A stretch of 51,274 bases of DNA, from NCBI GenBank assembly GCA_903907925.1, contig CAIVQB010000116.1:1-51274 (forward strand). The letters are read 5' to 3'. The DNA comes from an uncultured Verrucomicrobiota bacterium. GTDB taxonomy: Bacteria > Verrucomicrobiota > Verrucomicrobiia > Limisphaerales > UBA9464. The notes under the pieces were generated by a model, which saw nothing but the letters and a program-made list of their open reading frames with translations, did not search any database and was not told where the DNA came from. The translations under genes and the position numbers were made by a program. Of the stretch, positions 1 to 51,274 are shown one piece after another; position 1 is the first letter of the stretch, and each line of letters begins with the position of its first letter.

Positions 1-204
1 AACGTTGTTCCAACGGGCTTCCATAGGGGGCAGTGCCGAGATGCGCCCGAGCCAGCCGCCGTGCGTTGCCCGCCCTTGCGAATGGGACGGCGCGGGAGGA
101 TGCTTCCGATCTCAGTTTCCCAGAGCGGTGGATCGCGGCGAATGAGTTGAATCGTCGCCCCGGAAGCCACCGTCGGAGTTCATGATTCATTGTCGGTAAA
201 TGGA

Positions 205-3200
205 ATGGTTGCCAACGCTTTATCCTGGTTCGTGCGAATCCTGGTCTTCCTTCTGATTCTTGGAGGCTCGGTCCGCGGCGCAACCGTGCCCGCCGGCATT
301 CCCGCGGCGATCGACTTCAACCGCGATATCCGGCCCATTCTCTCGGAGAATTGCTATGCCTGCCACGGACCGGATGAAGGCCGGCGCAAGTCCGGGTTGC
401 GCCTGGACTTGGAATCCGAGGCGTTCAAGGAATTGAAATCGGGCCGTCACGCCTTGATCCCGGGTGATCTCGAACACAGTTCACTGGTCAGCCGCATCGT
501 CACGACCGATGAGGAGGAAGTGATGCCGCCGCCCAAGTCGGGCAAGAAGCTGACAGCGCGCGAGGTTGGGTTGCTGCGCGACTGGATCCGGACCGGCGCC
601 AAATGGAAGCAGCACTGGGCCTATCTTCCACCGGAACGTCCCACTGTTCCCGAGGTTCGCCACAGCCGTTGGGCGCGCAATGAGATCGACCGGTTTGTTG
701 CGGAACGATTGGAACGTTCCGGATTCGAACCAGCACCCGAGGCCGATCGGGCGACGCTGATCCGCCGGGTGAAGTTTGATCTGACCGGATTGCCACCGAC
801 GATCGAAGAGGTGGATCAGTTCCTGTCGGATCGTTCACCGGCGGCCTACGAGCAGCTGGTCGATCGGCTGCTGAAGATGCCGCAGTACGGCGAACGGATG
901 GCCGCCAACTGGCTGGACCTCGCCCGTTATGCCGACACCAGCGGCTACCATTTCGACGGCGTGCGCTTCATGTGGCTGTGGCGCGACTGGGTCATTCAGG
1001 CGTTCAACGAGAACAAGCCCTACGACGCCTTCACGGTGGAACAACTCGCGGGCGATCTTCTTCCCGGCGCGACCCAATCGCAGCGGATTGCCACCGGTTT
1101 TGTCCGCAACAACATGACGAACGACGAGGGCGGCGCCGATCCCGACGAGTACCTCAACAAATACGTCGTCGACCGGGTCAACACTCTCGGATCGGTCTGG
1201 CTCGGTCTCACCGTCGGCTGCACCGAGTGTCACGATCACAAGTATGATCCGATGACCACGAAGGAGTTCTACCGGTTGTACGCGTTCTTCCACAACGTCC
1301 CGGAAAAGGGCCTGGATCGGATTCGCACTGACAATCCGCCGCCGCGCCTGCCGGTGCCGACTCCGGAACAGGCGGTTCAGTTTGTGGAGGCGGATTTCGC
1401 GGTGCGCGACGGCGAGAAGACGCTTCAGGATCGAAACAACGAATTGGGAGAGACCCAGGAAAAATGGGAACGGGAAACCATGGATCGTCCGCCGGCGGCG
1501 CTCGTTCTTCCGCCGGACACGATCTCGGTGGAATTCGAGGATGATCTGGCGCTGCACCACGGAACCAACACCGTGGCAGGCCAGACGAACGGGGCCGCAG
1601 CGTTGACGTTTGAGGCGGGTCGCCCCGGTCGTGCGTTGCATTTCGACGCTGGAACCCGGGTCGAGTGGAACGCGCCGGCCGTCACGGTTTCGACCAACGG
1701 TTTCACCATCGCTGCCTGGGTCAAGCGACGGGGGAACGGCGTCCTGCTGTCGATTGCTGAGTCAGTTTCCGCGACCCGTGGCTTGGAATTGAGCTTCGTC
1801 GACGGCAAGCCGCGCCTGCGCCTCGGCTCTACCAATGAAGCCGATCAATTGCGGATCCGGTCCAAGGATGCGCTTCCGGAAAACCAATGGGTCCATGTGG
1901 CGTTGACCTATGACGGTTCCACCAAGGCGGGTGGTGTTCGGCTGCGGTTCAACGGAAAGGCGCGGGAATTCGAAACGGAAGTGGATCACCTGCAACCGGG
2001 CTTTATCCTCAATGGCGCGCTTTCGGTGGGCGGCGGGTTTGTGGGTGCGATCGACACGCTGCGGGTGCTGGGACGACCGCTCTCGGCCGAGACGCTGACC
2101 CAGCTTGAATTCGAGGGATGGCTTTCGATCGTCTCGCGCTCGCGTGGCAATCGGTCCGAGGAAGATCGCGGCGATCTCTCGCGGGTATATCGCGAGCGGT
2201 ATGCGACGGACTACCTCCGCTCCGAGGCCGCATTGGCGAAGGCGCGGCGAACCAAGGAGGAGTTCTATTCCAAGATCCCCACCTCGCTCATCATGGAGGA
2301 AATGGATCCCCCGCGGGACACTTTTCAGTTCATCCGGGGAGATTTTCGCAACAAGGGTGAGAAGGTGACCGCTGGCACACCGGCATTTCTCCCACCGTTG
2401 CCGGAAGGCCCGGTCAATCGCCTGACCCTCGCCCGATGGTTGATCGCGCCCAATCACCCGTTGACCGCCCGGGTGGCGGTGAATCGTTGGTGGGGAATGT
2501 TCTTCGGCACCGGCCTGGTCAAGACGGCCAATGATTTTGGTTCGCAAGGGGAATGGCCGAGTCATCCCGAGTTGCTGGACTGGCTGGCGATCCGGTTCCG
2601 CGATGGATCGACGGCAACCAACCGTCCGGGCGGGTCGCGGGCGGCGGGTGGTCCGGCCGCGGTCCGACCTTGGGATGTTCGTGAACTGGTGCGCTTGATC
2701 GTGACCTCGGCCACCTATCGTCAATCGGCCGCCGTGACGCCGCAGAAACTGGAGAAGGACCCCTACAACCGCCTGCTCACCCGTGGCCCGCGTCTTCGGC
2801 TCGACGCGGAATTCGTCCGGGACAACGCCCTCGCCGTCTCCGGATTACTGAACCCGAAAATCGGTGGACCGAGCGTGAAACCGTATCAGCCCGATGGGAT
2901 CTGGGATGGAACGGATTCGCGCTACGATCAGGATCACGGGGATCTTCTCTACCGCCGCGGCATGTACGTGTTTTGGCGGCGATCAGCCCATTATCCCTCC
3001 TTCGCCACCTTCGACGCACCGAACCGCGAGGTCTGCACCTTCCTGCGCCAGCGGACCCAGACGCCGCTGCAATCGTTGGTGTTGATGAATGATCCGGTGT
3101 TTGTGGAGGCGGCGCGAGCACTGGCCAACCGGGTGATCCGCGAGGAACCGTCCGATCGCCAGCGTCGACTGGTCCGGGCCTTCCGACACGTGATCGGCCG

Positions 3201-3405
3201 AAGCCCCGCGCCTGCCGAACTGGTGGTGTTGACCTCCACCCTGGATCGCCAGTTGGCGTTGTATGGCAAGGATGCGTCCGCCGCGAAGGCGTTGATCGCG
3301 GTGGGTGAATCGAAGCCGTCCGCCGGAATCGATCCGGTGGAACTGGCGGCCTTCACTGCCGTTGCCAACGTGTTGTTGAACCTCAACGAGACTCTCACCC
3401 ACTGA
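205..3405 (+). CDS. Secreted PSCyt1 / DUF1549 / LamG / DUF1553 cytochrome-like protein
   Basis: This 1066-residue protein has the planctomycete/verrucomicrobial order: signal peptide (hydrophobic stretch RILVFLLILGGSVRG), PSCyt1 haem-binding region with CYACH at about residues 50-54, DUF1549 (roughly 140-370, including a second CxxCH in the family motif CTECHDHKYDP), a concanavalin/LamG-like insert (roughly 440-640) and DUF1553 (roughly 735-1010, with ANDFGSQGEWPSHPELL). The family is known only as a presumed periplasmic or surface c-type cytochrome module, common in polysaccharide and sulfatase loci; its reaction is not established. ATG 205 is preferred because it opens directly on the signal peptide; TTG 190 is an in-frame alternative adding five residues. 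The next gene, a DUF1501 protein 22 bases downstream, is its normal genomic partner, so the two are probably cotranscribed. Confidence 0.93.
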   Translation: MVANALSWFVRILVFLLILGGSVRGATVPAGIPAAIDFNRDIRPILSENCYACHGPDEGRRKSGLRLDLESEAFKELKSGRHALIPGDLEHSSLVSRIVTTDEEEVMPPPKSGKKLTAREVGLLRDWIRTGAKWKQHWAYLPPERPTVPEVRHSRWARNEIDRFVAERLERSGFEPAPEADRATLIRRVKFDLTGLPPTIEEVDQFLSDRSPAAYEQLVDRLLKMPQYGERMAANWLDLARYADTSGYHFDGVRFMWLWRDWVIQAFNENKPYDAFTVEQLAGDLLPGATQSQRIATGFVRNNMTNDEGGADPDEYLNKYVVDRVNTLGSVWLGLTVGCTECHDHKYDPMTTKEFYRLYAFFHNVPEKGLDRIRTDNPPPRLPVPTPEQAVQFVEADFAVRDGEKTLQDRNNELGETQEKWERETMDRPPAALVLPPDTISVEFEDDLALHHGTNTVAGQTNGAAALTFEAGRPGRALHFDAGTRVEWNAPAVTVSTNGFTIAAWVKRRGNGVLLSIAESVSATRGLELSFVDGKPRLRLGSTNEADQLRIRSKDALPENQWVHVALTYDGSTKAGGVRLRFNGKAREFETEVDHLQPGFILNGALSVGGGFVGAIDTLRVLGRPLSAETLTQLEFEGWLSIVSRSRGNRSEEDRGDLSRVYRERYATDYLRSEAALAKARRTKEEFYSKIPTSLIMEEMDPPRDTFQFIRGDFRNKGEKVTAGTPAFLPPLPEGPVNRLTLARWLIAPNHPLTARVAVNRWWGMFFGTGLVKTANDFGSQGEWPSHPELLDWLAIRFRDGSTATNRPGGSRAAGGPAAVRPWDVRELVRLIVTSATYRQSAAVTPQKLEKDPYNRLLTRGPRLRLDAEFVRDNALAVSGLLNPKIGGPSVKPYQPDGIWDGTDSRYDQDHGDLLYRRGMYVFWRRSAHYPSFATFDAPNREVCTFLRQRTQTPLQSLVLMNDPVFVEAARALANRVIREEPSDRQRRLVRAFRHVIGRSPAPAELVVLTSTLDRQLALYGKDASAAKALIAVGESKPSAGIDPVELAAFTAVANVLLNLNETLTH

Positions 3406-3427
3406 GGGTTCGCTTCCACTTCATCCC

Positions 3428-4873
3428 ATGCCATTCCTTCACGATGTCGAGCGGGCGATGACGCGGCGCGCCTTTCTCCGGGGAACCACCGGTGTCGGCG
3501 GACTCGCGCTGGCGTCGCTGTTGGATCCGACGCTGCTCGGTGCCGCCGCGACCGGTCCGGCGTCGGTCCCTGGCGCGCTCAAGGTGTTGCATCATCCCGC
3601 CCGGGCCAAGCGGGTGATCTACCTGTTCCAATCCGGAGCGCCGTCGCATCTCGACCTGTTCGATCCCAAGCCGCTCCTCACCCGGATGACCGGCGAGGAG
3701 TTGCCGCCCAGTGTTCGGAAGGGACAACGCATCACCGGCATGACCGCCGGCCAGCCGGTTCTGCGCTGCGTGGGCCCGGCGTATCCGTTCCGCGCGGTCG
3801 GACGGAACGGGATGGAACTGAGCGAACAACTGCCCCATATCGGCAGTGTTGCGGATGACATCACGCTGATTCGATCGATGCATACCGATCCGATCAACCA
3901 CGATCCGGCGGTCACCTTTTTCGGGACGGGCAATCAGCAACCCGGCCGGCCGACCATGGGCGCGTGGCTCGCCTACGGTCTCGGCAGTGAGAATGCAAAC
4001 CTGCCGTCGTACGTGGTTTTGGTCAGCGGCGGCGGCGGGCAATCGTTGCAGGCCCGTTATTGGGGCAACGGATTTTTGCCCGGCAATTATCAAGGCGTCC
4101 AGATGCGCAGCCAGGGGGATCCGGTGCTGTATGTCTCCAATCCGCCGGGACTGAGCGCTGACTCGCGACGAAGTCTCCTCGACGCCATGCAGGATCTCAA
4201 CCGACGCCAGTTGGGGATCCTGGGAGATCCTGGAATCGCGACCCACATTGAAAACTACGAACTGGCCTTCCGCATGCAGACCAGCGTGCCGGAGCTGATG
4301 GATATTTCGAAGGAACCCAAAGACGTCCTGGAATCGTACGGAGCCGAGCCCGGGCGTTCGTCATTCGCCAACAACTGCCTGCTGGCGCGGCGTCTCGCCG
4401 AGCGCGGAGTGAGGTTCATCCAGTTGTGTCATCGCGACTGGGATCATCACGGTGGCCTGCCGGACGGCATCAAGGCTCAGACGAAAAATACCGACCGCGC
4501 CAGTGGTGCTTTGGTGCGCGATCTCAAGCAGCGGGGGATGCTGGATGAAACCCTGGTGATCTGGGGCGGTGAATTCGGCCGGACGGCGTATTCGCAGGGC
4601 GATATTTCGAAGACCAATTTCGGACGCGACCATCATCCGCGATGCTTCTCGATCTGGGCGGCCGGCGGTGGATTCAAACCGGGCATCGTCCACGGAAAGA
4701 CCGACGATTTCGGCTACAACATCGTGGAGAACCCGGTGAGCGTTCATGACTTCCACGCCACGATGCTGCATTTGCTCGGAGTGGATCACCTGAGAATGAC
4801 CTACCGCTTTGAAGGCCGGGACTACCGCTTGACCGACGTCAGCGGCGAAAAGATCGGCGCGCTCCTCGCGTGA
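3428..4873 (+). CDS. DUF1501 family protein with twin-arginine signal
   Basis: This 481-residue protein carries an N-terminal Tat-type signal (MTRRAFLRGTTGVGGLALA, starting at residue 11) followed by a full-length DUF1501 domain, a member of the alkaline phosphatase-like/sulfatase superfamily. Recognisable family segments are YLFQSGAPSHLDLFDPKP near residue 60, CHRDWDHHGGLP near 337, and LVIWGGEFGRT followed by GRDHHPRCFSIW near 375-405; the His and Asp residues in these are plausible metal ligands. Tat export implies that a folded, possibly cofactor-loaded enzyme acts outside the cytoplasm. The gene lies 22 bases after the DUF1549/DUF1553 gene, the standard pairing in Planctomycetota and Verrucomicrobiota. 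The substrate is unknown. Initiation at the internal ATG 3458 (MTRRAF) is also possible. Confidence 0.93.
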   Translation: MPFLHDVERAMTRRAFLRGTTGVGGLALASLLDPTLLGAAATGPASVPGALKVLHHPARAKRVIYLFQSGAPSHLDLFDPKPLLTRMTGEELPPSVRKGQRITGMTAGQPVLRCVGPAYPFRAVGRNGMELSEQLPHIGSVADDITLIRSMHTDPINHDPAVTFFGTGNQQPGRPTMGAWLAYGLGSENANLPSYVVLVSGGGGQSLQARYWGNGFLPGNYQGVQMRSQGDPVLYVSNPPGLSADSRRSLLDAMQDLNRRQLGILGDPGIATHIENYELAFRMQTSVPELMDISKEPKDVLESYGAEPGRSSFANNCLLARRLAERGVRFIQLCHRDWDHHGGLPDGIKAQTKNTDRASGALVRDLKQRGMLDETLVIWGGEFGRTAYSQGDISKTNFGRDHHPRCFSIWAAGGGFKPGIVHGKTDDFGYNIVENPVSVHDFHATMLHLLGVDHLRMTYRFEGRDYRLTDVSGEKIGALLA

Positions 4874-4975
4874 GCTGAAGGCGCGCAAGGCACTTCGAGT
4901 GATCGAATCTTCGCCGATTTCCGCGGTGTCGTTGAGTCCATGCGAAGCTGGATGACAGGCACGGTTCAGTGACCG

Positions 4976-5044
4976 TGGAGCGCCATCTCACCTCCAGACC
5001 GAATGGAGGCAAGGGCGCCGTCAGGTGGGAGAGGTGGCGCTCCA
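4976..5044. repeat. Imperfect inverted repeat upstream of the sigma-factor gene
   Basis: The ten-base arm TGGAGCGCCA (4976-4985) is matched exactly by its complement TGGCGCTCCA (5035-5044), and pairing continues inward through a T.G wobble and three more pairs (CTC with GAG). The loop is about 40 bases. The gap between the DUF1501 gene (stop 4873) and the sigma gene (start 5164) otherwise shows no coding signal. There is no T-run, so it is not a convincing rho-independent terminator. It may be one copy of a dispersed repeat or a regulatory hairpin. Confidence 0.5.
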
Positions 5045-5163
5045 TTGTGGATCACTCGCATCTCTAGTTGAATTCCAAGGCCCTCTTCAACTGCGTGGTT
5101 CCAGCTTCCTTGTCCCGAAAGGGTCCGGCAGCGGGGACTACCTGATGAAACCGCATCGCTGTT

Positions 5164-8100
5164 ATGGAAGACTGGCAACTGCTCGATACGTACGCCCGGA
5201 CCGGGTCGGAGGCCGCATTCGCTCAATTGGTGGAGCGCCACCTCGGGCTCGTCCACGCGGCCGCCCGGCGTCAGGTGAATGACGATGCCCTTGCGGCGGA
5301 CGTCGCGCAGGCGGTGTTCCTGCTGTTGGCCCGGAAGGCCGGCTCGCTGGGACGCCACGTCGTGCTCTCCGGCTGGCTCTTCCGCACCACCCGGTTCGTG
5401 GCAGCCCGCGCACTGCGGGCTGAGATCCGGCTGAAGCGACGCGAACAGGAAGCCGTCGCCATGCAAGACATCAACGCCCCCGATCCCACCTGGAACCAAC
5501 TCGCCCCCGAACTTGACGAGGCGCTCGCCGGTCTGTCGGAGAGCGATCGAAATGCCCTTCTCCTCCGGTATACCGAGGGAAGAAATCACCGGGAAGTGGG
5601 GAGCGTGTTGGGCATCACCGAGGAAGCGGCGAAAAAGCGGGTGAGTCGGGCCTTGGACAAACTTCGGGTGACCCTTGCGCACCACGGAGTACTGGTTTCC
5701 GCCGGGATACTGGCCGGATTTCTCGCTGATCAATTGAGCGCAGCACCACCCTCCGGCCTCGCGGGTGTCATCACGCAAGGATCGCTGACGGGTGCCGCCC
5801 AGCAGGGAGTCGCGGCCGAACTGGCGAGACAAGTGGCGGTAACATGGCGCTGGACCCGCGTGAAGACGACGGCCTCAGTCGCCGGGGTGATGGCGTTGAT
5901 ACTCATGGTCGGCGGCAGCGTGAAGTGGGGATGGGGATGGAACGGAGGAACCTCCACCCCAGGCGGGACGGCCACGGGTGGTATCGTGGCATCGCCTCGT
6001 GGATCATCTGAACCGAGCCGAACCCGACGCCCGGTGACGGAGGGCGACTCGCTCCGGCTTCAAGTGCTCGCCGCAGACACGGGCGCTCCCCTGCCGGGAG
6101 CCCGGGTTCCGCTGAATTTTGTGGTCGAGGGTCAATGGTTGAGGCCCACCGACATGGAGACGGATGCCCAGGGCGTATGCCTCATTCCTCTTCCACGGAC
6201 CAGCTTGTTCCGGGTCGACGCCGGCGCGCATTTTCCCGGCTATGAGGACCGCTTCCTGACCTGGCGAAAGGACTGGCAGTTCCCACGTCCCGAATCCTAC
6301 ACGCTGCGGCTCGCGCGTGCCGAGACGATCGGCGGCCAGGTGGTGTCTGCCCAGGGTCATCCCGTGCCGGGCGTGGTGGTCTGGCTGAGTTATAAGCTCA
6401 GCGATACCTCATGGCGTGAACCTGAAGAAGATCGCGAACGCGAGGGGTTCATGTGGCCCATCCGTTTGGGATCCACGGACGCGGAGGGACGGTGGGTTTG
6501 CGCCACGATCCCTGCGGGACGGGTCCATTTCGCGATCGAATTCGAGCATCCGGACTATGTACGGGAAACCTCACTGTGGGTGAATCGCGACGACGTCACC
6601 CGGGAAGCGAAATCCGTCCTCGCCCAACTCCATGCGCGGACCAGGGTGACCACTCTGCGCGACGGATTTGTTGCGACTGGCCGAATACTCAATGCCGTGG
6701 GCGAGCCGGTGATCGGGGCGCGCATTGGAACTTCGTGGCGCGAAACCGGTGCGATGTCGGATCGCGAAGGTGGTTTCTCGATGCGTTCACAGCCCCGCGG
6801 TGAGGTGATGTTCACCGCCACGGCGGACGGCTTTGCACCGAAGCGGTTCCAGGTCCAGGCCGGCGGGAATCCAGTGGAGGTACGTCTGGATCCAGGTGGC
6901 GTGCTTCGGGCGCAAATTGTGAATACCACCGGCGAACCCCTCGTCGGGGCGCGACTGGTGCTCGAGGATGGATTTGAGGATGGTGCCCTCGGTTGGGATG
7001 ATCGAACCGATTCCGAGGGCCGGGTGACCTGGCGCAGTGCGCCACCGGGACGACGGTTCGTATTCACCGCAGCGGCCGAGGGCTATCAAACCACACGCTC
7101 CTTTCCGCTGGATGTCGATGGCACGGAGCATCGGATCGTTCTGCAGCCAGCGCTCACCGTGGTGGGTTCGGTGCTGGACGAGGCCAGCGGCCAACCTGTG
7201 GCGCGGTTCAAGGCGATTCCCGGACGCTTCAATGGCGGCGAGGACCTGGACCGCAGCGCGCTGCGCTACGGAGTGGATGGCCAGTATGAATTGTCTTTCG
7301 AAGAATCAGCCACGCCGGTGGTTCGAATCGAAGCTGAAGGATATCAGACCGAGATGGGTCGTCCGATCGCCGGTTCCCACGGAGAGCCGCGCTGTGATTT
7401 CCGTCTTCGGCGCGTCAATGCGAGCAACCGGGTTCGCGGGCGGGTGCTGAATCCCGATGGAACGCCCGCCGCCGGCGCGGAGGTGGTTCTGTGCACGCTC
7501 GATGGCGGGACGATTCTGGGGCAGGGGCGGTTCCTGCGGGACCAAAGCCATTGGATGACCAACGCGGACTCGGCAGGGCGCTTCGAGTTTCCTCTGGTTC
7601 GCGCACCCCACACGGTGGTCGGGGTATCGCCTCGTGGATTCGGACGCGCCAGCACGTTGTCTAACTCCGTGGTCGAAGTGCGTCTCGAAGCGTTCGGTGG
7701 AATTGAAGGTGTCGCCTCCCGCGACGGTCGACCAATGGCGGGCCAAAAGGTGATTCTTTTGGACCCCAGCTGCACCGACTATGCGGGCGCAGTTTCACTC
7801 GAGGTTGCGACATTTGAGCAGCAATGCGACGAGTCGGGACGCTTCCGACTGAATGCGGTCCCGGCCGGCGACTATCAAATGTACGTGTACTCGGGCGTGG
7901 GGCTGCCGTGGACCGACGAGACCCAGGTGAAAGTGATCTCCGGACAGATCGCAACGGTGCACGTGGGTGAACCCGATCCCGCGGGAAGGACGGTCTTGGG
8001 CCAATTGAAGCCTTCCGAACCGCTGTCCGTCCCCAACTGGAGGTCTCTTGTAACCGGCCATCATTTGGGACGGGTGTTGCCAACGGTGACGCCACCCTCC

Positions 8101-8430
8101 GGGTTGAATGAACAGGCGCGACAACTTTGGCTGGTTGCCTGGCACCAGTCAGCGGCCGGCCGCGAGTGGGCACGTCAGAAGGGAACCTTCACGCTCGAAG
8201 TGGATGCCGATGGCGGCTTTGTGGGACGGGGTGTCCCACCCGGCGACTACGAGCTCAACATCACCGCGATCCCCGAGGAGTTTGTGCGGAAGGATCCGTG
8301 GGCTCAACGCGCCGCGACCTGGCAGGGATTTGCCCGAAGGAAAGTCACTGTTCCCGAGAGTCCTTCGGGACAGGACGCGGTGCCGGTCGACTTGGGAACG
8401 GTTGAATTGAAGATCCAGCGACGTCCATGA
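5164..8430 (+). CDS. ECF sigma factor fused to a membrane segment and carboxypeptidase-regulatory-like repeats
   Basis: This 1088-residue fusion begins with a complete ECF-type sigma factor. Region 2 spans about residues 8-95 (core DALAADVAQAVFLLLARKAG) and region 4 about 115-175 (helix-turn-helix with LSESDRNALLLRYTEG and VGITEEAAKKRVSRALDKLR-like spacing). A linker of about 60 residues leads to one strong hydrophobic segment (about 236-252, ASVAGVMALILMVGGSV). Some 830 residues follow, with repeated carboxypeptidase-regulatory/Ig-like units marked by motifs such as GEPVIGARI, GEPLVGARLVL and GTPAAGAEVVL. The predicted topology is a cytoplasmic sigma domain tethered to the inner membrane with an external beta-sandwich stalk. 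No anti-sigma gene is adjacent. Such fusions occur in Verrucomicrobiota and Planctomycetota, but how the sigma part is released or activated is not known. The stop is followed by 143 bases without a clear gene. Confidence 0.9.
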   Translation: MEDWQLLDTYARTGSEAAFAQLVERHLGLVHAAARRQVNDDALAADVAQAVFLLLARKAGSLGRHVVLSGWLFRTTRFVAARALRAEIRLKRREQEAVAMQDINAPDPTWNQLAPELDEALAGLSESDRNALLLRYTEGRNHREVGSVLGITEEAAKKRVSRALDKLRVTLAHHGVLVSAGILAGFLADQLSAAPPSGLAGVITQGSLTGAAQQGVAAELARQVAVTWRWTRVKTTASVAGVMALILMVGGSVKWGWGWNGGTSTPGGTATGGIVASPRGSSEPSRTRRPVTEGDSLRLQVLAADTGAPLPGARVPLNFVVEGQWLRPTDMETDAQGVCLIPLPRTSLFRVDAGAHFPGYEDRFLTWRKDWQFPRPESYTLRLARAETIGGQVVSAQGHPVPGVVVWLSYKLSDTSWREPEEDREREGFMWPIRLGSTDAEGRWVCATIPAGRVHFAIEFEHPDYVRETSLWVNRDDVTREAKSVLAQLHARTRVTTLRDGFVATGRILNAVGEPVIGARIGTSWRETGAMSDREGGFSMRSQPRGEVMFTATADGFAPKRFQVQAGGNPVEVRLDPGGVLRAQIVNTTGEPLVGARLVLEDGFEDGALGWDDRTDSEGRVTWRSAPPGRRFVFTAAAEGYQTTRSFPLDVDGTEHRIVLQPALTVVGSVLDEASGQPVARFKAIPGRFNGGEDLDRSALRYGVDGQYELSFEESATPVVRIEAEGYQTEMGRPIAGSHGEPRCDFRLRRVNASNRVRGRVLNPDGTPAAGAEVVLCTLDGGTILGQGRFLRDQSHWMTNADSAGRFEFPLVRAPHTVVGVSPRGFGRASTLSNSVVEVRLEAFGGIEGVASRDGRPMAGQKVILLDPSCTDYAGAVSLEVATFEQQCDESGRFRLNAVPAGDYQMYVYSGVGLPWTDETQVKVISGQIATVHVGEPDPAGRTVLGQLKPSEPLSVPNWRSLVTGHHLGRVLPTVTPPSGLNEQARQLWLVAWHQSAAGREWARQKGTFTLEVDADGGFVGRGVPPGDYELNITAIPEEFVRKDPWAQRAATWQGFARRKVTVPESPSGQDAVPVDLGTVELKIQRRP

Positions 8431-8573
8431 CAGCCTGGCTGAAAAGCCGGGCGGGATCGGTTCATTCCGTTCAAATTCGTGAACCTGCGTCCGTCTGCGC
8501 CTTCCTTGAAATCGTTCCGGCTCCATTGCGAATGACCCGCACCTCAAATCGCCTTCCAAGGCCCAATTTGATG

Positions 8574-9152
8574 TTATCGTCCCTGGAGAATGCGTTCGAT
8601 CTGCACCCGGTGGATGCCGATGTGTCCGGCGGCCAAGGCGTGCCAGCCGGCGGCATTGAGGGGACCAAACCACGGATGGGTGAATCGGGTCATTGTGTTG
8701 AGTTGCGAAGCGCCATTTACGATCGCGATCAGGGCGTCGCAGGATTGCTCGTAATCGGCAACGACGGCGGATGAGGCGTCGGGGCTGGGTTTGACCGCTG
8801 CGGTACTGGCCCTTCCCGGCGGCCGGTCGCCATGGGTAAGAGCTCCAATCACCCGGGCGATCTCCTGATGCACGATGCGGAGATGATCGAGGGTCATCCA
8901 CACCGACCAATAACGACTGCTGTCTTCGAGCCCGCGTGGACGGCGGATCAGGACTCGGCGGGCTCCCGATTCCTCGCCGCAGGTACGGATGAGGACACGG
9001 ATTGCCTCCCGTTCCCTTTGGAATTGGGCGGTGAACGAATCGCGGTTGCCCCGCCGGAGGCGCATCCCAAAGAGGATTCGGGCGACGAAGAGCTCGATCA
9101 GCGGCAGGCCCGCGCCCGGAGGTGCCAGTTTGGGTTCGGTGGGTGACGACAT
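8574..9152 (-). CDS. DinB-like (DUF1569-type) four-helix protein
   Basis: This protein is about 192 residues from ATG 9152 and resembles the DinB/YfiT superfamily of four-helix bundle proteins, especially the DUF1569-type branch. Supporting segments are MTLDHLRIVHQEIARVIGAL in the middle and a C-terminal HPWFGPLNAAGWHALAAGHI that ends with HRVQIERIL; the spaced His residues could bind a metal, as in the family. Members are thiol-dependent or metal-dependent transferases, or have no known role, so no reaction is assigned. The frame stays open upstream to 9251, but the extra 33 residues look non-coding and would run into the leader of the divergent rhamnose isomerase gene. It is transcribed away from the rhamnose operon, and nothing links it to that pathway. 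Confidence 0.75.
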   Translation of the reverse strand: MSSPTEPKLAPPGAGLPLIELFVARILFGMRLRRGNRDSFTAQFQREREAIRVLIRTCGEESGARRVLIRRPRGLEDSSRYWSVWMTLDHLRIVHQEIARVIGALTHGDRPPGRASTAAVKPSPDASSAVVADYEQSCDALIAIVNGASQLNTMTRFTHPWFGPLNAAGWHALAAGHIGIHRVQIERILQGR

Positions 9153-9337
9153 GAACGATGGGGTTGGTGGGGCGCACGCACGCGCTCCCGATGGTAATGT
9201 ATAGGTCTGCCTCCACTTTTTCAACCTTGGGAGCCGGCTCGTGGAAAACACCCAAAATCATCACCGGATATCGATTCGCCGGTCGGAAAAGATTCTTTGG
9301 GATTGCCGCGAGAGGCTCTCCGGTCCGCAATTCCGGC

Positions 9338-10648
9338 GTGCCCCGCTCCCGTTCCAGCCGTTCCGACGGATCTCCAAAAGACCGCCGTAATCCGACCTTG
9401 CGGCCCGCGGCGGCCGAGCGGGCGGCCCGCGATCGCTATGCCGCCGTCGGTGTGGATGTGGATGCGGCATTGCGCACGCTCGCCGGGATTCGTGTTTCGA
9501 TGCACTGCTGGCAGGGGGACGATGTGGCGGGGTTCGAGCACGGAACCCGCGAACTCGGTGCCGGTCTCGCGGTAACCGGGAACCACCCGGGCCGGGCTCG
9601 GACGGTGGCTGAACTTCGCTCCGATCTCGAAAAGGCGCTGTCCCTGATTCCCGGCCGGCACCGGGTCAATCTTCACGCCATGTATGGAGAGTTCGGTCGC
9701 CGGCCCGTCGACCGGGATCAAATCGAGACGAAACACTTTCAGGGCTGGATCGAATGGGCTCGCGAACAAGGCTTGGGACTCGATTTCAATCCGACCTGTT
9801 TTTCACATCCGCTGGCGGACGACGGCTTCACCCTGGCGCATCCGGATCCTGCGGTCCGCGCCTTCTGGATCGAACATTGCCGCCGGGCCCGGACGATCGG
9901 CGCGGCCATGGGTTCCGCGCTGGGGACCCCGTGCGTCACCAACGTCTGGATTCCGGATGGATTCAAGGACACGCCGGCGGACCGGCAGACTCCGCGGGAA
10001 CGATTGGTGGAATCGCTGGATGCGGTTTTCCGGGAACCGTTTTCCGCCGAACATCTCCGCGACGCGCTGGAGCCCAAATTGTTCGGCATCGGTGCCGAGA
10101 GTTGCACGGTGGCCTCGCATGAATTCTGTCTGGGATACGCTGTCGCCCGGCAGAAACTGCTCTGTCTGGATGCCGGACATTTCCATCCGACGGAATCCAT
10201 CGCCGACAAGATTTCCAGCACCCTGCTCTGGGTGCCCGAACTCCTGCTTCACGTCAGCCGCGGCGTGCGCTGGGACAGCGATCATGTGGTGACGTTGAAC
10301 GACGATCTCCTCGCGATCGCGCACGAGGTGGTTGCCAACGGCGCCCTTCCACGCGTGCATCTGGGCCTCGATTATTTCGACGCCAGCATCAATCGGATCG
10401 CCGCCTGGGTCATCGGCTCGCGCAACCTGATCAAGGCCCTGCTCGTAGCGCTGCTCGAACCGCCGGGAATCCGGGCTGCGGAATGGGCCGGCGACCGGAC
10501 CGCGCGCCTGGCATTGCAGGAGGAGGCTCGGTCGCTGCCGTGGGGTGTGATCTGGGACGGGTATTGTCGGTCGAAGGAGGTTCCTGTCGGTGAGAACTGG
10601 TTGATCGAGGTGCAACGTCATGAGCAACAGGTGCTGGCCCGTCGTTGA
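9338..10648 (+). CDS. rhaA: L-rhamnose isomerase
   Basis: This is a TIM-barrel aldose isomerase that converts L-rhamnose to L-rhamnulose in the cytoplasm. It is collinear with E. coli RhaA from the segment [16 protein letters not shown] onward. Hallmarks are [61 protein letters not shown] and [17 protein letters not shown], which include the acidic and His residues that bind the catalytic metals. The frame is open from 9158, but its first 60 codons have no resemblance to the family. GTG 9338 gives 436 residues and TTG 9398 gives 416, close to the E. coli length of 419, so the exact start is uncertain. It heads a six-gene operon with the sugar importer and the mutarotase. Confidence 0.95.
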
Positions 10649-10672
10649 GATTTCACTGCGTCGATCGTCCGC

Positions 10673-12259
10673 ATGAAACTGAACACGGCTCACTTGATTC
10701 CGGATGCGGGCGTGTCTGGGTCGGTTGCGTCCCGAGCGGAGTCGGTGCTGCGACTGACCGGATTGACCAAGTCGTTCGGGGCGGTCCGGGCGTTGCGCGG
10801 CGTTTCGTTCGATCTCAAGGCGGGTGAAGTGCACGCGCTCCTCGGCGAAAACGGCGCGGGAAAGTCCACCCTGATCAAGGTGATTGCCGGCGCGCACGCG
10901 CCCGATGCTGGCACGCTTGAGGTGTTCGGACATCCCGTCGATCGCCTCGATCCAGCCACGGCGCATCGCCTGGGCATCGCCTGCATCTATCAGCAACCGG
11001 CGCTGTTTCCCGATCTCACGGTTGCGGAAAACATCGGACTGCGGCTCGAGCCGGCGACGGCAGTGCGGTGGATCGATCCGGTTCAACAGAAGAGCTGCGC
11101 GGTGGAATGGCTCCGCCGGATCGGCGCCGAGATTTCCCCGGACAGCGAGGTCCGGGAATTGTCGATGCCCGAGCAACAATTGGTCGAGATCGCCTGCGCG
11201 CTCGGTGCCGGCGCGCGGATTGTGATCATGGATGAACCCACCTCTTCGCTCACCCAGCGCGAAGTCGAGCGGTTGTTCGCCGTTGTGCGCGACCTGCGAC
11301 GACAAGGGGTGGGAATCATCTACATCTCGCACCGGCTGGAGGAGATCTTTGCTCTCGCGGATCGGGTGACCGTGCTGCGGGACGGTGAATCGGTGGGAAC
11401 CTTTCCAGTCCGCGATTCGAGGAATCAACCGGCGCTCACTGAAGCCGAATTGATCCGATGGATGGTCGGTCGCGAAGTGTCCCAGCTCTATCCACCGGCG
11501 ACGGGCGCTCCCGGCGACATCGTGTTGTCGGTGAGCGGACTGGGATGCGCCGCCGCTGGCGTCCATTCCGTCGATCTTCAGGTTCGGTCCGGTGAAATCC
11601 TGGGCCTGGCCGGCTTGGTGGGCGCCGGTCGCACCGAATTGGCGCGCGTGCTGTTCGGGCTGACCCCCGCCGATTCGGGTGAGATCCGATGGCGCGGCCG
11701 GGTCGTGCGGATTCGCTCTCCGCGGGAGGCGATCGCGCAGGGTATCGCCTATGTTCCGGAGGATCGTCGTCGTCATGGTGTGATCCTGGAAATGCCGGTG
11801 GCCCACAATCTGACGCTGGCGGTGCATCGAACGTTGTTTCCCGGCGGATGGCTCCTGCCGAAGGCGGAAGGCGTGTTGGCCGGCGAATGGATCGGCCGCC
11901 TGGGAATCAAGACCGATGGACCGCAGGCACCGGTCGGATCCCTTTCCGGCGGAAATCAGCAGAAGGTGGCGCTGGGCCGTTGGCTGGTGACGAAGCCGGG
12001 ATTGCTCATCCTGGATGAACCGACTCAGGGCGTGGATGTCGGTGCCAAGGGCGAGATTCACCAGATCATTCGGGGACTGGCGGCGGACGGGCTGGCAGTG
12101 GTGTTGATTTCCAGCGATCTGCCGGAAGTCCTCGGGATGAGCGATCGCATTGCCGTGATGCGCGGGGGCACGGTGGTCACGGTGTTGCCGGGCGGCAGCA
12201 CAGCGTCGGCGGTGATGGCGGCGGCTTTGGGACAACCGCCGGACGGGACCGGCGTATGA
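10673..12259 (+). CDS. rhaT: Rhamnose-type sugar ABC importer, ATP-binding protein (double ATPase)
   Basis: This 528-residue protein has two tandem ABC ATPase domains, as in RbsA, MglA and rhizobial RhaT. The first has Walker A GENGAGKS at residues 58-65, the signature-like ELSMPEQQLVEIA and Walker B IVIMDEPTSS. The second has the degenerate Walker A typical of the family (GLVGAGRTEL), a canonical signature LSGGNQQKVALGRWL and Walker B LLILDEPTQGVDVGAKGE. It energises carbohydrate uptake with the two permeases that follow. It starts 24 bases after rhaA, and its stop overlaps the first permease start by four bases (ATGA), indicating translational coupling. Family membership is certain; rhamnose specificity is inferred from the flanking isomerase and mutarotase. 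Confidence 0.93.
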   Translation: MKLNTAHLIPDAGVSGSVASRAESVLRLTGLTKSFGAVRALRGVSFDLKAGEVHALLGENGAGKSTLIKVIAGAHAPDAGTLEVFGHPVDRLDPATAHRLGIACIYQQPALFPDLTVAENIGLRLEPATAVRWIDPVQQKSCAVEWLRRIGAEISPDSEVRELSMPEQQLVEIACALGAGARIVIMDEPTSSLTQREVERLFAVVRDLRRQGVGIIYISHRLEEIFALADRVTVLRDGESVGTFPVRDSRNQPALTEAELIRWMVGREVSQLYPPATGAPGDIVLSVSGLGCAAAGVHSVDLQVRSGEILGLAGLVGAGRTELARVLFGLTPADSGEIRWRGRVVRIRSPREAIAQGIAYVPEDRRRHGVILEMPVAHNLTLAVHRTLFPGGWLLPKAEGVLAGEWIGRLGIKTDGPQAPVGSLSGGNQQKVALGRWLVTKPGLLILDEPTQGVDVGAKGEIHQIIRGLAADGLAVVLISSDLPEVLGMSDRIAVMRGGTVVTVLPGGSTASAVMAAALGQPPDGTGV

Positions 12260-13182
12260 AGCGGTACCGTCGTGAACTCTCGGTGACTGCCTGCCTGTCG
12301 GCATTGCTGCTGGTGCTGGCCGTGGTCGCCCCCGCGTTCTTTGGACGGCAACAGTTGCTGACCACGCTGACGGCTGCCGCACCGGTTCTGGTGGCGGCGT
12401 GTGGAATGACCCTGGTGATCCTCACCCGGCAGATCGATATTTCCATCGGATCACAGTTTGCGCTCTGCAGCGTGGCGGCAGGGCTGATGGCCAAGGCGGG
12501 GTTGCCCATGCCGCTGGTGGTGCTGGGGGCGGTGGCCGGTGGAGCCGCGCTCGGTGCGTTCAACGGGTGGCTCGTCGCCGGTCTGGAGTTGCCCAGCATT
12601 GTGGTGACTCTGGCGACCTTCGTGACCTGGCGCGAAACGCTACGATGGTCGAGGGAGGGCGAATTCGTGAAAGATCTCGCGGACGGATTCCAATGGTGGG
12701 GACTGGGCCAGGGCAGGGGGCAGGCGGTAATCCTGATGGGTGCCCTGGGCGTGTTTCTGATCGGCGTGATCTTCCTCAAAAAGGTGGGTGCGGGACGGTT
12801 TTTCTATGCGGTGGGCTCGGATCGTGAAGCGGCCCGGCTGGCGGGAATCCGACCGGCCGCGGTCACGTTCGGGGCCTTCGTGATCCTCGGGGCGTTGGTG
12901 GGTGTGGCTGCGGTGTTGAACGCTGTCCGGTTTGCCGATGTGGATCCAAAGACCGGGACCGGTCTGGAAATGCAGGTGATCGCCGCGGTGGTCGTCGGGG
13001 GAGTGGCGATTTCCGGAGGACGCGGAACGCTCTGGGGTGTTCTGGTAGGTGTTCTCCTGCTGGCCTGCATCGCGCCGGCATTGGTCTTTCTCAAGCTGCC
13101 GCCACAATGGGAAAAGGCGATTCAAGGCGCGATTATTCTGCTGGCCGTGGCGGCGGACGGTGAAAAAGGAAAGTCCTCGTGA
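12256..13182 (+). CDS. rhaP: Sugar ABC importer permease 1 (RbsC/RhaP family)
   Basis: This 308-residue polytopic membrane protein of the BPD_transp_2 family has about eight to ten hydrophobic segments, with the conserved core GMTLVILTRQIDISIGS near residues 51-67 and EMQVIAAVVVGGVAISGGRGTLWG near 236-260. These motifs are shared by RbsC and by RhaP/RhaQ and contribute to the coupling interface and translocation path. It forms the channel with the next permease. Its start overlaps the ATPase stop and its stop overlaps the next start, each by four bases, so the transporter subunits should be made in fixed ratio. The rhamnose assignment rests on operon context. Confidence 0.9.
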   Translation: MKRYRRELSVTACLSALLLVLAVVAPAFFGRQQLLTTLTAAAPVLVAACGMTLVILTRQIDISIGSQFALCSVAAGLMAKAGLPMPLVVLGAVAGGAALGAFNGWLVAGLELPSIVVTLATFVTWRETLRWSREGEFVKDLADGFQWWGLGQGRGQAVILMGALGVFLIGVIFLKKVGAGRFFYAVGSDREAARLAGIRPAAVTFGAFVILGALVGVAAVLNAVRFADVDPKTGTGLEMQVIAAVVVGGVAISGGRGTLWGVLVGVLLLACIAPALVFLKLPPQWEKAIQGAIILLAVAADGEKGKSS

Positions 13183-14219
13183 ATCCACCGGCATTGCAAA
13201 TCCGTACCGGCTCACGATCGCGGCCATGGCTGAGATCGGAGCTGCTCCTGCTGGGAGTTCTCATCGTGGAATCGCTGGTGTTCGCCCGAACCGGAACCCA
13301 TTTTGCCACGGTCGGAAATGCGCTCGAAATCCTGCGGCTCTCGGTGGAAATCGGCCTTTTGGCAGTGGTGATGACCCCGGTGATTCTGACCGGAGGTATT
13401 GATCTTTCGGTGGGTTCGCTCCTCGGATTGTGCGCGGTGTGTTTCGGAAAACTGTGGCGCGATGGAGGGTTGGCGTGGCCTGTCGCGGCGCTGGCCACGT
13501 TGGGCATCGGTGGAATGGCCGGTGGCCTCAACGCGGTGCTCATCACCCGGCTGCGATTGCCGCCGTTGATCGTAACCTTGGGCAGCCTATCACTCTTTCG
13601 TGGACTGGCCGAGGCGATCACCCGTGGCGTGGATAATTTCACCGGTTTCCCTCCGTCATTTCTGATGTGGGGGCAGGGCTATTTTGGCGGAGTGATCCCG
13701 GCTCAGGCGCCGCTGGGGATCGCCGTGATGATCGGCGTGGGGTTGCTGGTGCATGCGACTTCGTTGGGACGATCTTTGCGGGCGATCGGTTTTTCCCCGG
13801 AGGGCGCGCGTTACGCGGGCGTGCCGGTAGGCCGCCAAATCACCGTGGTCTATTTGTTGTCGGGCGTGGCGGCTGCCTTGGCGGCGTTGGTGTACGTGGC
13901 GCGGGTGGGTCAGGCCAAGGCGGATGCCGGCACCGGCTATGAACTGCTGGCCATCACTGCGGTGGTTCTCGGAGGTACGAGCATTTTCGGTGGCACCGGT
14001 TCGGTTTTTGGAACGGTGCTGGGGGTGGCGACGCTGGCGGTGCTGCGCAACGGACTTCAACTTTCGGATCAACCGGGAGAACTCGCCGGGATTCTCACCG
14101 GGGTGTTTCTGTTGACTGTGTTGGCCGGTGAGATGGCGTTCAAGAAATACTCGGCGCGCCGGGTCGCCTCCGGCATGCTCCAAACCTCCACTGCGAGTTC
14201 CAAACCGGCTTCATCATGA
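13179..14219 (+). CDS. rhaQ: Sugar ABC importer permease 2 (RbsC/RhaQ family)
   Basis: This 346-residue polytopic inner-membrane protein is homologous to the preceding permease. It has the characteristic VVMTPVILTGGIDLSVGSLL segment near residues 63-82, a central LPPLIVTLGSLSLFRGLAEA and the late motif YELLAITAVVLGGTSIFGG. The start codon is GTG at 13179, overlapping the previous stop as GTGA. Two distinct permeases, rather than one used as a homodimer, is the arrangement known for the rhizobial rhamnose importer RhaSTPQ, which supports the naming. The C-terminal tail after the last helix is Ser/Ala rich and probably cytoplasmic. Confidence 0.9.
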   Translation: MNPPALQIRTGSRSRPWLRSELLLLGVLIVESLVFARTGTHFATVGNALEILRLSVEIGLLAVVMTPVILTGGIDLSVGSLLGLCAVCFGKLWRDGGLAWPVAALATLGIGGMAGGLNAVLITRLRLPPLIVTLGSLSLFRGLAEAITRGVDNFTGFPPSFLMWGQGYFGGVIPAQAPLGIAVMIGVGLLVHATSLGRSLRAIGFSPEGARYAGVPVGRQITVVYLLSGVAAALAALVYVARVGQAKADAGTGYELLAITAVVLGGTSIFGGTGSVFGTVLGVATLAVLRNGLQLSDQPGELAGILTGVFLLTVLAGEMAFKKYSARRVASGMLQTSTASSKPASS

Positions 14220-15247
14220 AACGTCTTCTCACCTTTCTCACCGTTGTCGCGGCGATCGTTGTCTCCGGATGCAAACCGTCGGCCCCCGATTCTGGCGCCC
14301 CTTCCGGCGCAGCAAGCACCGCGGGTGGATCGGCCGCGAAACCGTTGACCATCGCGTTTCTTCCCAAGAGCAAAGGGAATGCGTACTTCATCGCCGCGCG
14401 CCAGGGAGCCGAACAGGCGGCGAAGGAACTCGGAGTGAAGTTGCTGTACGACGGCCCCACCGAACCGGATCCGGCCAAACAGAACGAGATCGTGGAGACG
14501 TGGATCACCCGCGGCGTCGATGTCATCGCTGCGGCCTGCGAGAATCGCGAGGGCATCTCAACCGCGCTGCGAAAAGCCCAGGCCCACGGGATCAAGGTGG
14601 TGACCTTCGACGCCGACGCCCTTCCCGATGCGCGGAGCTTCTTCGTGAACCAGGCGACCCCCGAGGGCATCGGCAACGCCTTGATGGACGAGGCGGCCCG
14701 GCTGCTGGGCGGAACGGGCGAGTACGCGATCATCACGGCCAGCCTGACTGCCGGAAACATGATCGAATGGCAGAAGGCGATCGAGAAACGGAACGCGGAG
14801 AAGTATCCGGGAATGAAGCGGATGGCGCTGCGGCCCTGCGATGATCTCAAGGACAAGGCGTTTGCCGAGGCGACCGCGATTCTGAACGCAAATCCCAATG
14901 TCCGGTTGCTGATGAACATCTGCTCGCCCGCCGTCCCGGGTGCGGCGGAGGCGGTGAAGCAGGCGGGCCGGGCCGGACAGGTCAAGGTGATCGGCCTTGG
15001 ATTGCCGAATGAGAACAAGCGTTACGTGAAGGAAGGTGTCACCGACACTGTGATTCTCTGGCGCGTGGTGGATCTCGGACGGTTGACCGTTCACGCCGCC
15101 GCCGCGGTCGCCCGGGGCGAGCTCAAGCCGGGCGCGACGGAATTCTCCGCCGGAGCCCTTGGCACCTTCAAGGTGATCGGTGACAACGTGCTTCTCGGTG
15201 AACCGTTCAAGTTTACCAAGGACAACATTGATCAGTTCGATTTCTGA
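14216..15247 (+). CDS. rhaS: Sugar-binding lipoprotein of the rhamnose ABC importer
   Basis: This 343-residue periplasmic binding protein of the type 1 (RbsB/AraF-like) fold has a lipoprotein signal with lipobox VVSGC and Cys19 as the lipidation site, followed by a Ser/Ala/Gly linker. The mature domain opens with a typical first strand and ligand loop (FLPKSKGNAYFIAARQGAEQ) and contains TWITRGVDVIAAACENREGI and VVTFDADALPDARSFFVNQA. It would capture the sugar outside the inner membrane and hand it to the two permeases. The start overlaps the previous stop by four bases. The symbol follows the rhizobial RhaSTPQ convention and is unrelated to the E. coli transcription factor also called RhaS. 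Confidence 0.92.
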   Translation: MKRLLTFLTVVAAIVVSGCKPSAPDSGAPSGAASTAGGSAAKPLTIAFLPKSKGNAYFIAARQGAEQAAKELGVKLLYDGPTEPDPAKQNEIVETWITRGVDVIAAACENREGISTALRKAQAHGIKVVTFDADALPDARSFFVNQATPEGIGNALMDEAARLLGGTGEYAIITASLTAGNMIEWQKAIEKRNAEKYPGMKRMALRPCDDLKDKAFAEATAILNANPNVRLLMNICSPAVPGAAEAVKQAGRAGQVKVIGLGLPNENKRYVKEGVTDTVILWRVVDLGRLTVHAAAAVARGELKPGATEFSAGALGTFKVIGDNVLLGEPFKFTKDNIDQFDF

Positions 15248-15298
15248 ATCGGGACGTGGATCGGGAGATCGGAAGTGCGCTCATCCGGGGGTTTCAAC

Positions 15299-15616
15299 AT
15301 GATCCGAAAAGCGTTTGTCATGACGGTGAATCCGGGATGCGAGGCGGAGTACACCCGGCGCCATCAACCCATCTGGCCCGAACTCGAAACCGTTCTTCGC
15401 GAGCATGGGGTTCAATCGTACTCGATCTTCCTGTTACCGGAGACCCGCCAGTTGTTTGCCTGCGTGGAATTCCGGGATGAAGCGGAGTGGAACGCCATCG
15501 CGCAGACCGATGTGTGCCGGCGCTGGTGGCGGCGGATGCAGGACGTGATGCCGTCCCACGCGGATGGCCGGCCGGTGGCGGTGGATTTGGAGGAGGTGTT
15601 TCGTTTGGGAGGTTAA
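15299..15616 (+). CDS. rhaM: L-rhamnose mutarotase
   Basis: This 105-residue dimeric alpha-beta barrel-type protein interconverts the alpha and beta anomers of L-rhamnopyranose, supplying the isomerase with its preferred anomer. It matches E. coli RhaM (104 residues) along its length: MIRKAFVMTVNPG at the start, RRHQPIWPELETVLREHG, TDVCRRWWRRMQDVMP and a C-terminal LEEVFRLGG. The conserved His in RRHQPIW and the paired Trp residues are family active-site positions. ATG 15299 is chosen because it aligns with the family; an upstream ATG at 15275 would add eight unsupported residues. It closes the rhamnose operon 51 bases after the binding protein. In rhizobia the equivalent gene is called rhaU. 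Confidence 0.95.
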   Translation: MIRKAFVMTVNPGCEAEYTRRHQPIWPELETVLREHGVQSYSIFLLPETRQLFACVEFRDEAEWNAIAQTDVCRRWWRRMQDVMPSHADGRPVAVDLEEVFRLGG

Positions 15617-15617
15617 A

Positions 15618-15660
15618 CGGTTGAAAAGATGAAGAGATGCAGGGTTGAAGAGGCGGTGAG
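15618..15660. repeat. Polypurine GGTTGAAGAG-type repeat, left of rsmD
   Basis: Immediately after the rhaM stop lies a purine-rich stretch built from TTGAAAAGATGAAGAGATG and GGTTGAAGAGG units. A similar tract sits at the 3' end of rsmD (16353-16385) and another at 37077-37118. The rest of the gap to rsmD (to 15765) shows no gene; an A+T-rich stretch just before the rsmD start may hold its promoter. Confidence 0.55.
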
Positions 15661-15765
15661 GCGGCGTCATTGCGACTTTCGCGGGTGGTGCGGCTGTGGT
15701 GGAGTTGTCCTCGCGGTTTTAACGAATGCCGCCGGGCTTGGGCCTGTGTCGAGTGATTTAAGACT

Positions 15766-16377
15766 ATGCGCATCATTGGTGGTCAGGCGGCTGGTAGAAC
15801 GGTGAAGGTCCCCGAGGGTCTTGGCGTCCGGCCGATGCCCGACAAGGTGAAACTCGCGGTCTTCAACAGCCTTGGGTCTCGTGTGGAGGGGGCCCGGGTG
15901 TTGGATCTTTTTTCGGGCACCGGCGCGCTCGGCCATGAGTGTCTCAGCCGTGGTGCCGTGGCGTTGTACAGCGTCGAGAAATCCGAGAAACACGCCCGGT
16001 TTTATCGGGCGAATCTGTCGGCGACCGGTCTGTCGGCGACGGCGGTTGAACTGCGCGTGATGGACGTTTTCTCAGCCCTGGGTTCGTTGAAGGCTAATGG
16101 TCGTGTGTTCGACCTGATCATTGCCGATCCGCCCTATGGCGAGAAAAACGTCAACCGCCGGTCGACCTCGCTCGCGCAAAAACTGCTCGACGCCCCGGAG
16201 CTGCCCTCGCTGCTGGCACCGGACGGAATTCTGATCTTGGGCCACACCAAGCGCGACACCTTGGAACTCACGCCGCCCTGGCGCGAACGCCGGCAGTTGA
16301 AGCATGGCGATACGATTATTCGGTTTTTGGATGCGGCTCGGATCGGTGTGGAAAAGGTTGAAGAGATGAAGAGTTGA
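15766..16377 (+). CDS. rsmD: 16S rRNA (guanine-966-N2)-methyltransferase
   Basis: This 203-residue SAM-dependent Rossmann-fold methyltransferase is of the RsmD family, which methylates G966 of 16S rRNA in the assembled small subunit. The N-terminus MRIIGGQAAGRTVKVPEG and RPMPDKVKLAVFN are diagnostic. VLDLFSGTGALGHECLSRG is the SAM-binding motif I, and IIADPPYG is the catalytic (D/N)PPY motif IV. The length is close to the usual 185-200. The last ten codons (IGVEKVEEMKS) and the stop are supplied by a purine-rich repeat, so the C-terminus is probably a repeat-derived extension. The gene stands alone between two such repeats. Confidence 0.95.
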   Translation: MRIIGGQAAGRTVKVPEGLGVRPMPDKVKLAVFNSLGSRVEGARVLDLFSGTGALGHECLSRGAVALYSVEKSEKHARFYRANLSATGLSATAVELRVMDVFSALGSLKANGRVFDLIIADPPYGEKNVNRRSTSLAQKLLDAPELPSLLAPDGILILGHTKRDTLELTPPWRERRQLKHGDTIIRFLDAARIGVEKVEEMKS

Positions 16378-16628
16378 AGAGGGTGAATGGCTCTTCCGCT
16401 CTTCAACGTATCAACTCCGCGGCCGTTCAACCTGTCCGATTTTACCCAACCCACGCCGGGGTGACCGGATGGAGCGGGCCTTCAGCCCTCAAGAAAACGG
16501 GTTCATGCAATCCCCGGGGCGCTGCCCCGGTCTGGTATGTTCCGCACCCTTGGCGCTCAATACATCACCAGAGGACCGCGTCCGTCCTCTTCAACCCTTT
16601 AACCTGTACGGTTCCCCCCAATTCACCC
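16353..16628. repeat. Composite repeat region after rsmD (polypurine edge, hairpin, AGGGCTGAAGG-type element)
   Basis: Three parts are visible. The GGTTGAAGAG-type polypurine tract (16357-16385) includes the rsmD stop codon. GTTGAAGAG (16373-16381) is exactly complementary to CTCTTCAAC (16399-16407). At 16471-16560 lies a 90-base element with GGCCTTCAGCCCTC, CCCCGGGGCGCTGCCCCGG and a terminal TTGGCGCTCAA. An inverted copy of this element occurs at 37123-37211. A pyrimidine mirror of the polypurine tract (CCTCTTCAACCC) follows at 16588-16599. No gene is seen. Confidence 0.6.
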
Positions 16629-17708
16629 TCACGGAATGTGAGTGACCGAAATCCGGTCGAGGCTCGCGATGCCGAGCTCGATCAATTCCGCGTTGGTGTA
16701 GAGCTCGGTGGTGAACGTCTTTTCTCCCTCAATTTTCGCCCGGGTCCGTGCCCGATCAATGTCCACGATGGCCAACGCGTCGAGCGCCACTGGATCGCGG
16801 CTGAAACGAAGTTCGTTCAGGGCTTCCGAATAATGGAGGAGCGTGCGTTCCTCGCCGCGATACTGGCAGATGAGCGCATCTCCGACGGCCAGCGCCACCC
16901 GGGGCATCAGGTCGTCGAGAGCGCAGATTTCCGGCACCGCCTCGGCCATCCGAACCGGGTCGTTGAAAAAACGGATCGTGTTGTCGACACCCGCCCAGGC
17001 GAGCCCGGCGAGGTGCCCGTGCACGCCGGTGACGTGATGACTGAGAACCGGGGCCACGCTGATGATGCGGGTGATGTCGCGTGTGAGCAGGCGGGTGACG
17101 AACGACTTGCGGGCGACGCCTTCGCCGTCCTTCTTTCCAAACTCGTGATCCCCGGCGACCAGGCGGCCGAGCAGCGGTGAGTCATAGAACTTGGAATCCT
17201 CCCATCCGGCGTCCTCGCTGGCGGAACAGCGGACCTGGAGTTGGGACGCGAGCCGATACCAACCGGCGGCGCGCAGATCGATCGATCGCTTGTCCCAAAT
17301 GACGATTTTGGAGGCGGGATGGCCCGCTTCGATCAGACTTTCGATCAGGGCTTCCACCACCACGGGGCGGGTGCCGCTGACCGGTCCGGGACTGGCGGTA
17401 ACCTTGAAGCCCACGACGTCGGAGGGCTTGACGATCGTTGCCCAGGCCTGGGTGGCGTTGGTGGTTTCCGTCAGGCGCAGAAGACCGCTGGCGACCATGC
17501 GTCGCACCACCGATGGCTCGGGGATGAAAGAAGTCGTCGCGGCGGCGTCCTGTACGGCGACCACCGTGGCATTGGGGGTTTTGGCCGGAATGGCGGGAGC
17601 CGCGGGAGTGTTGGTCGCGGCGAATCCCGGAACAGCCAGGGTGATACCGACCGCGGTGGCTGCGATCCGGCAAAGATCGACGGTCCAGTTGGTAAATCGT
17701 GAATGCAT
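16629..17708 (-). CDS. Exported DUF362 domain protein
   Basis: This protein has 359 residues from ATG 17708. The N-terminus (basic HSRFTNWTVDLCR followed by IAATAVGITLAVPGFAA) is a signal peptide. The remainder resembles the DUF362 family, which in other proteins sits beside iron-sulfur clusters. Segments such as VVGFKVTASPGPVSGTRPVV, ASKIVIWDKRSIDLRAAGW, VAPVLSHHVTGVHGHLAGLA and MPRVALAVGDALICQYRG fit the family pattern. No ferredoxin-type Cys cluster is present, so no redox role is claimed. The frame is open to 17822, but the extra 38 residues lack signal-peptide character and are rejected. It is divergent from the TPR lipoprotein gene with a 187-base shared leader. Confidence 0.82.
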   Translation of the reverse strand: MHSRFTNWTVDLCRIAATAVGITLAVPGFAATNTPAAPAIPAKTPNATVVAVQDAAATTSFIPEPSVVRRMVASGLLRLTETTNATQAWATIVKPSDVVGFKVTASPGPVSGTRPVVVEALIESLIEAGHPASKIVIWDKRSIDLRAAGWYRLASQLQVRCSASEDAGWEDSKFYDSPLLGRLVAGDHEFGKKDGEGVARKSFVTRLLTRDITRIISVAPVLSHHVTGVHGHLAGLAWAGVDNTIRFFNDPVRMAEAVPEICALDDLMPRVALAVGDALICQYRGEERTLLHYSEALNELRFSRDPVALDALAIVDIDRARTRAKIEGEKTFTTELYTNAELIELGIASLDRISVTHIP

Positions 17709-17895
17709 CCGAACCCGCCGAAGATGGCGGTTGAAGAGGGTGGACGCAAAGGTTGTCGTGGGCTTCAACCGAATCCATTCCACGGTGTCGCCGGTTGGGC
17801 GGCGAAAGTGTGGATCGGGCAATTTGGCGTCGTCGTCGCGAAGACCGGGGGTGGGCCTCCTTGACGCACCGGCGTCCGGCGATTACCACCCGGCC

Positions 17896-19899
17896 ATGTC
17901 GAGAGTCTGTCACCTGGCGCGTTTCGTCGCGCTGGCCGTTCTGGTGCTTGCCGCCGGATGCCGGCCGCGCGGCCTGGAGGCGTTGCAGCGGGGCGATCAG
18001 CTTCTCGAGGCCCGGAAACCCGCCGAAGCCATCCCGCTGCTGGAAGTTGCGGCGACGGATCTTCCCGGGGATGCGCGCGCCTGGAACTTTCTGGGACTGG
18101 CCTATCACGCTGTGGGCCGCCGGCCCGATGCGCTGAAGGCGTACCTGATGGCCCTGCGGCAGGATCGCAATTTATTCGACGCCCACTTCAATCTGGGCAG
18201 CCTGTATTTCGAGGAAGGCAATTGGGTGGAGGCGGAGCGTTCGCTTCGGGTGTTCCTCGCGGTGGAATCGAACCGCAGCCGGGCGATCGCGTGGAATTTG
18301 CTGGGTCAGTGCGAATGGCAATTGCGCAAGCTGGAGGACGCGGAACGCAGCCTGACCACCGGGTTGAAATTGGATCCAAACGACGCTGATCTTTGGAGCA
18401 ACTTCGGACTGGTCGAGGCCTCACGCCGCCGATGGCCGGCTGCTCGGCAGGCCTTTGTGTCCGCGCTTCGACTGGATCCGACGCATGCCGCGGCGCGGTT
18501 GAACTACGGGGTGGTGAGCCAGCAATTGGGTGACCGCGCCGGCGCGTTGCAGGCGTATCGAAGTTATCTCGATTCGGCTCCCCAGGCGGCCAATGCCACG
18601 GAAGTGCGGGCACTGATGCGTCAATTGGAGGGAAGCGTTCCGCGGCCGAACAATGCCGGCAGCGGGACCAACGGTGCGGTCGCGACCGGCCTGTCGGCAA
18701 CCAATGCCACCGCGGGACGGCTCGTCGCGGTTCCGCCGAACCCGCAACACTCCAACGCCGCGACACTGTTGAATCCGACCAAAGTGGTGCCGGGTTCCAC
18801 GGTTACGAACCCGATCACCGCCAACAGCAACCGGTCTCCTGAGCCGCCACCGACCCGTCCGTCCTCGGTCGTGTCCAACGTGGTACCTGAGACCGTGCGG
18901 CCCAAGGTTCCGTCCGAAGTGGTGCCGGTCGAGGACGGCCCGCGTTTGCAGGCGGCGCGGGATTCGGTGGCGACATCGGTTCCGGTGACGAATTCTCCGG
19001 TGATTCCGCCGGCGGCTTCCACCAACACCGTGGCGACCAACGTGCCCTCGGCGACGGTCCGAACGGAAACCCTGGATTCGGGACTCGCCGTGGATCATCC
19101 GTTGTCGGGTGCGGCGACGAATTCGATGTCGAACGTTTCGGGAGAACAAAAACCCGGGTTTTGGGGCCGGGTGAATCCGGTGCGCTGGGGGAATCCGGTC
19201 CGGTGGTTCGGCTCGGGACCGAAGACGACCAAGGCCAAGGCCACCACACCACTCGTTTCACCGCCGACCGTCGCACGAAGCGTTCAACAACCGGTATCGC
19301 CGCCGGTGCGAACGCCGACGAATGCCGCACCGCCGCCGACCCCGGTTCAACTGCCTCCCGCGGCACCAGTGGTCACTCCGCCGGTCGTGCTCCACTACAC
19401 GCCGCGGGCACCCCAGACCTTTCCCGCCGGTGATCGGTCGGGAGCGGAGGCGCAGTTCAACGCAGCCCTCGCGGCCTATGATCGCCGGGACCTCGCCGGC
19501 GCGATGACGCTCTATCAACAAGCCGCGCAGACCGATCCCTCCTATTTTCCGGCGCACTACAATCTCGGTTGGGTGGCTTTGGAATCCGGGGATCTTTCGC
19601 GCGCATTGCTGGCGGGTGAAAGCGCTGCACGATTGGATCCGGCGTCGGCGGCCGGGCATCGATTGTTCGCAGCGGCGTTGCAGCGCGGGAATTATCCAGC
19701 CGACGCGGCATTCCAGTTGGAACGGGTCCTGGCGGCGGAACCTTCCGACGCGGCGGTTCACTTTGCCGCGGCCGGAATCTACGCGCGAACGCTGGGCCAG
19801 ATGGCGAAAGCCCGGGAACATTATCAACGGGTTCTCGATCTCAATCCGGCCCACCCCCAGGCCGGAGCGATCCGCGTCTGGCTCGCGTCCCATCCGTGA
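17896..19899 (+). CDS. TPR-repeat lipoprotein with long low-complexity linker
   Basis: This 667-residue lipoprotein has lipobox VLAAGC with Cys22, five or so tetratricopeptide repeats at about residues 30-195 (e.g. ARAWNFLGLAYHAVGRRPDA and DAHFNLGSLYFEEGNWVEA), a Thr/Pro/Asn/Val-rich linker of about 300 residues, and a second TPR block at about 520-660 (FPAHYNLGWVALESGDLSRA). TPR lipoproteins usually scaffold envelope complexes; no specific partner can be named. ATG 17896 is selected because the lipoprotein signal starts there, although the frame is open far upstream (17191) antisense to the DUF362 gene. The linker looks intrinsically disordered and may span peptidoglycan. Confidence 0.88.
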   Translation: MSRVCHLARFVALAVLVLAAGCRPRGLEALQRGDQLLEARKPAEAIPLLEVAATDLPGDARAWNFLGLAYHAVGRRPDALKAYLMALRQDRNLFDAHFNLGSLYFEEGNWVEAERSLRVFLAVESNRSRAIAWNLLGQCEWQLRKLEDAERSLTTGLKLDPNDADLWSNFGLVEASRRRWPAARQAFVSALRLDPTHAAARLNYGVVSQQLGDRAGALQAYRSYLDSAPQAANATEVRALMRQLEGSVPRPNNAGSGTNGAVATGLSATNATAGRLVAVPPNPQHSNAATLLNPTKVVPGSTVTNPITANSNRSPEPPPTRPSSVVSNVVPETVRPKVPSEVVPVEDGPRLQAARDSVATSVPVTNSPVIPPAASTNTVATNVPSATVRTETLDSGLAVDHPLSGAATNSMSNVSGEQKPGFWGRVNPVRWGNPVRWFGSGPKTTKAKATTPLVSPPTVARSVQQPVSPPVRTPTNAAPPPTPVQLPPAAPVVTPPVVLHYTPRAPQTFPAGDRSGAEAQFNAALAAYDRRDLAGAMTLYQQAAQTDPSYFPAHYNLGWVALESGDLSRALLAGESAARLDPASAAGHRLFAAALQRGNYPADAAFQLERVLAAEPSDAAVHFAAAGIYARTLGQMAKAREHYQRVLDLNPAHPQAGAIRVWLASHP

Positions 19900-19908
19900 G
19901 AGTGATGG

Positions 19909-22900
19909 TTACGGTGTGACCCACACCCGGAAGAAGTAGGCCAGGTGCGGATCAAGTGCGGGCAGGGTGGTGGACAGCGTTGCGTCCGTGGCGGTGAGGG
20001 TGTCGGTCACCGGCTGCCAGACTTTGAAGTCGGTGGTTACGTCCAGCCGATACGAATGGCCGGGTACGGTGGTCCATTCCAACCGGACGGTTCCATTGGA
20101 GAGCGTCTGCGGGTCCTTGAGTTGGAAGGAACTCGTGGAATCCTTCGGACTGGTGCCGGCGATGAATTCAGCGAAGTCGCTGGCACCATCCCCGTCGGTG
20201 TCGCCGCGGCCGGTGTAGAGCGGGTTGACGCTTCCGAAGAATGCCGTTTCCCAGAGATCGCTGATCCCGTTGCCGTTCTTGTCGGGAAAGGTGTAATTGC
20301 CATTGAAGACGAGGGCGTTCGTCGAGGTTCCCAGCGTGTTGGTCTGTGGGCCGGGCGCGATGTAGTACGGGACTGGCTTCCATTCGATGGAATAGGTTCC
20401 GGATGGAACATTGGTGCGGAAGACGAGCCCGGCCCCATTGACCACCAGGTTGGTCGGACCGCGGAGGATGAATGTGGCCTGGGCCAGGTTGTTGGAAACG
20501 ACGAGCGAGGTGCTGGCGACGGTGTTGAGGTCGACACTGAAATCATCGAGCAACCATCCCAAGCGCGGCGATGGATTGAAGCTGAAGAGCTGATAATTGA
20601 ACCGGAAGCGCACGATGTTTCCGACGAACTGGGTGACATCCACCTCGACCGGTTCCCATCCGTCGGAGAGATCGTCTTGCACGGTATAGAGATCGTTCCA
20701 AGTGGCACCGTCGTCGGTGGAAAGCGCCACCTGTCCGGCTTCGACGAGAAAATCACCGAACGTGTCATCGTCGCCACCGCCGGCCGAGGCGGAGGTGAAG
20801 TCGTAGTTCTGCCAAAATCGCAGCGTGGCTTTGTTGCCGCCGACCAGGCTGATGGCGGGTGAGATTAGGTCACTGATGGCGTAGTCGACGGAGTCCCCGT
20901 TGAGATTGGTGGCCCACACGTTGGTGCCGCTGTGGGCGGTGACGCCGTAGGTGTTGACGGGCACCCCGAAGTCCCAACCGCTTCCGGAGAGGGTGTCGCC
21001 GCTGCCATCGTCGGTCGGATCGCCCGGCAGTGTGGCGCCCGTCCCGCCGCTGTCATTGTAGACCGCCCATCCGGCATGTCCCTTCTCCAGACCGTCAGTC
21101 CACGGCGGCAGCAACGGGGTGAGGGTTCGCACGGAATACAGTTTTCCCGCAGCATCATCCGAACCGATGTTCCCGGCGTCATCGCGGCTCACGACTTTGA
21201 AATAATACACGTGGTCGGCGAGAAGGCCGCTCAGTTGAACCTCGTGATCGGTGGTGGATTCGGACACGTAGGCGCTCCGGTTCAGAAAGGAATCGTCGCC
21301 CGCGGAGGTGCCGAATCGGACCAGTGAATCGGAAGGTTTATCGGTGGTCCAGGTGATGACGGCCTCGTTGTAGGCCGGATCGGCCGCGACGCCTGAAACG
21401 ATCGGCGGCACGGTGTCGATGGGGACCGCCACGGTGTTTTCGGTGTGGGCACCGTCGATGTAGACCGCGGTGAGCGTTTCACCGTTGGTCACCACCAGTG
21501 TCGGCGGGGCGGTTCCAGTCGCACGCGCGCCGAGAACTGCGCGGGTCCGAAACACACCGGGCACCGGAGTGGCGAACAGCGTGAGTGGAACGCCGGCGGG
21601 ATTGGAGGTCGAACGCAGTGTGGCGGCGACCTGATTGTTGGTGGCCCGCTTGCTGTCGGTGACTTCGATCGCCACCGACGAGGGAATGGTGTAGGCGGGT
21701 TGATCGAAGGCGACCGAGGCCCCGGTGGCCAGCCCCGGCCTGAGAAAACGCAGGGCGTTGCCCATCACGCTGGCGCGGTTGTTGGGAGCCGCACCGTCGG
21801 TGGTGATCGCTTCGAAGGCCACCGAAAGGAAGACGATCCGACCCTGACTGTCCTGGCCGGTCTTGGGTGATCGAACACCGACGACACGACTGTCCTCCTG
21901 GACGAACGAAGCGGCGGCGTTGGTTCCGGCGGTGAGATGATCCGGACCGTCCGGCCAGGAGATGCCGAGGAGATCGATGGCGAAGCCGCTGGGGAACGCG
22001 GAATAATCCAAGGGCACTTGAATGCCTCCGCCGACCGGATCGCCGGGGACCGCGTTCAGCACATTGGCACCCTGATCCTCCTGATACGCGGCCACGTGAA
22101 GGACATCGGAAATGAAATTGGTGGCATTGCCTTCCTTGAGCCGGGTGATGAGGTCGAACGATGAAACAAACAGCGCCCCTCCGTTCTGGAGGTAGGTGGT
22201 GAGCGCGTCGGTCAATCCGGGTGCCGGTGCCGCCAGTTCCTCAGGACGCCAGAAGACCAATCCGTAGGCCTTGAGATCCGATGCCTTCGGCGAAGTCCCC
22301 ACCACCGAGATGTCCCAGACATCATACTCCACCCCGAGCGAATCGAGCGTGTCCGTCCAGTTCTCGACCCCGGGATACGGTGTGTCGCCGAGGAATCCGT
22401 CCGGCGCGAACAGGCTTTCCGGAGAGTACACCAGCAGCGCGGAGGCGGGCCGGGGGCCGATGAAGCGGAAGTAGTGGCCTCCGTTGTCGTTGGTGGAGGT
22501 GTTGCCGGCCGCATCACTTCCCGCCACGGCGAAGAAATAGGTGCTGCCGGGCGTCAGTGGAGGAAGGTCGATGGAATGCTGCGTCCGATACACCCCGTCG
22601 CCGAGACGATTGGTGACGGCATTGGTCGTGCCGTACCACACGATCGAGGTGGCGGGTTCGCCTGACAGCCATTCGATCGTGGAATGACCGAACTGCAGGA
22701 TGGGGTTGACGTCGGACAACACCGGCGGCTGGGAATCAATCTGCGCCGACGACTGCCGGTCACCCGCCGGATGGGCGTCGGCGTAGTCTACCCAGATTGT
22801 GTCGCCATCATTCGCGGTCAGACGCCCGGCGGCGTTGTCGGCATTCCCCGGCGCCAGTTGGACGGTTCCGGAAAAGCTCCCGTTGGTGCCGGTCCGCTTC

Positions 22901-25179
22901 AGGGTGAGGGTCAATCGATTCGTGTGGGCAGAAGTCCAGACCTGGACCGTCGCGTCCGTGCGATCCGCAAGGTCGGCGTCGACCAAACGAACCGTGGCAA
23001 CGGCTGGGGATTGAAAAGCATCGCGATCCCAGGAAACGACGCCTTCGCCCGGCTTGGGAAGTTGACCGGAAACGACGAGGGTGAAGTCTTGAACCGGGAC
23101 CGGAATGGTCCGGCCGTGAACGTCCATGGCCACTTGATGCGCGCGGACCCGGACGATGTATTCACCGGCGGCCGGTGCGGCCAGATGGACGGCCTCGACA
23201 TTGTTGATCCGATCGCCTTCCGGAGTTTCCGGGGCGGACTCGCCATCACCAAACGCATTGCCTCGAAACAGACGTCCATCGGGGGCGACCACTTCCAAAT
23301 CGAGATCATTGACCAGCGCCGGAATGGCCGCCGGCAACGCCGGAACATCGGTGTACACCAACGTGATTTTCAACGGTTCATCCGGTCCCACCACCACCCG
23401 TTGTTCATAGAAATCACCGGTCCCAAGCAGGGTGTTCTGGTCGACCATCGTGTACGTGCGGGAACTATCGATCAGGTTGACTAGATTGATCCGCCCCCAG
23501 CCCTCGTCATTGTTGGGAACCGGACCGGTGTCGCCGACCACCAGGGAGCCCGGATCGGTGCCGTCGTCGCCCCCGAGGACACCGCCGTTGTCAGGAATCG
23601 TGGCCGTGCCCATGTCGTCGGCCGAGTTGATCAACATCGCCTTGACCAACGCCGGCGAGGGCGTGACACCGCCGTGGGTGGAACGATACCATTGAACCAC
23701 CACCGCCGCCGCGCCGCTGGCATGCGGCCCCGCCTGTGAGGTGCCGCCCTGATACATGTAGTAATCGCTGATCGGTCCCCAGGCATTGTCGTCGTTGGCG
23801 TAGACGGATCGCAGCGAGGAGATCCAGGTTCCCGGAGCGGTGATGTCGGGCTTGATCCGGCCATCCTCACACGGACCGCGACTGGAGAAATCCGCCATCA
23901 CTTCCTGTCCGTCGCCGTAGATCGGAAACTCGTAGCGATTGTTTTGAGTGGCACCGGTAGCGATCACGTTTTTGGCGACCGCGGGACTGTCGATCGATTG
24001 CGAGCCCGGTCCCGCATTGCCGGCACTGAATTCGAGAACGTAGGGCTGTTCGCCCGGAACATCGGGGTCCGCGTCCCGAACGAACCCGTCGAACTCCGCC
24101 GCGCTGAGATCATATTGCCCCGCCACATCATCGCCCCACGAATTGGAGCCGACATAAGCGCCGCTGCGCACGGCATCCTGCATCAAGCGCGCGTAGGTTG
24201 GCGGCGACCGAAAATTCCCGGCTCCGTCGAAAATGCGTTCAACGACCAAGTGCGCTCCCGGTGCCACTCCCAGTCCCCAGAACGCCCCGGAGTCGTCGGT
24301 CTCACCCGTACTGGCATTTCCGGCGACGATGCCGGCGACATGGGTGCCGTGGCTGTGTTCGTCGCGGGCATCTGCAAGTCCGTCATAGGCGAATAGAGCG
24401 TCCACCCGCCCGGCGACGTCCGGATGCATGTCGGTGATGTCACCGGAATCCAATCCAGAATCGGCCACCGCCACCACCACACCGCGTCCGTCGAATCCCA
24501 ATTGCTGCACGTGGGCGAAATCACCGTTCCGATCGGTTTCTCCGGCAACAATCTTGGTGCTGATCTCGTCCACCGGTTTGACGTGAGGCGCGCGCTCAAT
24601 CCAGACGACCGCGTCGGATCGGGCCAGCACGCTGAGCCGGCGAAGATCGGCCTGGCCGGTGACAAACGTCCCCATTCCCATGGTGTGATGAGTCACCGGA
24701 CCGGCCAGGATGCGAAGAACCTGGGCGATCTGGGGTCCGCCGGTGCCGGGCGGAATCAGAAGTTTAACCGGGATCCGAGCCTGCAAATCGGCCGAAAAGG
24801 CGGCGGTCACCCGGGGATGGACCCGCATTTCCGGGGTATAGGCCCCAATCCAGCGCACGAAGGGTAGGGCCCGCACTGCCGTCGGATGGACTTGGTTAAA
24901 ACGAGCCACGTAGGCCTGATCGGGCACGTAGTAGAGGAGAGTGACTCCGCGTGATTCAAGCTCCTGCCGCCAAGTGGGTTGGGGTTGATCGGCGACCTGG
25001 ATTAGAAACAGGCCGGAGGTCGCCGGCGTGGTGGTGGCGACGGCGGAGGCCAGAGCCGCGTGGCGCGGTTCCGGGGTGGTGATCGTTCCGTTTCGGAGCC
25101 GGATGAATCGCGCGTCCTGAGCCTGTCCGACCTCCATCCAAAGCAGGCAGGTCAGCAACCATCGGAAAAGGCGGTTCAC
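19909..25179 (-). CDS. Very large secreted subtilisin-like (S8) serine protease
   Basis: This 1756-residue protein has a signal peptide (FRWLLTCLLWMEVGQA), a propeptide-like region to about 205, and a peptidase S8 domain with a complete triad: Asp240 in VVVAVADSGLDSG, His277 in HSHGTHVAGIVAG and Ser481 in GGTSQAGPHASGAAA, with the oxyanion-region motif EFSAGNAGPGS near 383-393. The C-terminal 1200 residues contain a beta-sandwich after the catalytic domain, fibronectin type III-like units (about 830-915 and 1240-1335), a ThuA/GATase-like stretch near 950-1150 and a jelly-roll unit with GGGDDDTFGDFLVEAG. They end with a thrombospondin-type-3 calcium motif (GDTDGDGASDFAEF). The predicted role is extracellular protein degradation. 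It ends 9 bases from the convergent TPR gene. Confidence 0.93.
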   Translation of the reverse strand: MNRLFRWLLTCLLWMEVGQAQDARFIRLRNGTITTPEPRHAALASAVATTTPATSGLFLIQVADQPQPTWRQELESRGVTLLYYVPDQAYVARFNQVHPTAVRALPFVRWIGAYTPEMRVHPRVTAAFSADLQARIPVKLLIPPGTGGPQIAQVLRILAGPVTHHTMGMGTFVTGQADLRRLSVLARSDAVVWIERAPHVKPVDEISTKIVAGETDRNGDFAHVQQLGFDGRGVVVAVADSGLDSGDITDMHPDVAGRVDALFAYDGLADARDEHSHGTHVAGIVAGNASTGETDDSGAFWGLGVAPGAHLVVERIFDGAGNFRSPPTYARLMQDAVRSGAYVGSNSWGDDVAGQYDLSAAEFDGFVRDADPDVPGEQPYVLEFSAGNAGPGSQSIDSPAVAKNVIATGATQNNRYEFPIYGDGQEVMADFSSRGPCEDGRIKPDITAPGTWISSLRSVYANDDNAWGPISDYYMYQGGTSQAGPHASGAAAVVVQWYRSTHGGVTPSPALVKAMLINSADDMGTATIPDNGGVLGGDDGTDPGSLVVGDTGPVPNNDEGWGRINLVNLIDSSRTYTMVDQNTLLGTGDFYEQRVVVGPDEPLKITLVYTDVPALPAAIPALVNDLDLEVVAPDGRLFRGNAFGDGESAPETPEGDRINNVEAVHLAAPAAGEYIVRVRAHQVAMDVHGRTIPVPVQDFTLVVSGQLPKPGEGVVSWDRDAFQSPAVATVRLVDADLADRTDATVQVWTSAHTNRLTLTLKRTGTNGSFSGTVQLAPGNADNAAGRLTANDGDTIWVDYADAHPAGDRQSSAQIDSQPPVLSDVNPILQFGHSTIEWLSGEPATSIVWYGTTNAVTNRLGDGVYRTQHSIDLPPLTPGSTYFFAVAGSDAAGNTSTNDNGGHYFRFIGPRPASALLVYSPESLFAPDGFLGDTPYPGVENWTDTLDSLGVEYDVWDISVVGTSPKASDLKAYGLVFWRPEELAAPAPGLTDALTTYLQNGGALFVSSFDLITRLKEGNATNFISDVLHVAAYQEDQGANVLNAVPGDPVGGGIQVPLDYSAFPSGFAIDLLGISWPDGPDHLTAGTNAAASFVQEDSRVVGVRSPKTGQDSQGRIVFLSVAFEAITTDGAAPNNRASVMGNALRFLRPGLATGASVAFDQPAYTIPSSVAIEVTDSKRATNNQVAATLRSTSNPAGVPLTLFATPVPGVFRTRAVLGARATGTAPPTLVVTNGETLTAVYIDGAHTENTVAVPIDTVPPIVSGVAADPAYNEAVITWTTDKPSDSLVRFGTSAGDDSFLNRSAYVSESTTDHEVQLSGLLADHVYYFKVVSRDDAGNIGSDDAAGKLYSVRTLTPLLPPWTDGLEKGHAGWAVYNDSGGTGATLPGDPTDDGSGDTLSGSGWDFGVPVNTYGVTAHSGTNVWATNLNGDSVDYAISDLISPAISLVGGNKATLRFWQNYDFTSASAGGGDDDTFGDFLVEAGQVALSTDDGATWNDLYTVQDDLSDGWEPVEVDVTQFVGNIVRFRFNYQLFSFNPSPRLGWLLDDFSVDLNTVASTSLVVSNNLAQATFILRGPTNLVVNGAGLVFRTNVPSGTYSIEWKPVPYYIAPGPQTNTLGTSTNALVFNGNYTFPDKNGNGISDLWETAFFGSVNPLYTGRGDTDGDGASDFAEFIAGTSPKDSTSSFQLKDPQTLSNGTVRLEWTTVPGHSYRLDVTTDFKVWQPVTDTLTATDATLSTTLPALDPHLAYFFRVWVTP

Positions 25180-25327
25180 AGCAAAAGGCTAGCGAGATGC
25201 ATGCCGGAAACAAGGATGCGACGGGGGTGGGAGAAGGTCGTTTTCCAACCTCACGGATCCAGTTTTGCCGACCGAGACCGCCCGCAAAACCGTGTTCCCC
25301 GTCGACGTTTCATGATTGTCTTGGCCC

Positions 25328-26341
25328 ATGAAGTGTTTCGTTACCGGCGCGTCCGGCTTCATCGGGGCCAATCTGGTCCACGAACTGGTGGCGCGCGGGC
25401 ATTCGGTCCGGACCCTCTTGCGGCCGGGCGCCAATGTGGTCGGGTTGGCCGGGGCTCCGTTTGAACGGGTGGAAGGCGACATCACCGAGAAATCGGATGA
25501 TCTGGCGCGGCGGATGGAGGGTTGCGACTGGTGTTTTCACGCGGCGGCGAGTTACGCGCTGTGGATGCCCGACTACGAACCGATGTTCCGCACCAACGTG
25601 TTGGGCACCCAAAAGGTGATCCGCGCGGCCTTCAAAGCCGGATGTTCGCGCATCGTTTACACCAGCACGGTTGGCTGCATCGGTCTTCCCCGCGAGGTGG
25701 CCGGTGATCGATTGGTGCCCACCGATGAGAAAGCGCCGGTGTCCGAGGCGCAGATGACCAATCCGTACAAACTCTCCAAGTGGCAGGCCGAAGTCGCCGC
25801 GCGCGAACTTGCCCGACAGGGGGCGCCGGTGATCATCGTCAATCCCAGCGCACCCATCGGTCCGCGCGATGTCAAACCAACGCCCACGGGCCAGATCGTG
25901 GTCGATTTTCTCAATCGCGCCCTGCCGGCCTTCCTCAACACCGGACTCAATTTCGTCCATGTCCGCGACGTGGCGATCGGGCATATCTTGGCGGCCGAAC
26001 GCGGTCGAATCGGGGAGCGCTACATCCTGGGGAACGCGGAAGGCAACTGGACGCTGCAGGAGGCGCTGGTGCGGTTGTCGGCGATGACCGGTGTGCCGGC
26101 ACCGCGGTGGCAGGTGCCCCATGCCGTGGCTCTCGGAGCGGCCCATGCCAGTGAAGCGTGGGCGCGGGTGTCCGGTCGTCCTCCGCGCGCGCCACTGGCT
26201 GGTGTTCGAATGGCCAAGTACAAAATGTGGTTCACGCCCGCCAAGGCGGTGAGCGAACTCGGATTGCCACAAACACCACCGGATCGGGCCCTCGCTGATG
26301 CCGTCGCGTGGTTCCGGGAGCACGGATACGTCCGCCGTTGA
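25328..26341 (+). CDS. hpnA: NAD(P)-dependent epimerase/reductase, HpnA-like
   Basis: This 337-residue extended short-chain dehydrogenase/reductase has the Rossmann motif GASGFIG at residues 7-13, catalytic-type TSTVG near 112-116 and YKLSK with Tyr147 and Lys151. The segments IIVNPSAPIGPRDVKPTPTG, LNFVHVRDVAIGHILA and GVRMAKYKMWF are characteristic of the hopanoid-associated sugar epimerase HpnA and related dihydroflavonol-reductase-like enzymes. HpnA is thought to act on the sugar head group of hopanoids. No other hopanoid gene is in the window, so the pathway is unproven here. ATG 25328 aligns with the family; TTG 25316 would add four residues. The 148-base gap to the divergent protease gene probably carries both promoters. 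Confidence 0.85.
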   Translation: MKCFVTGASGFIGANLVHELVARGHSVRTLLRPGANVVGLAGAPFERVEGDITEKSDDLARRMEGCDWCFHAAASYALWMPDYEPMFRTNVLGTQKVIRAAFKAGCSRIVYTSTVGCIGLPREVAGDRLVPTDEKAPVSEAQMTNPYKLSKWQAEVAARELARQGAPVIIVNPSAPIGPRDVKPTPTGQIVVDFLNRALPAFLNTGLNFVHVRDVAIGHILAAERGRIGERYILGNAEGNWTLQEALVRLSAMTGVPAPRWQVPHAVALGAAHASEAWARVSGRPPRAPLAGVRMAKYKMWFTPAKAVSELGLPQTPPDRALADAVAWFREHGYVRR

Positions 26342-26428
26342 TCGCTCGCCCGACGCAATCTTTCGCGCCATTGCCTCTGGCTCGCTTGACCTTTCCCGTC
26401 CGTCGGCTTACTTCCCGGACCGCCAACC

Positions 26429-26770
26429 ATGCCTACCTACGAGTACAGTTGTGAAAAATGCGGTCATCACTTCGAGTGTGTCCAATCGATGAAGGACGCC
26501 GCGCTCACCTCCTGCCCGAAGGAATTCTGCCCCGGAAAACGATGGGGCAAGGGCAAGGTGCGCCGCGGGGTGGGCGGCGGTGCCGGTCTGATTTTCAAGG
26601 GCAGCGGTTTCTACATCACCGATTACCGCAACGACGCTTACAAGTCGGCCGCCCGCAGCGATTCCGAGGCCTCGAAGCCCAAGACCGAAACCAAGTCGGA
26701 GACTAAAACGGAATCCAAGCCCGCCGCCGCACCGGCGGCACCGGCCGCTCCGGCTCCGAAGAAACCCTGA
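26429..26770 (+). CDS. FmdB-family zinc-ribbon protein
   Basis: This 113-residue protein begins MPTYEYSCEKCGHHFE, the hallmark of the FmdB/CxxC_CxxC_SSSS regulatory-type zinc ribbon. Cys8, Cys11, Cys29 and Cys34 are the likely zinc ligands; the second pair is spaced C-x4-C rather than the usual C-x2-C. The middle IFKGSGFYITDYRN is also typical. The tail is a Lys/Glu/Thr then Ala/Pro-rich disordered extension. FmdB proteins are small and widespread; the name comes from a putative regulator near a formamidase gene, and the biochemical role is largely unknown. It begins 87 bases after hpnA and 40 bases before a secreted protein gene. Confidence 0.9.
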   Translation: MPTYEYSCEKCGHHFECVQSMKDAALTSCPKEFCPGKRWGKGKVRRGVGGGAGLIFKGSGFYITDYRNDAYKSAARSDSEASKPKTETKSETKTESKPAAAPAAPAAPAPKKP

Positions 26771-26810
26771 TCGGCCACTCGCCGGCGATTTCCCCCACCT
26801 GCCTCCTGCC

Positions 26811-28136
26811 ATGCGTTCGTACTTGTTCCGAGTGGGGTGGTGGATCGCCTGCGTTGTCATCGGGGCTTCCGTTCTTCGCGCCGCGACGATTCTTGAAACC
26901 GGTCCGCTCCGCGCCCCGGTGACTGTCAGCCGTTCGGGACAGTTCGTGATTCATGGGAATCAGGGGCAGTCATCCGGTGCCATGCAGGGCGCGCCCGGAC
27001 GGTTCCGGCCCGTGGGCGATGGTTCGGTCATCCTGCTCCGCCCGGATCTCCTCTCGGTCACCTGCGAACGCGTCCGTCAATCGGTCTCGGTGCGGCTCGG
27101 GATGGTGGATCGCGCCGGCTCCAAGGTTCACCTCCACCTGCGCCGCCGTCATGCCGTGGAGGCGCGCCTGGACATCGTGCCGGAACCGGTTTCAGGCGGC
27201 TGGATGTACCAGATGGAACTGCCGGATGAAATCGAATGGGGCCGGCTGGTGCGGGCCCTGGTGGAAGTCACGCTGCTCGATCTCGCCAATCGCGAGAACA
27301 ACGGAACTCTGTGTGTAATGCCGCCGTTGTGGTTCGCGGAGGGTCTCGATTGTCTGTTGGTCAATGAGTTGGGACGCGACTTGATTCCCGAGGCCGAGAC
27401 ACTGGTGAACCGGTCCGGAAGACGACGCGATCCGCTGGCGCCGGTCCGGGTGACTCTCGCCGGACGGGACCCTGAGGGATTCACCGCGCTCACGCTGGTG
27501 ACGATGGACCAGCTTTCCGATCAGGACCGCTTCACCCTCTTCCGCGCCAACGCCGCCCTGCTGGTTTCGGAATGGCTGCAGGACGATCCGGGACGCCGCC
27601 ATGCGTTGGAATTCCTCCGGCAACTCCCGCAGCATCTGAACTGGCAGACCGCCTTTCTCCGCTCCAGCAACGGCCGGTTTGAGACGCTGCTGGACGTGGA
27701 GAAATGGTGGGCCGTGGCCACGGTGTCGGTGCTCAGCCGGGATCCATTGCAACAATGGCCGCGGGAACGGGTCATCACCGAGCTGCGTTGGATCATGTCG
27801 GAAACCGCCGATGTCACCGCCGCCACCAACGGGCCGGTCGTCCGACGTGCCGTACCGCTCGCTGAAATTGTCCGGTCGTGGGAGTTCACCGCTCAAAAGG
27901 ATGTCCTCCACCGCAAGGCCAGCCAGATCCAACATCTCGCCGTCCACGCACCGCCGGATCTTGTGCCGCTGCTGGCCGACTGCTTCCAGACACTGGACCG
28001 CTACCTGACCAGCCGTTCGAATGCCGGGGTGGATCCCATCGGCCGCTCCGACATCGAAGTCCGCGGACGGATCCTCGCCAAGTCCACCTCGGGCAAGCTC
28101 GATCAACTCGAACGCCAGATCGCCGCGAGACCGTAG
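26811..28136 (+). CDS. Secreted protein of unknown function, resembling an inactive MA-clan peptidase
   Basis: This 441-residue protein has a signal peptide (GWWIACVVIGASVLRA) and no recognised domain by eye. The segment ALVEVTLLDLANRENNGT followed by MPPLWFAEGLDCLLVNEL has the layout of gluzincin-type peptidases, in which a helix bearing HExxH is followed about 20 residues later by P-x-W-(L/F)-x-EG. Here the expected HExxH position reads VEVTL, so the zinc site would be absent. This suggests a binding or scaffold protein with a peptidase-like fold, but the similarity is short and is inference only. It may share a transcript with the fmdB-like gene 40 bases upstream. Confidence 0.8.
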   Translation: MRSYLFRVGWWIACVVIGASVLRAATILETGPLRAPVTVSRSGQFVIHGNQGQSSGAMQGAPGRFRPVGDGSVILLRPDLLSVTCERVRQSVSVRLGMVDRAGSKVHLHLRRRHAVEARLDIVPEPVSGGWMYQMELPDEIEWGRLVRALVEVTLLDLANRENNGTLCVMPPLWFAEGLDCLLVNELGRDLIPEAETLVNRSGRRRDPLAPVRVTLAGRDPEGFTALTLVTMDQLSDQDRFTLFRANAALLVSEWLQDDPGRRHALEFLRQLPQHLNWQTAFLRSSNGRFETLLDVEKWWAVATVSVLSRDPLQQWPRERVITELRWIMSETADVTAATNGPVVRRAVPLAEIVRSWEFTAQKDVLHRKASQIQHLAVHAPPDLVPLLADCFQTLDRYLTSRSNAGVDPIGRSDIEVRGRILAKSTSGKLDQLERQIAARP

Positions 28137-28186
28137 CGCGGGGGAAGTGGGTGAGTGAGTGGGCAAGTGGGCGAGATTCCGCGGTA

Positions 28187-28249
28187 GGGTCGAGGCTCCT
28201 GCCGAGCCGAGTGCGTGGTAGCGCGTGCCCTCGCTTCACACCTCGACCC
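28187..28249. repeat. Inverted repeat GGGTCGAGG / CCTCGACCC
   Basis: The nine-base arm GGGTCGAGG (28187-28195) is exactly matched by CCTCGACCC (28241-28249), enclosing a GC-rich core with CTCCTGCCGAGCC. It lies in the 489-base gap 28137-28625, which has no supportable gene and is made largely of repeats. Purine-rich GGAAAACGGGA-like units near 28254-28290 and 28404-28440 follow. Confidence 0.5.
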
Positions 28250-28337
28250 ATCGAAAACGGGAAGACCTGAAAACGGGAAAACGAGAGGAAACCCACTGCG
28301 CGTCGCGCCACGCGAGGGTCAACTCCCCGCTCAATCC

Positions 28338-28369
28338 TTGGGAGCGCCGGCATCCTGCCGGCCTGCCGG
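28338..28369. repeat. GGCATCCTGCCGGC-type dispersed repeat
   Basis: The core GCCGG-CATCCTG-CCGGC (28346-28362) is a short GC hairpin within TTGGGAGCGCCGGCATCCTG. Translated in the appropriate frame, such sequences give GAPASCRPAG or AGILPA peptides that recur as spurious proteins in verrucomicrobial genomes. Recognition of the family comes from general knowledge; only one copy is in this window. Confidence 0.45.
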
Positions 28370-28556
28370 ATTCAAATCTGGAAAGCATGAAGGCAGGAGG
28401 GACGGAAAACGGGACTGCGGAAAAACATGAAAACGGGCGCAGTGGTCCTTGAGTGGAGGTGGGAAACTGGGTGACGTTTCAGTTCGTGAAACTTGCGGGC
28501 TGTGGGTTGTTGGTTGGTTCGGATCCTGACATGAATTCACCCGGTGATCCCGGCCC

Positions 28557-28613
28557 GGAGTCCCGCGGGTATGCGGTCGGAGAGCCGCGTGAACCGCGTA
28601 CCCGCGGAACTCC
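28557..28613. repeat. GGAGTCCCGCG hairpin repeat, copy 1
   Basis: Twenty-base arms (28557-28576 and 28594-28613) match at 18 of 20 positions as inverted repeats, with a 17-base loop. The arm begins GGAGTCCCGCGGG. A second copy with the same ends is at 33919-33966. It lies 13 bases before the start of the following membrane-protein gene, so it would fold in that gene's leader. Confidence 0.7.
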
Positions 28614-28625
28614 AACACTGAATCC

Positions 28626-29048
28626 ATGAAAACCATTCTGAGAGGTGTTCTGGCGGTGGTACTGGGCGCGTTCATTGGTGGAATCGTGAACATGACGCTG
28701 GTGATTGTTGGGCCGCGGATCATTCCGCCGCCACCGGGGGTGGATATGACGACGACCGCGGGCTTGAGTGCCTCGATCCATCTGCTGCGGTCGCAGCACT
28801 TCATCTTCCCATTCCTCGCGCATGCGCTGGGGACTCTGGTCGGGGCGTTGGTAGCCTACCGGATCGCGGTGCAGGGGCGTGCCGGGTTTGCGTATGGAAT
28901 CGGCGTCCTTTTCCTCGTCGGGGGTATCTCCGCGGCATTCATGATCCCTGCGCCGGCGTGGTTCGTGGTGCTGGACTTGGGGGTCGCCTACCTCCCGATG
29001 GCCTGGGTCGCGGTGCGCCTGGGGAGCCGGGTTTTCATTCGGGAGTGA
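28626..29048 (+). CDS. Small four-helix integral membrane protein, function unknown
   Basis: This 140-residue protein has four predicted membrane helices: VLAVVLGAFIGGIVNMTLVI near residues 8-27, FPFLAHALGTLVGALVAY near 61-78, FAYGIGVLFLVGGISAAFMI near 88-107 and WFVVLDLGVAYLPMAWVAV near 112-130. A loop with PPPPGVDM lies between helices 1 and 2. There is no recognised domain or catalytic motif. A GC hairpin repeat ends 12 bases before its start codon and may influence its expression. It is followed 143 bases later by the VCBS-repeat gene, with a pyrimidine-rich non-coding gap between. Confidence 0.78.
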   Translation: MKTILRGVLAVVLGAFIGGIVNMTLVIVGPRIIPPPPGVDMTTTAGLSASIHLLRSQHFIFPFLAHALGTLVGALVAYRIAVQGRAGFAYGIGVLFLVGGISAAFMIPAPAWFVVLDLGVAYLPMAWVAVRLGSRVFIRE

Positions 29049-29191
29049 GCCCGCTCGGGTTGAGTGGGTTGTGTGGTTGCCCCTCCATTGTTCACTCGCT
29101 TTCCCGTCCTCCCGTTTTCCTGCTGTCCCCCCCCAGTTCACCACCCCACCCCGGGGCTTGCCCTCGTGCCGGCTTCGGCCACCATGGGGGC

Positions 29192-31543
29192 ATGCTTCGT
29201 TTGTTCGTGCGGCTGGCCCTTGTCAGCCTGTTGGCCGTCCCCGCCCGCCTGCGCGCCGAATCGACCAACCGCTTTGGGTTCGGGGGGCCGGAGGTCTTCC
29301 CGCTCGATTACGGCATCGGATTCCTGCACGTGGCCGACATCGATGGCGATGGGTTGAACGACATCATCGTCGTCAACAACAGCCGCTCGAAGATCAACGT
29401 ACTCTACAATCGCACCGGAAAAACCAACGCCCCGGTCACCGCGTCCAAGGTCGGCCGTCGCGACATCAACGAATTGCCCCCGGACGCCCGGTTTCGCGTG
29501 GAATCGCTCGCCTCGGAAAAGCGGATCACCTCGCTCGTGGTGGCCGATCTCAACGGTGATCATCGGCCGGATCTCGCCTATTACGGCGACCCGAAGGAAC
29601 TGGTGGTTCAGTTCAATCTCGGAACCAACGGATGGGCCCCGCCGAAGCGCTGGACGCTCGACGACGGGTTGTCCGACTTCAACGCCCTCACCACCGGCGA
29701 CGTCAATTCCGACGGCCGCCCCGACCTGCTGCTGCTCGCCGAAAAACATCTCTACATCCTGATGTCGCGGCCTGACGGAACACTCGGAGAACCGGAACGC
29801 TATCCGTACTCCGGCGTGGTCAAGGCGGTGCAGGTCCTGGATCTCGACGGCGACAATCGGGACGATTTGCTGCTGGTGAATTGGGACAACGCGACCCCGT
29901 TCCGGTTCCGGCTCCAGACCGCTCCCGGCCAGTTCGGACCTGAGATCCACCTGCCGCTCGCCCCGGTGCGCAGCTATTGGGCGGAGGATCTTGATGGCGA
30001 CCACAAAACCGAGATCGTCACCATCGCCGCCAAATCCGGACGCGCCGCCATTTCCAACATCATCCGCCAGCCCGCCGAGGAGTTCGGGGGCGGATTGAAG
30101 GACGGCCAGTTTGCCGTCCTGCCATTGCTGAAAAGTGATCGGTCGCGCCGTGGCCTGACCTGGGCCGACATCAATGGCGACGGCCGGGTTGACCTGTTGG
30201 TCGCCGATCCCGATGGCGGCCAGTTGGCGGTGTATTATCAGGAGGCCGGCGGTGGATTCGCCCGGCCCCAAATGTTTCCGACGTTCACCGGGGTGACGGA
30301 CCTCGCGGTGTTGGATTGGAACGGCGACGGCACGGCGGAGGTGTTCCTGTTGAGCTCCGATGAGAAGCAGGTCGGTGTGGCGTCCCTCGACAGCAACGGG
30401 CGCCTGCCGTTTCCGAAAGCCATCCAGTTGAATGGCCGCCCGCTGGTGTTTGCAGTGGGCACCGTCAAACCCGGAGCTCTTCCGTCGCTCGCCGTGATCG
30501 TCGAACGCGAGGACAAGAAAACCGGCAAGGATGGCAAGGACGAGACGACCACGGTGCGTGAACTGGTGTTGCGGACTGCCGATGGCAAGACGGTGATCCA
30601 AAAGCTGTCGGACACCTTCAAGGGCAACCCGACCTCGATGACCCTTCACGACGCCAATCAGGACGGGTTGCCGGACCTGGTGATTTTGACTCCGTACGAG
30701 AAGATCAAAATCCTGGTTCAGCAAAAGGAGCCGAAGGATGGCGCTCTCTTCATTGAGGCGGATGTTACCCCGCCGGGCGGCACTGCCGATGCCCCGTGGC
30801 TTTCCACCGCTGACGTGGATGGCGACGGTCGACCGGAATTGCTGCTCGCCCAGAAAAACTTCCTGCGCGCCGTGGTCCTGACCACCGATGGCGGCGACAA
30901 ACCGGTTTGGGGCTTCACCGTTCGCGATCAGATCAACGGCGCCTCCAGCAGCTCCCGCATCGTGGGAGCGGTGGCCCTGACACCGCCCGGACAGAAGACG
31001 CCGGTGTTGTTCCTGCTCGATGCCGACCGCAAGGCGCTGACCGTCTGCACCCGTGACGCGAGCGGTGTGTGGAAGGCGGGGAAGAGTTCGACCCTGCCGG
31101 TCACCGATTTCCAAAGTCTGGTTCCGGTCGCCCTCGACGGAAAGGTGCCCAACGCGATTGGTTTCAATGGCGCCAATGCGGTCGCGTGGAAACGATTGGA
31201 GGGCGATGTTTGGGATCTTTCCGAATTGGATGGCTACGAGACTCCGATCCGCGATGGGTTTTTGCACGATGTGACCACCGGCGACCTGAACGGCGATGGC
31301 CGGAAGGATCTGGTGTTTTTGGAGACCGGCCGCTCGTACATCGACTTGGTTACGGTGGAACCCCCGCACAAACTGGTGCCGGCCAATCGCTGGCCGGTCT
31401 TCGAGGAACGGACCTTCCGGAATCGCCGCAATGAAATCGCCGAGCCGCGCGAAGCAGTGGTGGCCGATGTGACGGGCGACGGTAAGAACGACCTGATCCT
31501 CATCGTCCACGACCGCGTCCTGGTCTATCCGCAGGAAAAATAG
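29192..31543 (+). CDS. Secreted VCBS/FG-GAP beta-propeller repeat protein
   Basis: This 783-residue protein has a signal peptide (LFVRLALVSLLAVPARLRA) and about ten calcium-binding blade motifs of the form D-x-(N/D)-G-D-x-x-(P/K)-D-L. Examples are DIDGDGLNDIIVVN, DLNGDHRPDLAYYG, DVNSDGRPDLLLLA, DINGDGRVDLLVAD, DVDGDGRPELLLAQ and DLNGDGRKDLVFLE. These FG-GAP/VCBS repeats form beta-propellers that usually mediate binding at the cell surface. ATG 29192 is chosen because the signal peptide begins there; the frame is open from 28958 inside the preceding gene. No enzymatic domain was found. A repeat element begins 7 bases after the stop. Confidence 0.92.
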   Translation: MLRLFVRLALVSLLAVPARLRAESTNRFGFGGPEVFPLDYGIGFLHVADIDGDGLNDIIVVNNSRSKINVLYNRTGKTNAPVTASKVGRRDINELPPDARFRVESLASEKRITSLVVADLNGDHRPDLAYYGDPKELVVQFNLGTNGWAPPKRWTLDDGLSDFNALTTGDVNSDGRPDLLLLAEKHLYILMSRPDGTLGEPERYPYSGVVKAVQVLDLDGDNRDDLLLVNWDNATPFRFRLQTAPGQFGPEIHLPLAPVRSYWAEDLDGDHKTEIVTIAAKSGRAAISNIIRQPAEEFGGGLKDGQFAVLPLLKSDRSRRGLTWADINGDGRVDLLVADPDGGQLAVYYQEAGGGFARPQMFPTFTGVTDLAVLDWNGDGTAEVFLLSSDEKQVGVASLDSNGRLPFPKAIQLNGRPLVFAVGTVKPGALPSLAVIVEREDKKTGKDGKDETTTVRELVLRTADGKTVIQKLSDTFKGNPTSMTLHDANQDGLPDLVILTPYEKIKILVQQKEPKDGALFIEADVTPPGGTADAPWLSTADVDGDGRPELLLAQKNFLRAVVLTTDGGDKPVWGFTVRDQINGASSSSRIVGAVALTPPGQKTPVLFLLDADRKALTVCTRDASGVWKAGKSSTLPVTDFQSLVPVALDGKVPNAIGFNGANAVAWKRLEGDVWDLSELDGYETPIRDGFLHDVTTGDLNGDGRKDLVFLETGRSYIDLVTVEPPHKLVPANRWPVFEERTFRNRRNEIAEPREAVVADVTGDGKNDLILIVHDRVLVYPQEK

Positions 31544-31550
31544 CCGGCCC

Positions 31551-31810
31551 TGTGGAGTGCGGGGGCAGAGCGAAGCGCCGACACCGCTGTGGAGCGGGAC
31601 TTCGCCTGCAAGCCGCGGATCCATTCACGACGCTTGGCTGAAGTCCGCGCCCGTCCGGCAAAGCGGCGGCTCCGCCGCACGCAGTTCAACCCGGGTGTGG
31701 TGCAATGCCGGTGTACAGGACGCCCGTTGATCCGATGAGACTTCGGAAGTCGGTTTCCGCGCTACCGGTTGCACAGCGGCGTGGCGCTACGCTTCCCGCC
31801 GCACTCCATA
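31551..31810. repeat. Inverted pair of ATGGAGTGCGG (MECGG-type) repeats, pair 1
   Basis: A 42-base unit at 31551-31592 (beginning TGTGGAGTGCGGGGGCAGAG) is repeated in inverted orientation at 31771-31810 (ending CCCGCCGCACTCCATA). The 180-base interior also holds the hairpin GCGGCGGCTCCGCCGC. Conceptual translation of the right unit on the minus strand gives MECGGKRSATPL. The gap between the VCBS gene and the next gene (31544-31903) contains this element and no supported gene. Confidence 0.75.
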
Positions 31811-31903
31811 GGTCGCCCGGATCGCAGGGGGCACGAAGGATTGGACTCTCTCCGCGGTTTTCCACTTCCAGACGGATTGAGGTGACGGCACCGTCGGCCG
31901 GTG

Positions 31904-33103
31904 ATGAAACGGCAATTTCGTCTGGCGGCCACCGTCGGACTTCTTTTTCTCCTCTCCCTGGGATCGGTGATTCCGACCGCAAGCGCTGCCCAACCTCCTG
32001 CGGTCAATGCGGTCGGTGGGGGAACTCCCGGGCTCGATGCCGCCAGCACCCTCTCCCAAATCACTGGCATCGCCATCTCGCCGCTGGTGGGCGTGGGTGG
32101 CGTCGGAGCCTACCGATATTTTCATGCTCCCGCCGACAAGAGAGCATCGCTGGCCTGGTACGCCCAACCGTGGTTCTGGATCCCGGCGCTGTTGTTGGTC
32201 GGCGTTTGCATGGCGAAAGATGCGGCCGGAACCATTCTTCCCACGTCCCTGAAGAAGCCGTTGGACGTCCTCGAATTGTTTGAAAACAAGGCCAGCGGCC
32301 TGATAGCCACCGGGGCGGTGGTTCCGATGGCGATGGAAGTCTTCAAATCGATCCATCCCGACGGGGCGTCTCTGTTTCCCGGTGAAACGTCGTTCCCGCT
32401 GGCTGCAATGGATTTTTCGTGGCTGGGCAATCTGCTCATGGTTCCGATCGCGCTAATGGTCTATGCGTCGGTCTGGGTGGTGTCCCATACCATCCACGTC
32501 CTGATCCTCATCAGCCCGTTTTCCACCGTCGACGCGGCCCTGAAATCATTCCGGGCAGGGCTCCTCGCGAGCGTTGTGGGCACGCATTGGATCAGTCCGA
32601 CCCTCGGCGCGGTTTGGGCCGGCATCATCGCTGTGGTCTGCATTGTCCTGTCGGGTTGGGCGTTCCGGTTGGCGGTGTTCGGACATGTGTTCGCCTGGGA
32701 TTTGCTGACCTTCCGTCATCGCCGGTTCACACCGGATTCGCGTTTGAACTGGGCGTTTTCAGGATCCGGCCTCAACAGCATTCCGGTGCGGACTTACGGC
32801 ACGGTGGCCCGCCAAGACGGCGGCGGACTGATCTTCAAGCATCGCCGGTTTCTTGTGCTGGCCGAGCGGACGACCCCGATCGCTTCCGGACGGCATGAAA
32901 TCGGCCGCGGCCTGCTGCATCCGGAATTACTCCGGATCGAAGGGGATTCCACGTCCTGCGTTCTGAATTTCCCACCGCGTTTCAAGGGCGGCGAGACGGT
33001 GCTGGTCTCCGCCTGCGACGCTGGTGGGGTTCGCGATATTGGCCTGCGTGCCGCCCTGACCTGGATCAAGACCGCCCTCGGATTCGGCCCGGCAACGGCC
33101 TGA
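31904..33103 (+). CDS. Integral membrane protein of unknown function
   Basis: This 399-residue protein has a signal peptide or first helix (LAATVGLLFLLSLGSVIPTA) followed by several membrane segments: WYAQPWFWIPALLLVGVCMA near 86-105, SGLIATGAVVPMAMEVF near 130, NLLMVPIALMVYASVWVVSH near 177-196 and LGAVWAGIIAVVCIVLSGWA near 235-254. A soluble C-terminal domain of about 140 residues (from SRLNWAFSGSGLNSIPVRTY) follows. The domain is not recognised; the tail could be cytoplasmic with a small beta-rich fold. GTG 31901 immediately precedes ATG 31904, so either may initiate. The leader lies in a repeat-rich gap. The next gene, a prepilin-like protein, starts 76 bases downstream. Confidence 0.82.
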   Translation: MKRQFRLAATVGLLFLLSLGSVIPTASAAQPPAVNAVGGGTPGLDAASTLSQITGIAISPLVGVGGVGAYRYFHAPADKRASLAWYAQPWFWIPALLLVGVCMAKDAAGTILPTSLKKPLDVLELFENKASGLIATGAVVPMAMEVFKSIHPDGASLFPGETSFPLAAMDFSWLGNLLMVPIALMVYASVWVVSHTIHVLILISPFSTVDAALKSFRAGLLASVVGTHWISPTLGAVWAGIIAVVCIVLSGWAFRLAVFGHVFAWDLLTFRHRRFTPDSRLNWAFSGSGLNSIPVRTYGTVARQDGGGLIFKHRRFLVLAERTTPIASGRHEIGRGLLHPELLRIEGDSTSCVLNFPPRFKGGETVLVSACDAGGVRDIGLRAALTWIKTALGFGPATA

Positions 33104-33179
33104 TTCATCGAGGCCACAAAATCGGGCTTTCCCAACGAAGCGCTGTTCTGTATGACTCATACAGTCCTCCGGCCTTCGT

Positions 33180-33899
33180 GTGAATTCACCGACGTCTTCT
33201 TTCCAGAGTAAGTCTGCCTTCAAGACGAGTCCACCGCCGGTCGCGTTCACGCTCGTGGAGTTGTTGGTTGTCGTCGCAATCATCGCGATTCTTGCTGGAT
33301 TGCTGCTTCCTGCGTTGGCAACGGCCCGTTCGAAGGCGCTGGTCGCGAAGTGCCAGGGCAACCTCCGTCAAATCGATTTGGGCCTGCTGATGTACGTGAA
33401 CGACAACCACAGATTTCCCCCGTACTTCGTGGGAGGGTTTCCGTGGACAAACCACTTTGATTTCTGGCTGACCCTGATCCAGCCCTACACCCAGGCGGGA
33501 TGGACCAATCCCTTGATGCACTGTCCCGCCGACAAATTCCCCGTCCTTTTGCCGATCGCAGTCTCGGACGGCGTCATCAGTCCCCGCACCAGCTACGCCT
33601 ACAATCACGACGGCACCGGGCAGATCATGAGGGACGGTCAGTACGAAGACCTCGGGCTGGAAGCGCGGTCCGAGACGACGCTGGTCTCGCCGGCAGACAT
33701 GGTGTCCCTTTTCGATATCTCATGGGGGGTGCCGTCAGCGTCGTGGCAATATTCCCATCGGACTGGTGGCAACTGGAGTTTTTCCGACGGACATGTGGAG
33801 TACCTGAGTCTTTCGACCCTGCGAACCACAAACCCGGCGGTCCGCAGTCGCTGGAACTACGATCACCAGCCGCATCCCGAGACCTGGCAGGGGCGCTGA
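33180..33899 (+). CDS. Prepilin-type N-terminal cleavage / H-X9-DG protein
   Basis: This 239-residue type II pseudopilin-like protein has a prepilin signal [18 protein letters not shown] with the conserved Glu at position 5 of the mature form (Glu27). The residue before the cleavage site is Ala rather than the usual Gly. The C-terminal motif [18 protein letters not shown] is the H-X9-DG signature found in large paralogous families in Planctomycetota and Verrucomicrobiota (DUF1559 group). These are thought to be processed by a prepilin peptidase and exported; their cargo or structural role is unknown. The start is GTG 33180. It is not linked to the gsp operon at 46.5 kb. Confidence 0.88.
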
Positions 33900-33900
33900 A

Positions 33901-33967
33901 TTCGGAGTCCCTACGTTCGGAGTCCCCCGTTCACGCGGTCCGGGAACCGCGTGAACGCGGGACTCCG
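33901..33967. repeat. GGAGTCCCGCG hairpin repeat, copy 2, with extra direct repeat
   Basis: Arms 33918-33938 and 33947-33967 are complementary at 20 of 21 positions around an eight-base loop, with GTTCACGCGG and CCGCGTGAAC at the base of the loop. A direct repeat TTCGGAGTCC occurs at 33901-33910 and 33917-33926. It lies between the convergent prepilin and antitoxin-like genes, so it could act as a bidirectional transcript barrier although there is no T-run. Confidence 0.7.
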
Positions 33968-33991
33968 GAAAACTCCATTTCCGCCACCGGT

Positions 33992-34192
33992 TTACTCCCC
34001 GCCAAACCGCGCCTTGACGTCGTGAAGCGAAAGGGTTGGCGCATCGACCTCCGACGGCTTTGCGGCGCGCAGTTCCCGAAGATCCTCGGCATCCGCCAGT
34101 GCTTCCTGGAGTGCGGAGAATTCCTCGGACGGCAGCACGACGAACTCGCGCTTGCCGTTCTTGCTCAAAAACCGGGGATGAAGAGTGATCAT
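33992..34192 (-). CDS. Phd/YefM-like antitoxin, apparently without toxin partner
   Basis: This 66-residue protein starts MITLHPRFLSKNGKREFVVL and continues with PSEEFSALQEALADAEDLREL, the pattern of small Phd/YefM-type antitoxins (a beta-rich DNA-binding N-terminus, then an acidic toxin-wrapping helix). The frame is open to GTG 34219, which abuts the ftsK stop, so translational coupling with ftsK is possible; the ATG at 34192 aligns better with the family. No RelE, ParE or Doc-like gene follows. Downstream lie only a hairpin repeat and the convergent prepilin gene. It may be an orphan antitoxin or regulator. Confidence 0.7.
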   Translation of the reverse strand: MITLHPRFLSKNGKREFVVLPSEEFSALQEALADAEDLRELRAAKPSEVDAPTLSLHDVKARFGGE

Positions 34193-34219
34193 GGCCTCAA
34201 CCGTGTGACCTTTCGCCAC

Positions 34220-36997
34220 TCACACCATGCTCTGCCCGCTGCCGTCGTAGCCCTGGCCGTCGAGGTCGACCAGGATGTCGCGGGGTTCGGCACCCTTGCT
34301 GGGGCCGACCACGCCGCGGTCTTCCAGTTCATCCATCAATCGTGACGCGCGGCCGTAGCCGAGTTTCAAACGGCGTTGCAGCAGTGAGACGCTCGCCTTC
34401 TTTTCCGTACGGATGATCTCCATGCATTTCTGCAAAAGATCCTCGTCCTCGCTGCTGGTCGCGTCGTCGGGATCGAGCGGCATCGATCCCATCGAACTGG
34501 GCGCCTTTTGCAGGGCCTGATGAATCTCGACCTCGTAGCTCGGTTTGCCCTGCTTGGCGATGTGATCGACCACTTGCTGAATTTCCAGATCGGTGATGAG
34601 CGCGCCTTGGGCACGGGTGAGGCGCGCACTGCCGGGGGGTAAGTAGAGCATGTCGCCCTTGCCGAGCAGTTTGTCGGCGCCCATCTGGTCGAGAATGGTG
34701 CGTGAATCCACCTTGGCCGCCACCTGGAAGGCGATACGTGCCGGGATGTTGGCCTTGATGACGCCGGTGATGACGTCGACCGACGGCCGCTGGGTGGCGA
34801 CGATGCAATGAATGCCGGCGGCGCGGGCCATCTGGGTGATGCGTGCGATCGCCATTTCGACATCGGCCGGAGCGACCAGCATGAGGTCGGCGAGCTCGTC
34901 GATGATCACGACGATGTAGGAAAGCTTGTCGGGAATGACGATGTCCTCGTCCCGCGGCACGACGATTTGTTCGTCCACCTCGACGGCAAACCCTTCAGCG
35001 CCGGGCTCGAGCTTTTCCTTCTTGGCCATCAGTGGCAGCTCGGGTTCCTTCGGCGGCAGGGGCTTGTCCTTGGGACGATCGTTGAAGGCTTTGATGTTGC
35101 GGACACCGACCTTGGCAAAGATCTGGTACCGCTTCTCCATTTCATTCACCACCCAGCGCAGGGCGAGGATCACCTTCTTGGGATCGGTGACCACCGGCAC
35201 GACGAGGTGGGGTAGCGCGTTGTACTGCTGCAGTTCGACCACCTTGGGATCGATCATCACGAACCGGAGCTGGTCCGGGCTGAACTTGAACAGCAGCGAG
35301 GCGATGATGGTGTTGATGCAGACTGATTTTCCCGAGCCGGTGCTGCCGGCGATCAACACGTGGGGCATCTCCGCCAGATCGGCGATGATCGGCTGGCCGT
35401 AGACATCCTTGCCGAGCGCCAGCGGGATGCGGCCCTTGTAATTGCGCCATTCCGGAGATTCCAGAAGATCCCGCATGATCACCTTCGTCTTCACCGCGTT
35501 CGGCACCTCGACGCCCACCGAGGATTTTCCGGGGATGGGCGCGAGCACGTTGAGCCGTTCGGCCTTCAACGCGGCGGCGATGTTGTTGGTGAGGGCGGCG
35601 ATCTTCTCGAGTTTGACCCCGGGCGCGGGATGAAGTTCGTAGCGGGTGATGGTCGGGCCGCGGGTGATGTCGCCGGGCGCGACTTCGATGCCGAATTGCG
35701 CGAGCGTCTGGACCATCAACCGGGAATTGGCCATCAACTCCTCCTTGGTCTCGGTGGATTTGACGGTGAGATCCGGCAGGTGCAGCAAATCGAGCGAGGG
35801 GAGCTGGTAATTGCCGATCAACGGTGTGGCCGCGACGGTTATGGGCTTGGGCTTTCGAACCTGCATCCGTCCCCGGGTGACCGCCGCGAGTGGGGCGGCG
35901 GTGGAATTGGGAGGTTCGTCAAACGGGCTGTTGTCGGTTGCGGCGGGGTCACCCGATTCAGTCGGTGGCGTGTTCGCGGAACCCGGACCCGGAGCGGGCG
36001 GTTCGCCGTGGACGGTTTTCCCGCCGCGGAGCGCGGAATTACGGCCCAGGATGGATTCGGTGATGGACGGCGGTGCGATCTCCGCAGCCGGAATGGTTTC
36101 GCCTTCCCCGAGGATTGCCTTGGACGGATCCGAGCGTGACCCCGACATGCTGTTGTCCTGAAACCTGGGCTCGGGAACCGGCTTCAAATCGGCGCCGAGG
36201 TTGGGACCAGGTTCCGAACCGACAGCAGTGGCCGCCAGCGCCGACTCGGCGACAGCACCGGCCGCCGACGTGGGTGCGAGCGAAGCGTCCTCCTTCTTTG
36301 ACCGGCGTGGGGCGGCGGTGCCGTCCCGTTTTTGGGCGTCCGGAACGCCACGAAGCGGGGCGGTCACCGGCGAACCCGGAGTGGCCGAACGCCGCGGGAT
36401 CAGTTTTCGAATCCACGTCACGACATGAAAATCAGTCAGGAACACGAGACTGACCGCGTACAGGAGGCTGTAGAACAACGCGGCACCGGTCCGGTTCAGG
36501 CACCAGGTGGCCCAGTAGTTCAGACCTTCACCGAGGATTCCACCCGGGCTTGAGGCGTTGCCGGCGGTGCCCAATTGGACGCCCTGGACCTTGAGCAAAT
36601 CGAACACGCCGAGGCAGGCGACCAGAAGCCCGACCGACGCTGCGGGAGCCCGCCAGCCGCGTCGCAGGTAGCCGAGGGCCGGCACGAATCGGGCGAGACC
36701 GAATCCAATTCCGAGCGCGATCAACACGAACGAACCTGCCCCCACCAGAAAAGTCAGCTCGCCCGCTCCCAATGCACCGGCGCGTCCCAGCCAGTTGTGG
36801 GGTGGATCGTTGGGGGGTTGGGAGAATTGGGAGAGATCGTTCCGGTCATAGGAGACCAGGGCCAGCAGCAGGACCACCGAACACCCGAGGATGACCAGTC
36901 CGGTGAGATCACCGGTCCGGCGCGGGGGTTCTCCTGATGAAGCTTTGGTGTCGCGTGGCACGGGGCGGATTACCAGCCGCGCCGTGACCGGATGCAA
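34220..36997 (-). CDS. ftsK: DNA translocase FtsK/SpoIIIE
   Basis: This 925-residue septal DNA pump clears the chromosome from the division site. Four N-terminal membrane helices lie within about residues 31-190, then a Pro/Ala/Ser-rich linker (about 200-380), an alpha domain, and the RecA-like motor with Walker A GSTGSGKS at 551-558 and Walker B VVIIDELAD near 696-704. The winged-helix gamma domain at about 853-912 (SVSLLQRRLKLGYGRASRLMDEL) reads KOPS-type polarity sequences. Between NIKAFND and LSYIVVIID is a 50-residue charged, Pro-rich insert absent from E. coli FtsK. The initiation codon is uncertain: TTG 36997 gives the full frame and GTG 36961 is an alternative. An antitoxin-like gene directly follows. 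Confidence 0.95.
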   Translation of the reverse strand: MHPVTARLVIRPVPRDTKASSGEPPRRTGDLTGLVILGCSVVLLLALVSYDRNDLSQFSQPPNDPPHNWLGRAGALGAGELTFLVGAGSFVLIALGIGFGLARFVPALGYLRRGWRAPAASVGLLVACLGVFDLLKVQGVQLGTAGNASSPGGILGEGLNYWATWCLNRTGAALFYSLLYAVSLVFLTDFHVVTWIRKLIPRRSATPGSPVTAPLRGVPDAQKRDGTAAPRRSKKEDASLAPTSAAGAVAESALAATAVGSEPGPNLGADLKPVPEPRFQDNSMSGSRSDPSKAILGEGETIPAAEIAPPSITESILGRNSALRGGKTVHGEPPAPGPGSANTPPTESGDPAATDNSPFDEPPNSTAAPLAAVTRGRMQVRKPKPITVAATPLIGNYQLPSLDLLHLPDLTVKSTETKEELMANSRLMVQTLAQFGIEVAPGDITRGPTITRYELHPAPGVKLEKIAALTNNIAAALKAERLNVLAPIPGKSSVGVEVPNAVKTKVIMRDLLESPEWRNYKGRIPLALGKDVYGQPIIADLAEMPHVLIAGSTGSGKSVCINTIIASLLFKFSPDQLRFVMIDPKVVELQQYNALPHLVVPVVTDPKKVILALRWVVNEMEKRYQIFAKVGVRNIKAFNDRPKDKPLPPKEPELPLMAKKEKLEPGAEGFAVEVDEQIVVPRDEDIVIPDKLSYIVVIIDELADLMLVAPADVEMAIARITQMARAAGIHCIVATQRPSVDVITGVIKANIPARIAFQVAAKVDSRTILDQMGADKLLGKGDMLYLPPGSARLTRAQGALITDLEIQQVVDHIAKQGKPSYEVEIHQALQKAPSSMGSMPLDPDDATSSEDEDLLQKCMEIIRTEKKASVSLLQRRLKLGYGRASRLMDELEDRGVVGPSKGAEPRDILVDLDGQGYDGSGQSMV

Positions 36998-37122
36998 GCC
37001 GTTTGCGGTGTGCTCCGCGGACGGGTTCTAAGGAAAAAGTGAAAAGGGAAAATGAAAAAGGGATGGGTGACGGGACAAAGGGTTGAAAAGTAAAAGGGGT
37101 TGAAGAGGTGAGGAGGCAAGGT
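36998..37122. repeat. Polypurine tract upstream of ftsK
   Basis: From about 37029 to 37120 the plus strand is almost all purine, with GTGAAAAGGGAAAATG, GGGTTGAAAAG and GGGGTTGAAGAGG units similar to the tracts around rsmD. It occupies the left part of the 432-base gap between ftsK and the isomerase-like gene, where no gene is supported, and lies in the leader of ftsK (minus strand). Confidence 0.55.
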
Positions 37123-37211
37123 CTCAGCGCCAACGGCGCGTTCCATACCAGCCTTGGGCAGCGCCCAGGGAAAAGGCCCGAAAAACCGACGGAGGGCTGA
37201 AGGTTCGTTCC
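37123..37211. repeat. Inverted copy of the AGGGCTGAAGG-type dispersed element
   Basis: CTCAGCGCCAACGGCGCG, CATACCAG, GGGCAGCGCCC and GAGGGCTGAAGG occur here in the same order and spacing as on the complementary strand of 16471-16560. The two copies share these blocks while the interior differs. This shows a family of about 90 bases with a conserved framework of short palindromes. A short GGGCGCTTAGCCC hairpin (37269-37281) follows. Confidence 0.65.
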
Positions 37212-37307
37212 ATGGTTTTCTGACCGCGCCATTCATTCGTGGATCGAACCCATGGGTGAATTGTATCGGGCGCTTAGCCCGCAAAACCACTGGGTTTGGT
37301 GCCTGTG

Positions 37308-37391
37308 GGATTGCGATTAAGATTGGGATTAAGAGTAAGAATTTTGGGGTGAAGATTGGAACGATCGCCGACTTCTTCTTAATCGTAATCC
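37308..37391. repeat. ATTAAGAGTAAGATT-type inverted repeat
   Basis: GGATTGCGATTAAGA (37308-37322) and TCTTAATCGTAATCC (37377-37391) are complementary at 14 of 15 positions. The arms are purine-rich and A+T-rich, unlike the GC-rich surroundings, and are extended by GATTAAGAGTAAGAA and its pyrimidine counterpart CTACTCTTACTCT. It ends 38 bases before the stop of the isomerase-like gene. Confidence 0.65.
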
Positions 37392-37429
37392 TACTCTTAC
37401 TCTCCGTCGCACCGATTGACTTCTCCAAC

Positions 37430-38245
37430 CTACTCCCCAAACGCCGCCCGTAGTGTCTCCCGACTCTTCGTGGCGATGATTTCGGGACCTTCATCGAAGT
37501 TGAACACCTCGACCGAGACGTGTCCGTTGTAGCCGACTTCCTTCAGCGTGGCGGCGATGGGTTTGAAATCGACCTCGCCGAATCCGGGGCCCTTCAAATT
37601 GCGATCGTTGGCGTGGAAATAGGCGAACTCGCCGCGTGAGGCGCGGATGATGTCCGGCAGCGGCGTCGATTCCGACAACATGGCCTTCACATCGAGCATG
37701 ATCTTGAAGGCAGGTGACTCCATCCGGCGCGCCAGGGCGAGGGTATCGGCGGCGGTGATGAGGAAATTGGTCTCCGCGGGCGAAAGAGGTTCGAGGCAGA
37801 TGGTGATGCCGCGGGTCTCGGCAACCCGCGTCGCGGGACGGAAGGTTTCCACCGTCCAGTCTTTAGCCTGTTCGAGCGTCACGCCGGGAAGGATTTCGCG
37901 GCGTTGCGGAGAGCCGAAGATCATGTGAGTGCCGCCGATGTCCGCGCAAAACTCCACCGCCGCGGCGAGATAGTCCCGCGCCCGATCGCGCCAGGCCGCA
38001 TCCGGATGATTCACGTGCATGCCGTCGGTGTAGGCCAGGACCCAGTGAATTCCCGAGATGGCGATGCCCGCATCGGCCGCCTGCTGCCGGATTTCCCGGC
38101 GGCGCTCGGCGCTGATGTCGGTCACCAGCTTGGCGAGGGTGAACGGTGCGATTTCCATGGCCTCGTACCCGGCCTGTCGCGCGTACGCAAAGGCGCGGGG
38201 CAGGGGCCATTCCTTGAAAATCTCACTGCAAATGGTGAAGCGCAT
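37430..38245 (-). CDS. Sugar-phosphate isomerase/epimerase-like TIM-barrel protein
   Basis: This 271-residue protein of the AP-endonuclease-2/xylose-isomerase-like TIM-barrel superfamily (IolE/IolI-like group) has the family segments ARQAGYEAMEIAPF near residues 23-36, GTHMIFGSPQRREILPG near 104-120, ITICLEPLSPAETNFLITAA near 144-163, FKIMLDVKAM near 177 and GHVSVEVFNFDEGPE near 239. The Glu, Asp and His residues in these strands are the usual divalent-metal ligands. The substrate cannot be deduced; relatives act on inositol, hydroxypyruvate or rare ketoses. It is a single gene, followed by an inverted A+T-rich repeat and preceded by a repeat pair in the gap to the exporter genes. Confidence 0.85.
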   Translation of the reverse strand: MRFTICSEIFKEWPLPRAFAYARQAGYEAMEIAPFTLAKLVTDISAERRREIRQQAADAGIAISGIHWVLAYTDGMHVNHPDAAWRDRARDYLAAAVEFCADIGGTHMIFGSPQRREILPGVTLEQAKDWTVETFRPATRVAETRGITICLEPLSPAETNFLITAADTLALARRMESPAFKIMLDVKAMLSESTPLPDIIRASRGEFAYFHANDRNLKGPGFGEVDFKPIAATLKEVGYNGHVSVEVFNFDEGPEIIATKSRETLRAAFGE

Positions 38246-38265
38246 GGGGAGGGGGAATTAGAACC

Positions 38266-38441
38266 TATGGAGTGCGGTGGCAGAGCGGAGCGGCGACACC
38301 GCTGTGGGCCCGAGTAGTTGTGGAAACCGCTGGTGGGTTTGCCGACCCCGGTTGGGAATTGGGGCGGGTGTGGATCCAAATTTGTGCCGTGGTTGTGGTA
38401 TCGATAGCGGCGTGGCGCTTTGCTTCCCGCCGCACTCCATG
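38266..38441. repeat. Inverted pair of ATGGAGTGCGG (MECGG-type) repeats, pair 2
   Basis: The left unit 38266-38307 (TATGGAGTGCGGTGGCAGAG) and the right unit 38403-38441 (ending CCCGCCGCACTCCATGG) are inverted copies of each other and of the pair at 31551-31810. The interior of about 95 bases is different from that of pair 1. Together with flanks it fills the 203-base gap between the isomerase-like gene and the exporter permease. Confidence 0.75.
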
Positions 38442-38448
38442 GTGTTGA

Positions 38449-41400
38449 TCATAGCGCCCTCAGGGAATCGAGCAGCGGTTTTCGGAGGGCGCGTCGGGTC
38501 GCCAGCCAGGTCCAGAGTAGGCCGTTCGCCAAGACAGCCAGAAGGGTCAACGCCAGCGATCCCCATGGGAGTTGGCTTCCAGGAATCACGATGGCAGGTA
38601 GCACGGCCAGCACTGCGGCACCTGTTCCGACTGCCAATCCCAGGAAGAGCAGCGCGGCGTGTTCGGTGAGGACAAAGCGTCGCAATTGAGGTCGGCCGAA
38701 TCCGATGGCCTGCAGGACCGCCAACTCACCCCGGCGTTCGAAGACATTGCGCGAAACGACGACACCCAATCCCACGCTGCCCAGCAGCAATCCGAGGCCG
38801 CCCAGAATTTGGAAGGTATTGAGATAGGTGTTCTGCACCGCGTTGAAAGTGTCGAGTCGGCGGGCTGCAGAGATCACTTCGAGACCGTTGTCCTGAAGCG
38901 CGCGGGTCAATTGTGCTGCGAGCGATTCTGCCCCATCGACCGGTGCGTCGACCAGGAAGGCCCGATGCCCGCCTTCGTTGGCAAACCGGCGGACAAAGTC
39001 GTTTTCCGAAACGATCACGCTGCCTTGAAGGATCGAGTTGGCCACCGCGCCGACCAACCGCACTTTGAACGGCCGCCCGCGTTCGTCCACGTAGTCGAGT
39101 GTGTCGCCCAGTTGCTTGCCGAGGGCCCATTGAATCGAGTTGGCGTCGGCAATCCCGGGAATGATGTCCACCCCGCCTGAATTCGTTGAGTGCGCGGTGG
39201 TCAACGCGAACCAGCCATTGGTGACGGTGATGCCATCTGCGAGACCGGTGAAGGTGAAGGCACCGCGCTGCGCGAGGAGTTCGGGTTTCACGCCGAGCAG
39301 GCGCGGACGTTGGGCGCGATTCAAGTTTAGGCAACTGGCGTCATCGCCGTCACGCACGCGCAAAGGAACGACCGAGACGCCCTTCATTGATTTCGGATCC
39401 AGGCCGTAGAATTCCTGTCCTTTGCGGGTGTTCAGATCCTGAACCACCGGCAGCGAGCTCTCCGCCCACAACGCGAATCCACCGGTACCGGAACCGCGCT
39501 GAGTCGCATCGCGATGGGCATCGAGACGGTTCGCCGCCACGGCGATGATCAGGAAGGCGGCGCTCGCCAACAGGGAAACGGTGGCCAGGGAACGCCGCGT
39601 TCGACGGGTCATTCCGCGCAGAGCGAGCGAAGTCAGCGTGGGCGCAACGGAAGTCGTTCCCACCGCGGCCTGCAGCCACTCGCGCACGCCCAGAATCCCG
39701 GCGATCAACAGCAATGCGCCGGCGCTGAAGAACGATTCGGGATCGTTGTTGTGAGTGGCCAATGCACCTCCGGCCATGCCGATCGCCGCAATTCCGAGAA
39801 CGATCGCGATCCGGCGTGGCCAGCGCGAACGTTTTGCGGGATCCACCCAGAGGGTTTCGTTTGCGCCTTCGTTTAGGAGTTCCCGAGCCGGCCGGTTCGT
39901 CTGACGCCGCAACGTCATGGCCAAGGTGATTGTCGCCACCAGCAAACTGCCGAGGATGCCGGTGATCAGGGTGGTGGTGGTCAGATGGAATTCGAGTCCG
40001 GCCCCGGCCACCGCATCCCGCCACAGCGTGGAAAGTCCCCAAAGAACGCCCTTCGCGTAGTAAATGCCACCGATCGCACCGATGACGCTGCCGATTGTGG
40101 CGAGCATCACGCCTTCCCTGAGCAACAGCCGTCGCACCTGTTTTGGCTGCCAGCCCAGGGCGAGCAGAGTTCCGGTTTCTACCGCCCGTTGTTCCAGCGA
40201 AAAACTGAACAGCATCGCCGTCAGCAGCAACGCCGAGACGATCAGGAAGAAGCTGAAGCCGATCATCAGTCCACCGAATTCCTTTCCGGTGCCGCTTTCC
40301 GCCGCGGCGAGGGCAGGGGTTCGCACGTCGGTGAATTGGAGTCCGACTTCCGCGGGATTCACGTTGGACCGGATTTTGCCGGCGATCGAATCGCGCATCA
40401 GGGTGGGATCGTTCGTGCCGGCAATCCAGCGAATCGCGGTGAGGTCGCCGAAGCGATTGGCCCACATCGATTTTCCCGCCGCCAGGGTGATGAAGGCCTT
40501 GGGCGTGCCGCGCCATTGCTTCCAATAGGCCTCATCCTTGTCGCGGATCGGATGCACCATGTCGAAGCCAGCATCCCAGTCGCGGGTGCTCTCGGCCTTG
40601 GTGAGTCCGGGGAATTCCGGCATGAGCGAACGGTCGGCGTGCAGGCCACGCATGGGGACGATGGAATGGACGCGGAAGGTGTTGGTGCGCTCGACGAGTT
40701 GGGTGCCGGCGTCGACGCGATAGTAGGTCACGGCGATCGGGTCACCCGGCTGCACCTTGAGATCAGCGGCGAGCCAGTCGTTGATCACGATTTCGTCGTC
40801 GCGGAGATCGGCAGGGGTGTAAGGCGCGCCGGCGGCAGTGACCATGGAGTACGGCGCGAGTTGATCGCCGCGGGTGAGTGCGTTGACAAGGTAGGTCAGG
40901 ATTGGCGTGGGTGATGTAGTCGGGACGCCAACGGCCGGGTTCGTGAGTGCGGCGCGGACGACGGGGGGTTCGAGGAAGATGCGACGGGTGGAAAGCTCGG
41001 TGAAGGCGGGCGCGGGTTCGCCGCCGGTGAGTTTGGGTGCGAGTTGAATCGAGCGGACCGCGAGCTCGGCGTCGTCGAGGGACCAGTTTTCAGCAAGGAT
41101 CTCGTTGGCGTCATGGATTTGCGGAGCCGCTGGAGACAGGAGGACCGGAATTCCAACGTTGTTGTCCCCTCTTAATGGACTCAGAAAGCGGTTAATTGGA
41201 ACCGAGAGGTTCGGGGGTAATCTCGCCACCTGTTTGAACAACCAATTGATTGTGGGCATCACCCCAAACCGGGGCATTCGCGCCAAGCGTCCATTTTCTG
41301 CGTAGAGGAGGAGGTTTGCGCGATGGTCCACGCCCGCTGCCCGGGCGAGTTCGTCAAAATTGACGAAGGCATTCAGGGGTGCCGTTTGATTCGCGCTGAA

Positions 41401-42045
41401 ATCCACATTTCCCGCCTGATCCCGGAGAATCGAGTCCACCTTCAGTCTCAGGGCCACCGACTGGTCATCACGGGGCGTGATCACGGCGTCCCGCGAAAGC
41501 GCACTGGGCTTGTGGATTCGAATGACGATCTCATCTCCCGGAACCGCGTGGAGTCGGTCCGCGAGCGCGCGGTTGAAGAAAACCGACCCGGCGGTAGCAC
41601 TCCATTCAGTATCGGATCGAGTCCAGTCGATCACGAGTCTTCCAGTTTCGCGTTCCCGTTCCGATTTGGTCTCTCCGTCAAATGGGAGTTTCAGCAGACG
41701 CCGAAACGTCGGTCGCACCCCGAAAACCCGAATGCTGTTGGCGCGAGCTGTTCCGTCCTGGCGGGCGATGGTTGCGGTCAACTCGAGGACGGGAGTGGTT
41801 CGAAAAGTTTGGCTTCCCGGCCCTTCCAGGAATTCCTGTCGAAAAAATCGGTCGCCACCTCGAACTGCTCCTGTGAATGCGCCGATACGTTGCCATGCCT
41901 GCCGCTTCAAACTCTCCTGCACCGAATCCCCCACTGCCAGGGCTCCGATCAGGACCGCCGCCGCCAGCGCGGCACCGGCCAAAACTCCGAGATGGCTCCG
42001 GAAATAGTAACGCAGCGAACTGCGGGCGAGGGTGCGAAGGGTCAT
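38449..42045 (-). CDS. FtsX-like ABC transporter permease, double-module
   Basis: This 1198-residue membrane protein of the MacB/FtsX type has an N-terminal helix (SHLGVLAGAALAAAVLIGAL), a very large periplasmic region, a central three-helix FtsX module (about 600-720, with GFSFFLIVSALLLTAMLFSF and AVETGTLLALGWQPKQVRRL), and a C-terminal FtsX module (about 1070-1190, with VFERRGELAVLQAIGFGRPQ). Such two-module permeases export or extract envelope substrates such as lipoproteins, peptides or macrolides. The substrate here is unknown. The partner ATPase gene ends 30 bases upstream of its start and both are on the minus strand, so they form a transporter operon. Confidence 0.9.
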   Translation of the reverse strand: MTLRTLARSSLRYYFRSHLGVLAGAALAAAVLIGALAVGDSVQESLKRQAWQRIGAFTGAVRGGDRFFRQEFLEGPGSQTFRTTPVLELTATIARQDGTARANSIRVFGVRPTFRRLLKLPFDGETKSERERETGRLVIDWTRSDTEWSATAGSVFFNRALADRLHAVPGDEIVIRIHKPSALSRDAVITPRDDQSVALRLKVDSILRDQAGNVDFSANQTAPLNAFVNFDELARAAGVDHRANLLLYAENGRLARMPRFGVMPTINWLFKQVARLPPNLSVPINRFLSPLRGDNNVGIPVLLSPAAPQIHDANEILAENWSLDDAELAVRSIQLAPKLTGGEPAPAFTELSTRRIFLEPPVVRAALTNPAVGVPTTSPTPILTYLVNALTRGDQLAPYSMVTAAGAPYTPADLRDDEIVINDWLAADLKVQPGDPIAVTYYRVDAGTQLVERTNTFRVHSIVPMRGLHADRSLMPEFPGLTKAESTRDWDAGFDMVHPIRDKDEAYWKQWRGTPKAFITLAAGKSMWANRFGDLTAIRWIAGTNDPTLMRDSIAGKIRSNVNPAEVGLQFTDVRTPALAAAESGTGKEFGGLMIGFSFFLIVSALLLTAMLFSFSLEQRAVETGTLLALGWQPKQVRRLLLREGVMLATIGSVIGAIGGIYYAKGVLWGLSTLWRDAVAGAGLEFHLTTTTLITGILGSLLVATITLAMTLRRQTNRPARELLNEGANETLWVDPAKRSRWPRRIAIVLGIAAIGMAGGALATHNNDPESFFSAGALLLIAGILGVREWLQAAVGTTSVAPTLTSLALRGMTRRTRRSLATVSLLASAAFLIIAVAANRLDAHRDATQRGSGTGGFALWAESSLPVVQDLNTRKGQEFYGLDPKSMKGVSVVPLRVRDGDDASCLNLNRAQRPRLLGVKPELLAQRGAFTFTGLADGITVTNGWFALTTAHSTNSGGVDIIPGIADANSIQWALGKQLGDTLDYVDERGRPFKVRLVGAVANSILQGSVIVSENDFVRRFANEGGHRAFLVDAPVDGAESLAAQLTRALQDNGLEVISAARRLDTFNAVQNTYLNTFQILGGLGLLLGSVGLGVVVSRNVFERRGELAVLQAIGFGRPQLRRFVLTEHAALLFLGLAVGTGAAVLAVLPAIVIPGSQLPWGSLALTLLAVLANGLLWTWLATRRALRKPLLDSLRAL

Positions 42046-42075
42046 GGCGGTGAAGATTCCTGATTCAACCGCAGT

Positions 42076-42780
42076 TCAAGCCCGGACGGTTTTGGAGTCC
42101 AACGGCGCGAGTTTCCCGTCGCACAATTCCACGCTGCGACCCATCAGCCCTGCCAGTTCGGCACTGTGAGTCACCACGATCAGCGTTAACCCGTCGGTTC
42201 GGTTCAATTCCACCAGCAACTTGGTGATCTCGCCCGCGCTGACGCGATCGAGCGCGCCGGTGGGTTCATCGGCCAGCAGGAGAGCGGGTTCGTTGATCAG
42301 GGCTCGAACGACGGCCGTGCGTTGACGTTCACCGCCGCTGAGTCGGCCCGGGGTATGATCGATCCGATGGCCAAGGCCGACCCGGTCGAGCAATTGCCGG
42401 GCGCGGTGTTCGGCTTCCTTGGGAGACCGGCCGGCTCCGGCCAGCGTTGGAATGAGCACGTTTTCCAAAACGGTGCATTGCGGGAGCAAATGATGATTTT
42501 GGAAGACGAACCCGATCCGGTGATTGCGCAAAACGGCCAGTTCCTTCGCCGAAAGGCCGGTCAGATCGCGTTCTTCGAACCACACACTTCCGGAATCCGG
42601 GGTGTCGAGGGTGCCCAAGAGATTCAGCAGGGTGCTCTTGCCCGAGCCGCTGGGGCCGACGATGGCCAACGATTCCGAGCGGGTGACGTTTAGCGACGCT
42701 TCCCGAAGGACCGGCACTGGGGTGGGGCCGGGGTAACTCTTGGAAACGGATCGGAGTTCCAGCAAGGCAGCGTCGGTCAT
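42076..42780 (-). CDS. ABC transporter ATP-binding protein (LolD/MacB type)
   Basis: This 234-residue ABC ATPase has Walker A GPSGSGKST at residues 42-50, a Q-loop in FVFQNHHLLPQCTVLENVL, the signature LSGGERQRTAVVRAL, Walker B ALLLADEPTGALD and the H-loop LIVVTHSAEL. The LolD-type EPTGALD sequence and the following FtsX-like permease place it in the type VII (MacB/LolCDE-like) exporter class, which uses ATP to drive conformational change in the periplasm rather than direct translocation. It is the first gene of a two-gene operon. The 334-base gap upstream is shared with the divergent nrdR gene. Confidence 0.92.
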   Translation of the reverse strand: MTDAALLELRSVSKSYPGPTPVPVLREASLNVTRSESLAIVGPSGSGKSTLLNLLGTLDTPDSGSVWFEERDLTGLSAKELAVLRNHRIGFVFQNHHLLPQCTVLENVLIPTLAGAGRSPKEAEHRARQLLDRVGLGHRIDHTPGRLSGGERQRTAVVRALINEPALLLADEPTGALDRVSAGEITKLLVELNRTDGLTLIVVTHSAELAGLMGRSVELCDGKLAPLDSKTVRA

Positions 42781-42910
42781 GACCGGGCGAGTCTACGCCG
42801 TCGGCGGAAGTTGTCAGGCTCGGAGCCGCATCGCTGTGGTCAATCGGGGATCGGAAATTGTCTGTGGATGGGGGTGATTCGCCGGGTCGCACCGCCTCTC
42901 CCGCCCTCCG

Positions 42911-42947
42911 GGCACCCTCCCCTCCATTCCGAATGGTGGTGGGGGGA
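42911..42947. repeat. CCATTC-C-GAATGG hairpin element between exporter and nrdR
   Basis: CCATTC (42924-42929) and GAATGG (42931-42936) form a palindrome around one base, and the flanking C-rich and G-rich runs (CCCTCCCCT, then TGGTGGGGGG) extend the pairing. It sits in the gap 42781-43114, which contains no supported gene and otherwise only the nrdR promoter region. Confidence 0.45.
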
Positions 42948-43052
42948 CGACGTGCGGTGGCGTTCGACGGCGATACTCTCCGTGAGAGCTGTTTCAACTC
43001 CGTCGTTCCGGATTCTCCGTTGCGAACAAGTTTTCAGGGAAAGCCTTTGACG

Positions 43053-43068
43053 CCACTAGATATTGTGG
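43053..43068 (+). promoter_or_regulatory. NrdR-box-like operator
   Basis: The sequence CCACTAGATATTGTGG contains CACTAGATATTGTG, one base away from the known NrdR-box core CACWATATATWGTG. It lies 47 bases before the nrdR start, between a -35-like TTGACG (43047-43052) and a weak -10-like TAGTGG (43071-43076). An overlapping inverted repeat CCACTAG (43053-43059)/CTAGTGG (43070-43076) is also present. Only one box is seen; NrdR usually binds two spaced boxes. Autoregulation is an inference. Confidence 0.5.
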
Positions 43069-43114
43069 GCTAGTGGATGGCGAGACGCAGCCGGTTGTGT
43101 TGTGTCCCAAAATT

Positions 43115-43639
43115 ATGCGGTGTCCGAAGTGCGGCGGCCAGGACGACAAGGTCATTGATTCGCGCGCCTCCAAGGAGGGGTCGGTGATCCGGCGTCGACG
43201 CGAATGTTTATCCTGCTCCCATCGGTTCACGACCTATGAGGAGATTGAGCACGAGGAATTGTTCGTGGTGAAGCGGGACGGTCGGCGGGAGTTGTTTTCG
43301 AAGGAGAAACTGGTCGCGAGCCTCAAGCGGTCGTGCCAGAAGCGTCCAGTTTCCGAGCCAGCACTGGCCGATGCCTCCGAACGGATCGTCGACGAAATCA
43401 CCGACAAATTTGACCGCGAAGTGCCGACCAAGGAAGTCGGCGAGCGGGTGATGCGCGAACTGCGGGCTCTCGATGCTGTCGCTTACGTCCGGTTCGCCAG
43501 CATCTATCGTGAATTTCAGGAGGTCGGTGAATTTGTGGAAGAAATTCACCGGCTCGCCACGTTGCCGCCATCGGACAAGCGCCAGATGGCGTTGTTACCC
43601 GACGGCTACGAAGAACCCCCAACCCCGGACAAACCATGA
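43115..43639 (+). CDS. nrdR: Transcriptional repressor NrdR
   Basis: This 174-residue zinc-ribbon/ATP-cone repressor controls ribonucleotide reductase genes in response to ATP/dATP. The zinc ligands Cys3, Cys6, Cys31 and Cys34 are present in MRCPKCGG and RECLSCSHRFTTYE, and the ATP-cone spans about 45-140 (VVKRDGRRELFSKEKLVASL to AYVRFASIYREFQEV). ATG 43115 fits the family exactly; the frame extends to 43073 but the extra 14 residues overlap the promoter. The C-terminal 25 residues are an extra Pro/Asp-rich tail. An operator-like site lies just upstream. The next gene overlaps the stop by four bases. Confidence 0.96.
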   Translation: MRCPKCGGQDDKVIDSRASKEGSVIRRRRECLSCSHRFTTYEEIEHEELFVVKRDGRRELFSKEKLVASLKRSCQKRPVSEPALADASERIVDEITDKFDREVPTKEVGERVMRELRALDAVAYVRFASIYREFQEVGEFVEEIHRLATLPPSDKRQMALLPDGYEEPPTPDKP

Positions 43640-44190
43640 TCCAATTGCGCGAGGACTGTTTGATGATCCAGCAACCCGGCGGCGGAAGCATTCCGTTCTC
43701 GGCCGAGGACCTGACCCTGGAATTCGTGGGCGGTGCCGTGGGTATGATTGATCAGGAAATCCTGCACAACGCCGCGATGGGCGTTCTGCACTATTTTCAG
43801 GAGGAATTGGGCCGGAAATCCATCACCGTGGGTGAGTTTGCCCAGGCTCTGGCCAAGGTTTTGAACGGTCTCGGGATTATTGCCGAAGTGACCGAGGTGC
43901 GGATTGCCGACGCCGTCCGGGTGGCGGATCTGCGCCAATTGGCGGCGGGCTCGGGGAAACTGGGAGAGCTCGAATTCTTCACCCGCCTGCGTCAGACGCT
44001 GCGGGATCAACTTGCCGAGCAGCCGCGCGCGGTGGAATTCCGTGGATTGCGCGGCTGCGTGAAGCAATTGGTCGGCCGGAAGCACTGGTGTCCGGCGTGC
44101 GACCGGATGCAGTCGTGGATTCTGGAATCGCTGCAGGGCTGGTTCGGTCAGGAGCCCGGCGCGGTGAACACGTCGCTGGTCATTCGTTGA
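43636..44190 (+). CDS. Unknown protein translationally coupled to nrdR, with C-terminal Cys motif
   Basis: This 184-residue protein starts within the nrdR stop (ATGA overlap), so coupled translation is expected. The first half is helical with MGVLHYFQEELGRKSITVGE and FAQALAKVLNGLGI. The last third contains LRGCVKQLVGRKHWCPACDR, a C-x10-C-x2-C arrangement that could bind zinc or a thiol partner. No known domain is recognised. The coupling suggests a role tied to nucleotide reduction control or simply co-expression. It is probably soluble, with no signal peptide or membrane segment. Confidence 0.82.
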   Translation: MIQLREDCLMIQQPGGGSIPFSAEDLTLEFVGGAVGMIDQEILHNAAMGVLHYFQEELGRKSITVGEFAQALAKVLNGLGIIAEVTEVRIADAVRVADLRQLAAGSGKLGELEFFTRLRQTLRDQLAEQPRAVEFRGLRGCVKQLVGRKHWCPACDRMQSWILESLQGWFGQEPGAVNTSLVIR

Positions 44191-44238
44191 AGGTTGTCCG
44201 GGCCGGTGCGCCCGGTTACCCAAGCGGAGACGCACCCT

Positions 44239-44649
44239 ATGGCCATTCCATTGATTTTGTTTGGTGGCTGGAAGCCGCTCCAACGGCGGTATCCTGATAT
44301 TCCGCTTGAGGTGGAGCGCACTTTTTCCGGTTCATCGATGTATTTCGGTCATTCCTTGTTTGGATTCTATCGCCAATGCGTCGATGTCTCGGTCAGTGCC
44401 CAGGGATTGCGGCTGAGTATCGGCGGGGTGTCGTCCAGGTTCTTCCTGCCGGCCATGGTGATTGATTGGTGCGACATCCAACAGTGTACCCGGACACGGA
44501 TGGGGTTTGTTGGTGAAGCGCTCAAGTTTCGACTCCGAGGGTGGCCGAGTCCGATCTACGTCGGTCGCTTTTTGTGGAAATACGGTGATGTCTGCGAGAA
44601 TCTGATTGGACGCTGGCGGTCGGCGCAGGACGAGCCTCGCAATCCTTGA
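44239..44649 (+). CDS. Small protein of unknown function
   Basis: This 136-residue protein begins MAIPLILFGGWKPLQRRYPD. It has mixed hydrophobic beta-strand-like segments (MYFGHSLFGFYRQCVDVSVS and LRLSIGGVSSRFFLPAMVID) and no clear signal peptide or membrane helix. The pattern of a short beta-rich protein with WCDIQQCTRTRMG resembles PH-like or bPH domains, but this is only an impression. The frame begins further upstream at TTG 44194; ATG 44239 is preferred. It is downstream of the nrdR-coupled gene by 48 bases and precedes the HIT gene by 91 bases. Confidence 0.65.
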   Translation: MAIPLILFGGWKPLQRRYPDIPLEVERTFSGSSMYFGHSLFGFYRQCVDVSVSAQGLRLSIGGVSSRFFLPAMVIDWCDIQQCTRTRMGFVGEALKFRLRGWPSPIYVGRFLWKYGDVCENLIGRWRSAQDEPRNP

Positions 44650-44740
44650 TAGTTCGGTCACGTTCGCTCGCGAATCCGGATTTCGCCCCTAGATTGGTTT
44701 CGATGCCGTTCGTGGGCTTGTCCGTAGGCCCTTTTGCACT

Positions 44741-45079
44741 ATGACGCTCTTCGAAAAACTCATCGCCCGCCAGATTCCGGCGGAAATCGTGTACGAGGAC
44801 GATCAGGTCTTCGCGTTCCGGGACATTCATCCGCAGGCACCGACGCATATTCTGGTGGTGCCGAAACGGCCGATCCCGCGGATCGCCGAGGCGGCGGTGG
44901 AGGATGGGCCGTTGCTTGGACATCTCTTACTGAAGGCGGCGCGGGTTGCTCGCCAGGTGGGACTCGAGGAGGGTGGATACCGGCTGGTGATCAACAACGG
45001 CCGTGACGGGGGCGAATCCGTTCCGCACCTGCATTGCCACATTCTGGGCGGACGCGCGTTGCGGTGGCCGCCGGGTTGA
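44741..45079 (+). CDS. HIT-family nucleotide-binding hydrolase (HinT-like)
   Basis: This 112-residue protein has the histidine triad HLHCHILGG, with His96, His98 and His100; His98 is the expected nucleophile. The upstream segments IYEDDQVFAF-like IVYEDDQVFAFRDIHPQAP and THILVVPKRPI are typical of HinT/PKCI proteins, which hydrolyse nucleoside phosphoramidates and acyl-nucleotides such as aminoacyl-AMP. The length matches the family. It is convergent with the lipid-kinase-like gene, whose stop is 24 bases away; no terminator hairpin is evident between them. Confidence 0.94.
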   Translation: MTLFEKLIARQIPAEIVYEDDQVFAFRDIHPQAPTHILVVPKRPIPRIAEAAVEDGPLLGHLLLKAARVARQVGLEEGGYRLVINNGRDGGESVPHLHCHILGGRALRWPPG

Positions 45080-45103
45080 AAGCAGGCCTCAACAACGTCC
45101 GAA

Positions 45104-46000
45104 TCAACGGGGTTCGGGAATCACGACGCGCAATGCGCTCGGGAGTAGCGAAAAACTGGCCGGCAGCGGTCCACCCAATTCGCCTTCCACCTGCCACGGC
45201 GTGCCGTCTTCCGCGGTCATCAATCCTTCCTTCGCTCGAAAACAAATGGCATCGGGCGAATCGACCAGTCGATCGTTCCACAACGCGGTCATCAGGCGTC
45301 CGAGGGTGAGGGGATTCATCCGTGGCGCGACGGTGATTTCGAGGTGCCCACTGTCGAGTTGAGCCCCGGGGAAGACCGGGTAACGGCCCCCGTAAAACCG
45401 TCCATTGCCGACGCCGACAAACTCACCCGTGATTCGTCGTCCAGCAGCTTCCACGGTCACCTGCGGGCGCGGCGATTTCAGGCTGAGCAAACCGGCCCAA
45501 ATATAGGCACCGACACCGGTTCGCCGTTTCAGGTTCAGGTTCACCCGGCCCAGGGCGCGCGAATCCAGTCCGGCGCCGGCCATCTGCACGAAATAGCGGC
45601 GTTGACGCGAATCGGCGGGACCAAACTCGATCCACGGAAGATCAATCCGCCGTTCGTGGCCGGCTTGGATCGACTTCCACGCGGCTGAAAAATCGGCCGG
45701 GATCCCGAGTTCCTTGGCGAAAACGTTGACCGTGCCCAACGGCAGGACGGCGAATCGAGTTTGACTCAGTCCGTCCCGTGACGTGGCCAGGCCATTGAGA
45801 ACCTCGTTGACCGTTCCATCACCGCCAGCGGCAACAAGCGTGGTACAGCCGTTTTCGACCGCTAGTTTCGCCAATGCTGTGGCGGTGCCGGGACCGGTGG
45901 TCGGGCAAAGCGCAAACGCACCGTGGAGCGTTGCGAGAGACTTTTGAAAGGCCGCCGCTCGTTCGCCGTGAGCGGTGGGATTGAAAACGACGCAGGTCAT
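45104..46000 (-). CDS. Diacylglycerol kinase-family lipid kinase
   Basis: This 298-residue protein has the nucleotide-binding motif GGDGTVNEVLNG at residues 59-70, PLGTVNVFAKELGI near 86-99 and the FVGVGNGRFYGGRYPVFPGA region near 203-222, all typical of the DAGK catalytic (YegS/DgkB-like) fold. These cytoplasmic or membrane-associated enzymes phosphorylate diacylglycerol or related lipids in phospholipid recycling; substrate choice is not predictable. The length is usual for the family. The next gene on the same strand, a small lipoprotein, ends 38 bases upstream of this start, and the two may be cotranscribed. Confidence 0.92.
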   Translation of the reverse strand: MTCVVFNPTAHGERAAAFQKSLATLHGAFALCPTTGPGTATALAKLAVENGCTTLVAAGGDGTVNEVLNGLATSRDGLSQTRFAVLPLGTVNVFAKELGIPADFSAAWKSIQAGHERRIDLPWIEFGPADSRQRRYFVQMAGAGLDSRALGRVNLNLKRRTGVGAYIWAGLLSLKSPRPQVTVEAAGRRITGEFVGVGNGRFYGGRYPVFPGAQLDSGHLEITVAPRMNPLTLGRLMTALWNDRLVDSPDAICFRAKEGLMTAEDGTPWQVEGELGGPLPASFSLLPSALRVVIPEPR

Positions 46001-46038
46001 CGCGCCGACGGTCGCGTCGCGTCGGCGGCGCCACCGGA

Positions 46039-46413
46039 TCAGGACTTCGGAACAATGATGTAATACTCCGGCGACCGGTCACTCGATTGGACCGTGCCGG
46101 TGTTGCCGAGGTATTCGTAGTCGAACTTGTAGCGGTACGGGATGAAGGACTTTTCGGCCGGCAGGGGAATGCGGGCTTCCCAGCGGTTCTCGGTATTCGG
46201 AATGCGGGTCATCGGGAACGTCTGGTTGTCGATCACCACGTAGGCTTTCACCTCGGCCTTTTCGGCGCTGCGCCGCGGATTCTCCCATTGGACCTCGAAT
46301 GGATACACGCTTTCAGTCGCGCGCGGAACGCGGCGAGCAGTGAGGTTCACGTATTTGGGGCTGCAACCGGCGGCGATGACCGCGAGAAGGGCGGCGAAAA
46401 CGAGCTTTTTCAC
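46039..46413 (-). CDS. Small lipoprotein of unknown function
   Basis: This protein has 124 residues from GTG 46413. The leader KKLVFAALLAVIAAGC ends in a lipobox with Cys17. The mature part is beta-rich (YPFEVQWENPRR, EVKAYVVIDNQTFPMTRI and YRYKFDYEYLGNTG) and resembles an immunoglobulin-like or carbohydrate-binding sandwich, with no catalytic motif. The frame is open far upstream (to 47079) antisense to gspF, which is a shadow. It is divergent from gspF with a leader of 117 bases and lies just before the lipid-kinase gene on the same strand. Confidence 0.82.
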   Translation of the reverse strand: MKKLVFAALLAVIAAGCSPKYVNLTARRVPRATESVYPFEVQWENPRRSAEKAEVKAYVVIDNQTFPMTRIPNTENRWEARIPLPAEKSFIPYRYKFDYEYLGNTGTVQSSDRSPEYYIIVPKS

Positions 46414-46530
46414 GGGCGTAGGATGACGTGGCGGCGGCCGGCTGGGAAGCCCAAGCTGCGGGTTCTGATGCTGGTAGCGCGCGGATTCTGGAACTTTTGT
46501 CCCGTTCCGGTTATCCATCGTGGAACGGTC

Positions 46531-47835
46531 ATGCCCCAGTTTTCCTATAAAGCACGTCGCCGGTCCGGTGAACTGGCCGAAGGCGTGGTCGACGTCGCGG
46601 ATCGCCCCGCGGCGGTCGCGCAGATCGAACGCCTGGGGTTGATCCCCGTCCGGGTGGAAGCGGCAAAGGGAGGCGGGGGGCCCGCCAGCCGGACGCGCAA
46701 CCCGCCGGCGGGTTCGAGGACGGCTGGAGGAGCCGCAGCCTCCCAGGCGTCCGGGGGTTCGGGACTTGCCAAGCTGTTTCAACGTCGCCGGCCGCGTCCC
46801 AAACTTCAGGAACTGGCGACGTTCACCCAGCAGTTGGCCAATTTGTTGAAGGCGGGCATGCCGTTGACGATGGCCCTGCAGAGTATGAGCAGTCTCACCT
46901 CGCGCGGGATTCCGTCCGAAGTGGCGAAGCAATTGAGACAGGACGTCACCGAAGGACGTTCCCTGTCGGATGCCATGGCCAAGCAGTCCGAAGTTTTTCC
47001 GCCCATCGTGATCAACATGGTCCGGGCCGGCGAACAAAGCGGGGCCCTGGAGGAGGTGCTCCGCCGGCAGGCGACGCATTTCGAGCGGTTCGCCGAGGTG
47101 CAGGCGAAGTTCAAGTCGGCGATGATTTACCCGTTGGTGGTCTGCGCCGTGGGTGTGGCGTTAGTCGTCTTCTTCATGACGGCGATGTTGCCCAAGTTCA
47201 TGACCCTGTTTGAGAGCATTCAGGGCCTGGAATTGCCGGCGACGACGCGTTTACTGATCAGTTCCAGCCGTTTTCTGACCCGTTGGTGGTGGTTGTTTCC
47301 GATTCTCGGCACGGTCATCGGGCTGGTGTTTCGGCGGTTTCACGCCTCACCCGAGGGACGTCGCAGCGTTGACAAGTTGATCCTGCGGCTCCCGATCTTT
47401 GGGCATGTCGTCCGATTGAACCTGTTCGGCCAGTTCGCCCGCACCCTGGGCACGCTGCTGCGGAATGGCGTCCCGGTCCTGCAAGCCCTGCGGATCACCG
47501 AACAGATCGTTTCCAACGTTGTGGTGGCCGAGGCGGTCGCAAAGGCCCGGGATGGGGTCACCGATGGTAAAACCCTGGCCCAACCGCTCGCCAGCAGCGG
47601 CCTGTTTCCGCAGTTGATGATCGATTTGCTCAAGATCGGCGAGGAAACCGGGGATATTCCGGGTTCCCTGGAAAACGTCGCCGAAACCTACGACCGGGAA
47701 TTGAATCTGGCCCTGCGGGCGATGACCAACCTCATCGAGCCGCTGATGATCGTCGGCATCGCGGTCATCGTGGGCTTCCTGTTGATGAGCGTCATGTCGG
47801 CCATGTTCGCCATCACGCAAAGCATCCAGAGATGA
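46531..47835 (+). CDS. gspF: Type II secretion/type IV pilus inner-membrane platform protein
   Basis: This 434-residue protein of the GspF/PilC family recruits the assembly ATPase and anchors the pseudopilus. The N-terminus (MPQFSYKARRRSGELAEGVV) is typical. Two duplicated cytoplasmic helical domains (about 90-195, with LATFTQQLANLLKAGMPLTM, and about 290-395, with FGQFARTLGTLLRNGVPVLQ) alternate with three membrane helices, the first near 190-215 (YPLVVCAVGVALVVFFMTAM) and the last near 400-427. The conserved MVRAGEQSGALEEVL and LLKIGEETGDIPGSL occur at equivalent points in the repeats. ATG 46531 matches the family; the frame is open upstream. It heads a five-gene operon with overlapping starts. 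Confidence 0.95.
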   Translation: MPQFSYKARRRSGELAEGVVDVADRPAAVAQIERLGLIPVRVEAAKGGGGPASRTRNPPAGSRTAGGAAASQASGGSGLAKLFQRRRPRPKLQELATFTQQLANLLKAGMPLTMALQSMSSLTSRGIPSEVAKQLRQDVTEGRSLSDAMAKQSEVFPPIVINMVRAGEQSGALEEVLRRQATHFERFAEVQAKFKSAMIYPLVVCAVGVALVVFFMTAMLPKFMTLFESIQGLELPATTRLLISSSRFLTRWWWLFPILGTVIGLVFRRFHASPEGRRSVDKLILRLPIFGHVVRLNLFGQFARTLGTLLRNGVPVLQALRITEQIVSNVVVAEAVAKARDGVTDGKTLAQPLASSGLFPQLMIDLLKIGEETGDIPGSLENVAETYDRELNLALRAMTNLIEPLMIVGIAVIVGFLLMSVMSAMFAITQSIQR

Positions 47836-48377
47836 GCCTTGAGCGCCTGTCTGAGGCCGCCAGTGCCTGCCGCTCGCGCGCCGGATTCACCCTCATCGAG
47901 CTGATGGTGGCGATTGCGATTGGGGCGCTGATGATGATGGTCGCCATTCCCGCCTTTCGTTCGGCGAAAAAAGCTCCGGTGGTGAGGGCGGCGAATGATT
48001 TTCTGGAAGCGTGCCGCCAGGCCCGGGCGCGGGCGGTCCTCACCGGACAACCGATGGATGTTCTCGTCACCGTCAATGACCGGACCACCGAGGTGTCGGT
48101 CGTGCCGGCGCCGTTCGGTCCGGGTGGAATGGCACCGGCCGGCGGGGGTGGAACCTCGTTGTTTCACGCGGAATTCCCCGAGGATGTCGCGTTTCGGACT
48201 TTGATCATCAATCAGCGCAATGCGGTGGCCGGGGCGACCGAGGCGGCGGCGATGCGATTTTTCTCCAACGGAACCAGCGACGCGATGGAGGCGGAATTGC
48301 AGTGGCAGCGGCGGGAGATCCTGCGATTGCGGGCTGACTTGGTTACCGGGATGGTGGAACTGGAGGCGCTGCCATGA
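47832..48377 (+). CDS. gspH: Minor pseudopilin, GspH-like
   Basis: This 181-residue protein has a prepilin signal: cleavage after Gly18 in AGFTLIELMVAIAIGALMMM, with the conserved Glu at mature position 5 (Glu23). A GspH-type soluble domain follows, with FLEACRQARARAVLTGQPMD and a late RFFSNGTSDAMEAEL. Minor pseudopilins cap the tip of the secretion pseudopilus. Its start overlaps the gspF stop by four bases (ATGA). The H label is by position and domain character; sequence similarity alone would only say minor pseudopilin. Confidence 0.85.
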   Translation: MSLERLSEAASACRSRAGFTLIELMVAIAIGALMMMVAIPAFRSAKKAPVVRAANDFLEACRQARARAVLTGQPMDVLVTVNDRTTEVSVVPAPFGPGGMAPAGGGGTSLFHAEFPEDVAFRTLIINQRNAVAGATEAAAMRFFSNGTSDAMEAELQWQRREILRLRADLVTGMVELEALP

Positions 48378-48781
48378 CGACGAGTGGTCGCCAGATTCGC
48401 GGTGGGAAAAGGCGGGGTGGTTTCACGCTGATCGAGGTGGTCGTCGCCGGGGCCGTGCTGGCGATCTCGCTGATGGGGATTCTGCTGATGTGTTCGACCG
48501 GGATCCGGACCGCACGGGCATTGGAACGGGTCCATGTCGATGCCAGCAGCCTGGCGGCGGAATTATCGCTCACCAACCGATTGGAGGAAGGGTTCGAGAC
48601 CGGGGATTTTGGCGACATTCATCCGGGATATGCCTGGCGTCGTGAAATCAATCAGGTCCAGACCAACGGCCTGTTCCGGGTGGATTTCTTCGTGTGGTCC
48701 GCCGCGGATCGCACCGCCACCGAGTCCCGGATGAGCATTCTGCTGTTCCGGCCTGATTCCATCCAACGCCCGTTCCGATGA
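48374..48781 (+). CDS. gspI: Minor pseudopilin, GspI-like
   Basis: This 135-residue protein has a prepilin leader with cleavage after Gly16 in GGFTLIEVVVAGAVLAISLM (Glu21 at mature position 5). It has a short soluble domain, as usual for GspI, containing ERVHVDASSLAAELSLTNRL. GspI is the organiser of the I-J-K tip complex in characterised type II secretion systems. Start and stop each overlap neighbouring genes by four bases. Subfamily assignment is by gene order and size. Confidence 0.83.
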   Translation: MTTSGRQIRGGKRRGGFTLIEVVVAGAVLAISLMGILLMCSTGIRTARALERVHVDASSLAAELSLTNRLEEGFETGDFGDIHPGYAWRREINQVQTNGLFRVDFFVWSAADRTATESRMSILLFRPDSIQRPFR

Positions 48782-49470
48782 GACCGACTTCCAGCTCAAG
48801 GTCAGAAGATCGCGCCGGGTTCACCCTGATCGAGGTGATGGTGGCGATGGCGGTGTTCAGCTTGGTGATGCTTTCGTTGTATTCGACCTGGCGGATCATC
48901 ATGCAGAGCACCGGAGCGGCGATGAAGCTGACGGCGCGTGCCCAGCGTGCGCGGATTGCCGCGCAATCGTTGGAGTCCGCGTTCATGGGTGCCCAATTGT
49001 TCCAGGCCAACGCGCCGCTCTACACCTTTCTCGCCGACACATCGGGCCGAAACGCGGCGGTAAGTCTGGCGACAATTCTGTCCGATGGATTCCCGGGAAG
49101 CGGCTATTTTCAGGGCGAACGCCTGCGCCGGGTGACCTTTACGGTGGAGAACGGCGGCGATCTGGTGTTGCGTCAGAACTCGCTCCTGGCACCGGTGGAG
49201 GGGGATGTCGATACGCATCCCATCGTGCTGGCCCGGGACGTCAGCGTGTTCCAGTTGGAGTTTTGGGACCTTCAACGCGGTGAATACGTGCCCGAATGGC
49301 TGGCGACCAATCGGCTTCCCCAGGTGGTCCGCGTAACCTTGGGAATCGGCGAGCCGGGACAGTCCACGCGCCAGCCCGTTCAGCGGATCACCCGGGTCGT
49401 TCGCATCCCCTCCAGTGCCGTCGTCCCGGGCCTGCAAGGGCCGCCACCGGGAGCCCCCCCTCGACCATGA
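48778..49470 (+). CDS. gspJ: Minor pseudopilin, GspJ-like
   Basis: This 230-residue protein has a prepilin leader cleaved after Gly14 in AGFTLIEVMVAMAVFSLVML (Glu19 at mature position 5). The soluble domain has RARIAAQSLESAFMGAQLF and VSVFQLEFWDLQRGEYVPEW, the latter in the place of the GspJ strand before the C-terminus. The tail is Pro/Gly-rich (GLQGPPPGAPPRP). It would form part of the pseudopilus tip with GspI and GspK. Coupling by ATGA overlap at both ends indicates equimolar synthesis. Confidence 0.85.
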   Translation: MRPTSSSRSEDRAGFTLIEVMVAMAVFSLVMLSLYSTWRIIMQSTGAAMKLTARAQRARIAAQSLESAFMGAQLFQANAPLYTFLADTSGRNAAVSLATILSDGFPGSGYFQGERLRRVTFTVENGGDLVLRQNSLLAPVEGDVDTHPIVLARDVSVFQLEFWDLQRGEYVPEWLATNRLPQVVRVTLGIGEPGQSTRQPVQRITRVVRIPSSAVVPGLQGPPPGAPPRP

Positions 49471-50558
49471 GGTGTCACCGCAGAACTCCAGGAAACCGTC
49501 GCCCCGAGGCCCGCGAACAGCGTGGTGTCGCATTGGTGATCGTCCTTCTCGTGGTGATGGCGATGGCGGTTGTCGTCGGCACCTTTTCATACTCGATGAA
49601 GGTGGAAACGCGCCTCGCCTTCCAAACCGATGCATCGGGTGAACTCGACTGGCTGGGGCTGTCGGGCATCGAATTCGCCAAATGGTTCATGGTTCAGGAA
49701 CAGCGACTCCCGGGGCAGCAGACCTTTTCCGGGCTGAATCAGAGGTGGGCGGGTGGGCCGGGGGTGCAGGATGTGGCGGATAACCCTCTCGAAGGGATTT
49801 CTCTCAACCAGGTGCCCGTCGGTGAGGGCTTCGTGACGATTCGCATCGTGGATCTGGAGCGTAAAATCAACATCAACCAGGTGGATCCCAAGCAGTTGGA
49901 GACGGCGTTGAACCGGACCGGTGCGGGGGGGGCGAGCGGAGAATCTTTGGCCGCTGCGCTGACCGATTGGCGGGATCCGGATGATTTCGTCACGTCGGGT
50001 GGCGGCGCCGAGAGCGACTACTACCTGGGGCTTGATCCTCCGTATCGGGCGAAAAATGGGCCAATCGACGACATCAACGAACTCTTGAAGGTCAAAGGGG
50101 TCACGCCGGCCCAATTCTTTGGCGGGTCCGTCTCGGGTGGGCGTCGAACCGGGGTTCCGACGGCTCATGAAAGTGGCGAGATTGTTGGGCTTTCTGAGAT
50201 TTTCTGCGCCATCTCGTCAGGCCGGATCAACATCAACACCGCCCCGGAAGCCGTTCTTGAAGTGGTTCTGCGAGGGGATTCGACGCTCGCCCGGCAAATC
50301 ATCCAGGCCCGGTCCGGTCCCGACGGGATCGATGGCACCGAGGACGATGAACCCGCTCGAAACGATGCCGATATTGGGCGGCTCATAGGGCCGATCGGAG
50401 CCGGGCAACTGGGCGCACAGTCCCGTTTTACGGCCTTGAGCAGTACCTTTGAGGTGCACGTGGAAGCCGTGTTGGGCCGGAGTCATTCGCGGTTTGTGGC
50501 CGTCATTCAACGGCGCGGCATTCGTGATTTCCAGACCCTGGTCTTCCGCCCGGAATAG
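49467..50558 (+). CDS. gspK: Minor pseudopilin/tip protein GspK
   Basis: This 363-residue protein has a prepilin-like leader ending in RGVALVIVLLVVMAMAVVVG. As is usual for GspK, no Glu is present at mature position 5. The large soluble domain contains LERKININQVDPKQLETALN, DDINELLKVKGVTPAQFF and SGRININTAPEAVLEVVL, the helix-hairpin-helix-like SAM regions of this family. ATG 49467 overlaps the gspJ stop as ATGA. It is the last gene of the operon. No gspD, gspE, gspG, gspL or gspM is present in the window, so those must lie elsewhere if the system is complete. Confidence 0.92.
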   Translation: MRCHRRTPGNRRPEAREQRGVALVIVLLVVMAMAVVVGTFSYSMKVETRLAFQTDASGELDWLGLSGIEFAKWFMVQEQRLPGQQTFSGLNQRWAGGPGVQDVADNPLEGISLNQVPVGEGFVTIRIVDLERKININQVDPKQLETALNRTGAGGASGESLAAALTDWRDPDDFVTSGGGAESDYYLGLDPPYRAKNGPIDDINELLKVKGVTPAQFFGGSVSGGRRTGVPTAHESGEIVGLSEIFCAISSGRININTAPEAVLEVVLRGDSTLARQIIQARSGPDGIDGTEDDEPARNDADIGRLIGPIGAGQLGAQSRFTALSSTFEVHVEAVLGRSHSRFVAVIQRRGIRDFQTLVFRPE

Positions 50559-50928
50559 GCGGCGGAGAGGCGAATTGGGTCGCCTGGGGGGGGTGAAAAC
50601 GGACTTTTCGGCCGGTCCGCTAGGGAATGAACCCCGCTGAAAACAGGCCCCATTGCGGGCGGTACGGCCTCGTTTTCTTCCTCATCAATGAGGTTCAGAT
50701 CGACCAAAGAGGTTGTTTGCCTCGCAAAGGGTTCGTTGGGGGGGCAAAAAACGGCAACCCGACGGTCCAGCACCAACAAATTTCAAAATCCTCGGACGAA
50801 AGCGTCAGGAAAACACAACGAGGTTCAATACACTATACATCAACAGGTTACATCTGCGACTGATCCACCCGAACGGGCGCATCCGGCGACCGGGCCGGGC
50901 GATTTCGAAAGATTCTTTCAAAAAGCTA

Positions 50929-50956
50929 TTGCAGTGATCCGACAAATGGCTAAATT
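50929..50956 (+). promoter_or_regulatory. Candidate rRNA promoter
   Basis: TTGCAG (50929-50934), a 16-base spacer and TAAATT (50951-50956) resemble -35 and -10 elements, preceded by the A-rich TTTCAAAAAG at 50916-50925 that could serve as an upstream element. It lies about 195 bases before the 16S start. The remaining gap from 50559 to here contains no supported gene; a CGGAC/GTCCG stem near 50600-50621 lacks a T-run and is not called as the gspK terminator. Confidence 0.35.
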
Positions 50957-50982
50957 GATCTCGTTCTTAATGAACGCTGTTG

Positions 50983-51010
50983 CCGAGCGTCACTCGGTTT
51001 GAGGTGACGC
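50983..51010 (+). promoter_or_regulatory. Overlapping alternative hairpins in the rRNA leader
   Basis: CCGAG (50983-50987) can pair with CTCGG (50993-50997), followed by TTT. Alternatively GCGTCAC (50987-50993) pairs with GTGACGC (51004-51010). The two share bases and cannot form together. The larger is the more stable by inspection. This could be a processing stem or an attenuation/antitermination choice. Confidence 0.4.
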
Positions 51011-51051
51011 AAGGCAAATCGTCGTCTCGTCCTGCAAAGGGCAGCGATGAA

Positions 51052-51063
51052 AGCTCATTGAAA
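51052..51063 (+). promoter_or_regulatory. boxA-like antitermination element
   Basis: AGCTCATTGAAA closely resembles the bacterial rRNA boxA (TGCTCTTTGAAA or similar), the RNA site bound by NusB-S10 to resist Rho termination. Its position about 90 bases upstream of mature 16S is appropriate. Confidence 0.45.
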
Positions 51064-51123
51064 TCTTAGTTGTGCGATTAGTGAAGAGCCCAGCTGTTGC
51101 AGTGTAAAAGCTGCTCAGCAAAA

Positions 51124-51139
51124 CCAGACGCAAGTCTGG
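51124..51139 (+). promoter_or_regulatory. GNRA-capped hairpin in the rRNA leader
   Basis: CCAGAC and GTCTGG pair perfectly around the tetraloop GCAA. The hairpin sits 11 bases before the 16S 5' end and may be part of the processing-stem region. Confidence 0.5.
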
Positions 51140-51150
51140 ACGTTAAATTA

Positions 51151-51274
51151 TAATCGGAGAGTTTGATTCTGGCTCAGAACGAACGCTGGCGGCGTGGATA
51201 AGACATGCAAGTCGAACGCTAACATTCGGGTAGCAATATTCGGATGTTGGAGTGGCGCAAGGGTGTGTAACACG
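51151..51274 (+). rRNA. rrs: 16S ribosomal RNA, 5' end (runs off the window)
   Basis: GAGTTTGATTCTGGCTCAG (from 51159) is the universal 16S 5' sequence, followed by AACGCTGGCGGCGTG and GACATGCAAGTCGAACG. Aligning to E. coli numbering puts mature position 1 near 51151. Helix 1 (GAGTT with GGCTC) is intact. Only 124 bases are present. The sequence AGAACGAACGCTGGCGGCGT fits Verrucomicrobiota. Confidence 0.97.

Follow-up and report, generated by a model that had tools for sequence, protein, structure and literature searches.

ECF sigma factors that are fused to a membrane anchor are already known. In ECF52 (SCO4117 of Streptomyces) and in ECF53 and ECF48 of Actinobacteria, an ECF sigma, a transmembrane (TM) segment and an external domain form one chain, in which a zinc-finger anti-sigma-like domain separates sigma from TM; in the sections of PMC8999054 and PMC5826349 that were available, release by proteolysis is proposed for all three groups and self-activation of its own gene is reported for SCO4117. 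IutY of Pseudomonas putida (ECF243) also combines sigma and membrane anchor, its C-terminal part being a fused anti-sigma of iron-siderophore surface signaling, and the available text of PMC8999054 presents it as the only such fused case with experimentally shown release, by Prc and RseP. ECF57 and other WD40 ECFs of Planctomycetes are likewise C-terminally extended and expanded within one lineage, and some of these planctomycete ECFs are described, in the parts of PMC8999054 and PMC8567305 at hand, as recovered solely from detergent fractions. Most ECFs with regulatory extensions are without experimental work, according to the portions of PMC8999054 and PMC8103513 that we drew on. Membrane-based ECF control is also found in SigW/RsiW and sigma-E/RseA, where the anti-sigma is a separate protein.

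Here, we describe a further fusion of this kind. The window, i.e. the whole stretch of 51,274 nucleotides that was analyzed, is contig C116 of its genome, and the features of the fusion locus are as follows.

5110-5117, plus strand: -35 element TTGTCCCG of the gene's own promoter, kept in orthologs and the best clade-specific match in the window
5131-5139, plus strand: -10 element GCGGGGACT of the same promoter, from the motif model and the clade scan
5164-8430, plus strand: fusion gene, ATG start, 1088 amino acids, supported by ortholog alignment
5227-5424, plus strand: sigma region 2, residues 22-87 (Pfam)
5521-5667, plus strand: sigma region 4, residues 120-168 (Pfam; PDB relatives)
5632-5637, plus strand: recognition-helix residues K157 and K158, which covary with -35 bases and are counterparts of SigW K170/T171
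5677-5865, plus strand: predicted cytoplasmic linker, residues 172-234, with an RG...AAPxGL motif (conserved residues, alignment)
5866-5922, plus strand: predicted transmembrane segment, residues 235-253 (hydropathy, insertion energy)
6052-8427, plus strand: carboxypeptidase-regulatory/transthyretin-like repeats, residues 297-1088 (Pfam; sigma-less relatives)

An initial annotation, made from the letters of the DNA, had placed an ECF sigma with regions 2 and 4 in the frame at 5164-8430, and both frame and coordinates are correct. Pfam matches Sigma70_r2 at residues 22-87 (E 5.2e-9) and Sigma70_r4 at residues 120-168 (E 3.7e-12), and these are the only sigma-70 regions matched in the protein, as is the case for ECF (group IV) sigma factors. 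The NCBIfam model for sigma70-ECF, TIGR02937, scores 74.2 bits against a cut-off of 42.9; all other families among the best 25 of 76 rows fall below their own cut-offs, and TIGR02989, the Rhodopirellula/Verrucomicrobium sigma family, reaches 38.7 bits, under its cut-off of 124.55. When genome contigs were searched with the full-length protein, a single weak sigma match came up, at 25% identity and from Verrucomicrobia. Together with an FtsZ match under its cut-off and the DUF1549/DUF1501 genes of the window, which are typical of the superphylum, it suggests that the host belongs to Verrucomicrobiota. Single-sequence structure prediction of residues 1-265 returned a pLDDT of 46.3 and a pTM of 0.27. 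Five full-length orthologs in five related genomes (59, 58, 57, 49 and 44% identity) were found, against which the non-synonymous/synonymous ratios are 0.14-0.28 for the sigma part, 0.19-0.32 for the C-terminal part and 0.26-1.0 for the short TM part, with the linker estimates partly saturated. The frame is thus not a product of chance, since full-length orthologs exist and non-synonymous change lies well below synonymous change in the sigma and C-terminal parts. Binding of the fusion sigma to core polymerase is only implied by the match to the ECF family.

Although it shares sigma, TM segment and one-chain layout with the described fusions, the protein differs from each of them. Pfam finds no anti-sigma domain within it, including zf-HC2 or similar anti-sigma-like domains at E values up to 1, unlike the descriptions of ECF52, ECF53 and ECF48 in the sources above, from which tail and lineage also set it apart; it has no FecR-type match, unlike IutY, and no WD40 match, unlike ECF57. 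A fusion lacking all three domain types (zinc anti-sigma, FecR and WD40) makes a new variant. We did not find the family described in the titles and abstract beginnings of the papers searched, although the ECF reclassification, planctomycete surveys or ECF specificity papers may list it under a group number.

That the fusion is present in related genomes had also been proposed in the initial annotation and is borne out by the five orthologs and by the spread of the family, which was matched in at least 78 of 146 genomes sampled from the order (38-member profile, 1e-40) and at least 12 of 115 sampled from the phylum (same profile, 1e-30), the own genome being included in both counts. The own genome holds 11 members that were found, 5164-8430 among them, all sharing sigma and linker with a TM segment behind; the profile searches likewise matched 11 there. 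Two sets were used for the analyses below. The first (n = 53) contains, after removal of duplicates, those fetched loci in which both frame and N-terminus are complete, and is skewed toward relatives of this protein because the loci are the best ortholog-search matches plus the own genome. The second (n = 100) comprises 80 further ortholog-search matches and 20 of the 25 phylum-profile matches outside the own genome, the five weakest of these and some ortholog-search matches having been left out; its members were unseen but are not independent, since the lineage, and for the most part the genomes, are those of the first set. Across these members, the family is a fixed unit of sigma, linker and predicted TM segment with a variable tail.

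The tail of the fusion protein consists of about 830 residues after the TM segment, mainly repeats and in the same frame, as originally described. Pfam places six CarboxypepD_reg stretches in it (E 4.6e-43), and about eight units can be counted by eye. As regards the carbohydrate-binding module that ECF52 has in its tail, Pfam offers here nothing beyond fn3_3 of polysaccharide lyases, at residues 881-931, and a PDB sequence search with the C-terminal part gave no match at 0.001. Tails after residue 260 range from 15 to 870 residues across the 53 members, two of which are almost tail-less; among 52 tails scanned with Pfam, 25 carry CarboxypepD_reg, two HEAT_2 and one DUF3738. The label for the CarboxypepD_reg kind of tail changes eight times on the tree of the sigma part, at least two of these changes being forced by well supported branches, with L032, which may only be shortened, counted as another tail kind. 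Tails have therefore been swapped or lost on more than one occasion.

The repeat region also occurs by itself. Among the matches listed, eight relatives at 27-30% identity have no sigma, and the secreted-looking repeat proteins from this order (L052-L057) share this type of repeat region but carry a signal-peptide-like start in place of the sigma; such Sec-type starts, judged by eye, were seen in seven of the seven sigma-less frames read. This favors an external tail, and the tail of the fusion protein is probably external. Pfam, the hydrophobic segment and these secreted-looking relatives together uphold the earlier proposal that sigma, anchor and, probably, external domain are one chain.

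The initial annotation spoke of a single strong hydrophobic segment at residues 236-252. The strong segment is real, with 235-253 as its best placement (Kyte-Doolittle mean 1.78), but a second, weaker stretch lies at about 169-194 (mean 1.65), so that ‘single’ is true of strong segments only. On an approximate, home-made insertion-energy scale, the TM segment scores 2 or less in 52 of 53 first-set members and in 91 of 100 of the second set, whose proteins were truncated after residue 262, with the possible loss of a few TM segments; the best window of the sigma part never does (0/53 and 0/100). A rival topology has two spans, in which the linker would also be membrane-inserted, leaving the C-terminal part in the cytoplasm to read an internal signal. 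The linker is moderately hydrophobic, with a median estimate of 2.85 between those of the best sigma window (5.74) and the TM segment (-0.43), it lies at or below a looser limit in 13 of 53 members, and HEAT repeats are found in two tails. Against this, no linker estimate reaches zero or below (0/53), the stretch from linker to TM is mostly net positive in the 53 members, unlike an outside loop, and the tail relatives without sigma look secreted, which leaves two spans disfavored and very improbable. In 35 of 53 first-set members the net charge ahead of the TM segment exceeds that behind it (equal in 8, lower in 10), as it does in 52 of 100 of the second set (equal in 21, lower in 27), a bias that would suggest N-in/C-out in the first set and is weak in the second. 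A single-span, N-in/C-out topology is, in our judgment, very likely.

The linker is kept whatever the tail, and is more conserved in the alignments than the TM sequence, which is poorly conserved among orthologs. Among 153 members, G175 is present in 146, P196 in 147 and L199 in 128. Residues 172-234 contain no cysteine.

What is new here, besides the architecture, is a family-wide two-block promoter whose -35 bases vary with the recognition helix in sigma region 4 of the same gene. The promoter of the fusion gene has the layout TTGTCCCG-N13-GCGGGGACT at 5110-5139, ahead of the ATG, and six orthologs (this gene included) carry TTGTCCCG-like and GGGGATT-like blocks upstream whose spacing to the ATG is constant. 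The model built from 53 upstream regions reads TGTC(C/G)G-N-TTT, 8-10 bases, GCGGG-N-ATT. Over four random splits, 24, 21, 25 and 19 of 27 held-out genes scored above the 95th centile of shuffles, and in the second set 90 of 100 genes passed the 95% threshold and 82 also the stricter 99% one. Each of the 90 sites lies 33-56 nt ahead of the start, and first-set sites are mainly 36-57 nt before it, with one at 81. A threshold score of 8 was used for the covariation analysis (51/53 pass) and 5.0 for the pooled analysis (52/53 pass), where the sole first-set gene without a site is L101, which has an in-frame TGA in its match and was kept uncorrected. The promoter is present in 142 of the 153 family genes examined, leaving 11 without a site over threshold. 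Within the window, on both strands, the gene's own site is the top clade-specific match at 22.7 bits, compared with 16.0 for the next, on a model built in part from this very site.

Covariation between promoter bases and protein residues was strongest, in the first set, for residue 158 with -35 base 4 and residue 157 with -35 bases 5 and 6 in region 4, and for residue 75 with -10 base 7 and residue 82 with -10 bases 5 and 6 in region 2. After control columns were added, all ten highest-ranking cells belonged to the promoter core, and nine of these also fell within the two DNA-contact helices (4.9% of cells); among the top twenty, 14 are promoter core, 12 are in DNA-contact helices and 6 are control columns. 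Random re-pairing of promoters in 60 trials gave a top z of 7.1, against observed values of 10.2, 9.8 and 7.3. A tree-aware test of the first set found four of four pairs concordant (p 0.125), too few pairs to go further. In the second set, K158 occurs with C at -35 base 4 in 52 of 52 genes and M/V158 with a base other than C in 38 of 38, and this rule holds in all 142 genes with a site when both sets are pooled, 90 of the 142 having been fetched after the rule was seen. On the pooled tree (FastTree, with columns 157/158 left in), there are 11 residue changes and 11 base changes, and eight of eight independent pairs are concordant (p 0.0078).

The association at residue 157 is good, not perfect. 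K157 occurs with C at -35 base 6 in 27 of 27 genes, this C being found in six other genes too (median p 0.0625), and of 49 genes with Q157, 36 have G at -35 base 5 (median p 0.125). The link between residue 75 and its -10 base is weaker in the second set (T with A in 32/38, A with G in 7/18). The commonest -35 sequences by residue pair at 157 and 158 are TGTCGG for QK, TGTCCG for RK, TGTCCC for KK, TGTTAC for KM, TGTGCG or TGTTCG for RM and TGTCCA for HK. Two residues thus predict the promoter, a readable -35 code and a possible source of sigma-promoter pairs with distinct specificity.

These positions are the contact positions of the recognition helix in SigW and sigma-E. Residues 12-171 align with 13-184 of 5wuq (SigW), and residues 121-171 with 11-61 of 6jhe, ungapped by length; residues 157, 158 and 162 fall on SigW K170, T171 and R175. 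In the available part of PMC6713349, these three SigW residues, as well as R171, S172 and R176 of Escherichia coli sigma-E, are given as contacting -35 bases. If the near-invariant G of TGTC is taken as G-35, which is our own mapping, residue 157 would covary with -31, the contact of its SigW counterpart, and residue 158 with -33, one off the -34 of its counterpart. The DNA-binding residues, whose absence had been set beforehand as a possible refutation of the sigma assignment, are therefore found, with SigW counterparts and in covariation with their own promoter. Since covariation and base-contact alignment coincide, the sigma domains appear to be under selection for binding promoters ahead of their own genes.

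The upstream motif could instead be read by one shared family regulator and not by each gene's own sigma. The motif does have a common core, and the 11 members in the own genome fall into six classes of residue pair, of which QK accounts for five (the others being KK in 5164-8430, KM, RK, HK and two RM), so that cross-talk within the QK class is likely. A single outside regulator, however, would not yield a -35 that follows the recognition helix encoded by the same gene in all 142 cases, and we give this reading scarcely any credence. The tracking of -35 bases by the own helix argues for an active, self-regulating sigma, and we consider it highly likely that the protein is a functional sigma factor with its own promoter.

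No anti-sigma gene is nearby, as the initial annotation had noted: none was found among the 10 flanking proteins (190-16374) or 10 further window proteins (17191-47079), nor among 10 larger neighbor proteins of the five orthologs. Elsewhere in the genome there are two zf-HC2 genes, one over and one below the cut-off, so a distant anti-sigma may exist. Synteny with DUF1549/DUF1501 or rhamnose genes was discarded, as these were not seen in the five ortholog loci. The neighborhood also bears on control by a partner or kinase, in which phosphorylation or another protein would switch the sigma and the tail would serve mainly as a scaffold. Ser/Thr-type kinase genes lie near the orthologs in genomes G020 and G010 and a histidine kinase gene near that in G014, and kinase-regulated ECFs are proposed for planctomycete groups in the available text of PMC8999054; on the other hand, the 20 window proteins scanned include no kinase, and the five orthologs share no neighbor with the window save one weak match of DAGK type, some 37 kb distant within it. 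We regard this form of control as improbable.

The best explanation overall, with about an even chance of being right, is a one-polypeptide signaling sigma factor. An N-terminal ECF sigma would reside in the cytoplasm, tethered through the conserved linker of some 60 residues and one membrane helix, while the external repeat domain would sense or bind something in the envelope. The anchored form would be restrained at rest, and an outside signal would free the sigma part, likeliest through RseP-type cleavage in or near the membrane helix. The active sigma would then recognize the promoter just before its own start codon via the two recognition-helix residues, from which, on the covariation, positive self-regulation would follow. 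Activation by proteolytic release, which the initial annotation had also suggested, is the likeliest option for the switch itself, with a chance that we put slightly below even. The genome does encode an RseP-type protease (207.8 bits, cut-off 147.55), which is widespread, being present in 14 of 14 control genomes as well.

ToxR and CadC are models of tethered, unreleased activators, and initiation of this type is the chief rival to proteolytic release: the sigma would never be freed, the signal would alter the linker or the oligomeric state, and polymerase would load and leave the sigma at promoter escape. Sigma, linker and TM segment are kept while tails vary between 15 and 870 residues and are nearly missing in two members, so that anchoring itself seems important, and the poor conservation of the TM sequence, which also fits tethered initiation, means that no cleavage-site sequence is visible. 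The studied fused ECF, IutY, is nevertheless freed by proteolysis in the account of it in PMC8999054, and we consider tethered initiation unlikely while keeping it well in view. Returning to the one-polypeptide sigma factor, a wider reading is that the lineage uses one-gene sigma switches throughout, with a fixed sigma-linker-anchor unit, exchangeable external domains, a two-residue -35 code at each gene's own promoter, an AAPxGL linker in place of an anti-sigma, and anchoring as the off state; this is tentative, and we lean somewhat against it. A large family from a poorly studied lineage would in any case place sigma, anchor and probable sensor in one chain, sensor, anchor and self-amplifying switch may be one protein, and restraint of a sigma by its own body becomes a directly testable question.

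To look for a wider regulon, strict patterns were run against six genomes: there were 16 sites, compared with 4 for a reversed-pattern control, and with a second pattern 22 compared with 7. A third, which demands -10 bases missing from the own site (GGGGACT), had no matches and is uninformative. No convincing targets beyond family genes were found with the strict patterns in these six genomes; the L130 and L135 sites, alike in two genomes, were rejected as targets because they lie inside conserved coding sequence. Sites ahead of family genes make up 6 of the 16 and 6 of the 22. In the own genome, the strict clade pattern occurs twice, once before 5164-8430 and once before another family gene.

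Directly upstream of the sigma gene in the window are genes for a PSCyt1/DUF1549/DUF1553 protein with a laminin-G-like domain and then a DUF1501 protein, and downstream is a rhamnose-use cluster, which encodes L-rhamnose isomerase, an ABC transporter ATPase, two permeases, a periplasmic binding protein and rhamnose mutarotase.

Window features
190-4873, PSCyt1/DUF1549/DUF1553 protein, then DUF1501 protein
9158-15616, rhamnose-use cluster
19909-25179, minus strand, frame of 1756 residues; domains: subtilase, and purple-acid-phosphatase N-terminal/fn3-like

Five other long window frames had no Pfam match at 0.001: 25310-26371, 29138-31624 and 46039-47079 on the minus strand, and 26811-28133 and 31901-33100 on the plus strand.

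Kinase genes were found close to three of the five full-length orthologs in related genomes.

Kinases near orthologs (locus and position)
L048, 5047-8151, protein kinase with WD40 repeats
L050, 11335-13638, protein kinase
L047, 3539-6760, CHASE/PAS histidine kinase

At two further loci, L130 and L135, promoter-like sites are common to two genomes and have an ATG at a fitting distance, and these were rejected as promoters because they fall within conserved coding sequence.

Elsewhere in the window's own genome (G000, contig C70, 62550-71119; L058), three family sigma genes adjoin one another, a single plus-strand gene and two that run on the minus strand; the tail is of the repeat type in two of the three and different in the other. 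In a phylum relative (G069, contig C120, 11735-12541), the family sigma region sits within a 2319-residue open frame. Judged by eye only, the tails of L005, L007, L010 and similar members have a coiled-coil-like stretch and an end that looks like prepilin-like proteins.
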